This document shows positions 1 through 64,000 of a DNA stretch of 64,000 bases, one piece after another. The DNA lies in NCBI RefSeq assembly GCF_030816965.1, contig NZ_JAUSYQ010000002.1, positions 3,877,001-3,941,000 of the forward strand, read 5' to 3'. Made by a program: the position numbers and the translations under genes. Below the pieces are notes generated by a model. That model was not told where the DNA came from and searched no databases. It saw nothing but the letters and a program-made list of their open reading frames with translations. This stretch comes from Streptomyces canus (GTDB lineage Bacteria > Actinomycetota > Actinomycetes > Streptomycetales > Streptomycetaceae). The stretch's first letter is position 1. Each line of letters opens with the position of its first letter.

Positions 1-165
1 CCCGAGGCAGGCCTGGCGCAGGCTGGCGTCGCTACTGGGGTGACTGGACCCACCCAGGGGCGCGGGACTGTGTCCATGTGCGGCTCCGCCGCGTGGGCGC
101 GACAGGCCGCAGACGGCCCGCGGTCGCCGGACAACGCGCAGTCCCCGGCTCTCCCAGCGGAGCGC

Positions 166-1023
166 CTACGCGTCCTTGAACTCCTGGCGCTGACGCCCGA
201 GCCCCGAGATCTCCAGTTCCACCACATCCCCGGACCGGAGATAGGGCTTGGGCTCGGGCTCCCCCATCGCGACCCCGGCCGGTGTGCCGGTGTTGATGAC
301 GTCTCCGGGGTACAGGGTCATGAACTGGCTGACGTACCGCACCACTTCACCGACCGGGAAGATCTGCTCGGCGGTCGTGCCGTTCTGCTTCTGCTCTCCG
401 TTGACCCACAGCTTCAGGGACAGATTCTGCGGATCGGGAACCTCGTCCGCGGTCACCAGCCAGGGCCCCAGGGGATTGAAGGTCTCGCAGTTCTTCCCCT
501 TGTCCCACGTCCCCCCGCGCTCGATCTGGAACTCCCGCTCGGACACGTCGTGCGCCACCGCGTACCCGGCGACATGGGCGAGCCCCTCCGCCGCGGACTC
601 CAGGTAGCGGGCCGTACGCCCGATGACGACCGCCAGCTCGACCTCCCAGTCGGTCTTCACCGACCGCCGGGGCACCAGCACCGTGTCGTAAGGGCCCACC
701 ACCGTGTCCGCGGCCTTGAAGAAGATCACCGGCTCGGCGGGCGGCTCGGCCCCCGTCTCGCGCGCGTGGTCGTGATAGTTGAGCCCGATGCAGACGATCT
801 TCCCGATCCGGGCGATCGGCGGCCCGACGCGCAGCCCCGTGGCGTCCAGCGCCGGCAGTTCCCCGGCCTCCGCGGCCGAACGGACCCGGCCGAGTGCCGC
901 GTCGTCGGCGAGCAGCGTCCCGTCGATGTCGTCCACGACACCGGACAGGTCCCGCAGGACCCCGTCGGCGTCGAGCAGCGCGGGCGTCTCCGTTCCCGCC
1001 GTACCGACTCGCAGCAGCTTCAT
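166..1023 (-). CDS. Fumarylacetoacetate hydrolase (FAH) family protein
   Basis: A 285-residue protein of the FAH superfamily, cytosolic metal-dependent hydrolases or decarboxylases acting on beta-diketone-like acids in aromatic ring catabolism. The body after about residue 70 carries the metal-binding E-x-E (DWEVEL, E127 and E129) and a downstream acidic ligand in AHDVSE (about D159), followed by TWDKGKNCETFNPLGPW, which is typical of the family. The start at 1023 is preceded by GAGGGAGAT on the minus strand. A longer reading to 1176 has no such site and begins with unrelated sequence. It lies downstream of the yidC paralog on the same strand with a 116-base gap. The exact substrate cannot be told from sequence; many homologs are annotated only as FAH family or as hydroxymuconate isomerases. 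Confidence 0.9.
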   Translation of the reverse strand: MKLLRVGTAGTETPALLDADGVLRDLSGVVDDIDGTLLADDAALGRVRSAAEAGELPALDATGLRVGPPIARIGKIVCIGLNYHDHARETGAEPPAEPVIFFKAADTVVGPYDTVLVPRRSVKTDWEVELAVVIGRTARYLESAAEGLAHVAGYAVAHDVSEREFQIERGGTWDKGKNCETFNPLGPWLVTADEVPDPQNLSLKLWVNGEQKQNGTTAEQIFPVGEVVRYVSQFMTLYPGDVINTGTPAGVAMGEPEPKPYLRSGDVVELEISGLGRQRQEFKDA

Positions 1024-1139
1024 GATCACTATCTCCCTCGATTGCGGGGCGCCAGCCGACGGGTGCAGCCATCGGATGACTGGTCGATCCTCCAAGCTGA
1101 GTGTCCAGTCCGCAATACCTGGTTCACGGACTGGACCGG

Positions 1140-1853
1140 TCAGCGGTAGAGGGCCGCCCTCTCGACCGCGGCCCACGTCGAACTGGTCACCACATACAGC
1201 GCTGCCGCCAGGGGCACCACGGCCACGGTGAAGAGGGTGAAGAAGGACATGAACGGCATCACCTTGCTCATCGCGCCCGCCCCGGGCACCGGCTGCCCGT
1301 CCGTCACCGGCATGACCGGGTTCGCGGCCATCATCCGCTTCGTGCGGCGGTAGTTGAAGGTCGCCACCACGATCACGAACGCGAACAGGCAGACGTACAC
1401 GAGCCCCGCTCCCTGGAACATCCCGCCGTCCCCGAGCGCGTCCGCCCAGCGCCCGCCGAGCGGTGCGGCGAACAGCTCGTGGCCGAGCAGTTCGTTGGCC
1501 TTCCCGCCGATCGTCGTGTTGGAGAAGAGGTGGTAGAGCAGGAAGAACGCCGGCATCTGGAACATCACGGGCAGGCAGCCGGTCAGCGGTGAGACCTTCT
1601 CCTCGGCGTGCAGTTCCAGCATCGCCTTCTGGAGCTTGTCGGGGTTGCCCTTGTGCTTCGTGCGCAGCTCGGCGATCTTCGGCTGGAGCCTGGTGCGGGC
1701 CTTCTGACCGCGGGCGGCGGCGCGGGACAGGGGGTGCACGAGCAGTCGTACGAAAGCGGTGAACAGGACGATCGCGGCGGCGGCCGCGGTGGCGCCGAAC
1801 AGGGGGTGGAGCAGGTCGGCGAGATGCTGGACCAGATCAGCGAAGACGGACAT
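1140..1853 (-). CDS. yidC: YidC/Oxa1-family membrane protein insertase (paralog)
   Basis: A 237-residue polytopic membrane protein of the YidC/Oxa1/Alb3 family, which inserts and folds proteins in the cytoplasmic membrane. It has the first hydrophobic segment at about 20-40, the cytoplasmic basic loop with KARTRLQPKIAELRTKHKGN, then GCLPVMFQMPAFFLLYHLF, the hallmark of the second conserved segment, followed by two or three more membrane spans. It is shorter than the main actinobacterial YidC (about 400 residues, usually encoded near rnpA), so it is most likely the short accessory paralog. GGAGGG lies 8 bases before the ATG. It is downstream of a small DUF6412 gene on the same strand, a pairing seen in other streptomycetes as far as I recall. 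Confidence 0.9.
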   Translation of the reverse strand: MSVFADLVQHLADLLHPLFGATAAAAAIVLFTAFVRLLVHPLSRAAARGQKARTRLQPKIAELRTKHKGNPDKLQKAMLELHAEEKVSPLTGCLPVMFQMPAFFLLYHLFSNTTIGGKANELLGHELFAAPLGGRWADALGDGGMFQGAGLVYVCLFAFVIVVATFNYRRTKRMMAANPVMPVTDGQPVPGAGAMSKVMPFMSFFTLFTVAVVPLAAALYVVTSSTWAAVERAALYR

Positions 1854-1943
1854 GGGTGAGCCCTCCGGGGGGTCTCGTCGTGCCGGGAGTGGTGCGAGGC
1901 GGCATGACGACCCGCGCGGGGTGTCCTTACGAGAAGTGAGTCC

Positions 1944-2255
1944 CTACGCGACGGTCGCCGGGAGGGCGTGTCCGGGCGCTCGGGGGCGGGGGCGGCCCTT
2001 GGCGTCGGGGTCGCGTTGCGGGAGGAAGGCCGTGCGGCGGGCGCGGTCGCGGATGGCCGTACGGACCCGGGTGGGCGGTACGGCGGGCGCGCAGCGCGAG
2101 GCGATCAGCGAGCAGGCGGCGAAGGCGGAGCCGGCCGCGGCGGTCGCGGCGAGCGCGACGGCGGCGGAGAGGCTGCCGGTGTCGAGCAGGACGACGTCGA
2201 GGACGAGGAGCAGGAGCACGGCGGCGGGCCGCACGCCGGTCCAGCTGCGGATCAC
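1944..2255 (-). CDS. Small membrane protein, DUF6412-like
   Basis: A 103-residue protein with GTG start preceded by GGGGGAG. Residues about 8-55 form two hydrophobic segments, and the C-terminal half is basic and proline-rich. It resembles the uncharacterised DUF6412 family that accompanies short YidC paralogs in streptomycetes; this assignment is from memory of the family pattern and not a search. It precedes the yidC paralog on the same strand by 90 bases, so the two may be cotranscribed. Its function is unknown. Confidence 0.65.
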   Translation of the reverse strand: MIRSWTGVRPAAVLLLLVLDVVLLDTGSLSAAVALAATAAAGSAFAACSLIASRCAPAVPPTRVRTAIRDRARRTAFLPQRDPDAKGRPRPRAPGHALPATVA

Positions 2256-2298
2256 GGCACTCCCCCTCTCCCTGTTGTCGTTGTCGGTCCTCCCCCGG

Positions 2299-2826
2299 TT
2301 ATACCTGATCGACCACGACGGGCTGCAAGAGCCTCTTCGGCTTGAGCAGGGCCCGGCTGACCGGATCCGCCGGGTGGGGATCGAGTCCGGGGCCCGGCAG
2401 CATCAGCACCTCCTCGACCGGTACGACCCTCGCGCAGGCGGGGCATTCGCCGTAGGAGCCGATCTCGGTGCCGCACTCGGTGTGCTGGAAGGTGCGCAGC
2501 ACGGTCTTGCCGTAGTGCTCGCGGCCCCAGCGGCCGAGGGCGCGCAGGGCGGGCCACAGGGCGATGGCGCGGTCGGTGACGACGTACTCGTCGCGCGGCG
2601 GGGACTCCTGGTAGCGGCGCTTCTCGAGGATCCCCTCCTCGGTGAGCATCTGGAGGCGGGCGGCGAGGACCGCGCGCGGGATGCCGAGGTGGACGAGGAA
2701 GTCGTTGTAGCGCCGGACGCCGTAGAGGGCGTCGCGGACGACGAGGAGGGTCCAGCGTTCGCCGACGATCTCCAGCGCGCTGGCGATCGAGCATTGCTGT
2801 GTCGCGTAGTCCTTACCCAGTGCCAT
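2299..2826 (-). CDS. HxlR-family winged-helix transcriptional regulator
   Basis: A 175-residue MarR-like winged-helix protein of the HxlR family. The N-terminus (CSIASALEIVGERWTLLVVR) and the recognition region (RYNDFLVHLGIPRAVLAARL, then the wing with REYVVTDRAIAL-type residues) are diagnostic. Unusually for HxlR proteins it has a C-terminal extension with a possible zinc ribbon (CGTEIG then CPAC, about residues 115-130). The start at 2826 was chosen because HxlR proteins begin a few residues before the Cys-Ser motif; an in-frame ATG at 2862 would add 12 residues and run into the operator. It is divergent from the MFS exporter and most likely represses it through the inverted repeats in between. 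Confidence 0.88.
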   Translation of the reverse strand: MALGKDYATQQCSIASALEIVGERWTLLVVRDALYGVRRYNDFLVHLGIPRAVLAARLQMLTEEGILEKRRYQESPPRDEYVVTDRAIALWPALRALGRWGREHYGKTVLRTFQHTECGTEIGSYGECPACARVVPVEEVLMLPGPGLDPHPADPVSRALLKPKRLLQPVVVDQV

Positions 2827-2852
2827 GGCGCCACTGTAACCATTTTCCGGCA

Positions 2853-2919
2853 GTAGGTTCAATGACCGAACCTACTCTGCTACGGTTCTCGGCATGACTA
2901 GGTTCAGTGAACGAACTCT
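2853..2919. promoter_or_regulatory. Paired inverted-repeat operators between HxlR gene and MFS gene
   Basis: A perfect 8-base inverted repeat, GTAGGTTC (2853-2860) and GAACCTAC (2868-2875), is separated by 7 bases. Starting 45 bases further on, a second weaker copy has TAGGTTC (2899-2905), again a 7-base spacer, then GAACTCT (2913-2919). Identical spacing in a divergent regulator/exporter gap fits the dimeric operator of the HxlR-like protein. The second copy falls in the leader of the MFS mRNA if the GTG start at 2933 is used. Binding itself is inferred. Confidence 0.65.
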
Positions 2920-2932
2920 CAGGGAGGCGAAG

Positions 2933-4285
2933 GTGTCGGCCGCCCCGGCCCCAGCGTCCCCGCGCCCTTCCGCGACCCTGGCCCTGACCAGCGCCGCCAC
3001 CGCCGTGGCCCTGATGACGTACACGGCTCCGATGGTCACGCTCCCCGATGTCGCCGCCGACCTGCACACCCCGCTGTCCGCCCAGGCCTGGCTCCTGAAC
3101 GGCACCCCGCTCGGCCTCGCCGCCCTCCTCCTGGTCGCCGGCAGCCTCGCCGACGACTACGGGCGCCGCCGGATCTTCGTCGCGGGCACCCTGGCGCTGG
3201 GCCTCACCACGGCCCTCGGCGCGCTGACCTCGTCCACCTGGCTGTTCACCCTGGCCCGCATCGCCCAGGGCGCGGCCAGCGCGGCGCTCCTCGCCAGCAG
3301 CCTCGGCCTGATCGTCCACGCGTTCCCTTCGCCGAGAGGGCGCCTGCACGCGACCGGGGTGTGGGGCGCGTTCGTGAGCGGCGGCATCGCGGTCGGCCCC
3401 CTGCTGAGCGGCGCGATGCCGAGCTGGCGGGTGTCCTACGGCGTTCTCGGCGCCGCGGCCGTGCTCGTGGCCGCCCTGTCCGCACGGCTCCTGACCGAGT
3501 CCCGGGCCCCGCGCGGCGGCCGCCCCGACCTCGCCGGAGCCGTGACCTTCGGGCTCGCCCTGGTCGCCCTGGTGGCAGCGCTGACACTGGGCCGGGACGG
3601 CTGGCTGCGGGCACCGGTCGCGCTGTTGCTGCTGGCGTTCGTGGTCCTGCTGGCCGGGTTCGTCGCGGTGGAGCGGCGCGCCCGGACCCCCATGATCGAC
3701 CTGGGCCTGCTGCGCCACCGCCGGTTCCTCGCGTCCTCCTCCAGCGGCCTGTTCACGGGTCTCGCGGTGATCGGCCTGTTCAGCTTCCTCCCGGCCCTCC
3801 TCCAGCAGACGGTCGGCCTGTCCGCGATGGACACCGCCTGGCTCTTCCTCCTCTGGTCCGGCCTGTCCTTCGCGGTGGCCCTCCAGGTCCGGCGCCTCGC
3901 GGGCCGGGTGCCGCCGCGATGGCAGCTAGCGATCGGCTTCCTGCTGCACGCGGCGGGCGTCCTGACCATGCTGGGCTCGCTGGACGCCGGTTCCTGGGTA
4001 CGGCTGCTCCCCGGTCTCGTGGTGGCCGGCATCGGCAGCGGCCTGCTGAACGCGGCACTCCCGCTGCTCGCGGTGGAGTCCGTCCCGGCCGCCCGGGCGG
4101 CGATGGGATCGGGCGCCCAGCAGACCTTCCGCTACATCGGTTCATGTGCCGGAGTCGCCCTGACGATCGCGATCGCCACGTCCTCCGGCGGCGGCCTCGC
4201 CCACGGCGCGGACATCGCCATGCTGGTGTCGGCTGTGCTGGCGCTGGTGGCGGCGGGGAGCGTGGTGGCGCTGCGGGAGCAGTGA
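2933..4285 (+). CDS. MFS transporter (DHA2-like drug exporter)
   Basis: A 450-residue major facilitator superfamily protein with about 12-14 hydrophobic spans, probably a proton-driven drug exporter. The signature loop after span 2 is present as GSLADDYGRRR, and the motif-C-like glycine-rich segment VSGGIAVGPLLSG lies in span 5, typical of antiporters. The GTG at 2933 is preceded by AGGGAGG at 5 bases; an upstream in-frame ATG at 2894 lacks a good ribosome site and would place the second operator inside the coding region. It is divergent from the HxlR regulator. Its stop overlaps the GTG of a decayed copy of its own 3' end. Confidence 0.88.
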   Translation: MSAAPAPASPRPSATLALTSAATAVALMTYTAPMVTLPDVAADLHTPLSAQAWLLNGTPLGLAALLLVAGSLADDYGRRRIFVAGTLALGLTTALGALTSSTWLFTLARIAQGAASAALLASSLGLIVHAFPSPRGRLHATGVWGAFVSGGIAVGPLLSGAMPSWRVSYGVLGAAAVLVAALSARLLTESRAPRGGRPDLAGAVTFGLALVALVAALTLGRDGWLRAPVALLLLAFVVLLAGFVAVERRARTPMIDLGLLRHRRFLASSSSGLFTGLAVIGLFSFLPALLQQTVGLSAMDTAWLFLLWSGLSFAVALQVRRLAGRVPPRWQLAIGFLLHAAGVLTMLGSLDAGSWVRLLPGLVVAGIGSGLLNAALPLLAVESVPAARAAMGSGAQQTFRYIGSCAGVALTIAIATSSGGGLAHGADIAMLVSAVLALVAAGSVVALREQ

Positions 4286-4479
4286 GCCCCCTCAACGCGA
4301 CCACCCCGCTGCTCGCCGTGCAGTCCTTCCCCGCCGCCCGGCCCGCGACGGGATCGGGCGGCGGGGAGACCTTCCGCCACATCGGCCCGCGTGCCGGAGT
4401 CGCCCTGACGATCGCGATCGCCACGTCCTCCGGCGGCGGCCTCGCCCACGGCGCGGACATCGCGATGCGCGAGTGCTGA
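4282..4479 (+). pseudogene. Decayed tandem duplicate of the MFS gene 3' end
   Basis: A 65-codon open frame directly after the exporter repeats the exporter sequence of about 4043-4223. From 4391 to 4463 it is identical to 4146-4218 over 73 bases (offset 245). The upstream half is diverged but alignable (PLLAVQSFPAARPATGSG against PLLAVESVPAARAAMGSG). It ends at once with a new stop and lacks any complete domain. It is best read as a remnant of a partial tandem duplication; translation by overlap (GTGA at 4282-4285) is possible but a function is unlikely. Confidence 0.75.
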
Positions 4480-4484
4480 GCCCC

Positions 4485-5273
4485 TCAACGCGGCCGCATC
4501 GACACCAGCTTGCCCCACACCACCAGCCGGTACCGGGACGTGTACTCCGGGGTGCACGTGGTGAGGGTGAGGTAGTAACCGGGCGCGGTGTAGCCGTAGG
4601 TGGGACGGACCGTCGAGCGCGGGATCGGGCGGATCACTCCCGAGTCGCGGGCCGAGGTCTGGCGGAGGGTCCTGTCCACGGCGTACGTGTAGACCGCGCT
4701 GCGCGTCTCCACCCGGACGGTGTCCCCGGGCGCGAGGCGGTTGATGTACCGGAAGGGCTCGCCGTGGGTGTTGCGGTGCCCGGCGAGCGCGAAGTTCCCG
4801 GCCCGGCCCGGCTGTCCGGTGCCGGGGTAGTGACCGACGTACCCCTTGTTGAGCACGCTCCGCTTGCCGACGCCCTCGGCGACGGGGACGCGGAGGTGGA
4901 GACGGGGGACGGTGAGGATGGCGTACGACTGGGACCGGCCCGGCGTCAGGGCGGCGGGGTCCTGGGCGGCGGCGCGGAGATCCCGCTCGGCGCGGGAGCC
5001 CGGAGACGCCGTAGAAGAGGACGCGGACGGGGACCCGGAGCCGGCGGCCGTACCGGAGTCGGCTCCCCCGCCCCGTCCCCACTCCCGCTCCAGCGCCTCG
5101 ACCCCGTCCTGAGCGCCCTCCCTGGCCTCCCGGTTGGTCCACCACAGCTGGTGCACGACGAGCAGCAGCAGGACGACGCCCACGGTGACCAGAAGTTCGC
5201 CACCGGTCCACACCGCGCGGCGGCGACGCTCGCGCCGGCGCCGGGCTCCGTGGTGCATGACGCGCTGCCGCAT
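4485..5273 (-). CDS. srtE: Class E sortase
   Basis: A 262-residue membrane-anchored transpeptidase that attaches LAXTG proteins to the streptomycete cell wall. It has a basic N-terminus, one membrane span at about 24-41, a Ser/Gly-rich linker, and a sortase fold from about residue 112. The catalytic residues are visible: His166 in FALAGHRNTHG, Cys240 in TLTTCTPEYTSRYR and Arg247 or Arg249. These motifs match class E sortases. The gene is transcribed towards the MFS duplicate and has no substrate gene beside it; a candidate substrate with LAATG, a membrane span and an Arg tail is encoded at 38647-40092. Confidence 0.92.
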   Translation of the reverse strand: MRQRVMHHGARRRRERRRRAVWTGGELLVTVGVVLLLLVVHQLWWTNREAREGAQDGVEALEREWGRGGGADSGTAAGSGSPSASSSTASPGSRAERDLRAAAQDPAALTPGRSQSYAILTVPRLHLRVPVAEGVGKRSVLNKGYVGHYPGTGQPGRAGNFALAGHRNTHGEPFRYINRLAPGDTVRVETRSAVYTYAVDRTLRQTSARDSGVIRPIPRSTVRPTYGYTAPGYYLTLTTCTPEYTSRYRLVVWGKLVSMRPR

Positions 5274-5583
5274 ACCTCACGCCTCCTCGGACAGGGCCGC
5301 CCGCACGATAAGGGCCGGGCCTTCAAGTCACCAGTGCCGAACGCCTCGTAGAGCGGGCGGAGCGGTCGACGGGAGTCGGCGGGGAGTCGGCGGAGCGGTC
5401 ACGGGAGCCGGCGGAGGGGTCGGCGCGTCCGGCATACCGAACTTCCTCCACAGGTTTTAGGAAGGGCTGTCAGAACTCTCGACAACCCCACTGGCCACAC
5501 CCGATGCTTCCTCGTGGCATGAACGGGGCAGGCCACGACGCGGGTCAGAAGGCCGCGTCGATCCATCGGAGTTCGGAGTAGCC
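5274..5583. other. Intergenic region between srtE and GH30 gene
   Basis: A divergent promoter region of 310 bases. It contains imperfect G-rich repeats around 5350-5420 (recurring GGCGGAGCGGTC and GGGAGTCGGCGG) and a ribosome site, TCGGAGTTCGGAG, for the downstream gene. I see no gene and no clear promoter hexamers. Confidence 0.4.
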
Positions 5584-7056
5584 ATGATCCGACGCAGAAC
5601 GCTGCTGACAGCCGCAGGAGGCACCCTCCTCGGCAGCGCGCTGGCCACCGGTACCGCCCGCGCGGACGCCACGATCGCGGTCAGCCCGGGGACGTCGTAC
5701 GGCACCTGGGAGGGCTGGGGCACCTCCTTGGCCTGGTGGGCCAACGTGTTCGGCGCCCGGGACGACTTCGCCGACATCTTCTTCACCACCAAGTCGACGT
5801 CCTACAACGGCACCACGCTCCCCGGCCTCGGCCTCAACATCGCCCGCTACAACCTGGGCGCGTCCAGCTGGAACACGGTGAACGGCTCGTCGATGGTCGC
5901 GTCACCGAACATCCCCGCCTTCAAGCAGATCGAGGGCTACTGGCAGGACTGGAACAACGAGGACCCGACGTCCTCGGCGTGGGACTGGACGGCCGACGCC
6001 AACCAGCGGGCGATGCTGGTGAAGGCGACGTCGAGGGGCGCGACCTCGGAGCTCTTCGCGAACTCCCCGATGTGGTGGATGTGCAGCAACCACAACCCCT
6101 CGGGCGCCTCGGGCGGCGGCAACAACCTCCAGACCTGGAACTACCGCCAGCACGCCTCCCACCTGGCGGCCACGGCCCTGTACGCCAAGAACAACTGGGG
6201 CGTGAACTTCTCGACGGTCGACGCCTTCAACGAGCCCTCCTCGTCCTGGTGGACGGCGACCGGCACGCAGGAGGGATGCCACATGGACGCGACGGTCCAG
6301 TCGGCCGTACTGCCGTACCTGCGCAGCGAGTTGAACAACCGCGGCCTGACCGGCGTGAAGATCTCGGCCTCCGACGAGACGAGTTACGACCTCGCCCGCA
6401 CCACCTGGAACTCCTTCAGCTCGACGACGAAGGGGTACGTCAACCAGGTCAACGTGCACGGCTACCAGGGCTCGAGCGGCCGCAGGGACCTCCTGTACAC
6501 GGACGTCGTGACCACGGCCGGCAAGAAGCTGTGGAACTCCGAGACCGGCGACAGCGACGGCACCGGCTACACCATGGCCTTCAACCTCCTCTACGACTTC
6601 CGCTGGCTGCACCCCACGGCCTGGGTCTACTGGCAGGTCATGGACCCGTCGACGGGCTGGGCGATGATCGCGTACGACCAGAACACCCTCCAGCCGACCG
6701 CGGTCCAGACGAAGTACTACGTCATGGCCCAGTTCGCCCGGCACATCCGCCCCGGGATGAAGATCATCGACACGGGCGTGAGCAACGCGGTCGCGGCCTA
6801 CGACTCCTCGGCCAAGCGCCTGGTCATCGTGGCCCTGAACACCTCCACGTCGGCCCAGACCCTGACCTTCGACCTGTCCCGCTTCACGACGGTCACGGGC
6901 GGCTCCGGCGGCCTGGTCCCGCGCTGGAACACGGTGACGACGGGCGGCGACAAGTACGTGTCGTACTCCAACACGTTCCTGAGCGGAAAGTCGGTGGCGG
7001 TGCCGTTCGCGGCCAAGGCCGTGCAGACGCTCCAGATCGACGGCGTGACGATCTGA
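5584..7056 (+). CDS. Secreted GH30-family glycoside hydrolase (endo-beta-1,6-galactanase-like)
   Basis: A 490-residue exported glycosidase. The N-terminus is a Tat-type signal (MIRRRTLLTAAG, cleavage near ARA-DA at about 27). The catalytic (beta/alpha)8 barrel resembles GH30 enzymes: an N-terminal WEGWGTSLAWWA strand, the acid/base Glu217 in DAFNEPSSSWW and the nucleophile Glu320 in LWNSETGD. After about residue 400 comes the small beta domain that flanks the barrel in GH30. The pattern is closest to beta-1,6-galactanases, so plant arabinogalactan side chains are a plausible substrate, but that specificity is inferred. GGAG lies 6 bases before the ATG. It appears monocistronic. Confidence 0.87.
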   Translation: MIRRRTLLTAAGGTLLGSALATGTARADATIAVSPGTSYGTWEGWGTSLAWWANVFGARDDFADIFFTTKSTSYNGTTLPGLGLNIARYNLGASSWNTVNGSSMVASPNIPAFKQIEGYWQDWNNEDPTSSAWDWTADANQRAMLVKATSRGATSELFANSPMWWMCSNHNPSGASGGGNNLQTWNYRQHASHLAATALYAKNNWGVNFSTVDAFNEPSSSWWTATGTQEGCHMDATVQSAVLPYLRSELNNRGLTGVKISASDETSYDLARTTWNSFSSTTKGYVNQVNVHGYQGSSGRRDLLYTDVVTTAGKKLWNSETGDSDGTGYTMAFNLLYDFRWLHPTAWVYWQVMDPSTGWAMIAYDQNTLQPTAVQTKYYVMAQFARHIRPGMKIIDTGVSNAVAAYDSSAKRLVIVALNTSTSAQTLTFDLSRFTTVTGGSGGLVPRWNTVTTGGDKYVSYSNTFLSGKSVAVPFAAKAVQTLQIDGVTI

Positions 7057-7157
7057 GGCCGGGGGTGCGGGCCGGGCCCCGGGCTCTTCTCCTGTTAACC
7101 GGGCCCTGGCCTGCACCTCCCTCTTCTTTGCCACTGATCGGCAGTACGGTGTCACCC

Positions 7158-8168
7158 ATGCGCCCCGACACGCCTGCCGAGAACGTCGACCACAACGCCG
7201 AAGCGGCGCGCCTGGAGCGGACCGCCGACCGGTATCCCGAGGACGCCGAAGCCCTGCTCCTGCAGGCCGCGGCCCATCTGGAACTGGCCGGCGACCGCCC
7301 CGCCGCGTCCTCCCTCTACGACCGGTTGCTGTCCTCGTCCCAGGGCCTGGAGAACCCCCATCTGGTACGAGCCCTCAAGGCCGCGAACCTCTGGGAGTAC
7401 GGCCATGAGGCCGAGGCCCGCGCGATCATCGAGGGCGTCCGTGTGGCGTCACCCCGGGACCCGGCCCCCTGGGTGATCGTCGCGGAGGCCCTGGAGTCCC
7501 ACGACGAGCTGGAGCAGGCGCAGGAGACGTTCACGGAGGGGGCCAGGGTGCTCCTGACGGACGTGGCGGAGCCGCCGTACTCCACGCATCCGCTGCTCTT
7601 CGGCCGCCACCGCGTCCGCCGCATGCTGGGCCTGGCCCACGACGACTGGGACCTCCTGGCGGACACCGTCAACTCCTCCCCGGTCTCCCTGGACGAGCTG
7701 CACGACCCGAAGCGCGTCTGGTCGCTCGGCTCGGAGAACCCGGCGGAGCTGGAGGCGGAGATCTCCCGCCTGCGCGCCGAACTCGGCACGTTCAGGGAGG
7801 CGCTGTCCCGCCCTTTCCCGGTGGCGGTGCTGCACTGGCCCGCGTCGGAGCTGTCCGAGCTGGTGAGCGGGTATCCCTCGCTGGCGTCGGAGTACCCCTC
7901 CCACGAGGAGCACCTGGCGACGATAGAGGCGTCCCTGCGCGAGCTGTCCGCCTCCGGCACGGCGAACCTGGGCATCGTGACGGGGACGGTCCCGTCGTAC
8001 GAGGCCTTCGCGGCGTCGGAGGGCATGTCCCCGGCGGAGATCTCACTGCTCCCCCAGTACGCGACGACCCTGGCGGCACGGGGCCGCGCGGTGGAGTGGC
8101 CGCCGCAACGGGGGACGGCGTGCTGGTGCGGGTCGGGGCGGGTTTATGGGGAGTGCCACGGCGAGTGA
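7158..8168 (+). CDS. TPR-like protein with C-terminal SEC-C zinc motif
   Basis: A 336-residue soluble protein. Residues about 10-160 form helical, TPR-like repeats (ADRYPEDAEALLLQAAAHLE, then similar helices). The last 15 residues carry the SEC-C metal-binding motif CWCGSGRVYGECHG, known from the SecA tail and from many stand-alone proteins. The function of this family is not established; SEC-C can bind zinc and ribosomes or SecB-like partners. The ATG at 7158 follows a short gap after the GH30 gene, and a perfect terminator hairpin lies directly behind the stop. Confidence 0.8.
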   Translation: MRPDTPAENVDHNAEAARLERTADRYPEDAEALLLQAAAHLELAGDRPAASSLYDRLLSSSQGLENPHLVRALKAANLWEYGHEAEARAIIEGVRVASPRDPAPWVIVAEALESHDELEQAQETFTEGARVLLTDVAEPPYSTHPLLFGRHRVRRMLGLAHDDWDLLADTVNSSPVSLDELHDPKRVWSLGSENPAELEAEISRLRAELGTFREALSRPFPVAVLHWPASELSELVSGYPSLASEYPSHEEHLATIEASLRELSASGTANLGIVTGTVPSYEAFAASEGMSPAEISLLPQYATTLAARGRAVEWPPQRGTACWCGSGRVYGECHGE

Positions 8169-8176
8169 CGCGGAGA

Positions 8177-8201
8177 GGGGCCGAGTTGATTCCTCGGCCC
8201 C
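8177..8201 (+). terminator. Terminator behind the SEC-C gene
   Basis: A perfect 9-base stem, GGGGCCGAG (8177-8185) with CTCGGCCCC (8193-8201), has a 7-base loop and is followed by TTGCTGCTT. It begins 8 bases after the stop codon. Confidence 0.8.
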
Positions 8202-8430
8202 TTGCTGCTTGATGGCGGCGTTGGTGTGCCCTTTTCACCCCACCCGAGGCGCGCCCGCGCTCCCACCGGCCGCAAGCCGCTAGGCAAACCGGGCGTGCCA
8301 CCGAGACGCGACCGCGCAATCCAACCCCACTCACAGGGCAGCTGACTTACCCCCAACTCACCTGGGCCACCCGCCCTTGAGGCAGTCCGCGGAAGCACGA
8401 CACTGGCCAAGAAGCGGGCGGCCCGACGGC

Positions 8431-8474
8431 ACCTATGAAGTGAGCGGTGCCGACCTATGAAGTGAGCGGTGCCG
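8431..8474. repeat. Two tandem 22-base repeats
   Basis: ACCTATGAAGTGAGCGGTGCCG occurs twice head to tail (8431-8452 and 8453-8474); the unit begins and ends in GGCACC/GGTGCC, so each copy can form a small hairpin. The whole gap 8202-8497 otherwise shows no gene. The repeats lie just beyond the 3' end of the minus-strand secreted-protein gene and might serve as its transcript end or be a scar of an excised element. Confidence 0.6.
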
Positions 8475-8497
8475 CTGGACGGTTCAACGCCACTGGA

Positions 8498-8977
8498 TCA
8501 GCCGCACCGGATGTCCGGGGTGCTGAGGGTGTACCTCACCCCGCCCCGGATCAGTGACCCGCTCAGGTGGATGCACTCATTGGTCGCGTCGAACCAGGTG
8601 TAGAGCGGCCCGGCGTAGTAGTGATAGTTCGCCGGGTGCTCCGGCGGCGGGTCGGCGACGTAGTCACCGCTCTCGTCGTGGAGGTACAGCGTGATGTAGG
8701 ACGCCAGACCGTCGTAGGGGCTGGAGAAGAATTTCGCGCAGTTCCGCTTGGTCGAGGCGTTCCAGTAGGTGCGCGCGTAGCCGCCCCCGTTTGTCCCCGA
8801 AGGGCTCTTGGCCCAGTACGACTTGCCGTCCCAGCTGCCGCTGCACTCAACGGCCGCGGGAGCGGCGGCAGTTGCTACCCCGGCCGGTGCCGCCTGCGCG
8901 GTCGGGGCGGCGACCAGACCGAGCATCAGCGCCATGACACCGAGGCCGAGCAGCTGTGTTCTCCGTAAACGCTTCAT
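8498..8977 (-). CDS. Secreted protein of unknown function
   Basis: A 159-residue exported protein. MKRLRRTQLLGLGVMALM begins a Sec signal with cleavage near AQA-AP at about 30. The mature part is rich in Trp, Tyr and Gly and has three or four cysteines (CSGSW, NCAKF, NECIHL, DIRCG) that could form two disulfides. I do not recognise the family. The start at 8977 is preceded by AGGAG at about 7 bases on the minus strand, and a longer reading to 9346 adds only non-signal sequence. It is divergent from another secreted-protein gene. Confidence 0.75.
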   Translation of the reverse strand: MKRLRRTQLLGLGVMALMLGLVAAPTAQAAPAGVATAAAPAAVECSGSWDGKSYWAKSPSGTNGGGYARTYWNASTKRNCAKFFSSPYDGLASYITLYLHDESGDYVADPPPEHPANYHYYAGPLYTWFDATNECIHLSGSLIRGGVRYTLSTPDIRCG

Positions 8978-9317
8978 CCGCAACTCCTGTGGTGAGATGT
9001 CGCTAATCCGGTACATGACAGGTTCGCACCCAGATGTTCTGCCTGTCGCGGAGTCAACACCCGGCTTTTCACGAAATCTCCGCCTGACTACGTCCGGCGG
9101 ACCGGCTCGACCAGCACGGCCCCGGCGTGCAGGACCATCACGACCGCCGCCCTCGGCGGACAGGTCCTGGGCGACGCCCCCCGCCCGCGCCGGGAAAGAC
9201 ACACTATTTACCCAAAGGATCTTCACCGATCCCGAACTGAGTCCATATGATCCGGAGATCAACAGGCCTGGCCAAGGAGGGACTTGGGCGGGCCTCTCAG
9301 ATTCCCGTGGGGGATTC
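8978..9317. other. Divergent intergenic region between two secreted-protein genes
   Basis: A 340-base region without genes. It must hold both divergent promoters; one candidate for the rightward gene is described separately. The part 9060-9180 is plain G+C-rich sequence with no visible structure. Confidence 0.4.
9222..9251 (+). promoter_or_regulatory. Candidate promoter of the 9318 gene
   Basis: TTCACC (9222-9227) and TATGAT (9246-9251) are spaced by 18 bases, resembling a vegetative streptomycete promoter. It would give a leader of about 60 bases before the ATG at 9318. This is a sequence match only. Confidence 0.4.
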
Positions 9318-10166
9318 ATGCGTATACGCGTTGCGGCCACCGTCATCTCCGGCGCCGTCGTTCTGTCCGCACTCGCTCTTCCGGTGGCCGCCCAGGCGGC
9401 GGAGCGGACGGGTGCGGCGGCGAAGCTCGGTTCCTTCGCCTCGAAGTCCGTTCAGCCGAGAGACTCGTTGGGCAACACCAAGTTCTCGCACGCGGTCATC
9501 AACGGGGGCAAGGACATCGTCCTCGGCACCACCGGCACGAAGTCCGTCACCGTCACGTACACCGCCACGGACCAGAACGGCGTCGCCCTCACCGAGGCCT
9601 TCCTGTGGCAGGGCACCGACAGTTCGACCACGGACGGCATCACCGGCGGCCTGGGGACGGACGACGACCCCGTTTGCACGGAGACGGCGACCCAGGGCAC
9701 CTACACCTGCAAGGCCGTCTTCAACATCCACCCCGCCACCGACATGAAGGACAACGGCGTGGCCGGGACCTGGAAGCTGTTCCTGGGCGCCTGGGACCTG
9801 TACGCAAACGCCAGCTACAACGACGACGTCGCCACCGTCGCGATCAAGAAGGCCTCCACGCTGACCGCCAACGCCACGCCCGAACCGGTCAAGAAGGGCA
9901 AGACCATCACGGTCACGGGCAAGCTCGCCCGCGCGAACTGGTCGACGGGCAAGTTCGCGGGCTACGTGTCCCAGCCCGCGAAGCTTCAGTTCCGCAAGAA
10001 GGGCAGCAACACCTACACCACGCTCAAGACGGTCAAGACCAACAGCACCGGCGTCCTGAAGACCACCACCAAGGCCACGGTTGACGGTTACTACCGCTAC
10101 GTCTTCGCGGGCACCGCCACCACCGCCGCAGCGACGGCGCCCGGCGACTTCGTCGACGTCAGGTAA
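9318..10166 (+). CDS. Secreted protein with two beta-sandwich-like halves
   Basis: A 282-residue exported protein. The Sec signal (MRIRVAATVISGAVVLSALA) probably ends at AQA-AE near residue 27. The remainder is Thr/Lys/Gly-rich and beta-strand-like. Residues about 45-175 form one unit, with a cysteine pair (PVCTET and YTCKAV), and about 180-282 form a second unit with KKGKTITVTGKLARANW, reminiscent of the Ig-like domains in many streptomycete secreted proteins. No catalytic motif is visible. GGGGGA lies 4 bases before the ATG. The function is unknown. Confidence 0.75.
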   Translation: MRIRVAATVISGAVVLSALALPVAAQAAERTGAAAKLGSFASKSVQPRDSLGNTKFSHAVINGGKDIVLGTTGTKSVTVTYTATDQNGVALTEAFLWQGTDSSTTDGITGGLGTDDDPVCTETATQGTYTCKAVFNIHPATDMKDNGVAGTWKLFLGAWDLYANASYNDDVATVAIKKASTLTANATPEPVKKGKTITVTGKLARANWSTGKFAGYVSQPAKLQFRKKGSNTYTTLKTVKTNSTGVLKTTTKATVDGYYRYVFAGTATTAAATAPGDFVDVR

Positions 10167-10223
10167 GCAGTTCGGTAGCACCGCGAGTCTTTGCTGGTGA
10201 GCGGTGGTTGCTCGCTGTGATCC

Positions 10224-10253
10224 GGATGCCGGCACCGCGGAGCCGTGGCATCC
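10224..10253. terminator. Hairpin between convergent genes
   Basis: GGATGCCGGC (10224-10233) can pair with GCC (10242-10244) and GGCATCC (10247-10253), leaving a 2-base bulge and an 8-base loop. Its position between the convergent secreted-protein gene and sugar-binding gene fits a bidirectional terminator. Confidence 0.45.
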
Positions 10254-10325
10254 CTTTGCCATGGGCCGCCTGAGCGAGGGTGTTGTCAACCGCCAGCTCG
10301 GCCACCGTCTGGTGATCGGGATCCG
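10246..10325 (-). pseudogene. Fragment similar to the gene at 12503-13117
   Basis: Read on the minus strand this stretch gives DHQTVAELAVDNTLAQAAHG and then KGMP. The protein at 12503-13117 has AELAVDNALTQAAHGKGM, and the protein at 13146-14093 ends near DHDHQTVE. The DNA at 10268-10302 matches 12842-12876 at 29 of 35 positions. It appears to be a short relic of a second copy of the type VII-like cluster, lying on the other side of the sugar-binding gene. It has no start or complete domain. Confidence 0.5.
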
Positions 10326-10328
10326 TCG

Positions 10329-11420
10329 CTACTCGAGCTCATCGGCCGTGTAGTAACCGTCCCGGATCAGAACCTCATAGTTGGTCTTGTCGAGGCTCTG
10401 CGGCTGCAGCAAGTAGGCGGGCACGTCCTTGACGCCGTTGTCGTAGTCGCGTCTGTTGTTGACCTGCGGCAGCCTGCCCTTGAGTAGGTCGTCGACCATC
10501 TCTGCCGCGGCGTCGGCGAGTTCGCGGACGTCCTTGTAGACGGTCTCCGACTGCTGACCCGCGATGATCGACTTCACCGAGGCAGGCTCGGCGTCCTGAC
10601 CGGTGATGACCGGGAGCCCGCTGCCGGAGCCGTAGCCGTCCGACTTCAGCGCGGACAGGACGCCCCTGGAGATGCCGTCGTACGGCGACAGGACCGCGTC
10701 GACCTTCCTGCTGCGGTACCACGTGGCGAGGATGCCACTCATGCGCTTTTCCGCGGTGGGCCCGTCCCAGCGCAAGGTGGTGATCTGGCTGAGCTTGGTC
10801 TGACCCGACGGGACGACCAACTGCTTGCTGTCCAGGAACGGCTGCAAGAGCGCCATCGCACCCTCGAAGAAGTATTTGGTGTTGTTGTCGTCGGGGGAAC
10901 CGGCGAACAGCTCGATGTTGAACGGGCCCTTGCCGTCCTCCAGTCCGAGCTTCTTGATGATGTGGTTAGCCTGCATCCGGCCGACCATCTCGTTGTCGAA
11001 GGAGACGTAGTAGTCGACGTTCTTGGTGCCGAGGATGAGCCGGTCGTAGGAGATCACCGGAATGTGCGCAGCGGCGGCCTGTTGAAGCACGCCGTTCAGC
11101 GACTTGGCGTCGATGGCCGCGATGATCAGTACGTCGACGCGCTGCTTGATCAGGTTCTCGATCTGGGAGACCTGGGCTTTCGGGTCGTCGTCGCCGTAGA
11201 CCAGCTTGGCCTTGTACCCCTGGCCCTTCAGGTCCTTGACGATGCTCCGGCCGTCGGTGAGCCAGCGGTCGGAGGACCGGGTCGGCATGGCGATGCCGAC
11301 GGTACCGCCCTCGGACGTGCCCTCGGAGCTGCGCACGCTGCTCTGGCCGCAGGCGGACACGGTGAGGGCGAGGGAGGCGGCTCCGGCGAGGGAGGCGAGG
11401 GCGGTTCTTCGGTTGAACAC
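10329..11420 (-). CDS. Sugar ABC transporter substrate-binding lipoprotein (ChvE/XylF-like)
   Basis: A 363-residue periplasmic-binding-type protein, membrane-attached by a lipid. The GTG start gives a signal ending in the lipobox LTVSAC (Cys24). The mature part is a family 1 sugar-binding fold: VGIAMPTRSSDRW at the first strand, VDVLIIAAIDAKSL, IPVISYDRLI, then VDAVLSPYDGISRGVLSAL and LPVITGQDAEPASVKSI. These resemble ChvE and xylose-binding proteins. No ATPase or permease gene is adjacent, so it either serves a transporter encoded elsewhere or acts as a sensor. The ribosome site AAGGA lies about 9 bases upstream. Confidence 0.88.
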   Translation of the reverse strand: MFNRRTALASLAGAASLALTVSACGQSSVRSSEGTSEGGTVGIAMPTRSSDRWLTDGRSIVKDLKGQGYKAKLVYGDDDPKAQVSQIENLIKQRVDVLIIAAIDAKSLNGVLQQAAAAHIPVISYDRLILGTKNVDYYVSFDNEMVGRMQANHIIKKLGLEDGKGPFNIELFAGSPDDNNTKYFFEGAMALLQPFLDSKQLVVPSGQTKLSQITTLRWDGPTAEKRMSGILATWYRSRKVDAVLSPYDGISRGVLSALKSDGYGSGSGLPVITGQDAEPASVKSIIAGQQSETVYKDVRELADAAAEMVDDLLKGRLPQVNNRRDYDNGVKDVPAYLLQPQSLDKTNYEVLIRDGYYTADELE

Positions 11421-12046
11421 GGTGATCGTTCCTTGTCCTTCTCATCGTTGAGGAATGGCGGCGGATCAGACGTCGAGGGGGAAGTGGTGGAGCGGGCCGG
11501 GCGCTCGGCAGGCAGGTCGAGAGCGAGTCGGTGCGCTGTTCGCGCTCCCGGGCGCTGTGCCAGGGTCAGACGTCGCAGACGAGTGCTGTACGGGTAGATC
11601 CCCGGGCGGACCGGACTTCGGACTGAGCGGTGCACCGGGGCGGATCAGTTCGGCGCCCTTGCCGATCCGAACGCAGCAGCCGAGGTCGTCGGGGTCTTGG
11701 TGCACGGGTTTCAAAGCGAGTGAGCAACTGGCGGACCCCGCTCGCACGGTTGAGGTCAGGCCGGCCCGGCACGTTGCTCGAGTCGGTGCTCAGACCCCTC
11801 GGCATCCCGCACATCGCCGATCATTGCGTTGCTACGGTCCGGCATCGCCGACTCTCATGCTCCCTTTGCCGGCGTGCTCCTGTACCTACGTCGGGCTGCG
11901 CCACGGCGTTCCGGCCACGTGCGTGTTGATTCCGGGGGTGCACAGGGCAATCGCCTTTCACATGTTCGAAATCTCGCCAACTGTTCGGAAGTTGGCGTGA
12001 CAGTAAGCGGCCGTGTACGGGGTGTCAACGGGGCGAACTGGAACGG
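11421..12046. other. Long intergenic region upstream of the sugar-binding gene
   Basis: About 625 bases. The first part must contain the promoter of the minus-strand binding-protein gene. Short open frames exist on both strands but none has family features, good ribosome sites or conserved-looking content. Around 11960-12070 the sequence is noticeably richer in A and T than its flanks, suggesting a junction of foreign or decayed DNA. Confidence 0.4.
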
Positions 12047-12355
12047 TTACAGAAAGATGTTTGAAACTGCTTTCGGCCTCCACGCGGAGCAGAGGGGGCG
12101 AGGCGCCTGGGCGGGACAGGCAGTTGTCGAGGAGGGGGTGAGGCGGGTGTAGAGGTCGTCATGGGTGGACATGGCGTCGAGGCCGGCCCAGGTCTCGTTG
12201 TCGATGAGGAGGAACGGGAACTGCTGGGGCGTGATGAGTGCGGCCAGGAGTGGCAGGAGTTCCCATCCGTGGTCGAGGCGGTCGCGTAGCCAGGTGCGGA
12301 TGCCGGCGGGGTCGGTGTGCGCCACATCCAGATCAGCAGCCTCACCAGCCCCCAC
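12047..12355 (-). pseudogene. Probable gene remnant of unknown family
   Basis: A 102-codon frame whose middle reads like a real protein (DPAGIRTWLRDRLDHGWELL, then LITPQQFPFLLIDNETWAGL and STHDDLYTRL), while both ends look random. No start codon with a ribosome site precedes the protein-like part, and the tail dissolves into an A+T-richer segment. I do not recognise the family. The most likely reading is a truncated gene, but a short intact gene cannot be excluded. Confidence 0.35.
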
Positions 12356-12502
12356 CTGCGAGCCGCTCCGGCGACGACGGCTTCCCTGCCGACCAGCCGC
12401 TGGGACTGCTGACCACTATCGGAAATCCGAGCCTCGGCGGAAAAGACAGCCGTAGTGGGTACGCAGCCCCTTCCTGCCAGCCCCTTGGCCCTGCTCGGCG
12501 AT

Positions 12503-13117
12503 CTATCGGCCGCCCACCTGTGCTGCAAACGGCTCGGCATGCGTCGGCACTGAGGCCACCAACGCGATCCACGACCCGTCCGCGAACACCAGCTCGAAGC
12601 GGCCGCGCTGGAGTACACCCTTGGGGTTGGCCCGGACTCCGAGGGCAGTGGAGCGCGGAGCCTCCCACTGCGGCTCGAACACCTGACTGGTCTGCCAGAG
12701 TTTTGCGCGGTCCGCCAGTACGAGCACCCGACGGTCGGTGAACGCGACCACCAGCGTCGAGGCGGGCGCGGCGCTGTAGTGCGTCACCAGGAACTGCCCG
12801 GCCTGGCTCTCCCATCCGCCATGCATACCCTTGCCGTGAGCTGCCTGCGTGAGGGCGTTGTCGACAGCCAGCTCGGCACCTTCCATCCTCCGTTCCACCC
12901 GCCCGACGGGCTTTGGTTCACTCGGCCGCAGGAACCTCTGTACCGCCCCGGGGAGGCGGGACTTGATCCGTCGCTCCAGTTCCGACTCCTGCGGTGGCTG
13001 TCTCAACCAGACCGGCCGCTCAGGTACCCCGGGAGCCATGTAGCACTTGCAGCCTGCGATCAGCCGCTCCCCGGCCTGGAGGTGCGGCTGGACCTGGTCG
13101 CGGCAGTCGTCGTTCAT
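12503..13117 (-). CDS. Hypothetical protein linked to type VII secretion-like genes
   Basis: A 204-residue soluble protein of unknown function. The N-terminal half is charged and includes ELERRIKSRLPGAVQRFLRP. The C-terminal half (STLVVAFTDRRVLVLADRAK, then RGRFELVFADGSWIALVAS) has the strand pattern of PH-like or bPH domains, which is an inference. The start at 13117 (MNDDCRDQVQPHLQ) was chosen because upstream sequence reads as the tail of the preceding gene in another frame. It is the last gene of a three-gene minus-strand set, 28 bases behind the WXG100-containing protein. Confidence 0.6.
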   Translation of the reverse strand: MNDDCRDQVQPHLQAGERLIAGCKCYMAPGVPERPVWLRQPPQESELERRIKSRLPGAVQRFLRPSEPKPVGRVERRMEGAELAVDNALTQAAHGKGMHGGWESQAGQFLVTHYSAAPASTLVVAFTDRRVLVLADRAKLWQTSQVFEPQWEAPRSTALGVRANPKGVLQRGRFELVFADGSWIALVASVPTHAEPFAAQVGGR

Positions 13118-13145
13118 TCCCGTGTCTCTCTGATCGGACGAGTCG

Positions 13146-14093
13146 TCAGCCGAACGGATTGTCCCGGAACCGGGGTTCCACCGTCTGGTGATCGTGATCT
13201 GACGGGTTGGCGATGCCGAGGTCCTCACGAGCCGCCGTGCTGGGATTACGGTTCCCCGCCAGCCGGTCGTCGGCTTCGTCGGCGCCGATGCCCATGGCGC
13301 CTTGCATGCCTTCCTGATGTGTCTGCCCGACAGGGTCACCTGTGAGGCCGACCGCGCCGAGTGCCGCCTTTCCCGTGGTCTTCACGACCCGATGAGCGAC
13401 GAAGGCTCGAAGCCCGTCGGGGGTCTGCAAGTCGCCGACGTGCTTCCAAGTCCACGGCTTGGCCGTACTGAACCTGTTCGTCTTGGCGAGCACGCTGAGC
13501 GCCCTCATGCGCTCCGCGATCTTCTCCAAGGCTCTGGCGAGCCGTGCCACCAGGCTCGCGATCCGGGTGGCGGCCAAGGAGCCCTCAGCGGCGGCCGCGG
13601 CGGCACCGGCGGCCGCGGAAACACCCGCGGTCAGCGCGGCGAAGGCGGCGGAAGCAGCGAGAGTGATCAGCGCCCATTCGATCAGCTCGCGGATGACCGT
13701 CTCGACCATCTCCTGGACCACGCGGCACTCTTCGGCCGCTTCCCGGAGCAGCTCGGCCGTTCCCTCCATGTCCGCGGCCTCGGCCTCGAACTCCGCTTCC
13801 AGGTCGATGAGTTCGTCGAAAAAGGCGTCCGCTGCCTCACCGGACCATTCATGAGCGAGATCTGCGCGATCACGACGCTGGTCGGCCAGGAGATCGCGGA
13901 GTTCACCAGCCTGCTTGGCCCACAGATCAGCAGCGTTCTGGAGGCCTTCGGGGTCGCCGGTGACGAATTCGAGCTGCTCGGCCAGCGGTTCCACCACCGG
14001 GCGCATCAGCTCGTCCAGCAGCCCGCTGAGCGGACTCATCCAGTCGTTGACCTTGCCGTAGGCATCGACCGCCGCACCTGCCGGCCCGCTCAC
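13146..14093 (-). CDS. WXG100-domain protein, putative type VII secretion substrate
   Basis: A 315-residue protein. Residues about 45-125 form a helical hairpin with HEWSGEAADAFFDEL, which is the WXG motif at the turn, as in ESAT-6-like and related type VII secretion substrates. Residues about 135-175 are Ala/Gly-rich and hydrophobic and could cross a membrane. The C-terminal 100 residues (KPWTWKHVGDLQTPDGLRAF onwards) are unlike known toxin domains that I recognise. The GTG start overlaps the stop of the upstream gene (GTGA). No Ecc secretion machinery is encoded in the window. Confidence 0.7.
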   Translation of the reverse strand: MSGPAGAAVDAYGKVNDWMSPLSGLLDELMRPVVEPLAEQLEFVTGDPEGLQNAADLWAKQAGELRDLLADQRRDRADLAHEWSGEAADAFFDELIDLEAEFEAEAADMEGTAELLREAAEECRVVQEMVETVIRELIEWALITLAASAAFAALTAGVSAAAGAAAAAAEGSLAATRIASLVARLARALEKIAERMRALSVLAKTNRFSTAKPWTWKHVGDLQTPDGLRAFVAHRVVKTTGKAALGAVGLTGDPVGQTHQEGMQGAMGIGADEADDRLAGNRNPSTAAREDLGIANPSDHDHQTVEPRFRDNPFG

Positions 14094-14422
14094 ATCGTCC
14101 CCCGAGCCTGGGCCGCGATGCTACGGACCTGGTCCACCGTGTGGTCCTCCACCGCCTGGTACGAGCGGCCGGTCCGCTCGATGAACTCGGCGATCTGCTC
14201 CTGCTGTCCTACGGCGAAGTCGAGATTCTCCAGCGTGGCGTCGACACGCTCGCGGTAGTCCTGACCAGTCTCCTCGGACTCCGGGAGCTTGCCGAAAGCG
14301 TTCGCACTGGGAGAGTGCGCGCCCAGCGCCTCCTGGATCCGCCGCAGCCGATCAGCGCGGTCCTGCGCAGTCCTTGAGAATCGGGTCAGTGCGTCCTGAG
14401 TGACCGCATACTGTGACGCCAT
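14090..14422 (-). CDS. ESX-type small helical protein, putative type VII secretion partner
   Basis: A 110-residue, all-helical protein. Two long helices flank a loop with AFGKLPESEE, as in EspC/ESAT-6-like secretion substrates, although the strict WXG is replaced. MASQYAVTQDALTRF begins at 14422 behind GGGGG at about 5 bases; a longer reading to 14503 is less likely. Translation of the next gene starts inside its stop codon, so the two products are probably made in similar amounts and may form the usual heterodimer. This pairing is an inference. Confidence 0.68.
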   Translation of the reverse strand: MASQYAVTQDALTRFSRTAQDRADRLRRIQEALGAHSPSANAFGKLPESEETGQDYRERVDATLENLDFAVGQQEQIAEFIERTGRSYQAVEDHTVDQVRSIAAQARGTM

Positions 14423-15058
14423 GCATCCCCCGTGCAGCGCGTTGTGTTGGTCAAGATTCTCAAAATTCCTAGCACAAGGCCGCCTTGGAGCCAACAGGGC
14501 CATCCTTCAAAAGCCAGGCGGGACAGCTTGACCGCGCCAAAACGACCTTGGTTCCTCAAAGTCTGGTTGAGCTGCCACATCGTTCACGCCTGGGCCCCAG
14601 CTCCGCCCTCACCCTGGACTGGCAGCGCTGAAAGATCTCAGCCGCCGAGCGTCAAACCGAGGAGCTCGCGGCGGGACTGCCGAGCGAGGGGCGACCGTTG
14701 CATCCTGGCCAACATCAGAGCACTTCGCGCCGAACGAAATCGACGCGTCGATGACGCACGAGCCGATCACAACTATCAAATAAACATACAAAAAGGACAT
14801 TATTTACGCCATAGGTCGCGAGATCGTCACACCCCGCTCCTATGACCCTGCGGCCCTTGAGGAATGATGCCGGACTCGACTGCGCACAGGACCTTGGAGT
14901 CCTGCGGTCGAGCTTCGCAGCCCATCGCCGCAGGGAGTGCGTCACCTTAAACTGGCTGATCCCAGAGCAAGAAGCCTACCCGTATGGGTAATGTCCCCGA
15001 CAAAGGCGCTCTGTGCACCAACTCACGCCAACGCCAATCCACAGCAGAGGAACAGACT
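14423..15058. other. Border region with an A+T-rich patch upstream of the restriction island
   Basis: About 630 bases without a convincing gene. Positions 14765-14815 are strikingly A+T-rich (runs such as AAATAAACATACAAAAAGG), unlike the surrounding genome, and mark the left edge of lower G+C DNA that continues through about 18.1 kb. Short open frames occur on both strands but show no family features. The region should hold the promoter of the NaeI-type gene. No integrase, direct repeat or tRNA is visible at this edge. Confidence 0.5.
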
Positions 15059-16024
15059 GTGCTCCCCCTGGACGACATCGCAGCCGCGATCAACATCAGC
15101 GCCCAGTCTGCCCTTCAACACGATCCTGCACTGATTGCCGTCCGTGATCACATTTGTCGACTCGACCCCACCGGCAGACGTTTCTCTGTGGTCCTGCGCG
15201 ACACAATCGACCAGTTGCTCAACGGTGAAGTTACGGGCAGATTTGACTGGAAAACCCTTTTTAAAACAGAAAAAACTCACGCTGGAACCCTCGTAGAAAT
15301 TAACCTGCAGCGCGAGTTCAAATTCAGTGACGGTATTGATATGGACTACCGGATAGCGGGCGTCGATGTTGATTGTAAATATTCTCAGCAGTTCGGCGGC
15401 TGGATGATTCCTCCCGAAGCGATCGGACATCTGTGCTTGCTGGTGTGGGCAGACGATTCTAAGGGCCTCTGGAGCGCAGGACTGCTCCGCATACGCCGCG
15501 AATGGCTCAATGGCGGAAATAACCGCGACTTGAAACTCACAATCAAAGCCGAGCACCGCAGCAAGATATTCTGGCTTTGGCGTGATGCAGTGCTACCTGA
15601 AAACGTCTTGCTTCACATGGATCCAAAAGATCGGGATCGCGTCTTCTCGCATAAATCCGGACAGGCGCGGCTCAACGAGCTATTTCGCCTGGTTCAGTCC
15701 CGGCGCATTGGGCGCAACGTCGTACGTACCGTCGCCCAACAGAAAGACTACATGAAGCGCGTGCGAGGCAACGGCGGCGCCCGGTCCGCGCTCCAGCGTG
15801 AAGGAATCATAATCATGGGGGATTATGCCAGCCACCAGGAAATCGCAGCCAAACTGCAGGTACCCGTGCCTGAGGAAGGAGAATTTGTTAGCGTACGTGT
15901 AGTCAAAGCTGGTCCTGGTGACGATTCCCAGCCACAAGTGAACCTCGATGGCGGATGGTGGAAGCCCGCAGGCCCTGGCGACCCGCATGAATGGGGGCCT
16001 TTGCTTCCGAAGCACACCGTCTAA
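15059..16024 (+). CDS. NaeI-family type II restriction endonuclease
   Basis: A homolog of NaeI, the two-site type IIE enzyme that cuts GCC^GGC. From an ATG at 14984 the frame has 346 residues; the GTG at 15059 gives 321, closer to NaeI (317), and has AGAGGAA 7 bases upstream, so I prefer it. In the 346-residue numbering the nuclease residues align without gaps to NaeI: Glu105 (E70), Asp121 (D86), Asp130 and Lys132 (D95, K97) in VDVDCKYS. Leu78 matches NaeI Leu43, whose change to Lys is known to turn NaeI into a topoisomerase. The effector (topo) domain follows, with VAQQKDYMKRVRGNGGARS near-identical to NaeI. The recalled NaeI alignment is from memory. First gene of a four-gene set ending in vsr. 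Confidence 0.93.
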   Translation: MLPLDDIAAAINISAQSALQHDPALIAVRDHICRLDPTGRRFSVVLRDTIDQLLNGEVTGRFDWKTLFKTEKTHAGTLVEINLQREFKFSDGIDMDYRIAGVDVDCKYSQQFGGWMIPPEAIGHLCLLVWADDSKGLWSAGLLRIRREWLNGGNNRDLKLTIKAEHRSKIFWLWRDAVLPENVLLHMDPKDRDRVFSHKSGQARLNELFRLVQSRRIGRNVVRTVAQQKDYMKRVRGNGGARSALQREGIIIMGDYASHQEIAAKLQVPVPEEGEFVSVRVVKAGPGDDSQPQVNLDGGWWKPAGPGDPHEWGPLLPKHTV

Positions 16025-16066
16025 CACTGATCAATCGAATACACCTATCAGCAAGGGAGCTAGCGG

Positions 16067-17455
16067 GTGAAAGGCCCGGAGGGCGAGCTGCCACTGATCA
16101 GGCAGTACAAGGACTGGCTACAGGGGAATCCAGCCGAAGACAGCCCGGACCGACCAGAATTCTTCACGCACGGGATTGTCGTACTCGACACGAACGTCCT
16201 TCTCAGTCTGTACGAGTACACACCCTCGGCTCGCGAGCAAGTCCTCAACGCACTCAAGAGCGTACAGAAGCGTCTCTGGCTCCCCCATCAGGTCGGTCTT
16301 GAGTTCGTGCGCGGTCGCCATCGAGTGATTGCCGAGAGAGCGAAGGCGCTCAAAGACGCTCCTAATACCCTCAACCGCCGATTGGGAGAAGCCAACAAGG
16401 CAATCATAGGGGCGAGGGAATTTGTTCAGGAGCTCTTGATCAAATATGCGCGTGACACAGAAACCAGTGAGATCCTGGCATCTAAAATCTCAAGCCAAGC
16501 GGTCGATATGCTGTTGGACGACTGGAAAAAGGAACTCATAGCTCTCGTGAAGGGCCTAAAGCAGCACGACCTTGCGCCGTCCTCTATGGATGCCAACGAT
16601 CCCGTGCTCCCTCGGGTTGCGGAGCTGTTTGGATCCAACATAGCTGAGGCCCCCGATCCCGCAGAGATCCGGGTCCGCGTGGATGAGGCATCTTCGTACA
16701 GGTTCCCAAATCAGATTCCTCCAGGTTTCTTCGATGCAGGAAAGACTACTCCGCTGTCCGCTGCTGGAGATTATCTCCTCTGGGAAGAGGTTGTCCGCTT
16801 CATTGCAGCCTCATCTGATCGAGACCGGCTTCTCTTCGTTTCCCGTGATACGAAAGAAGACTGGTATGAACCCGAGGAGCTCGGCCGAGGTCGACGCCCC
16901 TGGCCGTCACTAGCGAGCGAGCTAAGGGCGCGTGCGGGAGCAGAACTTCGTATTGAAACTCCGGGCCAGTTTTATCGCGGCGTGAATCGTTTCCTGGACG
17001 CAGAAATTGCTGCCGAGACGTACGAAGAGATCGACCGAGCAGCCGAGAATGCGGAAGAGATCATCGTCACCGAACGGGAGGCAGCACACACTGAGCCGCC
17101 CACCGACCTGACGCTGTCTGCGTACAGGGCCGCTGGCTTGCATATTCCGCCATTTCCCAACTCTTTTCCAAATATATTGAGCTGGTGGCTGATCGGAGTG
17201 ACTGCACAACTGGGGCGCCGACCGCCCCTTGACGGCGAGCCACGAGTATCAGTAGCTGTCGCTACTCGTTCAGCACTTCCGCCTGCCCCCGAATGGCTTC
17301 CAGGAAACTGTCTCCGACTCGGCGAATGGCCGTTTCAGAGCTCATCTTGGATTGCACCATGGTTTGCTCAAGTCGTCAATAGCACGCCCCCGGCTGACAG
17401 GCGCATTCTCCAGCGCCTCGCCGCACAACAGCTAGACGTAACGGATTCTGAATAG
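16067..17455 (+). CDS. PIN-like domain protein (DUF4935/PIN_8 type)
   Basis: A 462-residue protein whose N-terminal 270 residues form a PIN-like nuclease domain. The four acidic positions expected for metal-dependent RNA or DNA cleavage are present: Asp41 in VVLDTNVLLSLYEY, Glu79 in QVGLEFVRGRH, Asp235 in AGDYLLWEEV and Asp261 in FVSRDTKEDWY. A long helical insert (about 85-170) is typical of the PIN_8 family. The C-terminal third has no recognised domain. The GTG start has AAGGGAG at 8 bases. It sits 42 bases behind the NaeI-type gene and 41 before the next, so it is probably cotranscribed. Its role in a restriction cluster is unknown. Confidence 0.85.
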   Translation: MKGPEGELPLIRQYKDWLQGNPAEDSPDRPEFFTHGIVVLDTNVLLSLYEYTPSAREQVLNALKSVQKRLWLPHQVGLEFVRGRHRVIAERAKALKDAPNTLNRRLGEANKAIIGAREFVQELLIKYARDTETSEILASKISSQAVDMLLDDWKKELIALVKGLKQHDLAPSSMDANDPVLPRVAELFGSNIAEAPDPAEIRVRVDEASSYRFPNQIPPGFFDAGKTTPLSAAGDYLLWEEVVRFIAASSDRDRLLFVSRDTKEDWYEPEELGRGRRPWPSLASELRARAGAELRIETPGQFYRGVNRFLDAEIAAETYEEIDRAAENAEEIIVTEREAAHTEPPTDLTLSAYRAAGLHIPPFPNSFPNILSWWLIGVTAQLGRRPPLDGEPRVSVAVATRSALPPAPEWLPGNCLRLGEWPFQSSSWIAPWFAQVVNSTPPADRRILQRLAAQQLDVTDSE

Positions 17456-17496
17456 CCTCCCACGAAAATCGCTATGTTTGCCGAACGGAGAATCAT

Positions 17497-18093
17497 ATGC
17501 CCGACCAGGCCCCTTTCGAGGGCGAGTGGAAAAATCTCAAATCCGACGCCGAGCACGCTCTCCAAACGCTGCTTTCCCAGATTAACAGGCACACGAATCC
17601 TCAGGAGCTATTCGAAGCGTACACTTACGCCAAGCGAGTGACGGCAGATGCCTTGAAATCTCGGATGCTCATGCATCTTCCGGCGGAGAATTCCAAGTTC
17701 CGGGAACTGTATGCAAAGGTACAGAAAGAGCTTAACGTCCAATACGGGGAGTTTTTCCCTGACGGCTTCCTTAAGGCACCCTACGGGAATCAATTGCACG
17801 AGCGCCTGTTCTCCCTGCTTGAGGAGAATTTTTCACAACCGATAGAAGCGGCAAAGCTCCGTATCGTCACCGCCGACGGAGTCCACACGGAACGACGCAC
17901 GCGCGAGCTGAGGGAACTCGGAATGGATGTGGATTGGTACGAAGAAGACGGCCTTGACTTTTACGTACTACGGTCTTTCGATTTGAACTTCGAAGTGCTT
18001 CCTTCACTAGTCAGGACCATTGTGAGAAATAAAAGGAAGTCCAAGGCCGAAAGGGAGCGGCTCCTAAGAAATGCAGGAATCCCAGTAAAATGA
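17497..18093 (+). CDS. Unrecognised protein with winged-helix-like C-terminus in restriction cluster
   Basis: A 198-residue protein. The N-terminal 115 residues are helical and charged, without a family I recognise. Residues about 116-165 (IEAAKLRIVTADGVHTERRT, then RELRELGMDVDWYEEDG and FYVLRS) resemble the small winged-helix module found attached to HNH and other restriction enzymes, where it helps read DNA. The tail is basic (RNKRKSKAERERLLRNAG). GGAGA lies 6 bases before the ATG, and the stop overlaps the start of vsr (ATGA). Codon use is A+T-rich like its two upstream neighbours. It may be a specificity, control or accessory subunit. Confidence 0.75.
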   Translation: MPDQAPFEGEWKNLKSDAEHALQTLLSQINRHTNPQELFEAYTYAKRVTADALKSRMLMHLPAENSKFRELYAKVQKELNVQYGEFFPDGFLKAPYGNQLHERLFSLLEENFSQPIEAAKLRIVTADGVHTERRTRELRELGMDVDWYEEDGLDFYVLRSFDLNFEVLPSLVRTIVRNKRKSKAERERLLRNAGIPVK

Positions 18094-18548
18094 GTAAGGA
18101 AACCGACTGGGAGCCACCGCAAGGGTCATGGGCTTCATCGGCGGCCAGGCGACGGAACATGCAGGCCATCCGCAGCCGGGACACCAAGCCGGAGCGATTG
18201 GTCCGCAGCCTGTTGCATGCTCAGGGGCTGCGTTATCGCGTGGCTGCCAAACCTCTGCCAGGCCTTCGCAGAACAGCTGACATCGTCTTCCGGCCCACGA
18301 AGCTGGCTGTGTTCATCGACGGCTGTTACTGGCACGGCTGCCCCGAGCACTATGTGCCCCCCAAAACCAATCAGGGCTACTGGTCGGACAAGGTCGCCCG
18401 GAACATGGCTCGTGACCGCGATACCGATGAGCAGCTCCTGGCCGCCGGCTGGACCGTGCTCCGGTTCTGGGAACACGATCCGGCCGAGGAATGCGCTGTG
18501 AAGATCGCCGCTACCGTCAGCCGCTTGAAGAATCCCAAGAAGGGGTGA
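18090..18548 (+). CDS. vsr: Very short patch repair endonuclease
   Basis: A 152-residue Vsr protein, which nicks next to T:G mismatches formed when 5-methylcytosine deaminates. Family motifs are clear: RNMQAIRSRDTKPE, then TADIVFRPTKLAVFIDGCYW with the catalytic Asp64, followed by HGCPEHYVPPKTNQGYW and GWTVLRFWEHD. It overlaps the preceding gene by four bases and ends 9 bases before the convergent C5 methyltransferase, its functional partner. Vsr is common beside C5 methyltransferases of restriction systems. Confidence 0.95.
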   Translation: MSKETDWEPPQGSWASSAARRRNMQAIRSRDTKPERLVRSLLHAQGLRYRVAAKPLPGLRRTADIVFRPTKLAVFIDGCYWHGCPEHYVPPKTNQGYWSDKVARNMARDRDTDEQLLAAGWTVLRFWEHDPAEECAVKIAATVSRLKNPKKG

Positions 18549-18557
18549 GGCTCCGCC

Positions 18558-19613
18558 TCAGTTCTTCTTCGCCTTCTCAGCAGCCTCGAACGCAGCGTAG
18601 ATCTGGTCACCGACAGCCTGGGCCACGGGGGGCGGGAAGGCGTTGCCGACTTGCCGGTACGCCGCTGTCTTGCGGCCGGTGAACTTCCAGTCCTTCGGGA
18701 AGCCCTGGATCAGGGCTGCTTGGGTCACGGTGAGCTTGGGACCGGCCGGCGCGAAGAGATCACGCTCCACGTCTTTGGTTTCCTCTGGCTCGTTGGCGAC
18801 CCCCATCCCGCACACACCCAGTTCGGCCCAAGCCCGCTTGGCACGCGTTGGGCCGAGGTCAGCGCCGCCATGCTTCTTCGAACCACCTACGACCGTGGGT
18901 GCCACACCTTCCAGCGCCTTCTCGTACCAGTTCTTGAAGGCCTTCTCAGCCCTGGGATCATTCGCAACTGCGTCGTACCGCTCCCTCATGGAGTCTTCGA
19001 GGGCCTCGCCTACGGTGACTACCTTGGTCTCTGCAGGCTTGTGGTGCTCAAAGTAGCGGGCGTACTCGGGCTTCATTGCGACCAAGATGGCGCGGGGACG
19101 AAGCTGTGGCACTCCGTAGTTCTTGGCCTCCAGGATGTCCCAGTAGCACTCCTCATACCCCAGGGATACGAGCTGCTTGATGATGTCCTGGCGGTACTCC
19201 ACGAACTTCGGATCAAGCAGTCCGCGTACGTTCTCGATCATCACGGCCTTGGGCTCAAGATGCTCGACGAGCTCCAACATCGTGGGGAAGAGGTCCCGTT
19301 CGTCATCCCGGCCGAGTTGCTTGCCTGCGGCCGAGAAGGGAGGGCAAGGTACTCCGCCAGCCAGAAGATCAAGCTCTCCAGACTCAAGCCCCAGGACGCC
19401 AGGGTCGAACTGCCGTAGGTCAGCTTCGATGACCTTGCAGGCTGTCCACTCCGGGTTGCCCTCAGTGTTGGCCCTGAGCGTCTCGCAGGCGTCCTTGTCG
19501 ATCTCGATCAGGGCGACATGCTTGAAGCCCGCGTTGTGCAGTCCGACGGCCTGCCCTCCGGCTCCGGCGCAGATTTCCACCGAGGTGTACTTGCGGTCCT
19601 TCGTGCGGGTCAT
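18558..19613 (-). CDS. DNA (cytosine-5-)-methyltransferase
   Basis: A 351-residue C5 methyltransferase. The motifs appear in order: I (SVEICAGAGGQAVGLHNAGF), IV with the catalytic Cys90 (GGVPCPPFSAAG), VI (MIENVRG), VIII (QLRPRAILVAM) and IX-X (QVGNAFPPPVAQAVG). The target recognition segment lies about 210-300. As the only methyltransferase here it should protect the site cut by the NaeI-type enzyme, expected to be GCCGGC; this specificity is inferred from the partner. It converges on vsr and is divergent from the HNH gene, so the modification gene has its own promoter, separate from the endonuclease operon. Confidence 0.95.
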   Translation of the reverse strand: MTRTKDRKYTSVEICAGAGGQAVGLHNAGFKHVALIEIDKDACETLRANTEGNPEWTACKVIEADLRQFDPGVLGLESGELDLLAGGVPCPPFSAAGKQLGRDDERDLFPTMLELVEHLEPKAVMIENVRGLLDPKFVEYRQDIIKQLVSLGYEECYWDILEAKNYGVPQLRPRAILVAMKPEYARYFEHHKPAETKVVTVGEALEDSMRERYDAVANDPRAEKAFKNWYEKALEGVAPTVVGGSKKHGGADLGPTRAKRAWAELGVCGMGVANEPEETKDVERDLFAPAGPKLTVTQAALIQGFPKDWKFTGRKTAAYRQVGNAFPPPVAQAVGDQIYAAFEAAEKAKKN

Positions 19614-19761
19614 GCCCCCTCCTTACGGTCGTACAGCGGCAGACGCATCTTGCTATCCACCGTCACTGAGGGTGACAGACCCCACTGACAACGAGACCTC
19701 ACCAAGTTTGCAGCACGTTCCATGGTTCGCTGAACGCACCCTGCGCTACGCCGAACACTCA

Positions 19762-19767
19762 TACGAT
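19762..19767 (+). promoter_or_regulatory. Candidate -10 element for a leaderless HNH transcript
   Basis: TACGAT at 19762-19767 lies 7 bases before the ATG at 19775, and no ribosome site precedes that ATG. This spacing would put transcription initiation at the start codon itself, as in leaderless actinobacterial mRNAs. No strong -35 element is visible. Confidence 0.45.
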
Positions 19768-19774
19768 ATTGCAC

Positions 19775-20524
19775 ATGCGGATACCTGCCTGGGCCGAGGA
19801 CGAACTTGTACTGGCCGGAGCCCTGGTCGTGAAGAACGGCTGGCGCGAGCTGCGGACCAACGACCAGGAGGTCCAGGACCTGTCGGAGCTGATCCGCTCG
19901 CTCCCGATCCACTCGCCGGAGCAGCGAGCCCTTCCGGGATTTCGGTCTCCTGGCAGCGTGAGCCGCAAGACCACCGACTTCATGTCGAACCACAGGCTGT
20001 ACTCCGGCAAGGCCACCCGCTGCGGCAAGCCCACTCTGCTCATGATTGATGCGTTTTCGACCCGAGAGGCCGAGATGCTTCAAGCCGCCGAAGCGCTTGA
20101 GGAAGGTATCTCCTCTGGGGAACTGCACCGCATCCCCGAGCAACCCGATGAAGTCGACGAGAGCGGCGCATCCGCCATCGAGGGACGCCTCCTTGTCCGC
20201 CGTGCGCTGGCCCGTGAACGAGACCCGAAGCTTCGCGCGCTGAAGATCAAACAGGTTCAGCGTCGCGGGCGTCCACTCCGGTGCGAGGTCTGCGACTTCG
20301 ACTTCGCCCGCGCCTACGGGGACTTGGGCGAGGGTTATATCGAAGTGCATCACGTCACTCCCCTTTACGTCTCCGGGACACGGGAGACCAAGCTCGACGA
20401 CCTCGCATGCGTGTGCGCCAATTGCCACCGCATGTGCCACAGGAGCCGCCCCGGAGAATCCTGGCGCACGCCGGCCGCCCTCCGGGAGCAGATACGGAAG
20501 TCCGCTCAGAGTGCCTGCCACTAG
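19775..20524 (+). CDS. McrA-type HNH endonuclease
   Basis: A 249-residue nuclease. The N-terminal module (WAEDELVLAGALVV, SELIRSLPIHSPEQR, FRSPGSVSRKTTDF) is the DNA-binding region commonly joined to McrA-like HNH enzymes that cut modified DNA. The C-terminal HNH has the zinc cysteines CEVC and CANCH and the catalytic IEVHHVTPLY (His pair at about 192-193). Such enzymes often restrict methylated or phosphorothioated DNA, which is curious beside a C5 methyltransferase. The TTG at 19769 is an alternative start; ATG 19775 fits a leaderless message. Its TAG stop overlaps the opposite-strand TAG of the HATPase gene within CTAG (20521-20524). Confidence 0.88.
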   Translation: MRIPAWAEDELVLAGALVVKNGWRELRTNDQEVQDLSELIRSLPIHSPEQRALPGFRSPGSVSRKTTDFMSNHRLYSGKATRCGKPTLLMIDAFSTREAEMLQAAEALEEGISSGELHRIPEQPDEVDESGASAIEGRLLVRRALARERDPKLRALKIKQVQRRGRPLRCEVCDFDFARAYGDLGEGYIEVHHVTPLYVSGTRETKLDDLACVCANCHRMCHRSRPGESWRTPAALREQIRKSAQSACH

Positions 20525-21153
20525 GCTGCGTCCGCTTCAGCCTCGTAGTGCACCTGAGCGCGGTCGAGCATGTCGTCCGGATCATGGCCACGGGCGGCGG
20601 TCCAGTGAAGGAGGTCCGCGATCAGCTCGATCGCTGACTCCTCCAGAGCCCTATCCCGCCTCCCTCCGCACAGACCAAGGCCACCGATGCGTCCCTGGTA
20701 TCGCTCAAGCGCCTCAACGGCCCGCTCGATGCGTCGGCATGCCTGTCCCGAGCTGATCGCGATCTCACACCAGACCGCCTTGCCGACGGCGGTCAGGACA
20801 GTTCCCCAGTCCACCGCCAGCGCCGCGAGAAGGTGCAGACCGCGGCCACACTCCTCGTCACAGCCTCCCGACTTGGATGTCGGCACCGCCTGACTTTTGT
20901 CGTGGACCTCCAGCCTCAACCGCTCTCCCCTCCGTTCAAGGATCAGAGTCGCTGAAACGCCTTCGCCTACATGTTTGAAGACGTTCGTCGCCAACTCCGT
21001 AACGAGCAGCTCTGCCTCATCCGTCGCTGTGGACACGCCCCACAGGTTCAGCTGCTTGGCAGCGGCCTTCCGGAGAAGGCGCACTTCCGCTGGTACCGCC
21101 TCGAAGGGCAGGACACAGCGGAGTTGGGGCTCGGACATCTCGTAGCCGGGCAT
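20521..21153 (-). CDS. ATP-binding anti-sigma-factor-like protein (HATPase_c)
   Basis: A 210-residue protein with a GHKL ATPase fold of the RsbW/SpoIIAB type. The N-box is seen as AELLVTELATNVFKH, and a degenerate G1/G2 region includes EVHDKS and GRGLHLLAALAVDWG. Streptomycetes have many such proteins, often beside XRE/DUF397 pairs as here. After about residue 140 it has an extra helical tail. The start at 21153 has GGGAGGGAGGAG just upstream. It is divergent from the Scr1-type regulator across a gap with palindromes, and may bind a sigma factor or the regulator; that is inferred from context. Confidence 0.85.
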   Translation of the reverse strand: MPGYEMSEPQLRCVLPFEAVPAEVRLLRKAAAKQLNLWGVSTATDEAELLVTELATNVFKHVGEGVSATLILERRGERLRLEVHDKSQAVPTSKSGGCDEECGRGLHLLAALAVDWGTVLTAVGKAVWCEIAISSGQACRRIERAVEALERYQGRIGGLGLCGGRRDRALEESAIELIADLLHWTAARGHDPDDMLDRAQVHYEAEADAA

Positions 21154-21244
21154 GGCTACTCCTCCCTCCCAAGCCACACAGATGCTGCGCCTGCCGTGTT
21201 CACACGACTGCACTGTGTAGCGGTCTGAGGGCGAGCATGGCACA

Positions 21245-21276
21245 GAGAAGTCTCACTGTGTAACTTCTCATGAGAA
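21245..21276. promoter_or_regulatory. Palindromes in the HATPase/XRE divergent gap
   Basis: GAGAAGT (21245-21251) and ACTTCTC (21263-21269) form a perfect inverted repeat with an 11-base spacer. Overlapping it is a perfect 12-base palindrome, TTCTCATGAGAA (21265-21276). They lie in the 218-base divergent promoter gap and are candidate operators for the XRE protein. Confidence 0.5.
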
Positions 21277-21371
21277 CCCATCGGGTGAATCTGATGGTGG
21301 GTCCGGCTGCTCCCTGCCTAGCCTGATGGGATCTCCGGGCCTGACGACCCGGTACTTGGCGGAGGAGCCAC

Positions 21372-22217
21372 ATGCCTGAACGCACCACAACCCGGCGTCG
21401 TCAACTAGGCGCGACGATGCGCAAGTTGCGCGCCCGCAAGGGCCTGACGCTTGAGGAGGCCGGAAAACTCGTCGGAGTTTCCAAGGCAACGGTGAGCAGG
21501 TACGAAACCCAGGCCGGACCGGTCAAGTGGATCGTCGTCGATGCACTTTGCCGCGAGTACGGGGCAACCGACGCCGAGCGTGCGGCCATTGTCAGGCTTG
21601 CCAAGGACGCCAAGCAGCAAGGCTGGTGGAGTTCCTTCGCCGACGCCATCCCCGAGAGCATGAACCTCCTGCTCACCCTGGAAGATGAGGCGGTACACGA
21701 GAGTCACTTCGCGTGTGTCTACGTCCCTGGCCTTCTGCAAACCCGCGCCTACAGTACGGCTCTGCAGAAGGCCAACGAGGTGCCGCTGGAACCCGCGGAG
21801 ATCGAGCGGCTGGTCGACATCCGCATGAAGCGGCAGGACATCCTCTCCCGCCCGAAGCCGCCACGCCTGTGGGCCATCCTCGACGAGTCTGTGATCCGCC
21901 GTCTCGTCGGATCGTCGGCGACCATGAGGGAACAGCTCGACCGCCTGCTCGAAGCCAACGAGTCGCCTCACATAACGCTCCAGGTTTTGCCCTTCTCCAA
22001 AGGAGCCCACGCTGCCGCTCTGGGAAGCTTCGTCGTCATCGGCGGTGCCGAATCAGGCCTGGATGTCGTGTATGTCGATTTCCACACAGGCTCCCTCTTC
22101 CTGGAGAAGGACGAGGAACTGGACCGATACAGACTTGCGTTCGAGTACCTCCGCGCACAAGCGTTGGACATGGAAGCCTCCTCCGCCATGATCCATCGCG
22201 TCCGCAAGGAGCTGTGA
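21372..22217 (+). CDS. XRE-family regulator with Scr1/DUF5753 domain
   Basis: A 281-residue regulator. The helix-turn-helix is at about 12-50 (RKLRARKGLTLEEAGKLVGV, then SKATVSRYET). Residues about 95-275 are the DUF5753 domain typical of Scr1-like proteins (VPGLLQTRAYSTAL, RMKRQDIL, LWAILDESVIRRLVG, LQVLPFSKGAHAA). Such proteins are encoded directly before small DUF397 proteins, with which they form regulatory, toxin-antitoxin-like pairs in streptomycetes. The stop TGA is immediately followed by the ATG of the DUF397 gene. Confidence 0.93.
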   Translation: MPERTTTRRRQLGATMRKLRARKGLTLEEAGKLVGVSKATVSRYETQAGPVKWIVVDALCREYGATDAERAAIVRLAKDAKQQGWWSSFADAIPESMNLLLTLEDEAVHESHFACVYVPGLLQTRAYSTALQKANEVPLEPAEIERLVDIRMKRQDILSRPKPPRLWAILDESVIRRLVGSSATMREQLDRLLEANESPHITLQVLPFSKGAHAAALGSFVVIGGAESGLDVVYVDFHTGSLFLEKDEELDRYRLAFEYLRAQALDMEASSAMIHRVRKEL

Positions 22218-22445
22218 ATGCCCGTCGGCCCTCAAACCACCTCCGAGCCTGCCTGGTTCAAGTCGTCGTACAGCGGCGGCAACGCGACCGAATGCGTCGA
22301 AGCCGCGTTCGTCCCCTCCGGGGTACTCATACGGGACTCGAAGCGCCCACAGCATCGGCACCTCACAGTGTCAGCACTGTCCTGGGCCGAGTTCCTGACG
22401 AGCAGCATCTTGCAGCAATCAGCGATCAACTCCGAACCGACCTGA
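22218..22445 (+). CDS. DUF397 domain protein
   Basis: A 75-residue acidic protein with the family pattern W-x-KSSYSGGNATECVEAA, then VLIRDSKRP and WAEFL. It starts directly at the stop codon of the Scr1-type regulator, so translation is coupled. Known family members bind and modulate their cognate XRE partner in developmental control; the same is likely here. Confidence 0.93.
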   Translation: MPVGPQTTSEPAWFKSSYSGGNATECVEAAFVPSGVLIRDSKRPQHRHLTVSALSWAEFLTSSILQQSAINSEPT

Positions 22446-22520
22446 TCACCTGTTGGCAACCTCCTTCATCCCTGCAAGAGTTGAGCAACATTAGCGAGGC
22501 TCAGGGGACACGGAGCGACA

Positions 22521-24251
22521 GTGCAGGTATGGAGACAGATCTGGCTGTTCCTGTGCGCCGTGGGCCTCGCGTTCGTCGCTCTCGCCTATCCCCGTAGTCA
22601 CGACGACGTCGTCGACGCGACCCAGTTCAGCATCGCCTTCTTCGCGACGCTGCTGACCGGTGAGGCGGTCATCTTCGCGCTCACCTTCTCTGCGGCGAGT
22701 TCGTGGCCGTCGTTACGGGCGATCGACGGGCACATCGCGTTCCGGGAGTGGGTGCTCATCGGATGGTTCGCTGCGCTGTTCACCGGCTGTGGACTGCTCG
22801 GCGACAACGCCACCAGTGCCACCTACGGCGCGCTGCTGTTCCTGCTGGCGAACATCTACGGAGTCTTCTCCTTCGTACGGCTCTTCGGGCTGGCCAGCAT
22901 CGGTGGCCGAAACCGGCTGCTGCGCCACACCCTGGCTGACGCGCTGGCTCGGCAGGGAGAGAGCAGAGGCAGCAGCCGTCTCGGCTCGCTCTCCGCCTGG
23001 CTTGAGCACGATCCCATCGTCAACTCCTATCTAGGGACCGTGAGTCAGGCCTCAACCGGCAACGACCCGACAGCCATTCGGCATCTCGTCGACCAGTTGG
23101 TGGAGGCGGAGGTGCCGGTCGAGGGCGTCGACGACACCATCACCGTTCATCTCGACGTACTGCACCGCCTCGTTCGGGCCACTCTCGCCGGCGGTGCCGA
23201 TCCGATCCAGGTCGTCTCCTGCGCCCATGCGCTCATCGACTCGGTGATCGGTCACTGCCGACGGCTGTCCGACCCCGCACCGCCGCTCGGCGCCCTCAGC
23301 CGCTACCTCGCCTGGCTCGCCAACACCGCCCTGCTGATGTCGGTACGTGGCGTCGCCTCCAGCCGGGCCGCCCGTGAGCTGGCCGCCCTCACCACCGACG
23401 CCCGACTGAAGATCCTGCGCTGTGTCGACCCCGACCCCAAGTCCGCCGCCCACCATGACGAACTCGGTTCCATTCTCACCAGCCCGCTCCAAGTGCTGCT
23501 GTGGACCGGCGACTTCACCGAGTTCCACGGCGCCCATCAGGCCAGCGCGCTGTACGGGACGTACGAGATCCTCACCGGCACCAAGTTCATGGGGAACTAC
23601 TGGGACGGGGCCTCCATCCTCAGTCAGCTGCGTCAGTCCCTGTACGGCGATCAAGGCCGCGTCTCCACGCCCGAAGCCGACGCCGCCCGACGGGCTCTCG
23701 GTTCGGTCGAGGACTACGACCACTTCTGGGCCCTCGTCTCCGTGACGGCGCTCGCGACCCTGCGCGATGCCCGGCTGCCCCACCCACCGGAACTGATACG
23801 GCCCGAATTCACGCCCGACCACCAGTTGTTGGGTGCCTACCTGCGGACCTTCGCCACCCACCGTTACTTCACCACGGCAGCCGGGGGCCGCGAGGCCCTC
23901 CTGGGTCTTGTCTGCCGCGCCGACCCTCCCGGTTCGGCCACCGCGGAGATACGGCATGCCCGAGGCGGCCGCACCTACCGGTTGCCTGTCCCGCTGGTCG
24001 AGCCCCAGCGGCGGCCCGCCGCCATGGTTCTCGCCGTCGCCTGCCGCCTGGCCCCGCTCACTCCCGCCGAGAGCGACTCCGAACTGCGTGACTTTCTCGC
24101 CGTACTCCCCGCTCCTGCCCTGCAGGCGACCGCCCGCCTTGCCACGCGTGTGCTGCCCGGGGCGGCCGGGGAGAGCGACCCCGTCGAGGCCGTCGTCACC
24201 GGCCTGGCCGTCCTGCAACTGGTCGGCGCCCACACCCGGGAGGGATCGTGA
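22521..24251 (+). CDS. Large membrane protein of unknown function, first gene of a three-gene operon
   Basis: A 576-residue protein with about four membrane spans in the first 130 residues (IWLFLCAVGLAFVALAYP, FFATLLTGEAVIFALTF, EWVLIGWFAALFTGCGLL, ALLFLLANIYGVFSFV). A long soluble helical domain follows (about 135-576) with no family or catalytic motif that I recognise. The GTG at 22521 is preceded by GGAG at 6 bases. Its stop overlaps the start of the next gene (GTGA at 24248-24251), and a zinc deaminase gene follows. The architecture suggests a membrane sensor or platform with a cytosolic domain. No transfer signature in base composition is obvious. Confidence 0.7.
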   Translation: MQVWRQIWLFLCAVGLAFVALAYPRSHDDVVDATQFSIAFFATLLTGEAVIFALTFSAASSWPSLRAIDGHIAFREWVLIGWFAALFTGCGLLGDNATSATYGALLFLLANIYGVFSFVRLFGLASIGGRNRLLRHTLADALARQGESRGSSRLGSLSAWLEHDPIVNSYLGTVSQASTGNDPTAIRHLVDQLVEAEVPVEGVDDTITVHLDVLHRLVRATLAGGADPIQVVSCAHALIDSVIGHCRRLSDPAPPLGALSRYLAWLANTALLMSVRGVASSRAARELAALTTDARLKILRCVDPDPKSAAHHDELGSILTSPLQVLLWTGDFTEFHGAHQASALYGTYEILTGTKFMGNYWDGASILSQLRQSLYGDQGRVSTPEADAARRALGSVEDYDHFWALVSVTALATLRDARLPHPPELIRPEFTPDHQLLGAYLRTFATHRYFTTAAGGREALLGLVCRADPPGSATAEIRHARGGRTYRLPVPLVEPQRRPAAMVLAVACRLAPLTPAESDSELRDFLAVLPAPALQATARLATRVLPGAAGESDPVEAVVTGLAVLQLVGAHTREGS

Positions 24252-24796
24252 CCGACCCCGTCATAGACATGGCTTCCTGGCGCGAACGCCTCGCCGGGCT
24301 CGCAGCGCCGGACGTGACCGCGGCCGTGGTCGTGCAGTGTGGCCAGGTCTGGCTCCAGCCCGAGTTCACGGCCTTCCGTAACGAAGTGGACCAAGCCTTG
24401 ATGACCGCTCAGCTGCGACGCGGCGACCGTCTCACCCTCACCCGCGTCATCCTGCACAACCTCCCTCTCACCCGCGAGACGATCTCCCGACCGCCCGCTG
24501 TCGACCGGGCTTTCGCCGAGTGGCACGAGCGGCTGTCCGCCACGGGAGTGCTGCTCTGCCCGGCAGGCTCGTCCGCCGCTCCGCGCATTCACCGGCTCAT
24601 ACTCCGCGGCGACCAGTCCGGCGCAGACATCCCGGATATGGTCGAACTGTTGAAAAACGGGGACTGGACCGACCCCCACAAGGCCGAACTGGCGTTGCAC
24701 ACCGTCACCACCGCCGGAGCGACCACCCCGCTCACCGGCTACGACATGGATTTCGACGGCCCCTTCGGCGACGCCGATCCCTCCATCTACATGTAA
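24248..24796 (+). CDS. Unrecognised small protein of the deaminase operon
   Basis: A 182-residue, probably soluble protein, translationally coupled to the membrane protein by a GTGA overlap. It alternates helices and strands (PDVTAAVVVQCGQVWLQPEF, RGDRLTLTRVILHNLPL, LSATGVLLCPAGSSAAPRIH) and ends in an acidic tail (DMDFDGPFGDADPSIYM). I do not recognise the family. Conserved-looking Trp/Gln and Arg residues are present but no known catalytic motif. Its position between the membrane protein and the deaminase implies a shared function. Confidence 0.65.
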   Translation: MTDPVIDMASWRERLAGLAAPDVTAAVVVQCGQVWLQPEFTAFRNEVDQALMTAQLRRGDRLTLTRVILHNLPLTRETISRPPAVDRAFAEWHERLSATGVLLCPAGSSAAPRIHRLILRGDQSGADIPDMVELLKNGDWTDPHKAELALHTVTTAGATTPLTGYDMDFDGPFGDADPSIYM

Positions 24797-24836
24797 GTGC
24801 ACCCGCAACCGGCTCGACGGAACACTTGGAGAACAG

Positions 24837-25349
24837 GTGCCCTACGCTCCCGAGACCCCTCAGGACCACGACTTCCTCACCCAGGCCATCGATCTGTCCC
24901 GCCACGCCCTTGAGGACGAGGGCAAGACCCCGTTCGGCGCGATCGTCGTCATCGACGGCGAAGTCGTGGCCACGGGTACCAGTTCGGTCGTCGAGCTCCG
25001 CGATCCCACGGCACACGCCGAGGTCATGGCCCTGCGTGCCGCCGGTACGAAGCTCGGGCGCCATCTGATGGAAGACGCTGTGATGTACTCGAGCAGCGAA
25101 CCGTGCCCCATGTGCCTGACCGCCTGCTACTGGGCGCGCATCCCTCGTCTCGTGTATGCCGCCACCAGTCACGACGTCGGTGTCAACGGCTTCGAGGACC
25201 TCCAGTTCTACCGCGAACTCGCCCTCCCCAACGCCGAACGGACCCTCCTGGCGGAGACCTCCGCAGGTGGTGAAGCCCGTGAGATCGCAGCCTCGGCCCT
25301 CGCCGGCTGGGCGGACAAGCTGCCTTTCCCCGTTGAGCCGAAGCTCTGA
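24837..25349 (+). CDS. Zinc-dependent nucleoside/nucleotide deaminase
   Basis: A 170-residue cytidine deaminase-like protein. The zinc site is intact: H60-A-E62 in DPTAHAEVMALRAAG and PCPMC with Cys90 and Cys93. The substrate-side features (FGAIVVIDGE, YWARIPRLVYAATSHDVG) are closest to guanine deaminase or tRNA-adenosine-deaminase-like enzymes; the exact base cannot be assigned. The GTG start has GGAGA at 6 bases, 40 bases behind the preceding gene. A deaminase joined to a membrane protein and a small protein is an unusual set and could act on nucleotides in defence or signalling, but that is speculation. Confidence 0.88.
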   Translation: MPYAPETPQDHDFLTQAIDLSRHALEDEGKTPFGAIVVIDGEVVATGTSSVVELRDPTAHAEVMALRAAGTKLGRHLMEDAVMYSSSEPCPMCLTACYWARIPRLVYAATSHDVGVNGFEDLQFYRELALPNAERTLLAETSAGGEAREIAASALAGWADKLPFPVEPKL

Positions 25350-25510
25350 GGTTTCCGGCAGTCACTCCTCTTGATCACCTCAGTGATCCACCGCGCAAGA
25401 GCAGCTCGATACGGCGCAGACGATCGTGAGCGCACAGCACGCCGAGACGCCCGGACCTGCGACGCTGCCGTTGCACTCTCGGTGACATTCGAGCTGCTCT
25501 TCCGGGCCTG

Positions 25511-25651
25511 CCATGGCACGAAGGACGCATAGTCGGTCTCGTCGTACAAGGGCCACAGGTCCATCGCGCTGACCCACGGCTCGTCCTCGTAGTAGTCCGT
25601 GCCGACGCCGGGATGGCGGAACTGGATACCGCCGTGGATGTCCGTACTCAC
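25511..25651 (-). pseudogene. Truncated 5' part of a conserved actinobacterial hypothetical gene
   Basis: From a GTG at 25651 the minus strand reads VSTDIHGGIQFRHPGVGT, then DEPWVSAMDLWPLYDETDYA, which matches the start of a widespread streptomycete and phage-like hypothetical protein as I recall it. After about 47 codons the similarity stops and the frame runs into sequence of other origin towards the deaminase gene. The rest of the 25350-25820 gap shows no gene. It is a relic, probably left by a deletion. Confidence 0.5.
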
Positions 25652-25820
25652 GGCGCCAGACGGTACAGCTGCCTGGGCTGCGGTCTCCTGCATTTGTTGG
25701 CCACGCCTGCCGAGCGCGCTGCCGAGACCTGGCGCAGTGAGGAACTGACCGATACGCACAGGGGGTTCAAACGCTCGGCCGGGTCTGTCTTTCGGGAGGC
25801 GCGGCGGGCAATATCACAGC

Positions 25821-26699
25821 ATGACGGACTGGCTTGTCTTCGCGTGCTTCGTGGTGATCACGTTGACGGCGTGGTCGCTCGACGGGACGAAACATGGCGC
25901 CGCCGAGGACGCCCGGCGGGAGGCGTTCGTGGCCGACGACCGGCGCAGCGCCGTCGTCACGCCGGACGCGCTGCGGGAACTCGGCCCGGTGGCACTGGAA
26001 CTGCTCGACTACGGCGGAGCCGAGCGCGTGAAACTGGGAGTGGTGGCCCGGCTCGTCGCCGAGAGGGCGCTGCGCCGGGAGCCCGCCGATGTGGCGGGCC
26101 GGGCGTCGTGGCGCACCCGCGGTCCCGCACCCGAGGGGCTCGATGACTGCGAACGCGATGTGCTGGCCGCGGCGCTACCGGCTCGCGACAGATGGGACCG
26201 CTACCTGTGGAGTCTGCCCGGCGGCTCCCCTCTCGCGGCCGAAGCCGAGACGTGGCTGCTCGGTGAGGGCTACCTGCGGAGGCGGGGGCAGCCCATTCCC
26301 GGCGGGCAGCGACTCCGGGGATGGTGGTCGGCCGCGGCCGCGGCCGCGGCGGTGCCGACGATGGCCCTACTGGCCCTCGATCACGCGTGGGTCCGGGGCG
26401 GCCTGGTGTTGTTCATCGGCTTGATGTCGCTGCTGGTTTCAGCGGTGCCGCCGGCGGCCACCCGAACCATGCCCCACGTGACCGGCAAGGGCGAACTCGC
26501 CCTGAGTCTGGCCCGTGAGCAGCACGCGGAGCTGAACCCGGCGACCCGACCGGCTTCGCAGAGGTACGACCCGGCCACGGTACGCATGGCGGTCGCGCTC
26601 TTCGGTTGGCCGGTGGTCCACCGCATCGACACGAGGATCTGGGACGACTGGGACAGACCGAGTGTCGACGCCGACGGCCCTGGAGAAGGTGCCTTCTGA
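25821..26699 (+). CDS. Membrane protein of unknown function (TIGR04222-like)
   Basis: A 292-residue protein. It starts with a membrane span (about 3-20), followed by an acidic soluble region with helical repeats (VTPDALRELGPVALELLDYG, then ERVKLGVVARLVAE), and has two more spans at about 167-212. The layout resembles the streptomycete TIGR04222 family of membrane proteins of unknown function, but the typical Gly/Cys-rich tail is missing, so the assignment is weak. It converges with the methyltransferase gene, which ends 10 bases further on. Confidence 0.65.
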   Translation: MTDWLVFACFVVITLTAWSLDGTKHGAAEDARREAFVADDRRSAVVTPDALRELGPVALELLDYGGAERVKLGVVARLVAERALRREPADVAGRASWRTRGPAPEGLDDCERDVLAAALPARDRWDRYLWSLPGGSPLAAEAETWLLGEGYLRRRGQPIPGGQRLRGWWSAAAAAAAVPTMALLALDHAWVRGGLVLFIGLMSLLVSAVPPAATRTMPHVTGKGELALSLAREQHAELNPATRPASQRYDPATVRMAVALFGWPVVHRIDTRIWDDWDRPSVDADGPGEGAF

Positions 26700-26709
26700 C
26701 AGGACTTCG

Positions 26710-27354
26710 TCAGGTGACCGAGGGCTTGCTCGCGAGGATCTGGATTCCCGCCGCCGCATGCCCGTTCATCGTCGGCACCGTGATGGTCCGGCTTTCGGTG
26801 ATCTCGAAGTCGGCAAGCAGAGTGGAGAGCCGTTCGCGGGAGTGGTGGCGGCAGATCGCCCCGTCGCTCGTGCTGAACACGCCGTAAGTGCCATGAGCGT
26901 CGGCATCACGGTCGTAGCGGCGGCGGTTGCGTTCGTCAGGCTGGAGGAGGAGGTCGCTGATGTAGAGGGTGCCGCCCGGCCGCAGGAGGCGGTGCAGGCC
27001 GGTGATCAGGCAGTGTTGGGCTTCGTCGGCGGGGATGCACGTCAGTACGGCGAAGAGCAGGGCCGCATCGAAGGACGCCGGTGAACGGGGGAGCTCGTCG
27101 GGGGTCGTGAAGCGCAGAGTGGGGTGTTCGCGGCGGGCCCGACTGATCATTTCCGGCGACGTGTCCACACCCGTGAGGTTCTCGAAGCCGTACTGAGCGA
27201 GGTCGGACATGACACGGCCGTATCCGCAGCCGTAGTCGAGGATCGCGGCGTGTCTGTCCAGGCCGCCCAGCCAGGGCAGGTGGAGGGGATGAGTGAAGGT
27301 CTTCGTGGTCGCGGCGGCGTCCCAATAGGGGATCTGACTGTCCGGGTTGGGCAT
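26710..27354 (-). CDS. Class I SAM-dependent methyltransferase
   Basis: A 214-residue Rossmann-fold methyltransferase. Motif I is ILDYGCGYGRVMSDL at about 38-52, then LTGVDTSPEMI, and FDAALLFAVLTCIP with HRLLRPGGTLYISDLLL. It resembles small-molecule methyltransferases of the Methyltransf_11/25 type; the substrate is unknown. It is divergent from the BtrH/DUF4872 gene (144-base gap), which hints at a joint role in a secondary pathway. Confidence 0.85.
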   Translation of the reverse strand: MPNPDSQIPYWDAAATTKTFTHPLHLPWLGGLDRHAAILDYGCGYGRVMSDLAQYGFENLTGVDTSPEMISRARREHPTLRFTTPDELPRSPASFDAALLFAVLTCIPADEAQHCLITGLHRLLRPGGTLYISDLLLQPDERNRRRYDRDADAHGTYGVFSTSDGAICRHHSRERLSTLLADFEITESRTITVPTMNGHAAAGIQILASKPSVT

Positions 27355-27498
27355 GATGGGTGCCTGCCTTGGCGTAGGAGAGTCAAGGCCCGTAAGAGTG
27401 CCCGTAAAAGGCAGGAGCTGTGGGCCTGTTCGGCTTCTGCGACGGCCCAGGTGTGGACTTGTGACCCGGCCGGTCTTCCCCGTTCAGGAGAGCATCGC

Positions 27499-28491
27499 GT
27501 GAGCACAGTAGAGGGCATCGACGCCCGCGGTATGCGGCACTGTGAGACGACTGCTCTGGGAGTGCTGTTGCGGCATCAGGGGGTTGATCTGTCCGAGCCC
27601 ATGCTGTTCGGTCTCGGTCGTGGGCTGTCCTTCGTCTACTGGGACAGCAAGAGCATGGGGTTCCCTTTTCTCGGGGGGCGGGTCAGGCCGTTCGAGCTCA
27701 CCAGGAATCTGGCCGGCGCCCTTGGGCTGGATCTTCGGGTGCAGGAGACCGCCTCTCCTCGGAAGGGGTGGGCGAACGTGGTGGCCGCCGTCGACGCCGG
27801 GCGTCCCGTGGGGCTACAGCTCGACAGTTACCACCTGAACTACTTCAGGTCGAAGGTGCACTTCGGTGGTCATGTCGTCGCCCTGTACGGCTACGACGAC
27901 CAGGTCGCCTACCTCGTGGACACCGAGCAGCAGGGCGGAGCGGTGTCCACCGGTCTGGGCGGCCTTGCTCAGGCCCGGGCCGCGCGTGGACCCATGACCG
28001 CCAGGCACCGGTCCTTCACCCTCACCGCTCCCCAGGACCTGCCCGCGGCTCGCGAGAGGATCGTTCCCGCCATCACCGCCTGCGCCGAGGCTTTTCTCAA
28101 CCCGCCCATCGCCAACCTGGGTCATCGCGGCATCGAGAAGAGCGGCAAGCTGGTGCGCACCTGGCTCCAGCGGGCCGACGACCCGCGGCGGGACCTGACG
28201 CAGGCCGCCCTTCTGATGGATAAGGCCGGTACCGGCGGCGCCCTGTTCCGCAATCTCTACCGCGACTTCCTCGCCGAATGCGCCCAAGTGCTGGAGCCGA
28301 GTCCCCAGTTGCGCACCGGCCACCGGCTGTACGCCGAGGCCGCCGCGCTGTGGACGGAGGTCGCCGCGCTGATCACCCGAGCCGGGGAGTCGGGCGATGA
28401 GCAGTACCTCGTACGGGCGGGCACCGCCCTCCACGAGCTGTCACGCATCGAACGCGAGGCCATGGAGACGCTGAGCCGCCTGGAGGCGTGA
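27499..28491 (+). CDS. BtrH N-terminal domain / DUF4872 protein
   Basis: A 330-residue protein with a BtrH-like N-terminal domain (about 1-170). BtrH is the acyltransferase that moves an acyl chain from a carrier protein to the aminoglycoside in butirosin biosynthesis. The papain-like residues are in place: Cys15 in RHCETTALG, His at about 123 in FGGHVVALYGYDD and Asp in YLVDTE, with SEPMLFGLGRGLSFVYW as the family signature. The C-terminal half is DUF4872, the usual companion. The GTG at 27499 has AGGAG at 8 bases. The next frame begins inside its stop codon (GTGA). The substrate is unknown and no carrier protein gene is nearby. Confidence 0.85.
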   Translation: MSTVEGIDARGMRHCETTALGVLLRHQGVDLSEPMLFGLGRGLSFVYWDSKSMGFPFLGGRVRPFELTRNLAGALGLDLRVQETASPRKGWANVVAAVDAGRPVGLQLDSYHLNYFRSKVHFGGHVVALYGYDDQVAYLVDTEQQGGAVSTGLGGLAQARAARGPMTARHRSFTLTAPQDLPAARERIVPAITACAEAFLNPPIANLGHRGIEKSGKLVRTWLQRADDPRRDLTQAALLMDKAGTGGALFRNLYRDFLAECAQVLEPSPQLRTGHRLYAEAAALWTEVAALITRAGESGDEQYLVRAGTALHELSRIEREAMETLSRLEA

Positions 28492-28524
28492 AGCAAAACC
28501 CGGTCCGGGCACGTCACCTGTTTC

Positions 28525-28869
28525 TTGCGAGGAGGCCTCGGCGGGCCCGCGGCCCGGATGCCCGGGTACTGGGCGCCGCTCAGCGGGACCGTCGAGGCCG
28601 GGGAGACGCAGGCCGAGGCGCTCGTGCGGGAGGTGGCGGAGGAGGTCGGGCTGCGGGTGGTGCCGGGGGCCAAGGTGTGGGAATCCGAGACCCATGACAA
28701 GAGGTTCCGGCTGCACTGGTGGACCGCGGAGGCCGAGGCGGGGGACGTGGTCGTGGACCCCGGTGAGGTGAGTGCCGTGCGCTGGGTCACAGCAGCAGAG
28801 TTCGCCGGGCTGCATCCTGTCTTCGCGGAGGACCTGGTCTTCTTCGACCGCGTACTGCCGGAGCTCTGA
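28525..28869 (+). pseudogene. Nudix hydrolase, N-terminally truncated or frameshifted
   Basis: The frame encodes a complete Nudix box, GTVEAGETQAEALVREVAEE and VGL, followed by the normal C-terminal half, so hydrolysis of a nucleoside diphosphate derivative is the family role. The first beta strands are missing. A GTG coupled to the upstream stop (28488) opens with VKQNPVRARHLFL in another frame, which is what a Nudix N-terminus could look like. A frameshift or small deletion near 28524 would join the two. The only in-frame starts are TTG 28525 and ATG 28558, both too late. Either a decayed gene or a short form. Confidence 0.6.
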
Positions 28870-28933
28870 GCGGTCGGACGCCGGCCGCGGGGATACTGCC
28901 TCTCAAGCACCCACCCTGGAAGGCGACGACATC

Positions 28934-29236
28934 ATGCTCATTCTCTTTGGCACCAAGGGATACCTGTACCAGCTCGCGATACTCACCCTGGTGTGCGGGC
29001 GCTGCGGGAACCCGGCCGCGCACACCCTGCGCAAGCGCGTCACGAAGTTCACGCTGTTCTTCGTGCCGCTGTTCCCGATCTCCACGAAGTACGCGACGCA
29101 GTGCACGTTCTGCGGTGCGGAGAGCAAGGTGAGCGCGGAGGAGGCGGAGCAGCTTCAGACGCAGGCCACCGCCGGTGGCGGGGCCGGGGGTCAGGTGCGG
29201 GGCGGACAGGCCCCGCAGCAGCCGTACCACCAGTAA
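28934..29236 (+). CDS. Zinc ribbon protein
   Basis: A 100-residue protein with a four-cysteine ribbon (CGRCGN at about 22-27 and CTFCGA at about 57-62) separated by a hydrophobic stretch (FTLFFVPLFPI), then a Glu/Gln/Gly-rich tail. It belongs to the small zinc-ribbon family common in actinobacteria, of unknown role. The ATG at 28934 begins MLILFGTKGYLYQLA. Confidence 0.8.
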   Translation: MLILFGTKGYLYQLAILTLVCGRCGNPAAHTLRKRVTKFTLFFVPLFPISTKYATQCTFCGAESKVSAEEAEQLQTQATAGGGAGGQVRGGQAPQQPYHQ

Positions 29237-29240
29237 GGGC

Positions 29241-29821
29241 TCAGGTGAGCTTCCGGGCCACCCCGCCGTAGAAGCCGATCTCCCGCGAGCGGGGCGGCGG
29301 GGGTTGTAGTTGCTCGCCGGAGAGTGTGCACGAGGTCGACTTAGCTCGATCGGGTGATGGTCCGGTCGCGGGCTTGCGGGGCCCTGGGCCGATCGGGTTA
29401 ACGTGATCGTGCGATCTGGGACGCCGGGTACGGTGCCAGCGTGCGGGGCCCCTGCTCCACCAGAGAGATGGTTCAGGGCCTCCCCGTCGCCTCTGGCCGT
29501 AGCCACATGGCCAGGTCGCATGGGGCGGCGTCCATCAGCGGCCTCCGGCCGCGGGGGCCTCCCGGGCCCGGACCACGCACAGGATGCGTGTCGCCGCCCC
29601 GGGGTCGAGTACGCCGGGGACCTGGGGGTACCTCCCACGCCCTTAAGGCAGTGGGGGAACGCCCAAGACCGTTCGGGGCGTGCCAGTGTGTGGACTCACT
29701 CCCGCTCACTGTCCAGGAACGGTGTGTCCGGGCGCCAGAACGGGACCTGGGCCAGGCCCGGGTCGATCAGCTCGAAGCCGTCGAAGAAGCGCTCGATCTC
29801 ACGGGTGCGGAGGTTCGTGAC
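29241..29821 (-). pseudogene. Shredded SAV2177/DUF574-type SAM methyltransferase
   Basis: Only C-terminal pieces remain. At 29696-29821 the minus strand reads LRTREIERFFDGFELIDPGL and then AQVPFWRPDTP. At 29241-29289 it reads REIGFYGGVARKL and stops. Together they look like the end of the large streptomycete DUF574 methyltransferase family, in the right order but separated by about 400 bases and in different frames. The N-terminal three quarters is gone; an IS200/IS605-like remnant abuts the upstream side. The insert carries a repeat hairpin (29624-29660) and no gene. Confidence 0.6.
29624..29660. repeat. Streptomycete-type REP-like hairpin inside the methyltransferase remnant
   Basis: TCCCACGCC and GGC-A-GTGGG around a CTTAA loop form a stem with one bulge. 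The wording (GGTACCTCCCACGCCCTTAA) is like a short repeat I recall from other streptomycete genomes. It lies within the sequence that splits the methyltransferase pseudogene. Confidence 0.5.
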
Positions 29822-31545
29822 TCCTCCCCCGGCTGAAGCCGGGGGCTTCTCGTTACGCCGGGTTGGCGTCGCGACGGACCAGCCCGGCCCATAGGACGTT
29901 GATGGCTCCCACTGTGTGCGGTGGTGTGCTCGGGTGTGGGCGCGGGGCCGCAGTCGTCGCCGGGGGTGGGTGGCTCCGGGGTCTCCGGTGCGGGCGGCTC
30001 CGACGGTTCTGATGGTTCCGGCGGCTCCGGGGCAGTCGGCGGTTCGGAGTACGTCGGGGGCTCCGGTGTCTCACCAACGGGGTCGGGATCAGCCGGAGTT
30101 GGGGTACTCGGCTCCGGTACGGGGGGCTCCTCCCCCGGCGTGCCGGGCTTCGGCTGCTCGGGCTCGGGCTGCTGTTCCTTCGGCGGCGCCGGCGTCGGCT
30201 CCGGCTCCGCGGGCGGCTCCGGCTCCTCACCCCCGGGCGCGGGCTTCACCGGGTTGGGGCCCGGGTCGGGCACCTCCGGCGCGGGCTCCACAGGGCTCGG
30301 CCCCGGATCCGGCACCTCCGGCGCAGGCTGCTCCGGTGCTCCCGGATCGCCCTCACCACCCCCGCCGTCCGAACTGCCCGAAGCGCTCCCGGAATCCCCG
30401 GAGTTCCCCGTTCCCCCGACATCCTCGGTTACGACGGCCCCCACCCCGTCACCCCGAGTCCGACCCCGATCCTCATCCCGCTCAACCTGCCGGGCGGCGC
30501 CCCCCGGCGTCTCCCCCGCCGCGCCCGCGGACGGCTCCGTCACCGGCGCCTGCGTCACCGGCGCCTGTACCACCGGCCCCTGCGCCACCGGCGCCTTCCC
30601 CGGCGAAGTCACCGTCGCGGGCGACTCGTTCACCCCGAGGGCCAGCACGACCGCGACGGCCGCGGCAGCCGCCGTACCGGAGGCGAGGGCGGCCTTGGTC
30701 TTCGGGCCCGCCGCACGGACCGTATGAAGAAGACCCTGCCCTGTCACGGAGGCCGCCCCCGCGGACCCTGCCGTGAGCGACGCCAGGAACTTCCCCGTGC
30801 CGCCGCCCACCACGAAGACCAGCAGCGCGGGGCCCACGAGCGCGGGCAGCCGGTTGTTGGCGCGGATGAGGACGGCGAGGCGGCCCCGGCACCCGTCGCA
30901 GGCGTCGACGTGGGCGAGGAGGCGCTCGGACTGGCGCGGGGTCGCGTTGCCGCGGACGTAGGCCGGCATACGGACCCAGTGGACCTCGCACGCGGGATCG
31001 TCGGGGGCCTCGGTCTGCGAGCGCAGGAACGCCTGACGCATGCCCTCGCGGGCGCGGTGCAGCAGTACGGCCGTGGCGCCCTGCTTGGCGCCGATCTGCC
31101 GGCCGACCGTCTCCAGCGGCTGGCCCTCGGCGTCGGCGAGCCAGAGGGCCTGCACCCAGCGTTCGGGGAGTTCGCCGAGGACGCGTACCAACAGGTCGGT
31201 GGAGGAGACCTGTTCGGCTGGGTCCTCCACGTGCCCGGAGGACGCCTGTTCGGGGATCTGCGGATCCCGCGGGGTCTCGTGCGTGGCGCTCGCGACGGAC
31301 GACGCGAGGTGCCGCACGGTCGTCATGAGGTACGCCGGGACGTTGTCGATCTCGTGCCCGGCGGACAGCCGCCGCCACACGCGGAAGTGCGCCTCGGCGA
31401 CGAGGTCTTCGGCCGCCCAGGTGTTGCGGGTGAGCGAGCGGGCGTACGCGACGAGGCGCGGCTGTTCCTCCTCGTAGATCCGCACGTATGCGGCGGTCGC
31501 GGAGGGGGATGCCTGGGCGGGCACTCTGGCCGGTTGGTCGGTCAT
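29767..31545 (-). CDS. ECF-type sigma factor with fused anti-sigma-like membrane tail
   Basis: A 592-residue fusion. Residues 20-175 are sigma-70 region 2 (YEEEQPRLVAYARSLTRNTW, DLVAEAHFRVWRRL) and region 4 (GELPERWVQALWLADAEGQP, ETVGRQIGAKQGATAVLLHR). Residues 205-222 hold a zinc-finger anti-sigma motif (HVDACDGC, His212/Cys216/Cys219). Hydrophobic segments at about 234-250 and 286-304 and a Pro/Glu-rich, probably extracytoplasmic stalk (about 310-555) follow. So promoter recognition and a membrane-tethered inhibitor share one chain. The last 60 residues are read through the IS remnant and the dead methyltransferase; the native end is likely lost near 29920. No separate anti-sigma gene adjoins. 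Confidence 0.85.
   Translation of the reverse strand: MTDQPARVPAQASPSATAAYVRIYEEEQPRLVAYARSLTRNTWAAEDLVAEAHFRVWRRLSAGHEIDNVPAYLMTTVRHLASSVASATHETPRDPQIPEQASSGHVEDPAEQVSSTDLLVRVLGELPERWVQALWLADAEGQPLETVGRQIGAKQGATAVLLHRAREGMRQAFLRSQTEAPDDPACEVHWVRMPAYVRGNATPRQSERLLAHVDACDGCRGRLAVLIRANNRLPALVGPALLVFVVGGGTGKFLASLTAGSAGAASVTGQGLLHTVRAAGPKTKAALASGTAAAAAVAVVLALGVNESPATVTSPGKAPVAQGPVVQAPVTQAPVTEPSAGAAGETPGGAARQVERDEDRGRTRGDGVGAVVTEDVGGTGNSGDSGSASGSSDGGGGEGDPGAPEQPAPEVPDPGPSPVEPAPEVPDPGPNPVKPAPGGEEPEPPAEPEPTPAPPKEQQPEPEQPKPGTPGEEPPVPEPSTPTPADPDPVGETPEPPTYSEPPTAPEPPEPSEPSEPPAPETPEPPTPGDDCGPAPTPEHTTAHSGSHQRPMGRAGPSRRQPGVTRSPRLQPGEESRTSAPVRSSASSTASS
29822..29921 (-). mobile_element. Right-end remnant of an IS200/IS605-type (tnpB) element
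   Basis: On the minus strand, HTVGAINVLWAGLVRRDANPA would be 21 residues of a TnpB/OrfB C-terminus, ending in TAA at 29855-29853. It is followed by a perfect hairpin, CCCCCGGC (29826-29833) with GCCGGGGG (29838-29845), and GAGGAGTCAC. This order (end of tnpB, subterminal palindrome, border) is that of an IS200/IS605 right end. Nothing of the element remains beyond about 29921. The same bases are read in another frame by the sigma factor tail. Confidence 0.6.
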
Positions 31546-31741
31546 GCGGGGACGCTCCAGTTCCCGGCGGGCGGGACGCGGACGGGTTTGTCAGCGTAGA
31601 TGACAGAACTTTCAACCATTCAGTTCCGGCCGTGATTCAGGTCACATGAATGAACTCCGGCCCCCGCGTAATCAAGGGGCACTCCTGCGGCTCGACATGG
31701 CAACCGACCCATGCTCCCCACCGAGAAGGAGACCGCCGCTC

Positions 31742-32158
31742 ATGCGCCCCACCACCCTGGAACAGACCGTCCGCGCCCGCCTGATCACCTCCGACCACCC
31801 GGAACTCCTGGTGCGTCCCACGCTGCGCTACAGCTCCGCCGAGCCGTTCGCCGTGCACATCGACTTCCCCGCGCATGTCTCGGCCGACGGCGAGGGCGTG
31901 ACGTGGATGTTCGGGCGGGCGCTGCTGGAGGAGGGACTCGGGACATCCGCGGGAGAGGGGGACGTTCGGATACGGCCGCAGGGGTGGGCCCGGACCGTCG
32001 TCGAGTTCCACTCACCGCTGGGCCGCGCCGTGATCCGCTTCGGCACGGCCGCCCTGCGCCGCTTCCTGCTGCGCTCCTACGCCGTCGTCGAGCCGGGCAC
32101 GGAGGATCTGGGGCCGGAACTCGACCAGGGGCTGGCGGCGCTGCTCGACGAGGTGTGA
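31742..32158 (+). CDS. SsgA-like sporulation and cell division regulator
   Basis: A 138-residue member of the SsgA-like protein family, found only in sporulating actinomycetes, where members guide septum placement and spore wall work. Features are LLVRPTLRYSSAEPFAVHID, EGVTWMFGRALLEEG, GDVRIRPQG, and RFLLRSYAVVEPG. The ATG at 31742 is preceded by GAAGGAG at about 11 bases. Which paralog (SsgB-G) cannot be settled by eye. It is divergent from the sigma factor gene. Confidence 0.92.
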   Translation: MRPTTLEQTVRARLITSDHPELLVRPTLRYSSAEPFAVHIDFPAHVSADGEGVTWMFGRALLEEGLGTSAGEGDVRIRPQGWARTVVEFHSPLGRAVIRFGTAALRRFLLRSYAVVEPGTEDLGPELDQGLAALLDEV

Positions 32159-32204
32159 GGCGGCGATCTCGACAGGGGCGTACCCCACCCCCACACTGAC
32201 CCGC

Positions 32205-32984
32205 ATGCGCTTCCTGCGGCGAGTGGGCCGTGACCTGTCCCGCGGCGAGAACCTGGAGATCTACTCGACGGCCCTGCTGTCCCTGGCCCTCGCGGTGCTC
32301 GGCGCACTGGACCTGGTCGGCGGCAAGACGCTGGCCGCCGCAACCCTCGCGACGCTGGCCCTGCTCGCCGGGGGTCTGTTGGGCAGCCGCAGACAGTTGA
32401 CGGACCTGGCGGAGCAGGTGCGGTCACGGATCGCTGGGGAGGTCTCAGCGGAGGACTTCCTGGCCCACGACAAACCCGAGCTCGTCCAACAGGTGCGCGG
32501 AGCGCAGGACATCAGGATCGTCGGGGTGACGCTGGGGCGGACCCTGCGCAATCTGATCGACGAGTTGCAGGGCCGGGCGGCCGCCGGGGCGACGGTCAGG
32601 GTGGCGCTGATCGACCCGAGCGGTTCCACTCCGGCGGAGGCGGCCCGGCGCAGCACGATGCCCGACCGGCCGGCCGTGTACGAGAACCGGTTGCGCTCCT
32701 CCCTCGACCTGTTGCGAGAGTTGGTGGAGACCCCGGGGGCCGGGACCCGGGTCGAGGTGCGGTTCCTCCCCTTCGTCCCCGCGTTCGGCCTCGTCCTGCT
32801 GGACCCGGAGCGACCGAACGGGCTCATCCACGTCGACATCTACTCCCACAGCTCCGCCACCGGGGACGCCGTGTTCACCCTGCGCCCGGGCCGCGACGGC
32901 CACTGGTACGAGAACTTCCAGTCCGAGTTCGACCGTATCTGGACCTTCGGCCGCACGGCGGGCGCACCGGACGACTGGGCGTAG
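32205..32984 (+). CDS. Membrane-anchored protein of unknown function
   Basis: A 259-residue protein with two membrane spans at about 22-60 (TALLSLALAVLGALDLVGG, TLATLALLAGGLLG). A soluble domain follows (IRIVGVTLGRTLRNLIDELQ, GATVRVALIDPSG, VEVRFLPFVPAFGLVLLDPE, LIHVDIYSHSS). The strand order recalls phospholipase D-like or DUF5919 domains, but the HKD motif is absent, so no activity is claimed. It starts 46 bases behind the SsgA-like gene and might share its transcript. Confidence 0.65.
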   Translation: MRFLRRVGRDLSRGENLEIYSTALLSLALAVLGALDLVGGKTLAAATLATLALLAGGLLGSRRQLTDLAEQVRSRIAGEVSAEDFLAHDKPELVQQVRGAQDIRIVGVTLGRTLRNLIDELQGRAAAGATVRVALIDPSGSTPAEAARRSTMPDRPAVYENRLRSSLDLLRELVETPGAGTRVEVRFLPFVPAFGLVLLDPERPNGLIHVDIYSHSSATGDAVFTLRPGRDGHWYENFQSEFDRIWTFGRTAGAPDDWA

Positions 32985-33131
32985 TCCGAAGTCTGCGTCT
33001 TACGAGGGCAGCACGGCACACCCCGCCTGAGGCTGTGCAGCGCGGCTTCGACGGGGATCCCCTTGGGATCGCTTCCCGTCCGGGCAGAAAACGCCAAGAA
33101 GGCTCGCGGGTCGGCCCATTACGGTCGGGGC

Positions 33132-33791
33132 ATGACGACACCTCTTACCGGCAGTGCCTTCGACTCGCTCCGTCTCGACGCCCTGCCCGACCAGGAGGCC
33201 CTGCGCCGGGCCTACGAACTCCCCAGCGACGCGGCCGTGCGCAAGCAGATGACCGAACTCACCGAACAGACCCGGCGGTTGATCGGATGCTCATCGCTGG
33301 TCCTGGTCGCCAGCGCGGACGCCGAGGGCAACTGTGACGTTTCCCCCCGCGGCGGCCCCGCCGGATTCGTCGCCGTCCTGGACGCACGGACGGTGGCGAT
33401 ACCGGACGCGACCGGCAACAAGCGTCTGGACACCCTGCAGAACGTCGTGGCCACCGGACGGGCCGGGCTGCTGTTCGTCATTCCGGGGCGCACCACGACG
33501 CTCAGGGTGAACGGTCGGGCCTGCGTCTCCACCCGCCCGGAGCTGCTGTCCCAGCTGACCGCCGTCGGTAAGCCGCCGACCAGTGCGCTGGTGGTGGGGA
33601 TCGAGGAGGTCTACCCGCACTGCCCCAAGTCGCTCCTGCGCAGCGGGGCCTGGAAGGCGGAGCAGTGGCTGCCGGCGGACGCCCAGCCGACCTCGGCCGA
33701 GGTGACGCTGGCCCAGCTGCGGATGCCGGAGCTGACGATCGCCGACATCGAGCAGGCGGAGGCGGATTCGCTGAAGTACCGGTACGAGTAA
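33132..33791 (+). CDS. PPOX-type FMN-dependent protein (pyridoxamine oxidase-like)
   Basis: A 219-residue split-barrel flavoprotein. SSLVLVASADAEGNCDVSPR, GPAGFVAVLDARTVAIPD, NKRLDTLQNVVATG and GLLFVIPGRTTTLRVNG are the FMN-binding pattern of the MSMEG_1061-like branch of pyridoxamine 5'-phosphate oxidase relatives, whose members reduce or bind F420 or FMN. CPKSLLRSGAW near the C-terminus is also typical. The ATG at 33132 lies after GGTCGGGGC. The substrate is unknown. Confidence 0.85.
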   Translation: MTTPLTGSAFDSLRLDALPDQEALRRAYELPSDAAVRKQMTELTEQTRRLIGCSSLVLVASADAEGNCDVSPRGGPAGFVAVLDARTVAIPDATGNKRLDTLQNVVATGRAGLLFVIPGRTTTLRVNGRACVSTRPELLSQLTAVGKPPTSALVVGIEEVYPHCPKSLLRSGAWKAEQWLPADAQPTSAEVTLAQLRMPELTIADIEQAEADSLKYRYE

Positions 33792-33880
33792 CGGGCCGGC
33801 GATACGACCCCTCTGATGCCTTCATGCACGCTGAAGACGAAGGAGAGGTTGCTGTCGTTGGCTGAGAGGGACGAGAAGAC

Positions 33881-34546
33881 GTGGACGTGTATGAAGCGGT
33901 GGACAGTCGTCGGGCCGTGCGGGCGTTCAGCGATGTGCCGGTTGCCAAAGAGGCACTCGAACGAGTGCTGGCTGCAGCGACGCGGGCTCCATCGAGTGGG
34001 AACCTCCAGCCGTGGCATCTGTATGTCGTGAGCGGCGAGCCCTTGGTCGAACTGAAGAGGCGCGCGACGTCCAGGGCATTGGCGGGCGACCCGGGTGACG
34101 AGCGGGAGTACCCGATGTACCCGACCGAACTGACCTCGCCATATCTGGACCGCTTTTCGGCCGCGGCCGCCCAGCGGTACGAAGCACTGGGGATCGAGCG
34201 CGACGACCTCGACAGGCCCAAAAAGATCGCCGCCTTGAACTCGGAGGCGTTCGGGGCCCCCGTTGTGCTGTTCTGCTACCTCGACCGGACGATGGGGCCC
34301 GGGCAGTGGGGGGACGCGGGGATGTACTTGCAGACGGTCATGCTGCTGCTGAGGGCGGAAGGGTTGCACAGCTGCCCTCAGGTGATGTGGACGATGTATC
34401 GCAAGACCGTCAGCCAGATGGTCGGAGCCGATGACGGGCTCGTGCTGTTCTGCGGTGTCGCGGTGGGATACGAGAAGGAAGGCGTGCCACCGCTGCGCAC
34501 CGGGCGGGCGCACATGACAGAAACAGTGAGCTTCATCGGCGTCTGA
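33881..34546 (+). CDS. Nitroreductase-family oxidoreductase
   Basis: A 221-residue FMN-dependent nitroreductase. The N-terminal motif SRRAVRAFSDVPV and RAPSSGNLQPWHLYVV bind FMN phosphate, and DAGMYLQTVMLLLRAEGLHS lies on the dimer interface. The family reduces nitro groups, quinones or dehydrogenates small molecules using NAD(P)H; the physiological substrate is unknown. The GTG start at 33881 has GAGAAG just before it. It follows the PPOX gene by 89 bases in the same direction. Confidence 0.88.
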   Translation: MDVYEAVDSRRAVRAFSDVPVAKEALERVLAAATRAPSSGNLQPWHLYVVSGEPLVELKRRATSRALAGDPGDEREYPMYPTELTSPYLDRFSAAAAQRYEALGIERDDLDRPKKIAALNSEAFGAPVVLFCYLDRTMGPGQWGDAGMYLQTVMLLLRAEGLHSCPQVMWTMYRKTVSQMVGADDGLVLFCGVAVGYEKEGVPPLRTGRAHMTETVSFIGV

Positions 34547-34657
34547 CCGCTGCGGTCAAGTGCCATGGGACCGCCCTGGCGCGACCGTCCTGTCCTGAGC
34601 CCGTCGCCGCTCCAGCAGGGCGAGCTTCGGGTTGCCGAGGAAGCGGGCGCCCGGTGT

Positions 34658-35233
34658 TCATGAGTGCTCGAGTCGGCGTTGTTCCCAGACGGTGCGCAGG
34701 AGTTCGTACTCCACCTCGCCCTGTTCCGACCCCTCGATCGCCTCCGGCCAGTCGCCGAAGAAGGTGCGCAGGAAGGTCAGGCCGGACTTCTCCATCACGC
34801 GGCGCGAGCCCTTGTTGACGGTCATGGTGTTGGCGGTGACGCGTTCGACGCCGAGGTCGGTGAAGCCCTTGTCGATGAGGGCGCGGGAGCCCTCGGTGGC
34901 GTAACCGCGGCCCCAGGCGGCCCTGTTCAGGCGGTAGCCCAGTTCGACGACGGCCGGGCTGTCGTCGTCGAGGGGGCGGAACTCGAACCAGCCGAGGAAG
35001 GTGCCGGTGGACTTCTCCTCGGCCGCCCAGTAGCCGCGGGTGCCGAGGCCGGGGTGGTCGTGGAGGAGGCGGGGCAGGGTGCGGGTGCGGATCGTCTCGG
35101 GGGGCGTGGGCGCGCCGCCGGTGAGGAAGCGCATCACCTCGGGGTCGCCGTCCAGGGCGACGAGATGCTCGTCGTCGGCCTCGGTGAACGCCCGCAGCCG
35201 CAGCCTTCGGGTCTCCAGGAAGACGTACGTCAC
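34658..35233 (-). CDS. GNAT-family N-acetyltransferase
   Basis: A 191-residue RimJ/RimL-type acetyltransferase that uses acetyl-CoA. LETRRLRLRAFTEADDEHL opens the fold, VVELGYRLNRAAWGRGYATE is the acetyl-CoA-binding loop, and FTDLGVERVTANTMTVNKGS with RRVMEKSGL closes it. The GTG start (35233) overlaps the stop of the upstream hydrolase (GTGA) and has GAGGAGAAG in front, so the two are translationally coupled. The acceptor is unknown. Confidence 0.88.
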   Translation of the reverse strand: MTYVFLETRRLRLRAFTEADDEHLVALDGDPEVMRFLTGGAPTPPETIRTRTLPRLLHDHPGLGTRGYWAAEEKSTGTFLGWFEFRPLDDDSPAVVELGYRLNRAAWGRGYATEGSRALIDKGFTDLGVERVTANTMTVNKGSRRVMEKSGLTFLRTFFGDWPEAIEGSEQGEVEYELLRTVWEQRRLEHS

Positions 35234-36114
35234 GGGCTTCTCCTCGTCGGCTCCTCGCCCAGGAACTCCTCGATCTCCCGGTGCAGCAGTTCCGGCTGGT
35301 CCAGGTGTACGTCGTGGGCGGCGCCCGGGACCACGGCCGTACGGGTGTCCGGGCGACGGGCCGGCATCTCGGCCGCCTCCGCGGGCTTCATGGTGCCGGA
35401 CGCGCCGCGCACGAGGAGTGTGGGGCAGCGGATCCGCGACCACTGCGTCCAGTATCCGTCCTCGGCCAGTTCCGTGATCGTCCGGACCAGCGTGTCACGG
35501 TCGAAGCGTGGACGAAGGCCGTCCGCCCGTTCCTCAAGCCCCCGCGCCCATGCCTCGTGGCCGAGGAAGGCCGTCGCCTCCTCCAGGGACGCGAAGGGAA
35601 GGGGCCAGCTGTCCAGCCAGTCCGCGATCTCACCGGGCAGCTCCGGACTCCGGCCCGCCGGACCCGCCTCGACCAGGATCAGGGAGTGGACCAGTCCGGG
35701 GTGGTCCGCCGCGAGCAGCATCGCCGTAAGGCCGCCCAGGGACTGGCCGACGAGGATCGCGGGGGCGAGATCCAGTTCCCGCAGCAGGGTCACGGCGTCC
35801 TCGACATGGGCGGCGCGGCTCACCGACGCCGGGCGGCGGGTGCTCTCACCGTGGCCACGGGCGTCGTACGACACCACGCGGTGCCCGGACGACTCCAACC
35901 GCCCTGCCAGGTCGTCCCATTCGCCCAGATGGCCCGCGAGGCCGTGCAGGAGCAGCACGGACGGTTCGGGGCCGGGGCCGGTGCCGGGGCCGGGGCCAGG
36001 GCCGGGGCCAGGGCGGTCACGGTAGGCGATGCGGGTGCCGTCGCCGACCGTGAGGCGCCTGATGTGGCGCGTGGTACAGCGCGTCAACTTCCCTTCCCCT
36101 CGCCTGGGTTGCAT
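35230..36114 (-). CDS. Alpha/beta hydrolase
   Basis: A 294-residue alpha/beta-hydrolase fold enzyme. The oxyanion strand is LLLHGLAGHLGEWDDLA, the nucleophile Ser125 is in LVGQSLGGLTA, the acid follows in SLILVE or later, and the His is in PGAAHDVHLD at about 273. Substrate unknown (ester, lactone or haloacid). A stretch of Pro-Gly dipeptides at about residues 35-49 is encoded by a GGGGCC/A-type hexamer repeat near 35965-36012, a likely slippage site between the first strands. It is the first gene of a pair with the acetyltransferase. Confidence 0.87.
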   Translation of the reverse strand: MQPRRGEGKLTRCTTRHIRRLTVGDGTRIAYRDRPGPGPGPGPGTGPGPEPSVLLLHGLAGHLGEWDDLAGRLESSGHRVVSYDARGHGESTRRPASVSRAAHVEDAVTLLRELDLAPAILVGQSLGGLTAMLLAADHPGLVHSLILVEAGPAGRSPELPGEIADWLDSWPLPFASLEEATAFLGHEAWARGLEERADGLRPRFDRDTLVRTITELAEDGYWTQWSRIRCPTLLVRGASGTMKPAEAAEMPARRPDTRTAVVPGAAHDVHLDQPELLHREIEEFLGEEPTRRSP

Positions 36115-36274
36115 ACGTGAGGGAAGACTCGCCCGCCCGCGCGCCGCGCGCCAGCTGTTTTCCGCGTCCCGTCTGTGACAGCCCTGTAGCCGGAACTGTG
36201 GGCTCCGCCACAGCCGTTCGCCTTGCGTGCTGCTGGACTCGGCGGACCCGGAAACGAATGGTCAGGGGGCCGGG

Positions 36275-36655
36275 ATGTCGTCGGTGATTCGTCGTCTGCG
36301 TGGGTTCGCCACGCTGGCGGGGCTCGTGGCGCTCGTCGTGTACACGTGGGGACTGCTGCATCTCGCCGGCTCGATCCTGGAGGCGGAGGACGGCGGCACG
36401 GGCTCCTCGCCGCTACCGCCGTGCCGTGGGAACGAGCAGGCCGTCCATGTCATCGACTACTCGGTGAGCTTCTTCCCCCTCTCCTTCGACTGCGAGATGA
36501 AGGACGGCGGCAGCTATCCGGCCGAGGTGATCCCCGGGTACGTCAATCCCGTCGCCGTGGGCTCCGCCCTCGCCGCCGTCGGCTGCGCCGTCGCCTCCGC
36601 CTATGTGGCGGAACTGCGGCTGCGGGCCGGGGCACGCAAGGGCGAGGCCGCCTAG
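36275..36655 (+). CDS. Small membrane protein of unknown function
   Basis: A 126-residue protein with two membrane spans (about 12-35, FATLAGLVALVVYTWGLLHL, and about 92-115, VGSALAAVGCAVASAYVAEL). Between them lies an extracytoplasmic loop with two cysteines (PPCRGNE and FDCEMKD) that may form a disulfide. The start at 36275 has CAGGGGGC nearby. I recognise no family. Convergent with the DUF2267 gene. Confidence 0.65.
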   Translation: MSSVIRRLRGFATLAGLVALVVYTWGLLHLAGSILEAEDGGTGSSPLPPCRGNEQAVHVIDYSVSFFPLSFDCEMKDGGSYPAEVIPGYVNPVAVGSALAAVGCAVASAYVAELRLRAGARKGEAA

Positions 36656-36673
36656 GCACGGCGGGCGGATGCG

Positions 36674-37087
36674 TCAGCCCACGGGAACCAGCTCCGCCTT
36701 GCCGAACAACAGGGCGTAGCCGGAGGGCAGTCGGGCCAGGACACGGTCCACGAGCTCGTCGCCCACCAGTTCCGGCAGCACGCTCAGGACAGAGCTGACG
36801 TGCCAGCGGGCCGTCGCCGGGGTCGCACCCTCGATACGGGCGGCCACCGTGTCCACGAACTCCGGTGCCGACAGGGGTCTGTTGAGCGGGATGCGGGAGG
36901 CGATGATCCTGGCCGCCTCCTCGGGCAGGGCCCGGGCGAGGTCGACGCGTTCCTCGCCGGTGACGTGGTCGCCGAGGGCGGACAGGACGACGCGCAGGAC
37001 GTGCTCCGCCTCCGCCGTGCTCACGTACTGTCCGGCGTCCTGCACCGCCTCGCCGAGGTCGGTCCAGCTGGGTCGGTTCGCGCTCAT
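36674..37087 (-). CDS. DUF2267 protein
   Basis: A 137-residue all-helical protein of the DUF2267 family (WTDLGEAVQDAGQYVSTAEA, VLRVVLSALGDHVTGEERVD, ARALPEEAARII, EFVDTVAARI). The function of the family is unknown; members are often found beside heat shock or stress genes, as here behind Hsp20. The start at 37087 (MSANRPSW) was chosen over an upstream ATG at 37138 because the family begins close to it. Confidence 0.83.
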   Translation of the reverse strand: MSANRPSWTDLGEAVQDAGQYVSTAEAEHVLRVVLSALGDHVTGEERVDLARALPEEAARIIASRIPLNRPLSAPEFVDTVAARIEGATPATARWHVSSVLSVLPELVGDELVDRVLARLPSGYALLFGKAELVPVG

Positions 37088-37206
37088 GTACGGGTCTCCA
37101 GGGGGTTGTCGCGCCGGGCGCCCCGCGGACGGACACACCGGCCCGCGGGACGCCGCTGTCTGTTGCGAGGGCTGGGGGTCAGCCGCTGCCTGTTGCGAGG
37201 GCCAGG

Positions 37207-37632
37207 TCAGCCGCTGATCTGCTTGCGGTCGCTGTCGCCGCCCGTGATCTGGATACGGCGTGGCTTGGCCTGCTCGGCCACCGGGATGCGCAGGGTGAGG
37301 ACGCCCGCGTCGTACGAGGCGTCGATGCGTTCCGTGTCGAGGGTGTCGCCGAGGAAGAGCTGACGGGTGAAGGAGCCCGTGGGGCGCTCGGCGACGATCA
37401 TCTCCGCGCCCTCGGGGGCGGGGAGGCGGCGCTCGGCGCGGACGTTGAGGACGTTGCGTTCGACATCCAGTTCGATCGTCTCGGGGTCGACACCGGGAAG
37501 GTCGAAGTGGACGACGAAGTCGTCCCCGGACCGGTACGCGTCCATCGCCATGGCGGCGGGACGGGCGGTGGAACCGAAAACCTGCTGCGCGAGCCGGTCG
37601 AACTCACGGAAGGGGTCGGTACGCATGAGCAT
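37207..37632 (-). CDS. hsp18: Small heat shock protein, Hsp20/alpha-crystallin family
   Basis: A 141-residue ATP-independent chaperone that holds unfolding proteins. [20 protein letters not shown] opens like streptomycete Hsp18; the alpha-crystallin domain spans about 38-130 with [34 protein letters not shown] and the C-terminal anchor region [22 protein letters not shown] lies about 10 bases upstream of the ATG at 37632. The promoter has a consensus-like -35/-10 pair overlapped by a HAIR-like inverted repeat, suggesting heat shock repression by HspR. The DUF2267 gene lies 120 bases downstream in the same direction. Confidence 0.93.
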
Positions 37633-37684
37633 CACAGTCCATCTCCTTTCCACAGACTCTGCGGTGCGATGCCCTACGCCTTCT

Positions 37685-37727
37685 TATATAGCTCGGAACC
37701 AGGAAACTTGACAAGCCCCGACTCAGG
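37685..37727 (-). promoter_or_regulatory. hsp18 promoter with HAIR-like operator
   Basis: On the minus strand, TTGTCA (37714-37709) and TATATA (37690-37685) are separated by 18 bases. Overlapping the -35 element is CTTGACA-N7-ACTCAGG (plus-strand 37707-37727), which matches 11 of 14 arm positions of the HAIR consensus CTTGAGT-N7-ACTCAAG bound by HspR, with the exact spacing. In other streptomycetes hsp18 is controlled by RheA, so HspR control here is an inference. Confidence 0.6.
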
Positions 37728-37803
37728 TTCGTTTTTCGGCACCGGCCCGGAGTTAGCCTCGGTCTCATCGGCGCTGTCGATCGCGATCGTTCAGGAGGCA
37801 GAC

Positions 37804-38106
37804 ATGGCGAAGGTTCCGAGTGCGGTGGTCGCGGCGGGCGGGATCGTCGGCGGGTACGGCGTGGCCCGCTGGACGAAGAAGCGGCAGCTGGGCGGGGCGG
37901 TGCTGGCCGTCGCCGGGGCCGCGGCGGCCCAGCAGTGGCGGGAACGGGCCGGCGGGAAGGCCGCCGGGGCGCTGACGGCCGCGTATGTCGCCGCCTTCGC
38001 CGGGTCCCACCCGCTGGCCAAGAAAGTGGGCGCGTGGCCGGCGGTGTTCGGCGTGGCGGGAGCGGTGGCCCTGGCGTCGTGGGCGGTGGCGGACCGCAAC
38101 GCCTGA
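37804..38106 (+). CDS. Small Ala/Gly-rich membrane protein
   Basis: A 100-residue protein with three or so short hydrophobic helices (VPSAVVAAGGIVGGYGVAR, GGAVLAVAGAAAAQQW, LTAAYVAAFAGSHPLA, VFGVAGAVALASWAVA). CAGGAGG lies 6 bases before the ATG. No family is recognised beyond a general streptomycete membrane protein. It ends 4 bases before the convergent VOC gene. Confidence 0.7.
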   Translation: MAKVPSAVVAAGGIVGGYGVARWTKKRQLGGAVLAVAGAAAAQQWRERAGGKAAGALTAAYVAAFAGSHPLAKKVGAWPAVFGVAGAVALASWAVADRNA

Positions 38107-38110
38107 GGGG

Positions 38111-38482
38111 TCACCGGCCTCCCGCGGCCCGGTGGGTCAGCACATTGACCACCCGGCCGTTCGGGTCCCGGACGAAGAAGCGTCGTACGCCCCACTCCTC
38201 GTCCCGCAGCTCCCGTACGACCTCGGCGCCCGACGCCAGGACCTGCGCGTACACGGCGTCGACGTCCTCGACCTCCACGCTCAGGTCGGGGACGACGGGG
38301 GCGGTGCGCTCCTCGGTGAGGAAGCTGATCTGGGCGGTCGGATTGGCGGGCGACGCCAGCGTCACGACCCACCCCATGTCCATGACCTCCTCGAAGCCGA
38401 GCAGACCGTAGAAGGCGCGGTTGGCCGTCAGGGCCTCCCCGGACTCGACATGGATGTCGGGCGTGATCCTGCGGATGCTCAT
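38111..38482 (-). CDS. VOC-family (glyoxalase-like) protein
   Basis: A 123-residue single-copy vicinal oxygen chelate protein of the glyoxalase/bleomycin-resistance fold. It has ANRAFYGLLGFEEVMDMGWV, LSVEVEDVDAVYAQVLASGA, and RRFFVRDPNGRVVNVLTH at the end. The metal ligands of true glyoxalase I are only partly present, so substrate and activity are open. Confidence 0.87.
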   Translation of the reverse strand: MSIRRITPDIHVESGEALTANRAFYGLLGFEEVMDMGWVVTLASPANPTAQISFLTEERTAPVVPDLSVEVEDVDAVYAQVLASGAEVVRELRDEEWGVRRFFVRDPNGRVVNVLTHRAAGGR

Positions 38483-38493
38483 GGGCGCGGCCC

Positions 38494-38587
38494 CTTTTCT
38501 GTCATCGGCGGCCTGCTGCGTCTTTCTGTCATCGGCGTCTTTCTGTCACCGGCGTCTTTCTCTCGTCGGCGCCTTTCTGTTATCGCC
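38494..38587. repeat. Degenerate 17-base tandem repeats
   Basis: Five copies of a unit like TCTTTCTGTCATCGGCG, at 38494-38510, 38521-38537, 38538-38554, 38555-38571 and 38572-38587; the first is set off by 10 bases. They sit in the divergent promoter gap between the VOC gene and the alginate lyase-like gene. Confidence 0.7.
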
Positions 38588-38646
38588 TCCCCCACCCTCG
38601 CGTCTCCTGACCGTCCCCAGCCACCGGCACGCGAGGAATGACGTTC

Positions 38647-40092
38647 GTGACTTCACAGATCAGCCGTCGCAGCATGCTCAAGGCGGCGGGAGCCGCGGGT
38701 GTCGCGGTGACCGCCGCGACGGCCCTGCCCGCCACCGCCGCCGACTCCGCCTTCGCGCACCCGGGTCTGCTGCACACGCAGGCCGACCTCGCCCGCATGG
38801 CCGCGAAGGTGAAGGCGGGCGCCGCGCCCTACACGGCCGGTTTCGCCAAGCTGACCGCCAACCGCCATGCGCAGAGCGGCTGGACGCCCAACCCACAGGC
38901 GACGGTGTACCGGGGTGCGGGCAGCCCCCAGAACTACGCGACGCTCTACAACGACATCCACGCCGCATACCAGAACGGCCTCCGCCACCACGTCAGCGGC
39001 GACAGCGCGTACGCCGACACGGCCGTGGCGATCCTCAACGCCTGGTCGGCGAAGCTGACTTCCCTCGAAGGCAGCGCGGACCGATTCCTCGCCGCCGGGC
39101 TCTACGGCTACCAGTTCGCCAACGCCGCCGAACTCGTCCGGGACCACCCGGACTTCGACCTCTCCCGCTTCCAGGAGATGCTCACCAAGGTCTTCGCCCC
39201 GCTCAGCGACGACTTCCTGGTCCGGCACAACGGTGCCGTCATCACCAACTACTGGACCAACTGGGACCTGTGCGCCATGGCCTGCGTCCTGGCCACCGGC
39301 ATCTTCTGCGACGACGCCTCCCAAGTCGCCCGTGCCGTCGACTACTTCAAGCACGGGGAGGGCCTCGGTTCCGTCAAGAACGCCATCCCCGTCGTGTACG
39401 ACGACGGCCTCGGCGAGTGGCTGGAGGCGGGCCGGGACCAGGGGCACGCGCTCCTCGGCGTCGGCCTGATGGGCACGTTCTGCGAGATGGCGTGGAACCA
39501 GGGGTACGACCTGTACGGCTACGACGACAGCCGGTTCCTCAAGGGCGCCCAGTATGTGGCGAAGTGGGGCATGGGAGGGGAGGTCTCCTACACCGCGAAC
39601 ACCCGCGCGAAGGGGGCGATCGGGGGGTGGTCCGGGAGGGAGACGGCGTCCGCGGCGGCCGGCGTCGACCCCACGATGACCCGCCCCATCTGGGCGATGA
39701 TCGCCAACCACTACACGAAGCGGCGGGGGCTTTCGGCGTCGTACGTCACACGGATCGCGGCGAAGTCCGCGCCGGAGGGTGGGGGCGGGGACTACGGCCC
39801 CAACAGTGGGGGTTACGACCAACTGGGCTTCGGCACACTGGCGTTCACACGGGACCGGGTTTCGGACACGGGGGCTTCTCCTGTTCCGGCGACTCGTCCG
39901 AGCGCGTCTCCGGCCTCCGGCGCACGGCCCCAGACGGGGGGTACGGCGTCCCCGGCCGCCGGCGAGGACCTTGCGGCCACCGGTTCCGACGACATCGTCG
40001 GGTGGTCCGCGGCCGCGGGGATCACTGCGGTGGCGGGGGGACTGCTTCTGCTGCGGCGGCGGGATCGGGTGCGGCGTGGGGGTGCGGAGTAG
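38647..40092 (+). CDS. Secreted alginate lyase-family protein with LAXTG sortase signal
   Basis: A 481-residue exported protein (484 from an ATG at 38638 whose GAGGA would be too close; the GTG at 38647 has it at 9 bases). The Tat-type signal has SRRSMLKAAGAAG. Residues about 60-390 form an alginate-lyase-like alpha/alpha barrel (HPGLLHTQADLARMAAKVKA, NAWSAKLTSLEGSADRFLAA, NYWTNWDLCAMACVLATGIF). After a Ser/Pro/Ala linker the C-terminus has LAATGSDD, a membrane span (SAAAGITAVAGGLLLL) and the tail RRRDRVRRG. This is a class E sortase signal, so the enzyme is probably wall-anchored by the sortase at 4485-5273 or a paralog. The polymer degraded is unknown. Confidence 0.87.
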   Translation: MTSQISRRSMLKAAGAAGVAVTAATALPATAADSAFAHPGLLHTQADLARMAAKVKAGAAPYTAGFAKLTANRHAQSGWTPNPQATVYRGAGSPQNYATLYNDIHAAYQNGLRHHVSGDSAYADTAVAILNAWSAKLTSLEGSADRFLAAGLYGYQFANAAELVRDHPDFDLSRFQEMLTKVFAPLSDDFLVRHNGAVITNYWTNWDLCAMACVLATGIFCDDASQVARAVDYFKHGEGLGSVKNAIPVVYDDGLGEWLEAGRDQGHALLGVGLMGTFCEMAWNQGYDLYGYDDSRFLKGAQYVAKWGMGGEVSYTANTRAKGAIGGWSGRETASAAAGVDPTMTRPIWAMIANHYTKRRGLSASYVTRIAAKSAPEGGGGDYGPNSGGYDQLGFGTLAFTRDRVSDTGASPVPATRPSASPASGARPQTGGTASPAAGEDLAATGSDDIVGWSAAAGITAVAGGLLLLRRRDRVRRGGAE

Positions 40093-40165
40093 GGGGCACG
40101 GGGTCGGGCGCCTATTGAGGTGCCTCGCCAGGTCCTGGGGCGGCTGCGGGTCCGTTGTGGTTGCT

Positions 40166-40483
40166 CGCGCAGTTCCCCGCGGGTAGCTGCGCCGGGCTTG
40201 GGCCGGGCGCCTACGGGGGTGCCGGGTCGGGTTGTCGGGCGGGGGCGGGCTGGTGGGGGCTGGTCGCGCAGTTCCCCGCGGGTAGCTGCGCCGGGCTTGG
40301 GCCGGGCGCCTACGGGGGTGCCGGGTCGGGTTGTCGGGCGGGGGCGGGCTGGTGGGGGCTGGTCGCGCAGTTCCCCGCGGGTAGCTGCGCCGGGCTTGGG
40401 CCGGGCGCCTACGGGGGTGCCGGGTCAGGTTGTCGGGCGGGGGCGGGCCGGTGGGGGCTGGTCGCGCAGTTCCCCGCGCCCCT
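40166..40483. repeat. 99-base tandem repeat, three copies plus a partial fourth
   Basis: A unit starting with CGCGCAGTTCCCCGCGGGTA repeats with a period of exactly 99 bases (AGTTCC at 40171, 40270, 40369 and 40468); copies are nearly identical, so the expansion is recent. The fourth copy continues as TTCCCCGCGCCCCTGGGGA, a wording common at streptomycete gene ends, which may be the ancestral terminator from which the array grew. Confidence 0.85.
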
Positions 40484-40501
40484 GGGGAGTTGCAGTCACC
40501 C

Positions 40502-40850
40502 GCGCCACGATGAACCGTTCGCCGCACCCCGCGCCACCACGGACCGCTCGCCACCTCGCGCACCCCAACGGACCGCTCGCCGCACCCCGCGCCACCACGG
40601 ACCGATCCCCACCCTGCGCACCCCAACGGACCGTTCGCCGCACCCCGCGCCACCACGGACCGATCCCCACCCTGCGCACCCCAACGGACCGCTCGCCGCA
40701 CCCCGCGCCACCACGGACCCTTCGCCACCTCGCGCACCCCAACGGACCGCTCGCCGCACCCCGCGCCACCACGGACCGATCCCCACCCCGCGTGCTCCGA
40801 CGGGCCGTTCGCCGCACCGCGCGCCACGACGGGCCGGTAGCCGCGTACGG
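40502..40850. repeat. 29-base minisatellite with 58-base higher-order period
   Basis: GCGCCACCACGGACCG-type units recur at 40531, 40589, 40647, 40705, 40763 and 40821, exactly 58 bases apart. Between them lies a related half-unit (GCGCACCCCAACGGACCG), so the basic period is 29 and about 12 units are present. Alternate units differ (ATCCCCACC or CTCGCCACC), while edges (40502 and 40821-40850) are degenerate. There are no unique spacers, so it is not CRISPR. Confidence 0.85.
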
Positions 40851-41097
40851 CGCGCAGGGGACGGGGTGGGGGGTGTCCGCCCGCAGCGGCCGGCGTCCGT
40901 CATCCAGTACAGCCGAGGCGACAGCAACCGCCGGACCGAGGACGGATGCCCCCCACCCCGGCCCCGCCCCACCCACAGACCGCACGCGCTACACCCGCCC
41001 CCACCGAACCGAAACAGGCCGCCGCAGGCACCCCGCCCAACCGCCGGAGGCACCCGCCCCCACCGAACCCAAACAGGCGCCGCAGGCAAGGGCCCGC

Positions 41098-42555
41098 TCA
41101 AGCCGACGCCGTCAGTGGCTTCGCGATGTCCTCCAGCGACCGCCGCTCCGCCCGCACCGCCAGGAACGCCGCCACCAGACCCGCCGCGCACATCAGACCC
41201 GCCCCGATCTGGAACGCCAGCACCGTGTCGCCGACCTTGCCCGTGTTCGTCAGGTCGGCGAACAGCAGCGGTCCGCTGATGCCGCCCGCCGCCGTACCCA
41301 GCGCGTAGAAGAACGCGATCGACATGGCCCGCGTCTCCATCGGGAACACCTCGGACACCGTGAGGTAGGCGCTCGACGCCCCCGCCGACGCGAAGAACAG
41401 CACCGCACACCAGCACGCCGTCAACGTGCTCGCGCTCAACGACCCCTGGTCGAACAACCACGCCGTCCCGAACAGCAGCAGCCCCGACAGCAGATACGTC
41501 GACGAGATCATCACCCGCCGCCCCACCGTGTCGAACAGCTTCCCCAGCAACAGCGGTCCGCAGAAGTTACCGATCGCGATGACCGCGAAGTAGTACCCGG
41601 TGTCCCCCGTCGGCACGTCGAAGAACGTCGTGAGGATCGCCCCGAACCCGAACGTGATCGCGTTGTAGAGGAAGGCCTGGCCTATGAAGAGTGAGAACCC
41701 CAGCACCGAACGGCGCCGGTAGTCCGAGAACACCGTCCGCGCGATCTCCACGAACGTCACGCTCCGCCGCTGATGGATCGTGATCTCACCCTCGGGCCGC
41801 GGCAACCGCTCGCCGCCCCTCTCCGCCTCCACCCGCTGCTCGATCGACGTGACGATCCGCTCCGCCTCTCCGTCCCGCCCGTGGATCAGCAACCACCGCG
41901 GACTCTCCGGCACATGCCGCCGTACAAGAAGGATCACGAACGCCAGCACCGCCCCCAGCGCGAACGTCAGCCGCCACCCCACATCCTTCGCGAAGATGTC
42001 CGTGTTCAGCGCGACGATCGACAGCAGCGAGCCGCCCACCGCTCCCAGCCAGAAACTCCCGTTGATCATCAGGTCGACCCGGCCCCGGTACGGCGCCGGA
42101 ATCAGCTCGTCGATCGCGGAGTTGATCGCCGCGTACTCCCCACCGATCCCGAACCCGGTCAGGAAGCGGAACAGAAAGAACCACCAGGAGTCGAAGGACA
42201 CCGCCGTCAGCGCCGTAGCGGCGAGATACACCGCCAGCGTGATCATGAACAGCTTTTTACGCCCCCATTTGTCCGTCAGCCGCCCCCAGAACAGCGCCCC
42301 CACGCACGCCCCGGCCACATACAGCGCCGCCGCGATCCCGGTGACCTGCCCGGAGGAGATGGACAGGCCACTCCCCGGCTCCGAGAGCCGGCTCGCGATG
42401 TTGCCGACGACCGTGACCTCCAGGCCGTCGAGGATCCACACGGTGCCGAGTCCGATGACGATCGTCCAGTGCCAGCGCGACCAGGGAAGCCGGTCGAGCC
42501 GGGCCGGGATGTTCGTCGTCACGGTGCGGCCGGTATCGGCCTGAGCGGTGGTCAC
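41098..42555 (-). CDS. MFS transporter, sugar-porter-like
   Basis: A 485-residue transporter with 12 spans. It shows the family signatures GRLTDKWGRKK after span 2, EYAAINSAIDELIPAPYRGR after span 4, PESPRWLLIHGRDGEAERIV before the central loop, and a second-half GKLFDTVGRR. The pattern is that of the metabolite:proton symporter and sugar porter branches, probably for an organic acid or sugar. It stands alone between the repeat region and the DUF445 gene on the same strand. Confidence 0.9.
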   Translation of the reverse strand: MTTAQADTGRTVTTNIPARLDRLPWSRWHWTIVIGLGTVWILDGLEVTVVGNIASRLSEPGSGLSISSGQVTGIAAALYVAGACVGALFWGRLTDKWGRKKLFMITLAVYLAATALTAVSFDSWWFFLFRFLTGFGIGGEYAAINSAIDELIPAPYRGRVDLMINGSFWLGAVGGSLLSIVALNTDIFAKDVGWRLTFALGAVLAFVILLVRRHVPESPRWLLIHGRDGEAERIVTSIEQRVEAERGGERLPRPEGEITIHQRRSVTFVEIARTVFSDYRRRSVLGFSLFIGQAFLYNAITFGFGAILTTFFDVPTGDTGYYFAVIAIGNFCGPLLLGKLFDTVGRRVMISSTYLLSGLLLFGTAWLFDQGSLSASTLTACWCAVLFFASAGASSAYLTVSEVFPMETRAMSIAFFYALGTAAGGISGPLLFADLTNTGKVGDTVLAFQIGAGLMCAAGLVAAFLAVRAERRSLEDIAKPLTASA

Positions 42556-42622
42556 AGAAGGGCTCCCTCCCCCTCGAGCGGTCGTCGAGCGAACCCCACC
42601 CGGGTGCCCCCGACCAGCCCGC

Positions 42623-43999
42623 CTACGCCCCCAGCACCCGCGACACCGTATAGATCAACAACCCCGCGAGCGACCCGACCACCGTGCCGTTGATCCGAAT
42701 GAACTGAAGGTCACGGCCGATGTTCGCCTCGATCTTCCGCGTCGTGTGCTCGGCGTCCCAGCCGGCCACCGTGTCCGTGATCAGGGAGGTGATCTCCCGC
42801 CGATAGGTGGTGACCACGTACACCGCGGCCCCCTCCACCCACCCGTCGACCTTCGCCTGCACCTTCGGGTCGACGGCCATCCGCGCCCCCAGCGACAGCA
42901 GCGACGCCCGCACCCGCAGCCGCAGCTCACTGCGCTCGTCCTCGGCGGCGGAGACGATCATCGACCGTACGGCGGTCCAGGCGGACGCGATCAGGTCCTG
43001 GACCTCTCCGCGCCCCAGCACCTCGCCCTTGAGCCGCTCGACACGCGCGCGTGTGTCCGTGTCGGACTGGAGGTCGGAGGCGAAGTCCGTCAGGAACCGG
43101 TCCAGCGCGCCCCGCGCCGGATGGGACGGCATGTCCCGCATCTCGGTGACGAAGCGCAGCAGCTCCTTGTAGACCCGCTCGCCGACCTTCTTGTCGACGA
43201 AGCGCGGGGTCCAGCCGGGCGCGCCCCCCTGCACCGCGTCCATGACCTGCTCGTCATGGAGCACGAGCCAGTCGTGGGCCCGGGCCACCACCAGGTCGAC
43301 GACCCGCCGGTGTCCCCCGTCGACGACGACCTTCTCCAGCATCTTCCCGATGCCGGGCGCGATCTCCTGGGCGTCGGCCCGCCGGGTGATCGCCTCCCCG
43401 ACCACGGCCTGGACGTCGGAGTCCCGCAGGACGGTCAAGGCACCCCTGAGCGCTGCCGACAGCTCCGCCGTGACCCGGTCGGCGTGCTCGGGCTCGGCCA
43501 GCCAGGCCCCGAGCCGGCTGCCGATCCCCACGGCACGCAGCCGCTGTCGTACGACGTCCTCCGAGAGGAAGTTCTCGCCGACGAACTCGCCCAGCGACAC
43601 CCCCAACTGGTCCTTCTTGGTGGGGATGATCGCGGTGTGCGGGATGGGCAGGCCGAGCGGATGGCGGAAGAGGGCGGTGACCGCGAACCAGTCGGCGAGC
43701 GCGCCGACCATGCCGGCCTCGGCGGCCGCGGCGACATAGCCGGCCCAGGCACCGGCGCCCTCATGGGACGCCCACGTGGCCAGCACGTACACCAGCGCCA
43801 CGAAGAGCAGCAGCCCGGCCGCGATGAGCTTCATCTGGCGCACACCGCGCTGTTTCTCCTCGTCCGCCGCGCTGAAGGTGTTCATCGCACGTACGGCCGA
43901 AGCGGGGACGGCACGGTTCACGGCCCCGTCCGGCCGGGCATGCTGCTCCACGTCAGATGGTCCCGTTTCCTGAGGTTTCGTGCGTTCCATCCGCTCCAC
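42623..43999 (-). CDS. DUF445 family membrane protein
   Basis: A 458-residue protein with an N-terminal membrane span at about 55-75 (LIAAGLLLFVALVYVLATW), the family motif AEAGMVGALADWFAVTALFR with HPLGLPIPHTAIIPTKKDQLG, a long helical, partly coiled-coil-prone domain, and a C-terminal span (FIRINGTVVGSLAGLLIYTV). This is the YjiN/DUF445 family, whose function is not known. Confidence 0.92.
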   Translation of the reverse strand: MERMERTKPQETGPSDVEQHARPDGAVNRAVPASAVRAMNTFSAADEEKQRGVRQMKLIAAGLLLFVALVYVLATWASHEGAGAWAGYVAAAAEAGMVGALADWFAVTALFRHPLGLPIPHTAIIPTKKDQLGVSLGEFVGENFLSEDVVRQRLRAVGIGSRLGAWLAEPEHADRVTAELSAALRGALTVLRDSDVQAVVGEAITRRADAQEIAPGIGKMLEKVVVDGGHRRVVDLVVARAHDWLVLHDEQVMDAVQGGAPGWTPRFVDKKVGERVYKELLRFVTEMRDMPSHPARGALDRFLTDFASDLQSDTDTRARVERLKGEVLGRGEVQDLIASAWTAVRSMIVSAAEDERSELRLRVRASLLSLGARMAVDPKVQAKVDGWVEGAAVYVVTTYRREITSLITDTVAGWDAEHTTRKIEANIGRDLQFIRINGTVVGSLAGLLIYTVSRVLGA

Positions 44000-44185
44000 C
44001 CGTTCGGTGATCCCTCACACATTGTCCCTTCCTGAGCGACTCCCGGAACGGAACAGGAGTTCCCGGCGTCATTCCGGACGAGCGAACCGGAGGGGGTCTC
44101 GTCCCTTGCTCTCAGGTTCATGCCTCATCATGAGGTGATCAGATCGGAGCCTCGGGCTCCCATCGCCCTAGGAGAACAGCACCAC

Positions 44186-45520
44186 ATGACTCGGCGTCAT
44201 GGTTACGCCCTGCTTGCCGCGATCATCGCCGTGATCGTGGCCATGTCCACCGCCATCTACGTCGGAGTGGCGGCCGACACCGGCACCAGCGACCACACCT
44301 CACTGTCCGGCTCCCGGCCCGCACGCCCCTCCGCCGCACCCGCCTCCGCCGGAGTCTGGGTCGGCACCTGGTCCGCCTCCCCGGTCGGCGCCGAGCCCGG
44401 CACCCAGGCCGAGGGCATGACCGGCCGCTCCGTCCGCAACGTCGTCCACGCCGCCGTCGGCGGTACGAGTGCCCGCGTCACGCTGTCCAATCTCTACGGC
44501 CGGACCGCGCTGACCATCACGCACTCCTCGATCGCCCTCGCCGCCGGCACGGAGACCGCCGCCGCGCGCGCGGGAACCATGCGGCCGCTCACGTTCGCCG
44601 GCAACACCACGGTCGTCGTCGCGGCGGGCGGGCAGGTGCTCAGCGACGCCGTCGCCCTGGCCGTCCCGGCGGGCAGCGACGTCCTCGTCACCACCTACTC
44701 CCCCAGCCTGTCCGGGCCGGTCACCTACCACCCGACGGCACGGCAGACCTCGTACGCCGGCGAGGGCGACCTCACCGAGGACGCGACCGGGACGGCGTAC
44801 ACCGAAAAGGTCGACCACTGGCGGTATCTCACCGCGCTGGACGTGCTCAGCGGCGAGGCCGACGGCACGGTGGTCGCCTTCGGCGACTCACTCACCGACG
44901 GCAAGAACTCCACCGTCAACGCGAACGCCCGCTGGCCCGACCACCTGAACCGGCGCCTGCGCACCGCGCTCGCCGCCGGCCGGGACCTGCCCCGCTACAG
45001 CGTCGTCAACGCGGGGATCGGCGGCAATCGGGTCCTCTCGGACGCCCGTGGCCGCCCCCTGGAGAACCAGGCGGGCATCCGCCGCTTCCGACGGGACGTG
45101 CTCGACCGCCCCAACGTCAAGATCGTGGTCATCGACCTCGGCATCAACGACCTCCTCCGCACCCCGGGCACCGCCGACCCGCAGAAGATCCTCACCGGCC
45201 TGCGCGACCTGGTCCGCCAGGCCCACGCCCGCGGCATCAAGGTCGTCGGCGCGACCCTCATGCCCGTCGGCAGGCGCACCACCTGGACCGAGGCCCGCGA
45301 GAGCGTCCGCCAGACGATCAACGCGGAGATCCGTTCGGGCAGGGTCTACGACGCGGTGGTCGACTTCGACAAGGCGCTGAGGGATCCCTACAACCCCCGT
45401 GGGCTCCGCGCGATGTACGACTCCGGGGACCGGCTCCACCCCAACGACAAGGGGTACGAGCGGATGGCGGACTCCTTCGATCTGGACTACCTGAAGGGGT
45501 CGGCGGCGGCACGGCTGTAG
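44186..45520 (+). CDS. Secreted SGNH/GDSL hydrolase
   Basis: A 444-residue exported esterase or deacetylase. A signal anchor (about 6-29) is followed by a beta-rich N-terminal domain (about 56-205) that is common before such hydrolases in actinobacteria, then the SGNH domain: Ser235 in AFGDSLTDG, Gly in NAGIGGNRVLSD, Asn in DLGINDLLRTPG and the Asp/His pair in GDRLHPNDKGY. Candidate substrates are polysaccharide acyl groups. The start at 44186 has AGGAG at about 11 bases. A strong hairpin follows the stop. Confidence 0.9.
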   Translation: MTRRHGYALLAAIIAVIVAMSTAIYVGVAADTGTSDHTSLSGSRPARPSAAPASAGVWVGTWSASPVGAEPGTQAEGMTGRSVRNVVHAAVGGTSARVTLSNLYGRTALTITHSSIALAAGTETAAARAGTMRPLTFAGNTTVVVAAGGQVLSDAVALAVPAGSDVLVTTYSPSLSGPVTYHPTARQTSYAGEGDLTEDATGTAYTEKVDHWRYLTALDVLSGEADGTVVAFGDSLTDGKNSTVNANARWPDHLNRRLRTALAAGRDLPRYSVVNAGIGGNRVLSDARGRPLENQAGIRRFRRDVLDRPNVKIVVIDLGINDLLRTPGTADPQKILTGLRDLVRQAHARGIKVVGATLMPVGRRTTWTEARESVRQTINAEIRSGRVYDAVVDFDKALRDPYNPRGLRAMYDSGDRLHPNDKGYERMADSFDLDYLKGSAAARL

Positions 45521-45525
45521 CCGCG

Positions 45526-45562
45526 GGCCGGCGGGGGCCTGTCGCGCCCCCGCCCACCGGCC
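45526..45562. terminator. Bidirectional terminator
   Basis: GGCCGGCGGGGGC (from 45526) pairs with GCCCCCGCC-CA-CCGGCC (to 45562); the central 9 base pairs are perfect with a 6-base loop, and the outer pairs follow a 2-base bulge. It lies between the convergent SGNH and DUF1707 genes. Confidence 0.75.
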
Positions 45563-45564
45563 GC

Positions 45565-46380
45565 TCAGTCCCCACCCCGTCGGCGCCGGTGGCGCGTCAT
45601 GTCGCGGTGTCCCCCGATCATCCGCCGATGCGTGTCGAGGACATCGTCCCGGACCGACTCCCTCAGCTCCCGGACAGCCTCCCGGCGATCGAGCCGCTGC
45701 TGCCGCCGCTCCTCCCGGAGCTGCTGCCGCTCGGCCCTCCTCAGCTTCCGCTCGACCCCGACCCCGCCCCAGAACGCGAACCCGGTCACGACCACCCGAG
45801 GCGCCCCCGGCTCCCCCGGGACACCCTGCTCACGGTGGTCGAACCCGCCCATGATCCCGATCCCCCGCACCACGACCTCGACCCCCGGCGGCACGATCAC
45901 CTGCACCCCGCCCATGATCGCGACACAGTTGATCTCGACCTCGCCGTCGGCGAAGTTCGCCTCCCGCAGATCGAGTTCACCACCGCCCCAGAAGGCGAAG
46001 CAGTTGAACCGCCGGGGCACGGTCCACCGCCCCTTGCGCTGGAACCCGGACATCACGGCGACGGCCCACGTGGACGAGCCCTCACCGCCGACGATCCGGG
46101 ACGCCCAACTCCCGTCCGGCTCGGGCCGCTTCAGCATGTCGAGCTTGGGAGCGGCCACCTGGCCGACCGGAAGATCCCGGGTGATCGGCGCGAGTTCGCC
46201 GTACGTCCGCGCCTTGTACGTCGCGTCCAGCCGTTCCTCGAACTCCTCCATGTCGAGCCGCCCCTCCGCGAGGGCGTCCCGCAGGACCTCGGCGACTCGC
46301 TCACGATCGGCGTCGGAAGCCCGGAGTTCCGAGCCGGGGGGCCTGGGGGGTGTCCCCCCAGAAGGCACAGCGTCGGTCAT
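45565..46380 (-). CDS. DUF1707 protein with LiaF-like C-terminal domain
   Basis: A 271-residue protein. Residues about 18-65 are DUF1707 (LRASDADRERVAEVLRDALA, EGRLDMEEFEERLDATYKAR), a short actinobacterial domain. Residues about 100-210 are a beta-helical, LiaF/toastrack-like domain (WTVPRRFNCFAFWGGGELDL, FADGEVEINCVAIMGGVQVI, VPPGVEVVVRGIGIMGGFDH). The C-terminus is highly basic and predicted helical. Such proteins are thought to sense envelope stress; no membrane span is evident in this one. Confidence 0.87.
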   Translation of the reverse strand: MTDAVPSGGTPPRPPGSELRASDADRERVAEVLRDALAEGRLDMEEFEERLDATYKARTYGELAPITRDLPVGQVAAPKLDMLKRPEPDGSWASRIVGGEGSSTWAVAVMSGFQRKGRWTVPRRFNCFAFWGGGELDLREANFADGEVEINCVAIMGGVQVIVPPGVEVVVRGIGIMGGFDHREQGVPGEPGAPRVVVTGFAFWGGVGVERKLRRAERQQLREERRQQRLDRREAVRELRESVRDDVLDTHRRMIGGHRDMTRHRRRRGGD

Positions 46381-46413
46381 GCACAGCAGCCTACGAGTTA
46401 CCGCACCCCACGG

Positions 46414-47409
46414 CTACGACACCGCTTTCTCCGCTTCTCCCGCGTACATCTTCGCGATCACCGCCTCGATGTCCGGCTCCCGCACCGACAGATCCACCAG
46501 CGGGTACTCCGCCGCGACCCGGGCCACCAGCGCCGCCGCCGACTCGGACGCCGGGAACGCCAGCCACTGCCGGGGCCCCTCCACCTTCACCACGCGCGCG
46601 GGCGCCGCCTCGATCGGCGGCAGCTCCCGCTCCAGGTCCACCACGAGGGTGCGCTCGCTCTCGCCCACCTCGTGGAGACCGGCAAGGGGACCGTCGTACA
46701 TCAGGCGCCCGTGGTCGATGACCATCACGCGCGAGCAGAGCTGCTCGATGTCCTGGAGGTCGTGGGTGGTCAGCAGGACCGTCGTGCCACGCTCGGTGTT
46801 CAACTCCCGCAGGAATCCACGCACCTTGGCCTTGGAGATGACGTCGAGTCCGATGGTCGGCTCGTCCAGGTACAGCACCTCGGGGTCGTGCAGCAGGGCC
46901 GCCGCGATGTCACCCCGCATCCGCTGACCCAGGGACAGCTGACGCACCGGAACGTCCAACAGGTCGGCCAGTTCGAGGAGTTCGACGCAGCGGTCGAGGT
47001 TCTCGCGGTAACGGGCGTCCGGGATGCGGTACATGCGGTGCATCAGCTTGTACGAGTCGATCAGCGGGAGGTCCCACCACAGGGTCGTGCGCTGGCCGAA
47101 GACCACGCCGATGCGGTGGGCGAGCTTCGTCCTCTCCCGGGACGGGTCGATCCCCGCCACCCGCAGGCGGCCACCGCTCGGCGTCAGGATGCCCGTCAGC
47201 ATCTTGATCGTCGTCGACTTGCCGGCGCCGTTCGGGCCGATGTACCCGACCATCTCGCCGCGCGCCACGGTGAAGGAGATCGAGTCGACCGCCCGCACCT
47301 GGCGCCGCTCCCGTCTGAGGAAACCCGTCTTCTTGCGCACGTCGAAGACCTTCTCGACGTGGTCGAGTTCGATGAAGGCGTCCACCGCCACGTCCACCAC
47401 CTGGTCCAC
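46414..47409 (-). CDS. ABC-2 type exporter, ATP-binding protein
   Basis: A 331-residue ATPase. Walker A is GPNGAGKST at about 58-66, the signature is QLSLGQRMRGD, Walker B is VLYLDEPTIGLD, and the H-loop is LLTTHDLQDIE. The N-terminal wording (FIELDHVEKVFDVRKKTGFL) and VFGQRTTLWWDLPLIDSY are typical of the subgroup that works with DUF990-type permeases. The GTG at 47409 with GGGGAG upstream is the start, 2 bases after the permease stop. It is the last gene of a three-gene operon; the cargo is unknown (lipid, drug or peptide). Confidence 0.92.
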   Translation of the reverse strand: MDQVVDVAVDAFIELDHVEKVFDVRKKTGFLRRERRQVRAVDSISFTVARGEMVGYIGPNGAGKSTTIKMLTGILTPSGGRLRVAGIDPSRERTKLAHRIGVVFGQRTTLWWDLPLIDSYKLMHRMYRIPDARYRENLDRCVELLELADLLDVPVRQLSLGQRMRGDIAAALLHDPEVLYLDEPTIGLDVISKAKVRGFLRELNTERGTTVLLTTHDLQDIEQLCSRVMVIDHGRLMYDGPLAGLHEVGESERTLVVDLERELPPIEAAPARVVKVEGPRQWLAFPASESAAALVARVAAEYPLVDLSVREPDIEAVIAKMYAGEAEKAVS

Positions 47410-47411
47410 CC

Positions 47412-48233
47412 CTAACTCCCCGTACTCCGATACGAACCGAGGCCCGCCCGCCACGCGAGCCCGGCCAGCGCACCGCACGCCACCGCCACCAGCGGCGACG
47501 CGAAGGCCGCCCACTGCGGCAGATCCAGCGGGTACGGCCGGTCCAGCACATAGGAGGCCGGCACCCAGTTGACGAAGGCGAGGGGCAGCATGAACGTCAC
47601 CCCGCGCACGAAGTCCTTCCCGAACACCGTCGGCGGATACTGAAGCAGGGTCGTACCGCCGTACGTGAACGCGTTCTGCACCTCCGAGGCGTCCTGCGCG
47701 AAGATCTGGAAGGCCGCGCCCGCCACGAACACCGCGCAGAAGATCGCCGCACCGCTGACCACCATCACCGGCACCAGCAGCACCTTCGCCGCACTCCAGT
47801 CGACGTCGACCGACGCCAGCGCCCAGACCAGCACCACCGTGCCCTGGGTGATCCGGCCCAGGCGGCGCACCGCGAAACGGTCCGCGCCGATCTGGGCGAG
47901 CACCGGTACCGGCCGCACCAGCAGGATGTCGAAGGAGCCGTCACGGATCCGGGCGCCCAGCACATCCATCGAGCCGAGCACCAGGTCGGCGATCCCGAAG
48001 GCGGTCACCGAGAGGCCGTAGAGGAAGGCGATCTCGGGCAGGCCCCAGCCGCCCAGCGAGTCGACCTGCGAGAACATCAGCAGGATCCCGACGAAGTCCA
48101 GGCAGGTCATCAGCAGGTTGCCGCACATCGTGACGACGAAGGAGGTGCGGTAGGCCATCGAGGACCGCACCCACATGCCCGCGATCAGCCAGTAGGCCCG
48201 CACACCCTCGCCCAGGCGGGACGTCTCAGCCAC
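47412..48233 (-). CDS. ABC-2 family transporter permease (second)
   Basis: A 273-residue, six-span permease of the ABC-2/DUF990 type (MWVRSSMAYRTSFVVTMCGN, FLYGLSVTAFGIADLVLGSM, IRDGSFDILLVRPVPVLAQI). It overlaps the upstream permease by 8 bases and is followed at once by the ATPase gene. The two unlike permeases probably form a heterodimeric channel. Confidence 0.9.
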   Translation of the reverse strand: MAETSRLGEGVRAYWLIAGMWVRSSMAYRTSFVVTMCGNLLMTCLDFVGILLMFSQVDSLGGWGLPEIAFLYGLSVTAFGIADLVLGSMDVLGARIRDGSFDILLVRPVPVLAQIGADRFAVRRLGRITQGTVVLVWALASVDVDWSAAKVLLVPVMVVSGAAIFCAVFVAGAAFQIFAQDASEVQNAFTYGGTTLLQYPPTVFGKDFVRGVTFMLPLAFVNWVPASYVLDRPYPLDLPQWAAFASPLVAVACGALAGLAWRAGLGSYRSTGS

Positions 48234-49032
48234 CCTGCACCACCACCCGCCGCGTCGCCGCCGACTGCAGCAGCCGGCCGACCGCCAGCAGCACCACCGC
48301 CCACGTCGCCTGGAAGGCGTACGCCCCGAGCGGATCGGCCTCCCCCATCAGTACGTCCGCCGGCATCTGGAGCTGCGCCGCCCACGGCAGCGCCCGCACG
48401 ATGTCGCCCAGTACCCCCGGGAAGGCGTTGAGCGGGAACACGATGCCCGAGCAGAAGACGCCCGTGATCATCACGCCCTGCATGATGCCCATGCCGTCCA
48501 TCAGCCAGAACACGCTCAGGGCGGCCAGATAGCGGATCCCGAAACTGACCACCATCGCGAGCAGCAGCGCCACGAACAGGGCCGCCCAGGACATGACGTC
48601 GGTGGGCAGCGCCATCGGGAAGAACAGCGCGCCGAACGCGAAGGGGATCACGCCCCGACCGATCAGCTGGAACAGCGAACGGCCCAAGTCGCTCGCCAGC
48701 CACCACAGTTGGAGATCGGCCGGGCGGTACAGGTCGACCGCGATCTCACCCGTGCGGATCCGCTCGATCACGTCCTTCTCGGCACCGCCGCCCTGGATGG
48801 CCAGCGTCGAGTAGAGACACTGCCCCAGCCATACGTAGGTGACCGCCTGCGCCTGGTCGTAGCCCCCCAGATGGGGCTTCTCGTCCCACAGCGCGAGATA
48901 GGTGTAGACGAGGATCACACCGAAGACGGTGTTGGTGAACACCCCCGCGAACGTGGCCGCTCGATATGTCGCGTATCGTCTGAATCCCCCTGCCGCGACG
49001 GCCGCGTACAACCGCCAGGAACCCACCTTCAC
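48226..49032 (-). CDS. ABC-2 family transporter permease (first)
   Basis: A 268-residue permease with six hydrophobic spans. YATYRAATFAGVFTNTVFGV, VTYVWLGQCLYSTLAI, ERIRTGEIAVDLYRPADLQL and YLAALSVFWLMDGMGIMQGV match the ABC-2/DUF990 family. The GTG at 49032 (VKVGSWRLYAAV) has GAGGAGGG directly upstream; sequence beyond it is the divergent promoter region shared with the penicillin-binding protein gene. First gene of the exporter operon. Confidence 0.9.
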   Translation of the reverse strand: MKVGSWRLYAAVAAGGFRRYATYRAATFAGVFTNTVFGVILVYTYLALWDEKPHLGGYDQAQAVTYVWLGQCLYSTLAIQGGGAEKDVIERIRTGEIAVDLYRPADLQLWWLASDLGRSLFQLIGRGVIPFAFGALFFPMALPTDVMSWAALFVALLLAMVVSFGIRYLAALSVFWLMDGMGIMQGVMITGVFCSGIVFPLNAFPGVLGDIVRALPWAAQLQMPADVLMGEADPLGAYAFQATWAVVLLAVGRLLQSAATRRVVVQGG

Positions 49033-49220
49033 AGCCCTCCTCGGCCCCGCAGACACCGAAGCGCAGGAGCCTAGTGCGCAGGTGACGAAGCGGGCCACCC
49101 CTTTTCCGGGCGAGACGCGCGCCATATCCGGGAACGGAACGCAGGGTGCGAGAGTCTTCAACAGGGGACGCAGAAGGCGTACGAGGGCGTACGGGAACGT
49201 ACGAGGCGAAACAGGAGTCC

Positions 49221-51647
49221 GTGCACGAGATGAGCGACCAGCCGCAGCAGCCGACCGAGGGCTGGGCACCGACAGACCCACAGACGCCCGAAGAGCCCGG
49301 CGGGAAGAAGAAGGCCAAGCGGCCCAGGCGCACCGGCTGGCGACGGCTGATCCCGACCTGGCGCATGGTGCTGGGCACCTTCGTCCTCGGGCTGATCGCC
49401 CTGGCCGGCCTGTTCTTCCTCGGCTACTCCATGGTCAACATCCCGCCGGCCAACGCGCTCGCCATGAAGCAGTCCAACGTCTACCTCTACGCCGACGGCA
49501 GCCAGCTCGCCCGCGACGGCGAGGTCAACCGCGAGAACGTCTCCCTCGCACAGGTCTCCAAGGACGCCCAGCACGCCGTCCTCGCCGCCGAGGACCGCGA
49601 CTTCTACACCGAGTCCGCGATCGACCCCAAGGCCATGCTCCGCGCCGGCTGGAACACCGCCACCGGCAAGGGCAAGCAGTCCGGCTCCACGATCACCCAG
49701 CAGTACGTGAAGAACTACTACCTGGCCCAGGAGCAGACCGTCACCCGCAAGGCCAGGGAGTTCTTCATCTCGATCAAGCTGGACCGCACCCAGTCCAAGG
49801 ACCAGATCCTAGAGGGCTACCTCAACACCAGCTACTTCGGCCGCACCGCGTACGGCATCCAGTCCGCCGCCCAGGCCTACTACGGCGTCGACGCCGTCGA
49901 CCTCGACCCGGCCCACGCCGCCTACCTCGCCGCGCTGGTCAACGCGCCGAGCGAGTACGACGTCGTCGCGCACCCCGAGAACAAGGCGGCGGCCGAGGCC
50001 CGCTGGAACTACGTCCTGGACGGCATGGTCAAGAAGGGCTGGCTGGCCCAGTCCGAGCGCACCGGCCTGAAGTTCCCGATGCCCAAGGAGCAGACCGTCT
50101 CCACCGGCCTGTCCGGGCAGCGCGGCTACATCGTGCAGGCGATCAAGGACTACCTCACCACCAACAAGATCGTCACCGCGGAGCAGCTGGAGGCCGGCGG
50201 CTACCGCATCACCACCACCCTGGACAAGTCCAAGCAGGACGCCTTCGTGAAGGCCGTCAACGACCAGGTGATGAAGAAACTCGACAAGAAGAACAACAAG
50301 GTCGACAACTACGTCCGCGCGGGCGGCGCCTCCGTCGACCCGAAGACCGGCAAGGTCGTCGCGATGTACGGCGGCGTCGACTACGTCAAGCAGTACACGA
50401 ACGGCGCGACCCGCGGCGACTTCCAGGTCGGCTCCATCTTCAAGCCCATCGTGTTCGCCTCGGCCGTCCAGAACGACTCCGAGACGCAGGACGGCCAGAC
50501 CATCACCCCCAACACCTACTACGACGGCACCAACAAACGCCCGGTCGTGGGGTGGAACGGCGGCACCTACGCCCCCGAGAACGAGGACCAGGGCTCCTAC
50601 GGCGAGATCACCGTCCGCGAGGCCACCGACAAGTCCGTCAACTCGGTGTACGCGCAGATGGCCGTCGACGTCGGCTCCGACAAGGTCAAGCAGACCGCGA
50701 TCGACCTGGGCATCCCCTCCGACACCCCGGACCTGACGGCCTCCCCGTCCATCGCGCTCGGCGTGAACACCGCGAGCGTCCTCGACATGGCGGAGGCCTA
50801 CGCCACCCTCGCCAACCACGGCCGGCACGGCACGTACACGATGATCGACAAGATCACCAAGGACGGCGCGGAGACCGTCGAGCTGCCCCAGCAGAAGACC
50901 AAGCAGGCCGTCAGCCGCGAGGCCGCCGACACCACCACCTCGATCCTTCAGAGCGTCGTCGAGAACGGCACCGCCACCGCCGCCCAGGCCGCCGACCGCC
51001 CCGCAGCCGGCAAGACCGGCACCGCCGAGGAGGACACCGCGGCCTGGTTCGCCGGCTACACCCCCGAACTCGCCACGGTCGTCTCCGTCATGGGCCAGGA
51101 CCCGGTGACCGCCGCCCACAAGTCGCTGTACAACGCGATGGGCCTGGAGCGCGTCAACGGCGGCGGGCCGCCCGCCGAGATCTGGGCGCAGTACACCAAG
51201 GCCGCCCTCAAGGGGAAGCCGGTCACCGACTTCGACCTCGAGCTCCAGCCGGGCGCCGAGATCCAGGCCCCGAGCAGCCAGGCCCCGGTCGACCCGACCA
51301 CGGGCGGCCAGGACAACGGCGGCACCACCGGCGACACCACCGGCGGCGAGGAGACCCCGGGCCAGACCCAGGGACAGACCCAGGGCCAGACCCAGGGCCA
51401 GGGCAACGGCGGCACGACCACGACCGGCGGCGACACCACGACGGGCGGCACGACCGGCGACACGACCACCGGCGGCACGACGACCGGCGGGACGGGGGGC
51501 GCCACGAACGGCGGCACCACGACCGGCGGCACCACGACCGGCGGCGGCACGACGGGTGACACGACCGGGGGAACCACCGGAGACACACCGAGCGGCGGGG
51601 CAACGACGGAGGGCGCGGGCCTGGTGAGCACGTCCAGACGGGACTGA
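49221..51647 (+). CDS. Class A penicillin-binding protein (transglycosylase/transpeptidase)
   Basis: An 808-residue bifunctional peptidoglycan synthase. A cytoplasmic basic tail and membrane span (about 48-70) precede the GT51 domain with catalytic Glu124 in LAAEDRDFYTESAID and GSTITQQYVKNYYL, followed by TRKAREFFISIKLDR and GYLNTSYFGRTAYGIQSAAQ. The transpeptidase domain has SIFK (in FQVGSIFKPIVFAS), SVN and KTGT (in AAGKTGTAEED). The last 110 residues are a Gly/Thr-rich low-complexity tail (TGGTTTGG-type), probably in the wall. GTG 49221 has AGGAG at 5 bases; ATG 49230 is the alternative. Confidence 0.95.
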   Translation: MHEMSDQPQQPTEGWAPTDPQTPEEPGGKKKAKRPRRTGWRRLIPTWRMVLGTFVLGLIALAGLFFLGYSMVNIPPANALAMKQSNVYLYADGSQLARDGEVNRENVSLAQVSKDAQHAVLAAEDRDFYTESAIDPKAMLRAGWNTATGKGKQSGSTITQQYVKNYYLAQEQTVTRKAREFFISIKLDRTQSKDQILEGYLNTSYFGRTAYGIQSAAQAYYGVDAVDLDPAHAAYLAALVNAPSEYDVVAHPENKAAAEARWNYVLDGMVKKGWLAQSERTGLKFPMPKEQTVSTGLSGQRGYIVQAIKDYLTTNKIVTAEQLEAGGYRITTTLDKSKQDAFVKAVNDQVMKKLDKKNNKVDNYVRAGGASVDPKTGKVVAMYGGVDYVKQYTNGATRGDFQVGSIFKPIVFASAVQNDSETQDGQTITPNTYYDGTNKRPVVGWNGGTYAPENEDQGSYGEITVREATDKSVNSVYAQMAVDVGSDKVKQTAIDLGIPSDTPDLTASPSIALGVNTASVLDMAEAYATLANHGRHGTYTMIDKITKDGAETVELPQQKTKQAVSREAADTTTSILQSVVENGTATAAQAADRPAAGKTGTAEEDTAAWFAGYTPELATVVSVMGQDPVTAAHKSLYNAMGLERVNGGGPPAEIWAQYTKAALKGKPVTDFDLELQPGAEIQAPSSQAPVDPTTGGQDNGGTTGDTTGGEETPGQTQGQTQGQTQGQGNGGTTTTGGDTTTGGTTGDTTTGGTTTGGTGGATNGGTTTGGTTTGGGTTGDTTGGTTGDTPSGGATTEGAGLVSTSRRD

Positions 51648-51665
51648 CCGTCCCGCGGCACGGCG

Positions 51666-51699
51666 AGAGGGGCCGGTGACTGCTGTCACTGGCCCCTCT
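51666..51699. terminator. Bidirectional terminator
   Basis: AGAGGGGCCGGTGAC (51666-51680) pairs with GTCACTGGCCCCTCT (51685-51699), 15 pairs with one G-T, and a TGCT loop. It separates the convergent penicillin-binding protein and GroES-like genes. Confidence 0.85.
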
Positions 51700-51708
51700 G
51701 GCGTCGAT

Positions 51709-52059
51709 CTACAGGTACAGACCCGTCGAGTCCTCGGAGCCCTCGAACCGGTCGGCCGCCACCGCGTGCAGATCACGCTCACGCATGAGGACGTAACCGG
51801 TCCCGCGCACCTCGACCTCGGCCCGGTCCTCGGGGTCGTACAGCACCCGGTCACCGGGCTCCACGGTCCGTACGTTCTGCCCCACGGCGACCACCTCGGC
51901 CCAGGCCAGCCGGCGTCCGACGGCCGCGGTGGCGGGAATGAGGATGCCGCCGCCCGACCGCCGCTCGCCCTCACCGTTCTCCTGCCGCACGAGTACGCGG
52001 TCATGCAGCATCCGGATGGGCAGCTTGTCGTGCGGGGTGTCGTTTCTCTTCGCGCTCAC
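51709..52059 (-). CDS. GroES-like co-chaperonin family protein
   Basis: A 116-residue beta-barrel protein of the chaperonin-10 fold (LPIRMLHDRVLVRQENGEGE, RRSGGGILIPATAAVGRRLA, AEVVAVGQNVRTVEPGDRVL, YDPEDRAEVEVRGTGYVLM). The main groES in actinobacteria precedes groEL; this copy is alone and has a longer N-terminus and C-terminus, so it is an accessory paralog of unknown partner. Confidence 0.87.
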   Translation of the reverse strand: MSAKRNDTPHDKLPIRMLHDRVLVRQENGEGERRSGGGILIPATAAVGRRLAWAEVVAVGQNVRTVEPGDRVLYDPEDRAEVEVRGTGYVLMRERDLHAVAADRFEGSEDSTGLYL

Positions 52060-52103
52060 GCCACTGAACCTACCTGTCCTCGACGCCCGTGTACGCGGCC
52101 GGG

Positions 52104-52433
52104 TCAGCCCCTGCGGCGCCGGGCTCCCAGGGCGAGCAGCCCCACGAGTCCCACGGCGACCAGCGCGACGGGCACGACACGCTCCAGCCGGGGCGCACCC
52201 TCCTCGTCCACGAACTGGGCCTTCACGTCCGTGACCGCCTTGTTGACGGAGACGTACGCCCGCCCGAGCGTGTGGTCGATGTTGGAGACGACTTTGGCCT
52301 TGGCGTCGCCGACGATCGTCTTCGGGTGCACCCGCACCCCGATCTCGTCGAGCGTCTCGGCCAGCAACTCGCGGCGGCGCTTGATGTCCGCCTCGATCTG
52401 CGCCGGGGTTCTGATGTCCGACGTGTCCGCCAC
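52104..52433 (-). CDS. DUF3618 membrane protein
   Basis: A 109-residue protein. RTPAQIEADIKRRRELLAET with LDEIGVRVHPKTIVGDAKAK is the DUF3618 signature, and a single C-terminal membrane span (VVPVALVAVGLVGLLALG) ends in RRRRG. GGAGG lies 7 bases before the GTG at 52433. The function is unknown. It is divergent from the thiol peroxidase gene. Confidence 0.88.
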   Translation of the reverse strand: MADTSDIRTPAQIEADIKRRRELLAETLDEIGVRVHPKTIVGDAKAKVVSNIDHTLGRAYVSVNKAVTDVKAQFVDEEGAPRLERVVPVALVAVGLVGLLALGARRRRG

Positions 52434-52526
52434 GGTGGGGCCTCCGGGATCGCTGCTACGTGTCCTGGACAGTCTGTCAGTTCCGACCGCGACCGCACTG
52501 TCAGGACCCCCGGTTACGCTGACCCA

Positions 52527-52994
52527 ATGAGCGAGCGACTCCAGCCCGGGGACGTGGCCCCCGCCTTCACCCTGCCCGACGCCGACGGCAACGAGATCTC
52601 CCTGTCGGACCACAAGGGCCGCAAGGTCATCGTCTACTTCTACCCGGCCGCCCTGACACCGGGCTGCACGAAGCAGGCCTGCGACTTCACCGACAACCTG
52701 GAGGTGCTGGCCGGCGCGGGGTACGACGTCATCGGCATCTCCCCGGACGCCCCGGAGAAGCTGGCGAAGTTCCGCGAGAAGGAGTCCTTGAAGGTCACCC
52801 TCCTCGCCGACCCCGACAAGAAGGTCACCGAGGCCTACGCGGCGTACGGCGAGAAGAAGAACTACGGCAAGACCTACATGGGCGTCATCCGCTCCACGAT
52901 CATCGTGGACGAGGAGGGCAAGGTCGAACGGGCCCTGTACAACGTCCGGGCGACGGGCCACGTGGCGAAGATCATCAAGGATTTGGGTATCTGA
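52527..52994 (+). CDS. bcp: Thioredoxin-dependent thiol peroxidase (BCP/PrxQ)
   Basis: A 155-residue peroxiredoxin that reduces hydrogen peroxide and alkyl hydroperoxides with thioredoxin. The peroxidatic Cys47 is in YPAALTPGCTKQACDF, with the resolving Cys52 five residues on as in the PrxQ group. The more usual T-P in YPKAxTPGC is kept. VIGISPDAPEKLAKFREKES and RSTIIVDEEGKVE complete the fold. The 3' end overlaps the convergent acetyltransferase gene by 20 bases. Confidence 0.95.
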   Translation: MSERLQPGDVAPAFTLPDADGNEISLSDHKGRKVIVYFYPAALTPGCTKQACDFTDNLEVLAGAGYDVIGISPDAPEKLAKFREKESLKVTLLADPDKKVTEAYAAYGEKKNYGKTYMGVIRSTIIVDEEGKVERALYNVRATGHVAKIIKDLGI

Positions 52995-53481
52995 ACGAGA
53001 TCCAGCAGTCAGGAGCCAGGTCGGGCCGCTCGGGCACCGGCCTGCGCTCCTCGGTCCAGGCTCCGGGCGCGAACTCCTCGCCGACCCGCCGCCAGAACCG
53101 CACAGCCCTCCCGTTGTTCTCCTGAAACGCGACCTCCCACTCTCCCGGATGCCGCGCCATCACCTCCCGCACGGCCCACAGCCCGACCCCGGCACGCCGC
53201 ACACCCCGCACGACGAAAAAGCTGTTGAGCACGCGGGTGGGCCGGCTGAGCCCCCGCACGAAGACGAACCCGACGGGCCGGTCACTGAGGCTGATGAGAT
53301 ACGGCGCCCAGTCGACCGAATCGGAGAAGGCCGCCTCCAACCGCTCACTGCGGAAGGCCCCGTCGGGGTTGGGCACTCCCCCGACGAACTCTGACATGTC
53401 GTGCTTGAACATGAGCCAGAGACGCTCGATGGCGGGGCGGTCGGTGGGGGTCGCCGTTCGGAGATTCAGATCAGCGGTCAT
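52975..53481 (-). CDS. GNAT-family acetyltransferase
   Basis: A 168-residue acetyltransferase: LRTATPTDRPAIERLWLMFK opens the fold, then RPVGFVFVRGL and FFVVRGVRRAGVGLWAVREV as the acetyl-CoA loop, and VAFQENNGRAVRFWRRVGEE. Its acceptor is unknown. It converges with bcp, overlapping it by 20 bases (52975-52994), so the last codons are read on both strands. Confidence 0.85.
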   Translation of the reverse strand: MTADLNLRTATPTDRPAIERLWLMFKHDMSEFVGGVPNPDGAFRSERLEAAFSDSVDWAPYLISLSDRPVGFVFVRGLSRPTRVLNSFFVVRGVRRAGVGLWAVREVMARHPGEWEVAFQENNGRAVRFWRRVGEEFAPGAWTEERRPVPERPDLAPDCWISFRYPNP

Positions 53482-53573
53482 GTCTGAGCTTTACACGGCG
53501 AGCGTGACTGTCCGATAAGCGGTTCGTTACTCCGTACGACGTCGCGAACGTGTGGCCGAGAACGGAGGGGGCG

Positions 53574-54578
53574 ATGGACGTGCAGAACTCATACAGCGAG
53601 GAACAACTCACATCAGCCGTAGCCGAGGCTCGCAACTGGACCGATCTCATGCGGAGGCTCGGACTGAGGACGAGTGGAGGACAGCGGCGGGTGCTGCAGG
53701 GGAAGGTTGCGGAGCACGGGCTCGACACCAGCCACTTCGTCAAGCGCAGCCCTTGGCGCAAGTACCCGGATGCCGCTATCGCCGAAGCTGCCGCCACGTC
53801 GTCCTCACTGCGCGAAGTGGCATGGAAGCTGGGGGCCACTCCGGCCACCGGCACCCTGTCTCACATTCGCCGCCGCATTCATGCCGCCGACATCGACATC
53901 AGCCACTTCCCGGGCATCAACCGACCCGATTTGGAACTGCCCTTCACCACTGAAGAACTCAGGGTGGCAGCAGCAGCGGCTACCAGCGTGCGCGGCGTTG
54001 CTCGCGCCCTCGGTGTACCGGACGACAGCCGGTCTCGTGCGACTCTGCACCGCATGATGCGCGCCCGGAGCATCAGCACGGAACACTTCTCACACCGACG
54101 TGTACCGATTCCCGAGGACAGACTCCGTGACCTCGTCCAGAACTCCACCAGTTACGCCGACGTGATGCGCGACCTCGGCCTGGACGTCAACGACACGAAT
54201 CACCGACGGGTCCGGCGAGCGGCGGCTCGACTGGGCCTCGACACGAGCCACTTCACACGCCGGGCATGGGGGCGAGCGGACCGTCCGGCGCCTGCACCCA
54301 CCGCCCACCGGGTACTCGTTGTACTCCCTGATCACGCCGGGCGAACCAACAGGATTCAGCTCCACCGTGCACTGACGGAGATCGGGGTGCCCTACGCATG
54401 TGAAACCTGCGGCAACACGGGCCAGTGGCTAGGGCAGCCGATCACCTTGCAGATCGATCACGTCAACGGCGAGTGGCGCGACAACCGTCGCGAGAATCTG
54501 CGATACCTCTGCCCCAACTGCCACGCTCTGACGGAGACGTGGTGCCGACAGAAAGAGAGAAGGCCGCTCGCGGGATAG
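53574..54578 (+). CDS. HNH endonuclease with four N-terminal helix-turn-helix-like repeats
   Basis: A 334-residue protein. Residues about 8-245 contain four diverged repeats of about 55-60 residues, each with a small HTH-like core and ending in a signature such as LDTSHF (LDTSHFVKR, IDISHFPGI, ISTEHFSHR, LDTSHFTRR). The C-terminal HNH nuclease has CETCGNTGQWLGQPITLQID, HVNGEWRDNRRENLRYLC and CPNCHALTETWC, with the zinc cysteines and the D-H pair. The layout is that of DNA-reading repeats joined to a homing-like nuclease. GGAGG lies 5 bases before the ATG at 53574. It is immediately upstream of tRNA-Leu (54 bases), in the same direction. Confidence 0.85.
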   Translation: MDVQNSYSEEQLTSAVAEARNWTDLMRRLGLRTSGGQRRVLQGKVAEHGLDTSHFVKRSPWRKYPDAAIAEAAATSSSLREVAWKLGATPATGTLSHIRRRIHAADIDISHFPGINRPDLELPFTTEELRVAAAAATSVRGVARALGVPDDSRSRATLHRMMRARSISTEHFSHRRVPIPEDRLRDLVQNSTSYADVMRDLGLDVNDTNHRRVRRAAARLGLDTSHFTRRAWGRADRPAPAPTAHRVLVVLPDHAGRTNRIQLHRALTEIGVPYACETCGNTGQWLGQPITLQIDHVNGEWRDNRRENLRYLCPNCHALTETWCRQKERRPLAG

Positions 54579-54632
54579 CTGCGGGTCCCCGTACACTTGC
54601 AGGCGCGCGTCATCCTCCACGACGGGCGACCA

Positions 54633-54715
54633 GCGGCCTTGGCGGAACGGCAGACGCCTCGCGTTTAGGGCGCGATGGGAGCAATCCCGTGAGGGTTCGA
54701 ATCCCTCAGGCCGCA
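54633..54715 (+). tRNA. tRNA-Leu (anticodon UAG)
   Basis: An 83-base type II tRNA. The acceptor stem GCGGCCT pairs with AGGCCGC, the anticodon stem TCGCG/CGCGA encloses the loop TTTAGGG with anticodon TAG, and a variable arm (TGGGAGCAATCCCG) precedes the T-stem and GTTCGAATC loop. The discriminator is A and the CCA end is not encoded (CAC follows). Confidence 0.93.
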
Positions 54716-54728
54716 CACACCTTCACTT

Positions 54729-54767
54729 GCAAGGTCCGGCTTGCGACTTACGCAATCCGGACCTTGC
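54729..54767 (+). terminator. Long hairpin downstream of tRNA-Leu
   Basis: GCAAGGTCCGG (54729-54739) pairs with CCGGACCTTGC (54757-54767), and the loop contains a second perfect pair, TTGCG and CGCAA around ACTTA. Together about 16 pairs with one mismatch. It probably ends or stabilises the tRNA transcript. Confidence 0.75.
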
Positions 54768-54780
54768 CGGGAAGCACTCC

Positions 54781-55383
54781 TCAGCCCAGCAGTTCCCGCA
54801 CCACCGGCACCAGCGCCCGAAACGCCTTCCCCCGGTGGCTGATCGCGTTCTTCTCGTCCGGCGACAGTTCGGCGCAGGTCCGGGTCTCGCCCTCCGGCTG
54901 GAGGATCGGGTCGTAGCCGAAGCCGTTCGTGCCGGTGGGTGTGTGGCGCAGGACGCCCTTGAGTTGGCCCTCCACCACCCTCTCCGTGCCGTCCGGCAAC
55001 GCCAACGCCGCCGCGCAGGCGAAGTGGGCGCCGCGATGTTCGTCGGCGATGTCCGACAGTTGGGCCAACAGCAGTGTCAGGTTGGCCTTGTCGTCTCCGT
55101 GCGTGCCCGACCAGCGGGCCGAGAAGATGCCCGGGGCGCCGTTGAGGACGTCGACGCACAGGCCCGAGTCGTCGGCCACAGCGGGCAACCCCGTTGCCTG
55201 GGCCAGGGCGTGGGCCTTCAGGAGCGCGTTCTCCGCGAAGGTGACGCCGGTTTCCTTGACGTCGGGGATCTCGGGGTACGCGTCCGCGCCGACGAGGTCG
55301 AAGGGCAGACCTGCGTCGGCGAGGATCGCGTGGAGTTCGGTGATTTTGCCGGCGTTGCGGGTGGCGAGGATCAGGCGGGTCAT
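54781..55383 (-). CDS. rdgB: Non-canonical purine NTP pyrophosphatase (XTP/dITP diphosphatase)
   Basis: A 200-residue RdgB/HAM1 protein that removes dITP, XTP and related nucleotides from the pool. LILATRNAGKITELHAIL opens the fold, TFAENALLKAHALAQATGLP and AVADDSGLCVDVLNGAPGIF are the substrate and metal region (D-D-S-G), and GTNGFGYDPILQPEGETRTC with KNAISHRGKAF follow. In actinobacteria it is typically downstream of rph, as here with one lipoprotein gene between them. Confidence 0.95.
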   Translation of the reverse strand: MTRLILATRNAGKITELHAILADAGLPFDLVGADAYPEIPDVKETGVTFAENALLKAHALAQATGLPAVADDSGLCVDVLNGAPGIFSARWSGTHGDDKANLTLLLAQLSDIADEHRGAHFACAAALALPDGTERVVEGQLKGVLRHTPTGTNGFGYDPILQPEGETRTCAELSPDEKNAISHRGKAFRALVPVVRELLG

Positions 55384-55416
55384 GCCACCAGTATTCCGGG
55401 CCCGGCGCCCTGGTTC

Positions 55417-55821
55417 TTACGGTGTGCAGACCTTCGTCAACTCGCCGGCCGCGTCGGTGATGGGGCTCAGGTCCGGCGTCTCGTCGCCGTTCTTGACCGC
55501 CGTACGGACGTTGGTGACGGCCTCGCTGAGGTTGTCGACCGCCTGGTTGACGTCGGTGTTGTCGGTCTTGTCGCCGATCTCGTCGAGGTTCTGGTCGATG
55601 GAGGTGAGGGCCTCGTCGATCTGGGTCGGGTCGTTCGACGCGTTCTCCACGGCCTGCTGGAGGTCGGTGACGCTGTCGGCGACCGCCTCGGCGGTCTGGA
55701 CGCAGTCCAGTGCCTTGCTGACGGCGTCGCAGCCGGTGGTGAGGCCGACCGTGAGTCCTACGGCGGCCACCGCGGCGGCGATGGTGATATGGCGACTACG
55801 GCGGCGTCGGCTCGCGGCCAT
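55417..55821 (-). CDS. Putative lipoprotein of unknown function
   Basis: A 134-residue exported protein. A basic N-terminus and hydrophobic core lead to the lipobox GLTTGC (Cys31). The mature part is acidic and helical (LQQAVENASNDPTQIDEALT, DQNLDEIGDKTDNTDVNQAV), like a coiled coil, with cysteines near both ends (CVQTAE, KVCTP). GGAGG lies before the ATG at 55821. It lies between rph and rdgB; the role is unknown. Confidence 0.8.
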   Translation of the reverse strand: MAASRRRRSRHITIAAAVAAVGLTVGLTTGCDAVSKALDCVQTAEAVADSVTDLQQAVENASNDPTQIDEALTSIDQNLDEIGDKTDNTDVNQAVDNLSEAVTNVRTAVKNGDETPDLSPITDAAGELTKVCTP

Positions 55822-55966
55822 GGATCTGTTCCTCCTTGTGGCAGGCCTCAGGAGGCCCCCGTTGACTGGCCGGGCGCCCTTTGTGCACAGCGGGCGCCCG
55901 TACTCCCGAAGACGCCGGGGCGGCCGGTCGGGTTGCGCGCGCCGGCCACCGTTCTTGGCGGTCCCT

Positions 55967-56704
55967 TTACCTTTCGAGGACCGTATCAAGCGCCTTGCTC
56001 TGCAGGACAGCGAGTTCCGAGCAGCCCGACACCGCGAGGTCGAGGAGGGAGTTGAGCTCGTCGCGGGCGAAGGGCTCGGCCTCGGCGGTGCCCTGGACCT
56101 CGACGAAGCGGCCGTCGCCGGTGCAGACGACGTTCATGTCGGTGTCGGCGCGCACGTCCTCCTCGTAGCAGAGGTCGAGGAGGGGTACTCCGCCGACGAT
56201 GCCGACGGAGACGGCGCTCACGGTTCCCGTCAGCGGCTGGCGGCCGGCCTTGATCAGCTTCTTGCCCTGGGCCCAGGCGACGGCGTCGGCCAGAGCGACG
56301 TAGGCGCCGGTGATGGCTGCCGTGCGGGTGCCGCCGTCGGCCTGGAGGACGTCGCAGTCGAGGACGATGGTGTTCTCGCCGAGTGCCTTGTAGTCGATGA
56401 CCGCGCGCAGGGAGCGGCCGATGAGGCGGCTGATCTCGTGTGTACGGCCGCCGATCTTGCCGCGGACGGACTCGCGGTCGCCGCGGGTGTTGGTGGCGCG
56501 GGGGAGCATGGAGTACTCGGCGGTGACCCAGCCCTCGCCGCTGCCCTTGCGCCAGCGGGGGACGCCTTCACTGAAGGTGGCGGTGCAGAAGACCTTCGTG
56601 TCGCCGAAGGAGACGAGGACGGAGCCCTCGGCGTGCTTGCTCCAGCCGCGTTCGATGGTGATCGGGCGGAGTTGTTCGGGGGTGCGGCCGTCGATTCGAG
56701 ACAT
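55967..56704 (-). CDS. rph: Ribonuclease PH
   Basis: A 245-residue phosphorolytic exoribonuclease that trims tRNA 3' ends. [20 protein letters not shown] is the canonical N-terminus, then [20 protein letters not shown], the phosphate-site [20 protein letters not shown] and [20 protein letters not shown]. The start at 56704 matches the family. It is followed by a lipoprotein gene and rdgB on the same strand. Confidence 0.96.
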
Positions 56705-56738
56705 GGCGTTGAGCCTAGCCGGAGACGGGGATGCGGAA

Positions 56739-56766
56739 GGGACCCCTCCTGGGATGGGAGGGGCCC
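56739..56766 (-). terminator. Terminator behind nagF
   Basis: GGGACCCCTCC (56739-56749) pairs with GGAGGGGCCCC (about 56757-56767) with one G-C/A-C type mismatch, and lies 25 bases after the nagF stop on the minus strand, before rph. Confidence 0.65.
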
Positions 56767-56790
56767 CTTGGGCCGGGACGATCTCCGGCC

Positions 56791-57024
56791 TCACATCATG
56801 TCTTCGATCTCCGCGGCGATCGGGTCGGCGTCGGTGCCGATGACGACCTGGATGGCGGTGCCCATCTTGACGACGCCGTGGGCGCCGGCGGCCTTGAGGG
56901 CGGCTTCGTCGACCTTGCCGGGGTCGACGACCTCGGTGCGGAGGCGGGTGATGCAGCCTTCGATCTCTTCGATGTTGTCGATACCGCCGAGTCCGGCGAC
57001 GATCTTCTCTGCCTTGGTGGCCAT
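56791..57024 (-). CDS. nagF: PTS glucose/N-acetylglucosamine-type EIIB component
   Basis: A 77-residue EIIB domain that passes phosphate from EIIA to sugar. The phosphorylated Cys24 is in [20 protein letters not shown], and [18 protein letters not shown] follows. In streptomycetes the EIIB of the N-acetylglucosamine PTS is a separate small protein (NagF), divergent from the EIIC gene, as here. The upstream gap carries three dre-like sites, so control by DasR is expected. No EIIA gene (crr) is in the window. Confidence 0.93.
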
Positions 57025-57062
57025 GTCGGTCTCCTCACGCACAGTGGACCCAATCGTCCGTG

Positions 57063-57078
57063 ACTGGTCTACACCACC
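57063..57078. promoter_or_regulatory. DasR-responsive element (dre) near nagF
   Basis: ACTGGTCTACACCACC matches 15 of 16 positions of the dre consensus ACTGGTCTACACCACT. It is 39 bases upstream of the nagF start. DasR, a GntR-family repressor released by glucosamine-6-phosphate, binds such sites in streptomycetes. Confidence 0.88.
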
Positions 57079-57169
57079 TGGTGGGTGGTCGCCAACCCAG
57101 GAGCGGCGTCGGAGGCAGTCCTCCGGTTGCGGAATTGACGGGTTCCTTATAACGCCCTCATCGTGTACA

Positions 57170-57202
57170 ACAGGTCTACACCACTGAGTGGTGTAGACCA
57201 CC
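57170..57202. promoter_or_regulatory. Two back-to-back dre sites near nagE2
   Basis: ACAGGTCTACACCACT (57170-57185, 15 of 16) is followed one base later by AGTGGTGTAGACCACC (57187-57202), whose reverse complement matches 14 of 16. Both lie within 52 bases of the nagE2 start, between a TATAAC-like element (57148-57153) and the ribosome site, so binding should block transcription. Confidence 0.88.
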
Positions 57203-57220
57203 ACCCGATGGAGGAGTGTT

Positions 57221-58474
<1,254 letters not shown>

Positions 58475-58487
58475 CCACCGGCTGGAG

Positions 58488-58537
58488 CATGACGAAGGCC
58501 CCCGGAGTCCTGAACCTCTCCGGGGGCCTTCGTCATG
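58488..58537. terminator. Perfect 20-base-pair terminator
   Basis: The arms 58488-58507 and 58518-58537 are perfect reverse complements (outer CATGACGAAGG, inner CCCCCGGAG) with a 10-base loop. It lies between the convergent nagE2 and metallo-hydrolase genes and should work in both directions. Confidence 0.9.
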
Positions 58538-58546
58538 CCGTAGGGG

Positions 58547-59299
58547 CTAGATGTCGTACGCCAGTCTCGGCGCCGCCAGTTCCACCGGGCCGTCGAAGAC
58601 CGCGCGTGCGTCGGCGAGGTTGACCTGGGGGTCGGTCCACGGGGGGATGTGGGTGAGGACCAGGCGGCGGACTCCTGCGCGGGCCGCCGTCTCACCCGCC
58701 TCGCGGCCGTTGAGGTGCAGGTCGGGGATGTCTTCCTTGCCGTGCGTGAAGGCGGCCTCGCACAGGAACAGGTCGGTGTCGCGGGCGAGTTCGGTCAGGG
58801 CGGGGCTCAGACCGGTGTCGCCGGAGTACGTCAGGGACTTCCCGCCGTGCTCGACGCGGATGCCGTACGCCTCCACCGGGTGCGCCACTCGCTCCGTGTG
58901 GACCGTGAACGGGCCGATGTCGAAGGTGGACGGCTTGACCGTGTGGAAGTCGAAGACCTCGCTCATGGAGGAGGCGGTGGGGGTGTCGGCGTAGGCCGTG
59001 GTGAGGCGGTGTTCGGTGCCCTCGGGGCCGTAGACCGGGATGGGGTCGCAGCGGCCGCCGTCGTGGCGGTAGTAGCGTGCGACGAAGTACGCACACATGT
59101 CGATGCAGTGGTCGGCGTGCAGGTGGCTGAGGAAGATCGCGTCGAGGTCGTAGAGACCGCAGTGGCGCTGCAGCTCGCCAAGGGCACCGTTGCCCATGTC
59201 GAGAAGCAGCCGGAAGCCGTCGGCCTCGACGAGGTAGCTCGAGCAGGCCGATTCCGCGGACGGGAACGACCCCGAGCAGCCGACGACGGTGAGCTTCAT
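58547..59299 (-). CDS. MBL-fold metallo-hydrolase
   Basis: A 250-residue metallo-beta-lactamase-fold enzyme. The zinc motif is FLSHLHADHCIDM (His59, His61, Asp63, His64), with further ligands in ERVAHPVEAYGIRVEHGGKS, TYSGDTGLSPALTELARDTD and LVLTHIPPW. The sequence is closest to the ribonuclease Z/AtsA-like branch (MKLTVVGCSGSFP), so a nuclease, phosphodiesterase or sulfatase activity is possible. Start at 59299 fits the family; the longer frame does not. Confidence 0.9.
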   Translation of the reverse strand: MKLTVVGCSGSFPSAESACSSYLVEADGFRLLLDMGNGALGELQRHCGLYDLDAIFLSHLHADHCIDMCAYFVARYYRHDGGRCDPIPVYGPEGTEHRLTTAYADTPTASSMSEVFDFHTVKPSTFDIGPFTVHTERVAHPVEAYGIRVEHGGKSLTYSGDTGLSPALTELARDTDLFLCEAAFTHGKEDIPDLHLNGREAGETAARAGVRRLVLTHIPPWTDPQVNLADARAVFDGPVELAAPRLAYDI

Positions 59300-59533
59300 A
59301 AAACAGAAACCTCCGCTGGCGGGAACTTTTCTGGGATGGAGACGGGGGTCGTGCGGTCCGTCGAGCGTAAGGCGCAAAACCTCCGGTCGCTCCTCCGCCA
59401 AGGGCTGTTGTGGGCGAACTCACCTGTGGTGTCACCGGTTCGGCTGGACCGAGGGCGTGCGGGGAGTGTGACCGCGCTTACGGCTTGCACAGAGGGCGCG
59501 CGGGCCTGATCGCGCGCCGGTAACGTCGTCCTC

Positions 59534-59983
59534 ATGGACACGTCCTGGTGGCTCGCGCTCGCGGCGGTGGTACTGCTCGCGCTGGTCGCCACGCTCGTGG
59601 ACGGCTGGGGCCGGGGGCGCAGGCCGAAGGGGCGCGCGGACCGGGTCGGCCGTCCCTCCGGACGAACCGTGGTCCGGCCGCGGCCCGCGGAGATCTGGTG
59701 GGCGAACGTGCCGTACGAGGACGGGCCCGGGGGCAAGGACCGGCCCTGTCTGGTGCTCGCGGTGCACGGGAAGCGGGTGACCGTCGCGAAGATCACCAGC
59801 AAGTACCACGACGAGCGGTCCGGGGTGATCCCGCTGCCGCCGGGTGCCGTCGGGGACACGCAGGGGCGCGCGAGTTTCCTGGAGACCGATGAGCTGCGGG
59901 CGGTGCCGGTGGGGGCCTTCCGGCGGAAGGTGGGGGTGGTGGACCCGGTCCTCTGGGACCAGGTCCGTCACCTGGCGACGTAG
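59534..59983 (+). CDS. Membrane-anchored PemK/MazF-like protein
   Basis: A 149-residue protein. An N-terminal membrane span (about 5-23, WLALAAVVLLALVATLVDGW) and a basic linker lead to a MazF/PemK toxin-like domain (RPAEIWWANVPYEDGPGGKD, RPCLVLAVHGKRVTVAKITS, VIPLPPGAVGDTQGRASFLE, TDELRAVPVGAFRRKVGVV). MazF proteins cut single-stranded RNA, with the Arg in the first loop and the Thr/Ser in KITS as active-site positions. No antitoxin gene is adjacent, and membrane attachment is unusual. It converges on cysM. Confidence 0.82.
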   Translation: MDTSWWLALAAVVLLALVATLVDGWGRGRRPKGRADRVGRPSGRTVVRPRPAEIWWANVPYEDGPGGKDRPCLVLAVHGKRVTVAKITSKYHDERSGVIPLPPGAVGDTQGRASFLETDELRAVPVGAFRRKVGVVDPVLWDQVRHLAT

Positions 59984-59987
59984 AACG

Positions 59988-60944
<957 letters not shown>

Positions 60945-61223
60945 TCAGGCCATGCCGCCGGCCACGGCCGGCAGGATCGTGACGTTGTCGCCGTCGGTGA
61001 GCTTGGTGTTGATGCCGTCGAGGAAGCGGACGTCCTCGTCGTTCAGGTAGACGTTGACGAAGCGGCGCAGCTCCCCGCCGTCCACGATCCGGGCCTGGAC
61101 GCCCGCATGCCGGGTCTCGAGGTCGGCGAAGAGCTCGGCGAGGGTGTTCCCGTTGCCCTCCACCGCCTTCTGGCCGTCGGTGTAGGTGCGGAGGATGGTC
61201 GGGATGCGGACCTCGATGGCCAT
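60945..61223 (-). CDS. cysO: Sulfur carrier protein CysO (MoaD/ThiS family)
   Basis: A 92-residue ubiquitin-like sulfur carrier: IEVRIPTILRTYTDGQKAVE, LAELFADLETRHAGVQARIV, FVNVYLNDEDVRFLDGINTK and VTILPAVAGGMA. Functional carriers end in Gly-Gly, but here Met-Ala follows (GG at 89-90). By analogy to QbsE, whose extra residues are removed by a JAMM protease, the tail is probably cut off before thiocarboxylation, perhaps by the neighbouring Mec. Start ATG at 61223 has CAGGAGCC just upstream. Confidence 0.94.
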   Translation of the reverse strand: MAIEVRIPTILRTYTDGQKAVEGNGNTLAELFADLETRHAGVQARIVDGGELRRFVNVYLNDEDVRFLDGINTKLTDGDNVTILPAVAGGMA

Positions 61224-61302
61224 GGCTCAGGGCTCCTGTCGGATGGTGTCGGGTCGGTGGGCGCGCGGCAGCGCTGGTACAGCAGGTCGTGCGTGTGTGG
61301 AG

Positions 61303-61345
61303 CTCCCCCACGCTCGGCTTCGCTCGCGCGGGTGGTGCCCCCACC
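61303..61345. repeat. Streptomycete REP-like hairpin between leader peptide and cysO
   Basis: CCCACGC (61307-61313) pairs with GCGCGGG (61326-61332), one G-T, around CTCGGCTTCGCTC; outer C and G runs may extend it. The wording CCACGCTCGGCTTCGCTCG is a short repeat common in streptomycete intergenic DNA as I recall. Lying between the leader ORF and cysO it could act as an attenuator terminator. Confidence 0.6.
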
Positions 61346-61376
61346 GCCCCACGGCCGTACGGCGGCAGAGGCAGCG

Positions 61377-61472
61377 TCAACAGATGGCGCTGGCGAGCCT
61401 GCACAGGTCGACGTGCAGCCGCGCCACGAGCAGGCTGCCCGGCGTCTTCTCGCTCACGTCGTAAGAAACCAT
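61377..61472 (-). CDS. Cysteine-containing leader peptide upstream of cysO-cysM
   Basis: A 31-codon ORF reading M-V-S-Y-D then, near the end, ARLHVDLCRLASAIC and stop. The R-x-HVDL...SAxC pattern is that of short peptides annotated as putative leader peptides before sulfur genes in streptomycetes. A TACGAT -10 element (61484-61479 on the minus strand) lies 6 bases before the ATG, so the message is probably leaderless. Two cysteine codons at the end (TGC and the final TGT) suit attenuation by cysteinyl-tRNA supply. It lies 154 bases before cysO, behind the hairpin. Confidence 0.8.
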   Translation of the reverse strand: MVSYDVSEKTPGSLLVARLHVDLCRLASAIC

Positions 61473-61635
61473 GGGGTCATCGTATCGATTCCCGGTCCGG
61501 ATCCCGGAGTGTGATCCCACCATGTGGACGAAATGGGGCCGCTGGCTGAGATACGGCAGCTCAGGCGGACTGCCTGCGGACCAGTCCGGTCGGTACGACC
61601 ACCGAGGACGGCCTCGCGTACGACCCTGCGGGTCA

Positions 61636-62064
61636 CTACACCTGGTACGCCGCGACGATCTCCACCTCCTCCTCGGTGACCTCGCCGTCGACGATCCGGT
61701 AGGAGCGGAACTGGAAGTCGCCGAGGCCGTCGGTGTCCGCCGTCGAGACCAGGACGTAGTGGGCGCCGGGTTCGTTGGCGTAGGAGATGTCCGTGCGGGA
61801 CGGGTAGGCCTCGGTCGCGGTGTGGGAGTGGTAGATGACCACCGGCTCCTCGTCGCGGTCGTCCATCTCGCGGTAGAGCTTGAGCAGGTCGCCGGAGTCG
61901 AACTCGTAGAACGTGGGTGACATGGCCGCGTTCAGCATCGGGATGAACCGCTCGGGCCGGTCCGATCCGGCCGGCCCCGCGACGACTCCGCACGCCTCGT
62001 CGGGGTGGTCCTTGCGCGCGTGCGCGACGATCTGGTCGACGAGGGCCTGGGTGATGGTCAGCAT
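61636..62064 (-). CDS. mec: Mec, [CysO]-cysteine peptidase (JAMM/M67 family)
   Basis: A 142-residue zinc metallopeptidase that frees cysteine from the CysO adduct. The JAMM site is complete: Glu23 in PDEACGVVAG, and His79-x-His81 followed by ten residues and Asp92 in YHSHTATEAYPSRTD. In actinobacteria mec, cysO and cysM are neighbours, in this order here. The start at 62064 (MLTITQALVDQIVAHA) fits the family. A promoter for the leader-cysO-cysM unit lies in the 164 bases after it, so mec and cysO may be transcribed both together and apart. Confidence 0.94.
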   Translation of the reverse strand: MLTITQALVDQIVAHARKDHPDEACGVVAGPAGSDRPERFIPMLNAAMSPTFYEFDSGDLLKLYREMDDRDEEPVVIYHSHTATEAYPSRTDISYANEPGAHYVLVSTADTDGLGDFQFRSYRIVDGEVTEEEVEIVAAYQV

Positions 62065-62081
62065 GTCGGAAAGGATAAGCA

Positions 62082-62122
62082 GTGGGCCGCTCCGTACCGA
62101 GGATCGGTACGGAGCGGCCCAC
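62082..62122. terminator. Perfect 19-base-pair terminator
   Basis: Arms 62082-62100 and 62104-62122 are perfect reverse complements with a GGA loop (GTGGGCCGCTCCG at the base). It lies behind the permease gene and 18 bases before the mec start, ending permease transcription. Confidence 0.9.
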
Positions 62123-62145
62123 ATGCCGGACGTGTGCGGGGCTTC

Positions 62146-63600
62146 CTAGCCCGCGGTCTTCTCGAACTCCGGCTCGCGCCGGTCCGCGATCTCCGGGTTG
62201 CGGGTCTTCAGTACGGCCCAGCCGATCCCCAGCGCGGCGGCCCATCCGGCCATCACGTACAGGCAGACGCGGGAGTCGGCGTCGTACGCGATCAGGCAGG
62301 TCACGAAGAGCAGGAACACGATGGCGATCCAGCTGCCGACCGAGCCGCCCGGTGCCGGGAAGGAGGAGGCGGGCAGCCGGCCGGCCACGACCTCGCGGCG
62401 GTAGCGCACATGGCTGACCAGGATCATCAGCCACGTCCAGATGCCCGCCGCGGTCGCGACCGAGACGACGTATCCGAAGGCCTTCTCCGGCACGACGTAG
62501 TTCAGCACCACGCCGATGCCCATGAAGAGCACGGAGACCGTGATGGCCAGGGCCGGCGTCCGCGTCGCGGAGAGCTTGTTGAAGGCCTGCGGTGCCTCGC
62601 CGCTGTCGGCCAGGGTGCGCAGCATGCGGCCCGTGGAGTACATGCCGGAGTTGCAGGAGGACAGCGCCGCGGTGAGGACGACGAAGTTCACGATGCCGGC
62701 GCCCGCGGGGATGCCGATCACGGCGAAGGCCTTGACGAAGGGGCTGACGCCGGCCGCGAACTCGGTCCACTTCACGACGCACAGGATGACGGTGAGGGCA
62801 CCGACGTAGAAGAGACCGATGCGCCAGGGCAGGGTGTTGATCGCCTTGGGGAGGGTCTTCTCGGGGTTCTCGGACTCACCGGCGGTCACCCCGACCAGTT
62901 CGACGGCGAGGTAGGCGAACATCACGCCTTGCAGGGTCATCAGGGACGAGCCGATGCCCTTGGGGAAGAAGCCGTCGAAGGCCCAGAGGTTGGAGACCGC
63001 GGCGGTGTCGCCGGCCGCGCTGAAGCCGAAGGTGAGGACACCGAGGCCGATCACGATCATGCCGATGAGGGCGGTGACCTTGATCATCGAGAACCAGAAC
63101 TCGATCTCGCCGAAAAGCTTCACCGAGATCAGGTTCGCGACGAACAGGACGACCAGGAAGACCAGGGCCGTCGTCCACTGGGGGATGGCCGGGAACCAGT
63201 AGTTGACGTAGATCGCGGCGGCGGTGAGTTCCGCCATACCGGTGACGACCCACAGCAGCCAGTAGGTCCAGCCGGTGAAGTAGCCGAAGAACGGGCCGAG
63301 GAATTCGCGGGAGTACTCGGCGAAGGAACCGGAGACCGGGCGGTAGAGCAGCAGCTCGCCGAGTGCCCGCATGATGAAGAAGATGATCACGCCGGCGACG
63401 GCGTACATCAGGATGAGGCTCGGACCGGCCTTGGCGATGTTCGCCCCGGCGTTGAGGAAGAGGCCGACGCCGATGGCGCCGCCGATCGCGATCATCTGGA
63501 CCTGACGGCTGCCGAGTCCGCGCTCGTACCCCTCTTCCGACTCCTTCGGGGCCTTTTCCGAGCCTGGGCCCGTGCCGGTGTCGACCTGAGCGGAGGTCAT
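62146..63600 (-). CDS. Amino acid permease (APC superfamily, CycA/AnsP-like)
   Basis: A 484-residue transporter with 12 spans. The N-terminal signature GLGSRQVQMIAIGGAIGVGL with FLNAGANIAKAGPSLILMYA and RALGELLLYRPVSGSFAEYS is that of the amino acid transporter family (GABA, D-Ser/D-Ala/Gly, Asn permeases). Later come TLPKAINTLPWRIGLFYVGA and SSCNSGMYSTGRMLRTLADS. The closest pattern is D-serine/D-alanine/glycine transport; substrate not proven. The ATG at 63600 has AGAAAGG about 11 bases upstream; an in-frame ATG at 63621 is possible. Confidence 0.92.
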   Translation of the reverse strand: MTSAQVDTGTGPGSEKAPKESEEGYERGLGSRQVQMIAIGGAIGVGLFLNAGANIAKAGPSLILMYAVAGVIIFFIMRALGELLLYRPVSGSFAEYSREFLGPFFGYFTGWTYWLLWVVTGMAELTAAAIYVNYWFPAIPQWTTALVFLVVLFVANLISVKLFGEIEFWFSMIKVTALIGMIVIGLGVLTFGFSAAGDTAAVSNLWAFDGFFPKGIGSSLMTLQGVMFAYLAVELVGVTAGESENPEKTLPKAINTLPWRIGLFYVGALTVILCVVKWTEFAAGVSPFVKAFAVIGIPAGAGIVNFVVLTAALSSCNSGMYSTGRMLRTLADSGEAPQAFNKLSATRTPALAITVSVLFMGIGVVLNYVVPEKAFGYVVSVATAAGIWTWLMILVSHVRYRREVVAGRLPASSFPAPGGSVGSWIAIVFLLFVTCLIAYDADSRVCLYVMAGWAAALGIGWAVLKTRNPEIADRREPEFEKTAG

Positions 63601-64000
63601 ATGTGGTGCGCCTTTCTCCATACCGAACCGGGCCTCTCGTCGGCCTCGGATCGGGTTTCGATCCCCCCGGATTGATGGAGTGGTGCCTGGCCGACGGTCG
63701 TCGGCTCGGTGGCGCACCCGGACGAACATACGGGTGGTGTTCGCCGGGCGGTCGTGAAGATTTATCACGGCCGCGACGTTGATCACCTGCGCGACATATG
63801 GCACAGGTCACAGGAAGAAGGGGACAAACGGCGCCCGGGACACGCGAAAGCCGTCAGCGCGGTGACGTGATCGTTATCCGGATTTGAGCGTCCTCTGAGC
63901 GAACACATCGCCCTCAAGGACGGGCACGAAACCGTCACATCTCACGGCATAAGGGTGGTCACGAGGGTCTCCTGGAGACCGCCCAGCCACAGATACGCCA
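63601..64000. other. Region upstream of the permease gene
   Basis: It should hold the permease promoter. On the minus strand, sequence beyond 63650 reads open but has no protein features, and the last 200 bases to the window end show no gene. A neighbouring gene may start beyond the window. Confidence 0.4.

Follow-up and report, generated by a model that had tools for sequence, protein, structure and literature searches.

A PIN nuclease and a putative winged-helix partner in a NaeI-type restriction island of Streptomyces canus as a candidate portable effector module

In the usual description, a restriction system consists of a methyltransferase and its own endonuclease; NaeI, a type IIE enzyme, has the recognition site GCCGGC. 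In VapBC toxin-antitoxin systems, the PIN toxin is normally a small protein of a single domain, encoded directly downstream of a small antitoxin. According to Iyer et al. (2008, PMC2292703), MORC and paraMORC restriction systems combine GHKL ATPases and superfamily II helicases with Mrr, a C5-methyltransferase, and Vsr; the portions of that paper considered here name no PIN nuclease. Type IV Druantia (DruE, DruF, and DruL) is defined without DruM, and the consulted part of the PADLOC description names no PIN protein for it (PMC8565338). In the PrrC/RloC guard systems, according to the sections used of PMC3710099, a second nuclease is embedded in a restriction operon, as in the present locus; that nuclease is of the HEPN type, whereas a PIN nuclease and a winged-helix partner are found in a type II system here.

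The locus lies in a 64,000-nucleotide stretch of the S. canus genome, which was analysed as a whole (hereafter, the window). Its features are as follows.

5441..8162, no strand: left flank of the defence hotspot, common to L002, L003, and L004 (blastn)
15059..16024, + strand: NaeI-type (type IIE) restriction endonuclease, 321 aa, GTG start (Pfam NaeI PF09126, E 4e-125)
16067..17455, + strand: PIN_8 nuclease, 462 aa (Pfam PF18476, 2.8e-50)
17497..18093, + strand: C protein, 198 aa, with a helical N-terminal part and a predicted winged helix-turn-helix at about 99-160 (AlphaFold2 model)
18090..18548, + strand: Vsr mismatch/very-short-patch endonuclease (TIGR00632, 9.3e-41; Pfam, 2.7e-22)
18542..18560, + strand: terminator-like stem-loop closing the NaeI-PIN-C-Vsr operon
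18558..19613, - strand: C5-cytosine DNA methyltransferase, presumed cognate (Pfam DNA_methylase, 6.5e-66), convergent with the operon
19775..20524, + strand: HNH nuclease, McrA type (Pfam HNH, 2.8e-6), divergent from the methyltransferase
20765..22344, no strand: right flank of the defence hotspot, common to L002, L003, L004, and L005 (blastn)

All six reading frames were uninterrupted at these coordinates, and the six genes named in a sequence-only reading of this DNA were confirmed. The ATGA overlap that joins C to Vsr was exact as given there, and so were the intergenic distances of 42 and 41 bases. ATG 14984 is an alternative possible start of NaeI, and the HNH gene more likely starts at ATG 19775 than at TTG 19769. 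Scanning of 14000-21500 detected no terminator-like stem-loop between the NaeI-PIN-C-Vsr genes on the + strand; the terminator signal is a weak one, since six such sites were found on both strands of this region vs 5.0 expected. Loci of four other Streptomyces (L002-L005) show the same arrangement, NaeI-PIN-C-Vsr facing a methyltransferase; there PIN follows NaeI after 41-68 bases and C follows PIN after 32-50 bases. Because it recurs in these loci, the layout is not due to chance.

The window NaeI aligned with the solved NaeI structure 1ev7 at E 9.9e-92, and the stretches VEIN, DY, and VDCK were kept; E70, D86, D95, and K97 are the catalytic residues of NaeI. The methyltransferase matched DruM2 best among the PADLOC models (6.5e-127), followed by a type II methyltransferase model (2.5e-102). 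It was the top C5-methyltransferase match of its genome, the other four reaching at most 66.3 bits. The HNH protein matched the PADLOC type IV methyl-directed class (3e-8) and the solved McrA 6ghc (3.9e-6). The island resembles a NaeI type IIE restriction-modification system in combining endonuclease, C5-methyltransferase, and Vsr, and differs from it (solved structures 1ev7/1iaw) in that PIN and C lie inside the operon. No description of a PIN protein in a NaeI system was found in one open-licence literature library, in line with what the earlier reading had supposed for type IIE systems, and the literature matches to PF18476/PIN_8, among those listed, concerned plant auxin topics. The locus also differs from a VapBC-type pair: its PIN protein is a two-part protein of 462 aa, and the upstream gene encodes NaeI.

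The PIN domain spans residues ~37-280 and is followed by a C-terminal part of unknown fold. D41, E79, D235, and D261 were identical in 40/40 PIN homologs, among twelve invariant acids; matched by position, they presumably correspond to the classical PIN tetrad. We propose that the protein is a metal-dependent nuclease. Pfam searches up to E 1 gave PIN_8, PIN_12, and PIN only, with no HEPN domain. A Foldseek comparison of the PIN model with the PDB yielded nothing that passed E 0.001 (best 0.46), and the best hit of the PIN profile among solved structures had E 0.4. One genome (G175, locus L057) encodes a natural PIN-NaeI fusion whose NaeI domain is apparently dead. A NaeI-like identity of the C-terminal part of ordinary PIN proteins was rejected, as the hhalign probability was only 0.2-0.3%.

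The C protein has no Pfam family (best E 0.075); nor did the 40 aligned homologs agree on any family, at most 6/40 sharing a match (best E 0.0053), and the best E of the C profile against solved structures was 0.036. Its AlphaFold2 model had a mean pLDDT of 91.6. The predicted topology (helices 118-125 and 131-140, strands 144-150 and 153-160) is helix-helix-hairpin with a basic recognition helix, and R133, R134, R136, and R139 were invariant in the 40 homologs, which also kept the block TERR.RELRELG. In addition, L060 and L077 encode HNH nucleases that adjoin Vsr-methyltransferase(-NaeI) and carry tandem winged helices, and the C profile matched these helices (genome E 2.3e-4 and 8.6e-6). C is probably a DNA-binding protein and a putative stand-alone relative of the HNH-linked winged-helix repeats in related islands. 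Control proteins are frequent in restriction systems, and the predicted winged helix would also suit a transcription regulator of the operon, with PIN as an unrelated, co-inherited nuclease. We consider this explanation improbable: the closest domain relatives found for C are nuclease-linked winged helices, C follows PIN or a helicase and never heads the operon in the annotated loci, and, as described below, it accompanies PIN across three chassis.

The company of the two genes was surveyed in the ~10 kb around 21 distinct full-length C loci; 13 loci were found with two peptide patterns, and 120 of 134 C matches and 120 of 271 PIN matches were listed. Of the 120 listed PIN rows, 51 have the length of one of 121 C contigs, an indirect match that carries no weight here. 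L054 and L072 (contigs as long as those of L007 and L006), the short copies L044 to L048 of loci covered in longer form, the C fragments of L058 and L059 beside DruE and a C5-methyltransferase, the weak C-like domains in HNH proteins of L060 and L077, and L053 and L083 (PIN without C) were left out, and L007, L008, L012, L014, and L052 have a short flank on one side. A C5-methyltransferase was present in 20 loci, PIN in 17, and Vsr in 15; the background in one genome is five C5-methyltransferase matches in 10.66 Mb, or ~1% of 20-kb windows. The GHKL ATPase with Mrr-helicase was found in nine loci, NaeI in seven (five of them as one operon with PIN-C), HNH homologs in seven, DruE in six, and NgoMIV in two. 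HNH homologs also occur in L078, a NaeI locus without PIN-C. Four of the 21 loci have two of NaeI, GHKL with Mrr-helicase, and DruE, and three have none; since all loci were found through C, how often these chassis lack C cannot be read from them.

The sequence-only reading had tied the two passengers to NaeI, and here the survey does not support it: by the refuting condition set in that reading, a NaeI-type gene is missing from the ~10 kb around 14/21 C loci. As most C loci are without NaeI, PIN and C are not NaeI-specific. NaeI-type genes were present in 65 of 297 sampled family genomes, but the NaeI-PIN-C operon in the window genome only. In another genome (G027), NaeI lies next to a complete PIN-GHKL-helicase-C set. 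The GHKL subfamily scoring above 1590 bits was found in 3/297 genomes, with PIN and C beside it in 3/3. Distances between PIN proteins were correlated with those between the C proteins (r 0.86 in 16 loci; 0.84 in the 11 outside the NaeI clade), which argues against a role of C as the operon's regulator, whereas r for PIN and the methyltransferase was 0.47 and 0.16, respectively.

Nine C loci resemble paraMORC systems: each encodes a GHKL ATPase, an Mrr-bearing superfamily II helicase, and a C5-methyltransferase, and five of them Vsr as well. The window, in contrast, lacks the ATPase and the helicase: the profile of the PIN-C-linked GHKL subfamily matched nothing in the window, this subfamily had no match at E 1e-30 in the window genome, and the Mrr-helicase profile had no match within the window. 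The six C loci near DruE recall type IV Druantia; DruF and DruL occur in L075, DruL in L074, and DruF in L053. DruE gave only two matches of at most 30 bits in the window genome, both in one frame ~1.75 Mb away. A DruE or close GHKL ATPase acting from elsewhere in the genome was rejected, as neither had an adequate match.

The absence of both, together with the C fragments adjoining DruE in L058 and L059, would suit PIN and C as a non-functional relic of a GHKL-helicase or Druantia island whose other genes were lost. Nevertheless, dN/dS was ~0.06-0.08 for PIN and C (window-L002 and window-L003), like NaeI and the methyltransferase, which indicates purifying selection on both genes here, and the frames are intact with similar spacing in five species. 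A relic is thus highly improbable. Instead, the low dN/dS, the same gene order in five loci, and the putative catalytic acids kept in 40/40 PIN homologs bear out the earlier impression that the two passengers look like working parts.

The frequent Vsr (15/21 loci within ~10 kb, overlapping C in the window) would also suit a DNA-processing aid: PIN would join Vsr once mismatches at deaminated 5-methylcytosine have been nicked, or would process restriction-broken ends, and so protect the host instead of attacking phage. MutL-like GHKL ATPases in 9/21 loci would fit this, a link to mismatch repair being drawn in the consulted part of PMC2292703. On the other hand, Vsr directly follows NaeI without PIN-C elsewhere (e.g. 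L022, L030, and L032), so that it does not need the pair, and no Vsr match lies near 6/21 C loci. We regard this role as decidedly improbable.

The first three genes are A+T-rich, as had been noticed from the 22 G+C in 15241-15300. The G+C content of NaeI-PIN-C was 55.4%, vs a mean of 69.5% (sd 2.0; minimum 65.0%) in equal-length window stretches outside the island. NaeI, PIN, and C had 58%, 56%, and 50% G+C in L003 and 63%, 61%, and 57% in L005. Low G+C is thus common to the relatives to a varying degree and marks the gene set; as proof of recent transfer into this strain it was rejected. The composition had earlier been read as a pointer to joint transfer of the three genes, which the AU test did not support (33 rows; L042, L060, and L074 left out): a single clade of the five carriers of PIN-C was rejected in the NaeI tree (p-AU 1.1e-6), whereas these form one clade in the PIN tree and in the C tree. 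By this sequence-based test, NaeI and the PIN-C pair have different histories.

The search of plasmids yielded 57 PIN records, none covering >80% of the query and all with <60% identity, and no C. Sixteen PIN loci were found in viral contigs; 15 encode far proteins, and L083, which lies beside DruE, belongs to the restriction clade. None of 18 pattern matches to C there was confirmed. The far PIN_8 proteins share the Pfam domain and scored 133-166 bits against the family profile, vs >400 for the restriction-linked clade. They differ in having no restriction-island marker beside them: none of eight other markers was near 11 far loci (L061-L071; 11 of 17 far matches examined).

The occurrence of PIN-C relatives as add-ons in several different defence systems suggests a reusable weapon module. 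We tentatively propose, with somewhat less than an even chance of being right, that PIN-C is a portable two-protein effector module, in which C reads DNA and PIN cuts, and that it is added to restriction and similar defence systems whose common mark is a C5-methyltransferase, in many cases together with Vsr. With just under an even chance, it would be a previously unrecognised module of type II (NaeI, NgoMIV), paraMORC-helicase, and Druantia-like systems, a split restriction nuclease with separate reader and cutter in which PIN does the cutting; in the natural PIN-NaeI fusion, PIN would then borrow a dead restriction domain to find its target. The chassis would be the NaeI endonuclease-methyltransferase here, and the GHKL ATPase with Mrr-helicase or the Druantia-like DruE elsewhere. 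NaeI would make the first cuts in unmethylated DNA, C would then bind the invading DNA at unmodified sites or cut products and bring or activate PIN, and PIN would cut further, destroying surviving or repaired phage DNA. Co-location, PIN-C co-variation, purifying selection, conserved acids, the predicted winged helix, and the PIN-NaeI fusion are the sequence side of this model; we infer that C binds DNA and recruits PIN, that DNA is the substrate, and the order of events. The earlier reading had suggested a backup effector or abortive infection module, of which the backup effector part stands as one of two leading models.

Alternatively, PIN may be an RNase silenced by C or the restriction-modification proteins and freed when a phage inhibits the system or methylation fails, stopping translation like PrrC with type I systems. 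RNase effectors freed upon neutralisation of restriction systems were proposed for HEPN proteins in the consulted part of PMC3710099, NaeI-like and PIN domains are alternative effectors in other conflict systems according to that of PMC7159879, and the occurrence of PIN with three different chassis is expected of a generic effector. We nevertheless judge a guard rather unlikely: the winged helix predicted for C, like those of HNH nuclease repeats, speaks for DNA, L057 has PIN and a NaeI domain in one protein, and in L053 and L083 no C, the sole candidate for a silencer, was found with PIN.

If PIN-C is a split restriction nuclease, a PIN nuclease enters restriction as a cutting enzyme, and the PIN_8 proteins of the restriction clade and the Pfam-less C gain a testable job. 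With the pair inherited together and re-used on three unlike chassis, textbook restriction, Druantia, and MORC-type systems would be seen to exchange effectors. The simpler NaeI strain makes testable what the MORC-like and Druantia helicases need downstream.

The island comprises four co-directional genes, in the order NaeI-type endonuclease, PIN_8 protein (PIN), a 198-residue protein (C) and Vsr. Next come a C5-methyltransferase, convergent with these genes, and an HNH protein, divergent from the methyltransferase.

Genes of the island in the window
15059-16024, + strand, NaeI-type endonuclease
16067-17455, + strand, PIN, 462 aa
17497-18093, + strand, C, 198 aa, without a Pfam family, predicted winged helix
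18090-18548, + strand, Vsr
18558-19613, - strand, C5-methyltransferase
19775-20524, + strand, HNH protein

A sequence-only reading had taken PIN and C as working parts of a NaeI-type island; on recheck, the intergenic gaps (42 bases before PIN, 41 before C), the ATGA at which C and Vsr overlap and the 22 G+C in 15241-15300 were all exact. The G+C content of NaeI-PIN-C was 55.4%, against a mean of 69.5% and a minimum of 65.0% for stretches of equal length elsewhere in the window, and low G+C was common to relatives, to varying degree. Between these four genes, no terminator-like site was detected on the coding strand; one lies at the end of NaeI-PIN-C-Vsr, and such sites were no commoner than in shuffles. 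NaeI matched the solved enzyme (E 9.9e-92) and kept the VDCK stretch, whose residues we take to be functional residues of the NaeI enzyme. The best PADLOC model for the methyltransferase was Druantia DruM2 (6.5e-127), although the genome is without DruE; type II methyltransferases scored lower (2.5e-102).

Homologs of C numbered 49 proteins in the first search and 134 by profile, and those bearing organism names were all actinobacterial among the matches listed (best 120 of 134 by profile). NaeI-PIN-C-Vsr with the facing methyltransferase recurred in four more Streptomyces loci (L002-L005), with HNH in three of them. Estimated roughly, with dS near saturation, dN/dS between the window and L002/L003 was 0.056-0.060 for PIN and 0.058-0.082 for C, similar to 0.067-0.088 for the methyltransferase and to 0.061 for NaeI against L003 (saturated against L002). 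The frames are intact and under selection, not debris.

The island lies within a defence hotspot adjoining an HATPase/DUF5753-HTH regulator pair. The flanks at 5441-8162 and 20765-22344 are common to L002-L004, the right one also to L005, and the same hotspot area is occupied by Druantia DruE in L004 and L005. Between the hotspot flank and NaeI, 8428-15039 (about 6.6 kb), with ORFs at 10329-11420 and 13146-14503 (both minus strand), is without counterpart in L002, where the interval is 268 bp. At 40177-40476, one L003 stretch matches at three adjacent sites spaced by about 100 bases, so a tandem repeat is likely.

Markers within about 10 kb were counted at 21 distinct full-length C loci (window included), mostly by profiles built from the loci in which each marker had first been identified (L006, L009, L010, L013 and those with DruF and DruL). 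DruF and DruL were also identified among the C/PIN loci.

Markers and the loci in which they were identified
GHKL protein, ~840 aa, HATPase_c_3 and zinc ribbons: L010, L013
Mrr-helicase, ~585 aa, Mrr_cat and ResIII/Helicase_C: L010, L013
NgoMIV: L006
DruE: L009

A C5-methyltransferase accompanied C at 20 of the 21 loci, PIN at 17, Vsr at 15 and HNH at seven. As to the defence gene set, or chassis, GHKL ATPase plus Mrr-helicase was present at 9/21 loci, NaeI at 7/21 (at five of them within the PIN-C operon) and DruE at 6/21; NgoMIV was present at two. Two chassis occurred together in four loci (NaeI and GHKL in L052; NaeI and DruE in L004, L005 and L074) and none in three (L008, with a contig end close by, L056 and L076). 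The usual gene orders were NaeI-PIN-C-Vsr, PIN-GHKL-helicase-C and DruE-PIN-C; L006 has the full GHKL set with NgoMIV adjoining C. NgoMIV cleaves GCCGGC, the same site as NaeI. As a control, the eight other markers were sought at 11 of the 17 loci with distant PIN_8 matches (133-166 bits) and were found at 0/11; as background, the 10.66 Mb of one genome contained five C5-methyltransferase matches, one of them the window's, or about 1% of 20-kb windows. The arrangement in the window is real, conserved and selected; the centring of the sequence-only reading on NaeI was too narrow. The stronger finding is the PIN-C pair common to NaeI, GHKL-helicase and Druantia-like islands.

Two further gene sets were noted. 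A gene pair of ~468 and ~610 aa lies near a C5-methyltransferase at L008 5099-8334, L073 3696-6934 and L079 1446-4697, matched in the latter two by length only; the second gene in L008 is a SNF2-type helicase. In L078 (4623-6365, minus strand, G072:C2), NaeI-type and NgoMIV-type endonucleases adjoin each other and share a single Vsr-methyltransferase-HNH set, and a gene-sized NaeI-Vsr gap in other loci (e.g. L028, L033, L035) may hold the same.

PIN and C are not NaeI-specific: among 297 genomes of the family, a NaeI-type gene was present in 65 and the NaeI-PIN-C operon only in the window's own genome. C matched in eight (full-length in five) and PIN (E 1e-20) in 23, with 24 matches, seven above 400 bits and 17 at 83-167 bits. 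The GHKL subfamily of PIN-C loci (>1590 bits; next best 296) occurred in three, each of which also carries PIN and C. G027 has PIN-GHKL-helicase-C next to a NaeI-Vsr-methyltransferase set of convergent layout, G175 a PIN-NaeI fusion, and G036 NaeI adjoining an HNH protein with C-like domains. The genus sample gave C matches in 8/392 genomes (seven full-length), two of which, G000 (the window's genome) and G040, are also in the family count; the phylum sample gave 3/396, namely these two and one weak match.

The five NaeI-linked rows formed one clade (100/100) in both the PIN tree (18 rows) and the C tree (21 rows). In both, the Druantia-linked rows except L009, together with the three chassis-less loci, formed one clade apart from the GHKL rows; L006, L009 and L010 were placed tentatively. 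Across 16 loci, raw pairwise distances, uncorrected for shared descent, of PIN correlated at 0.86 with those of C and at 0.47 with those of the methyltransferase, and C correlated with the methyltransferase at 0.55; across the 11 loci outside the NaeI clade, the three values were 0.84, 0.16 and 0.18. These results suggest that PIN and C travel together while the chassis changes. The NaeI tree did not unite the five carriers of PIN-C in one clade: L004 paired with L022 (96/92), at whose locus no PIN or C match was found, and forcing the carriers together cost 109 log-likelihood units (p-AU 1.1e-6). Hence either the pair was gained, lost or swapped between lineages of NaeI, or the NaeI gene beneath it was replaced, the tree showing at least two changes.

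The pairing of PIN and C is not obligatory. PIN without C adjoins DruE in L053 and, over 11 kb of its sequence, in L083; L011-L014, two of them short contigs, have C without PIN. L083 is an IMG/VR contig of 121 kb catalogued as viral, with DruE and then a restriction-clade PIN. Between DruE and the C5-methyltransferase, L058 6643-6948 and L059 9189-9542 hold C fragments (101 and 117 aa), from which the module seems to be decaying in some Druantia islands.

One locus joins PIN to NaeI in a single frame.

L057 8660-10153, - strand, PIN-NaeI fusion of 497 aa (G175:C2)

It combines a PIN domain (38-279) with the first, endonuclease half of NaeI, which spans 345-496 (hhalign 97.4%, E 1e-11; Pfam 5.5e-10). 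In the hhalign alignment, VVFK stands in place of VDCK and the glutamate of VEIN is missing, while the DY aspartate and the lysine are kept, so the NaeI part has probably lost its nuclease activity and been retained for binding. An HNH gene adjoins the fusion; the window methyltransferase profile found no C5-methyltransferase within about 9 kb, and hhalign found no NaeI similarity in the C-terminal part of ordinary PIN. Elsewhere, HNH nucleases at L060 9555-10538 (+) and L077 9557-10552 (-) contain two segments similar to the C winged helix and adjoin Vsr and a methyltransferase, in L060 also NaeI.

We tentatively favour, at somewhat below even chances, a model in which C would read DNA and PIN would cut, the pair supplying a methylation-marked system with a second nuclease. 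PIN domains generally act on RNA, and this usual behaviour speaks for the chief rival, which we consider rather unlikely, that PIN is a guard RNase released once restriction is disabled; however, both the predicted winged helix of C and the PIN-NaeI fusion favour DNA. Such guarding is proposed in PMC3710099 for HEPN nucleases linked with restriction systems, with a HEPN domain there and a PIN domain here. Models of PIN-C as a regulator, a repair function or a relic receive lower weight still.

GHKL-helicase-methylase-Vsr islands were described by Iyer et al. 2008 (PMC2292703), with the same general make-up as the GHKL-type C loci; no PIN nuclease was named for them in the part of that text available. 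PADLOC defines Druantia type IV by DruE, DruF and DruL (PMC8565338), and for other conflict systems NaeI-like and PIN domains are listed as alternative effectors (PMC7159879). As available, the main text of a 2025 YprA helicase preprint (PMC12458937) lacks NaeI and has one word beginning 'pin', and a paraMORC/two-component paper (PMC8011034) does not mention Streptomyces, NaeI or Druantia. Literature mostly outside subscription journals, covered largely by listings and excerpts, yielded no description of PIN inside a NaeI system and no paper mentioning both NaeI and Druantia.
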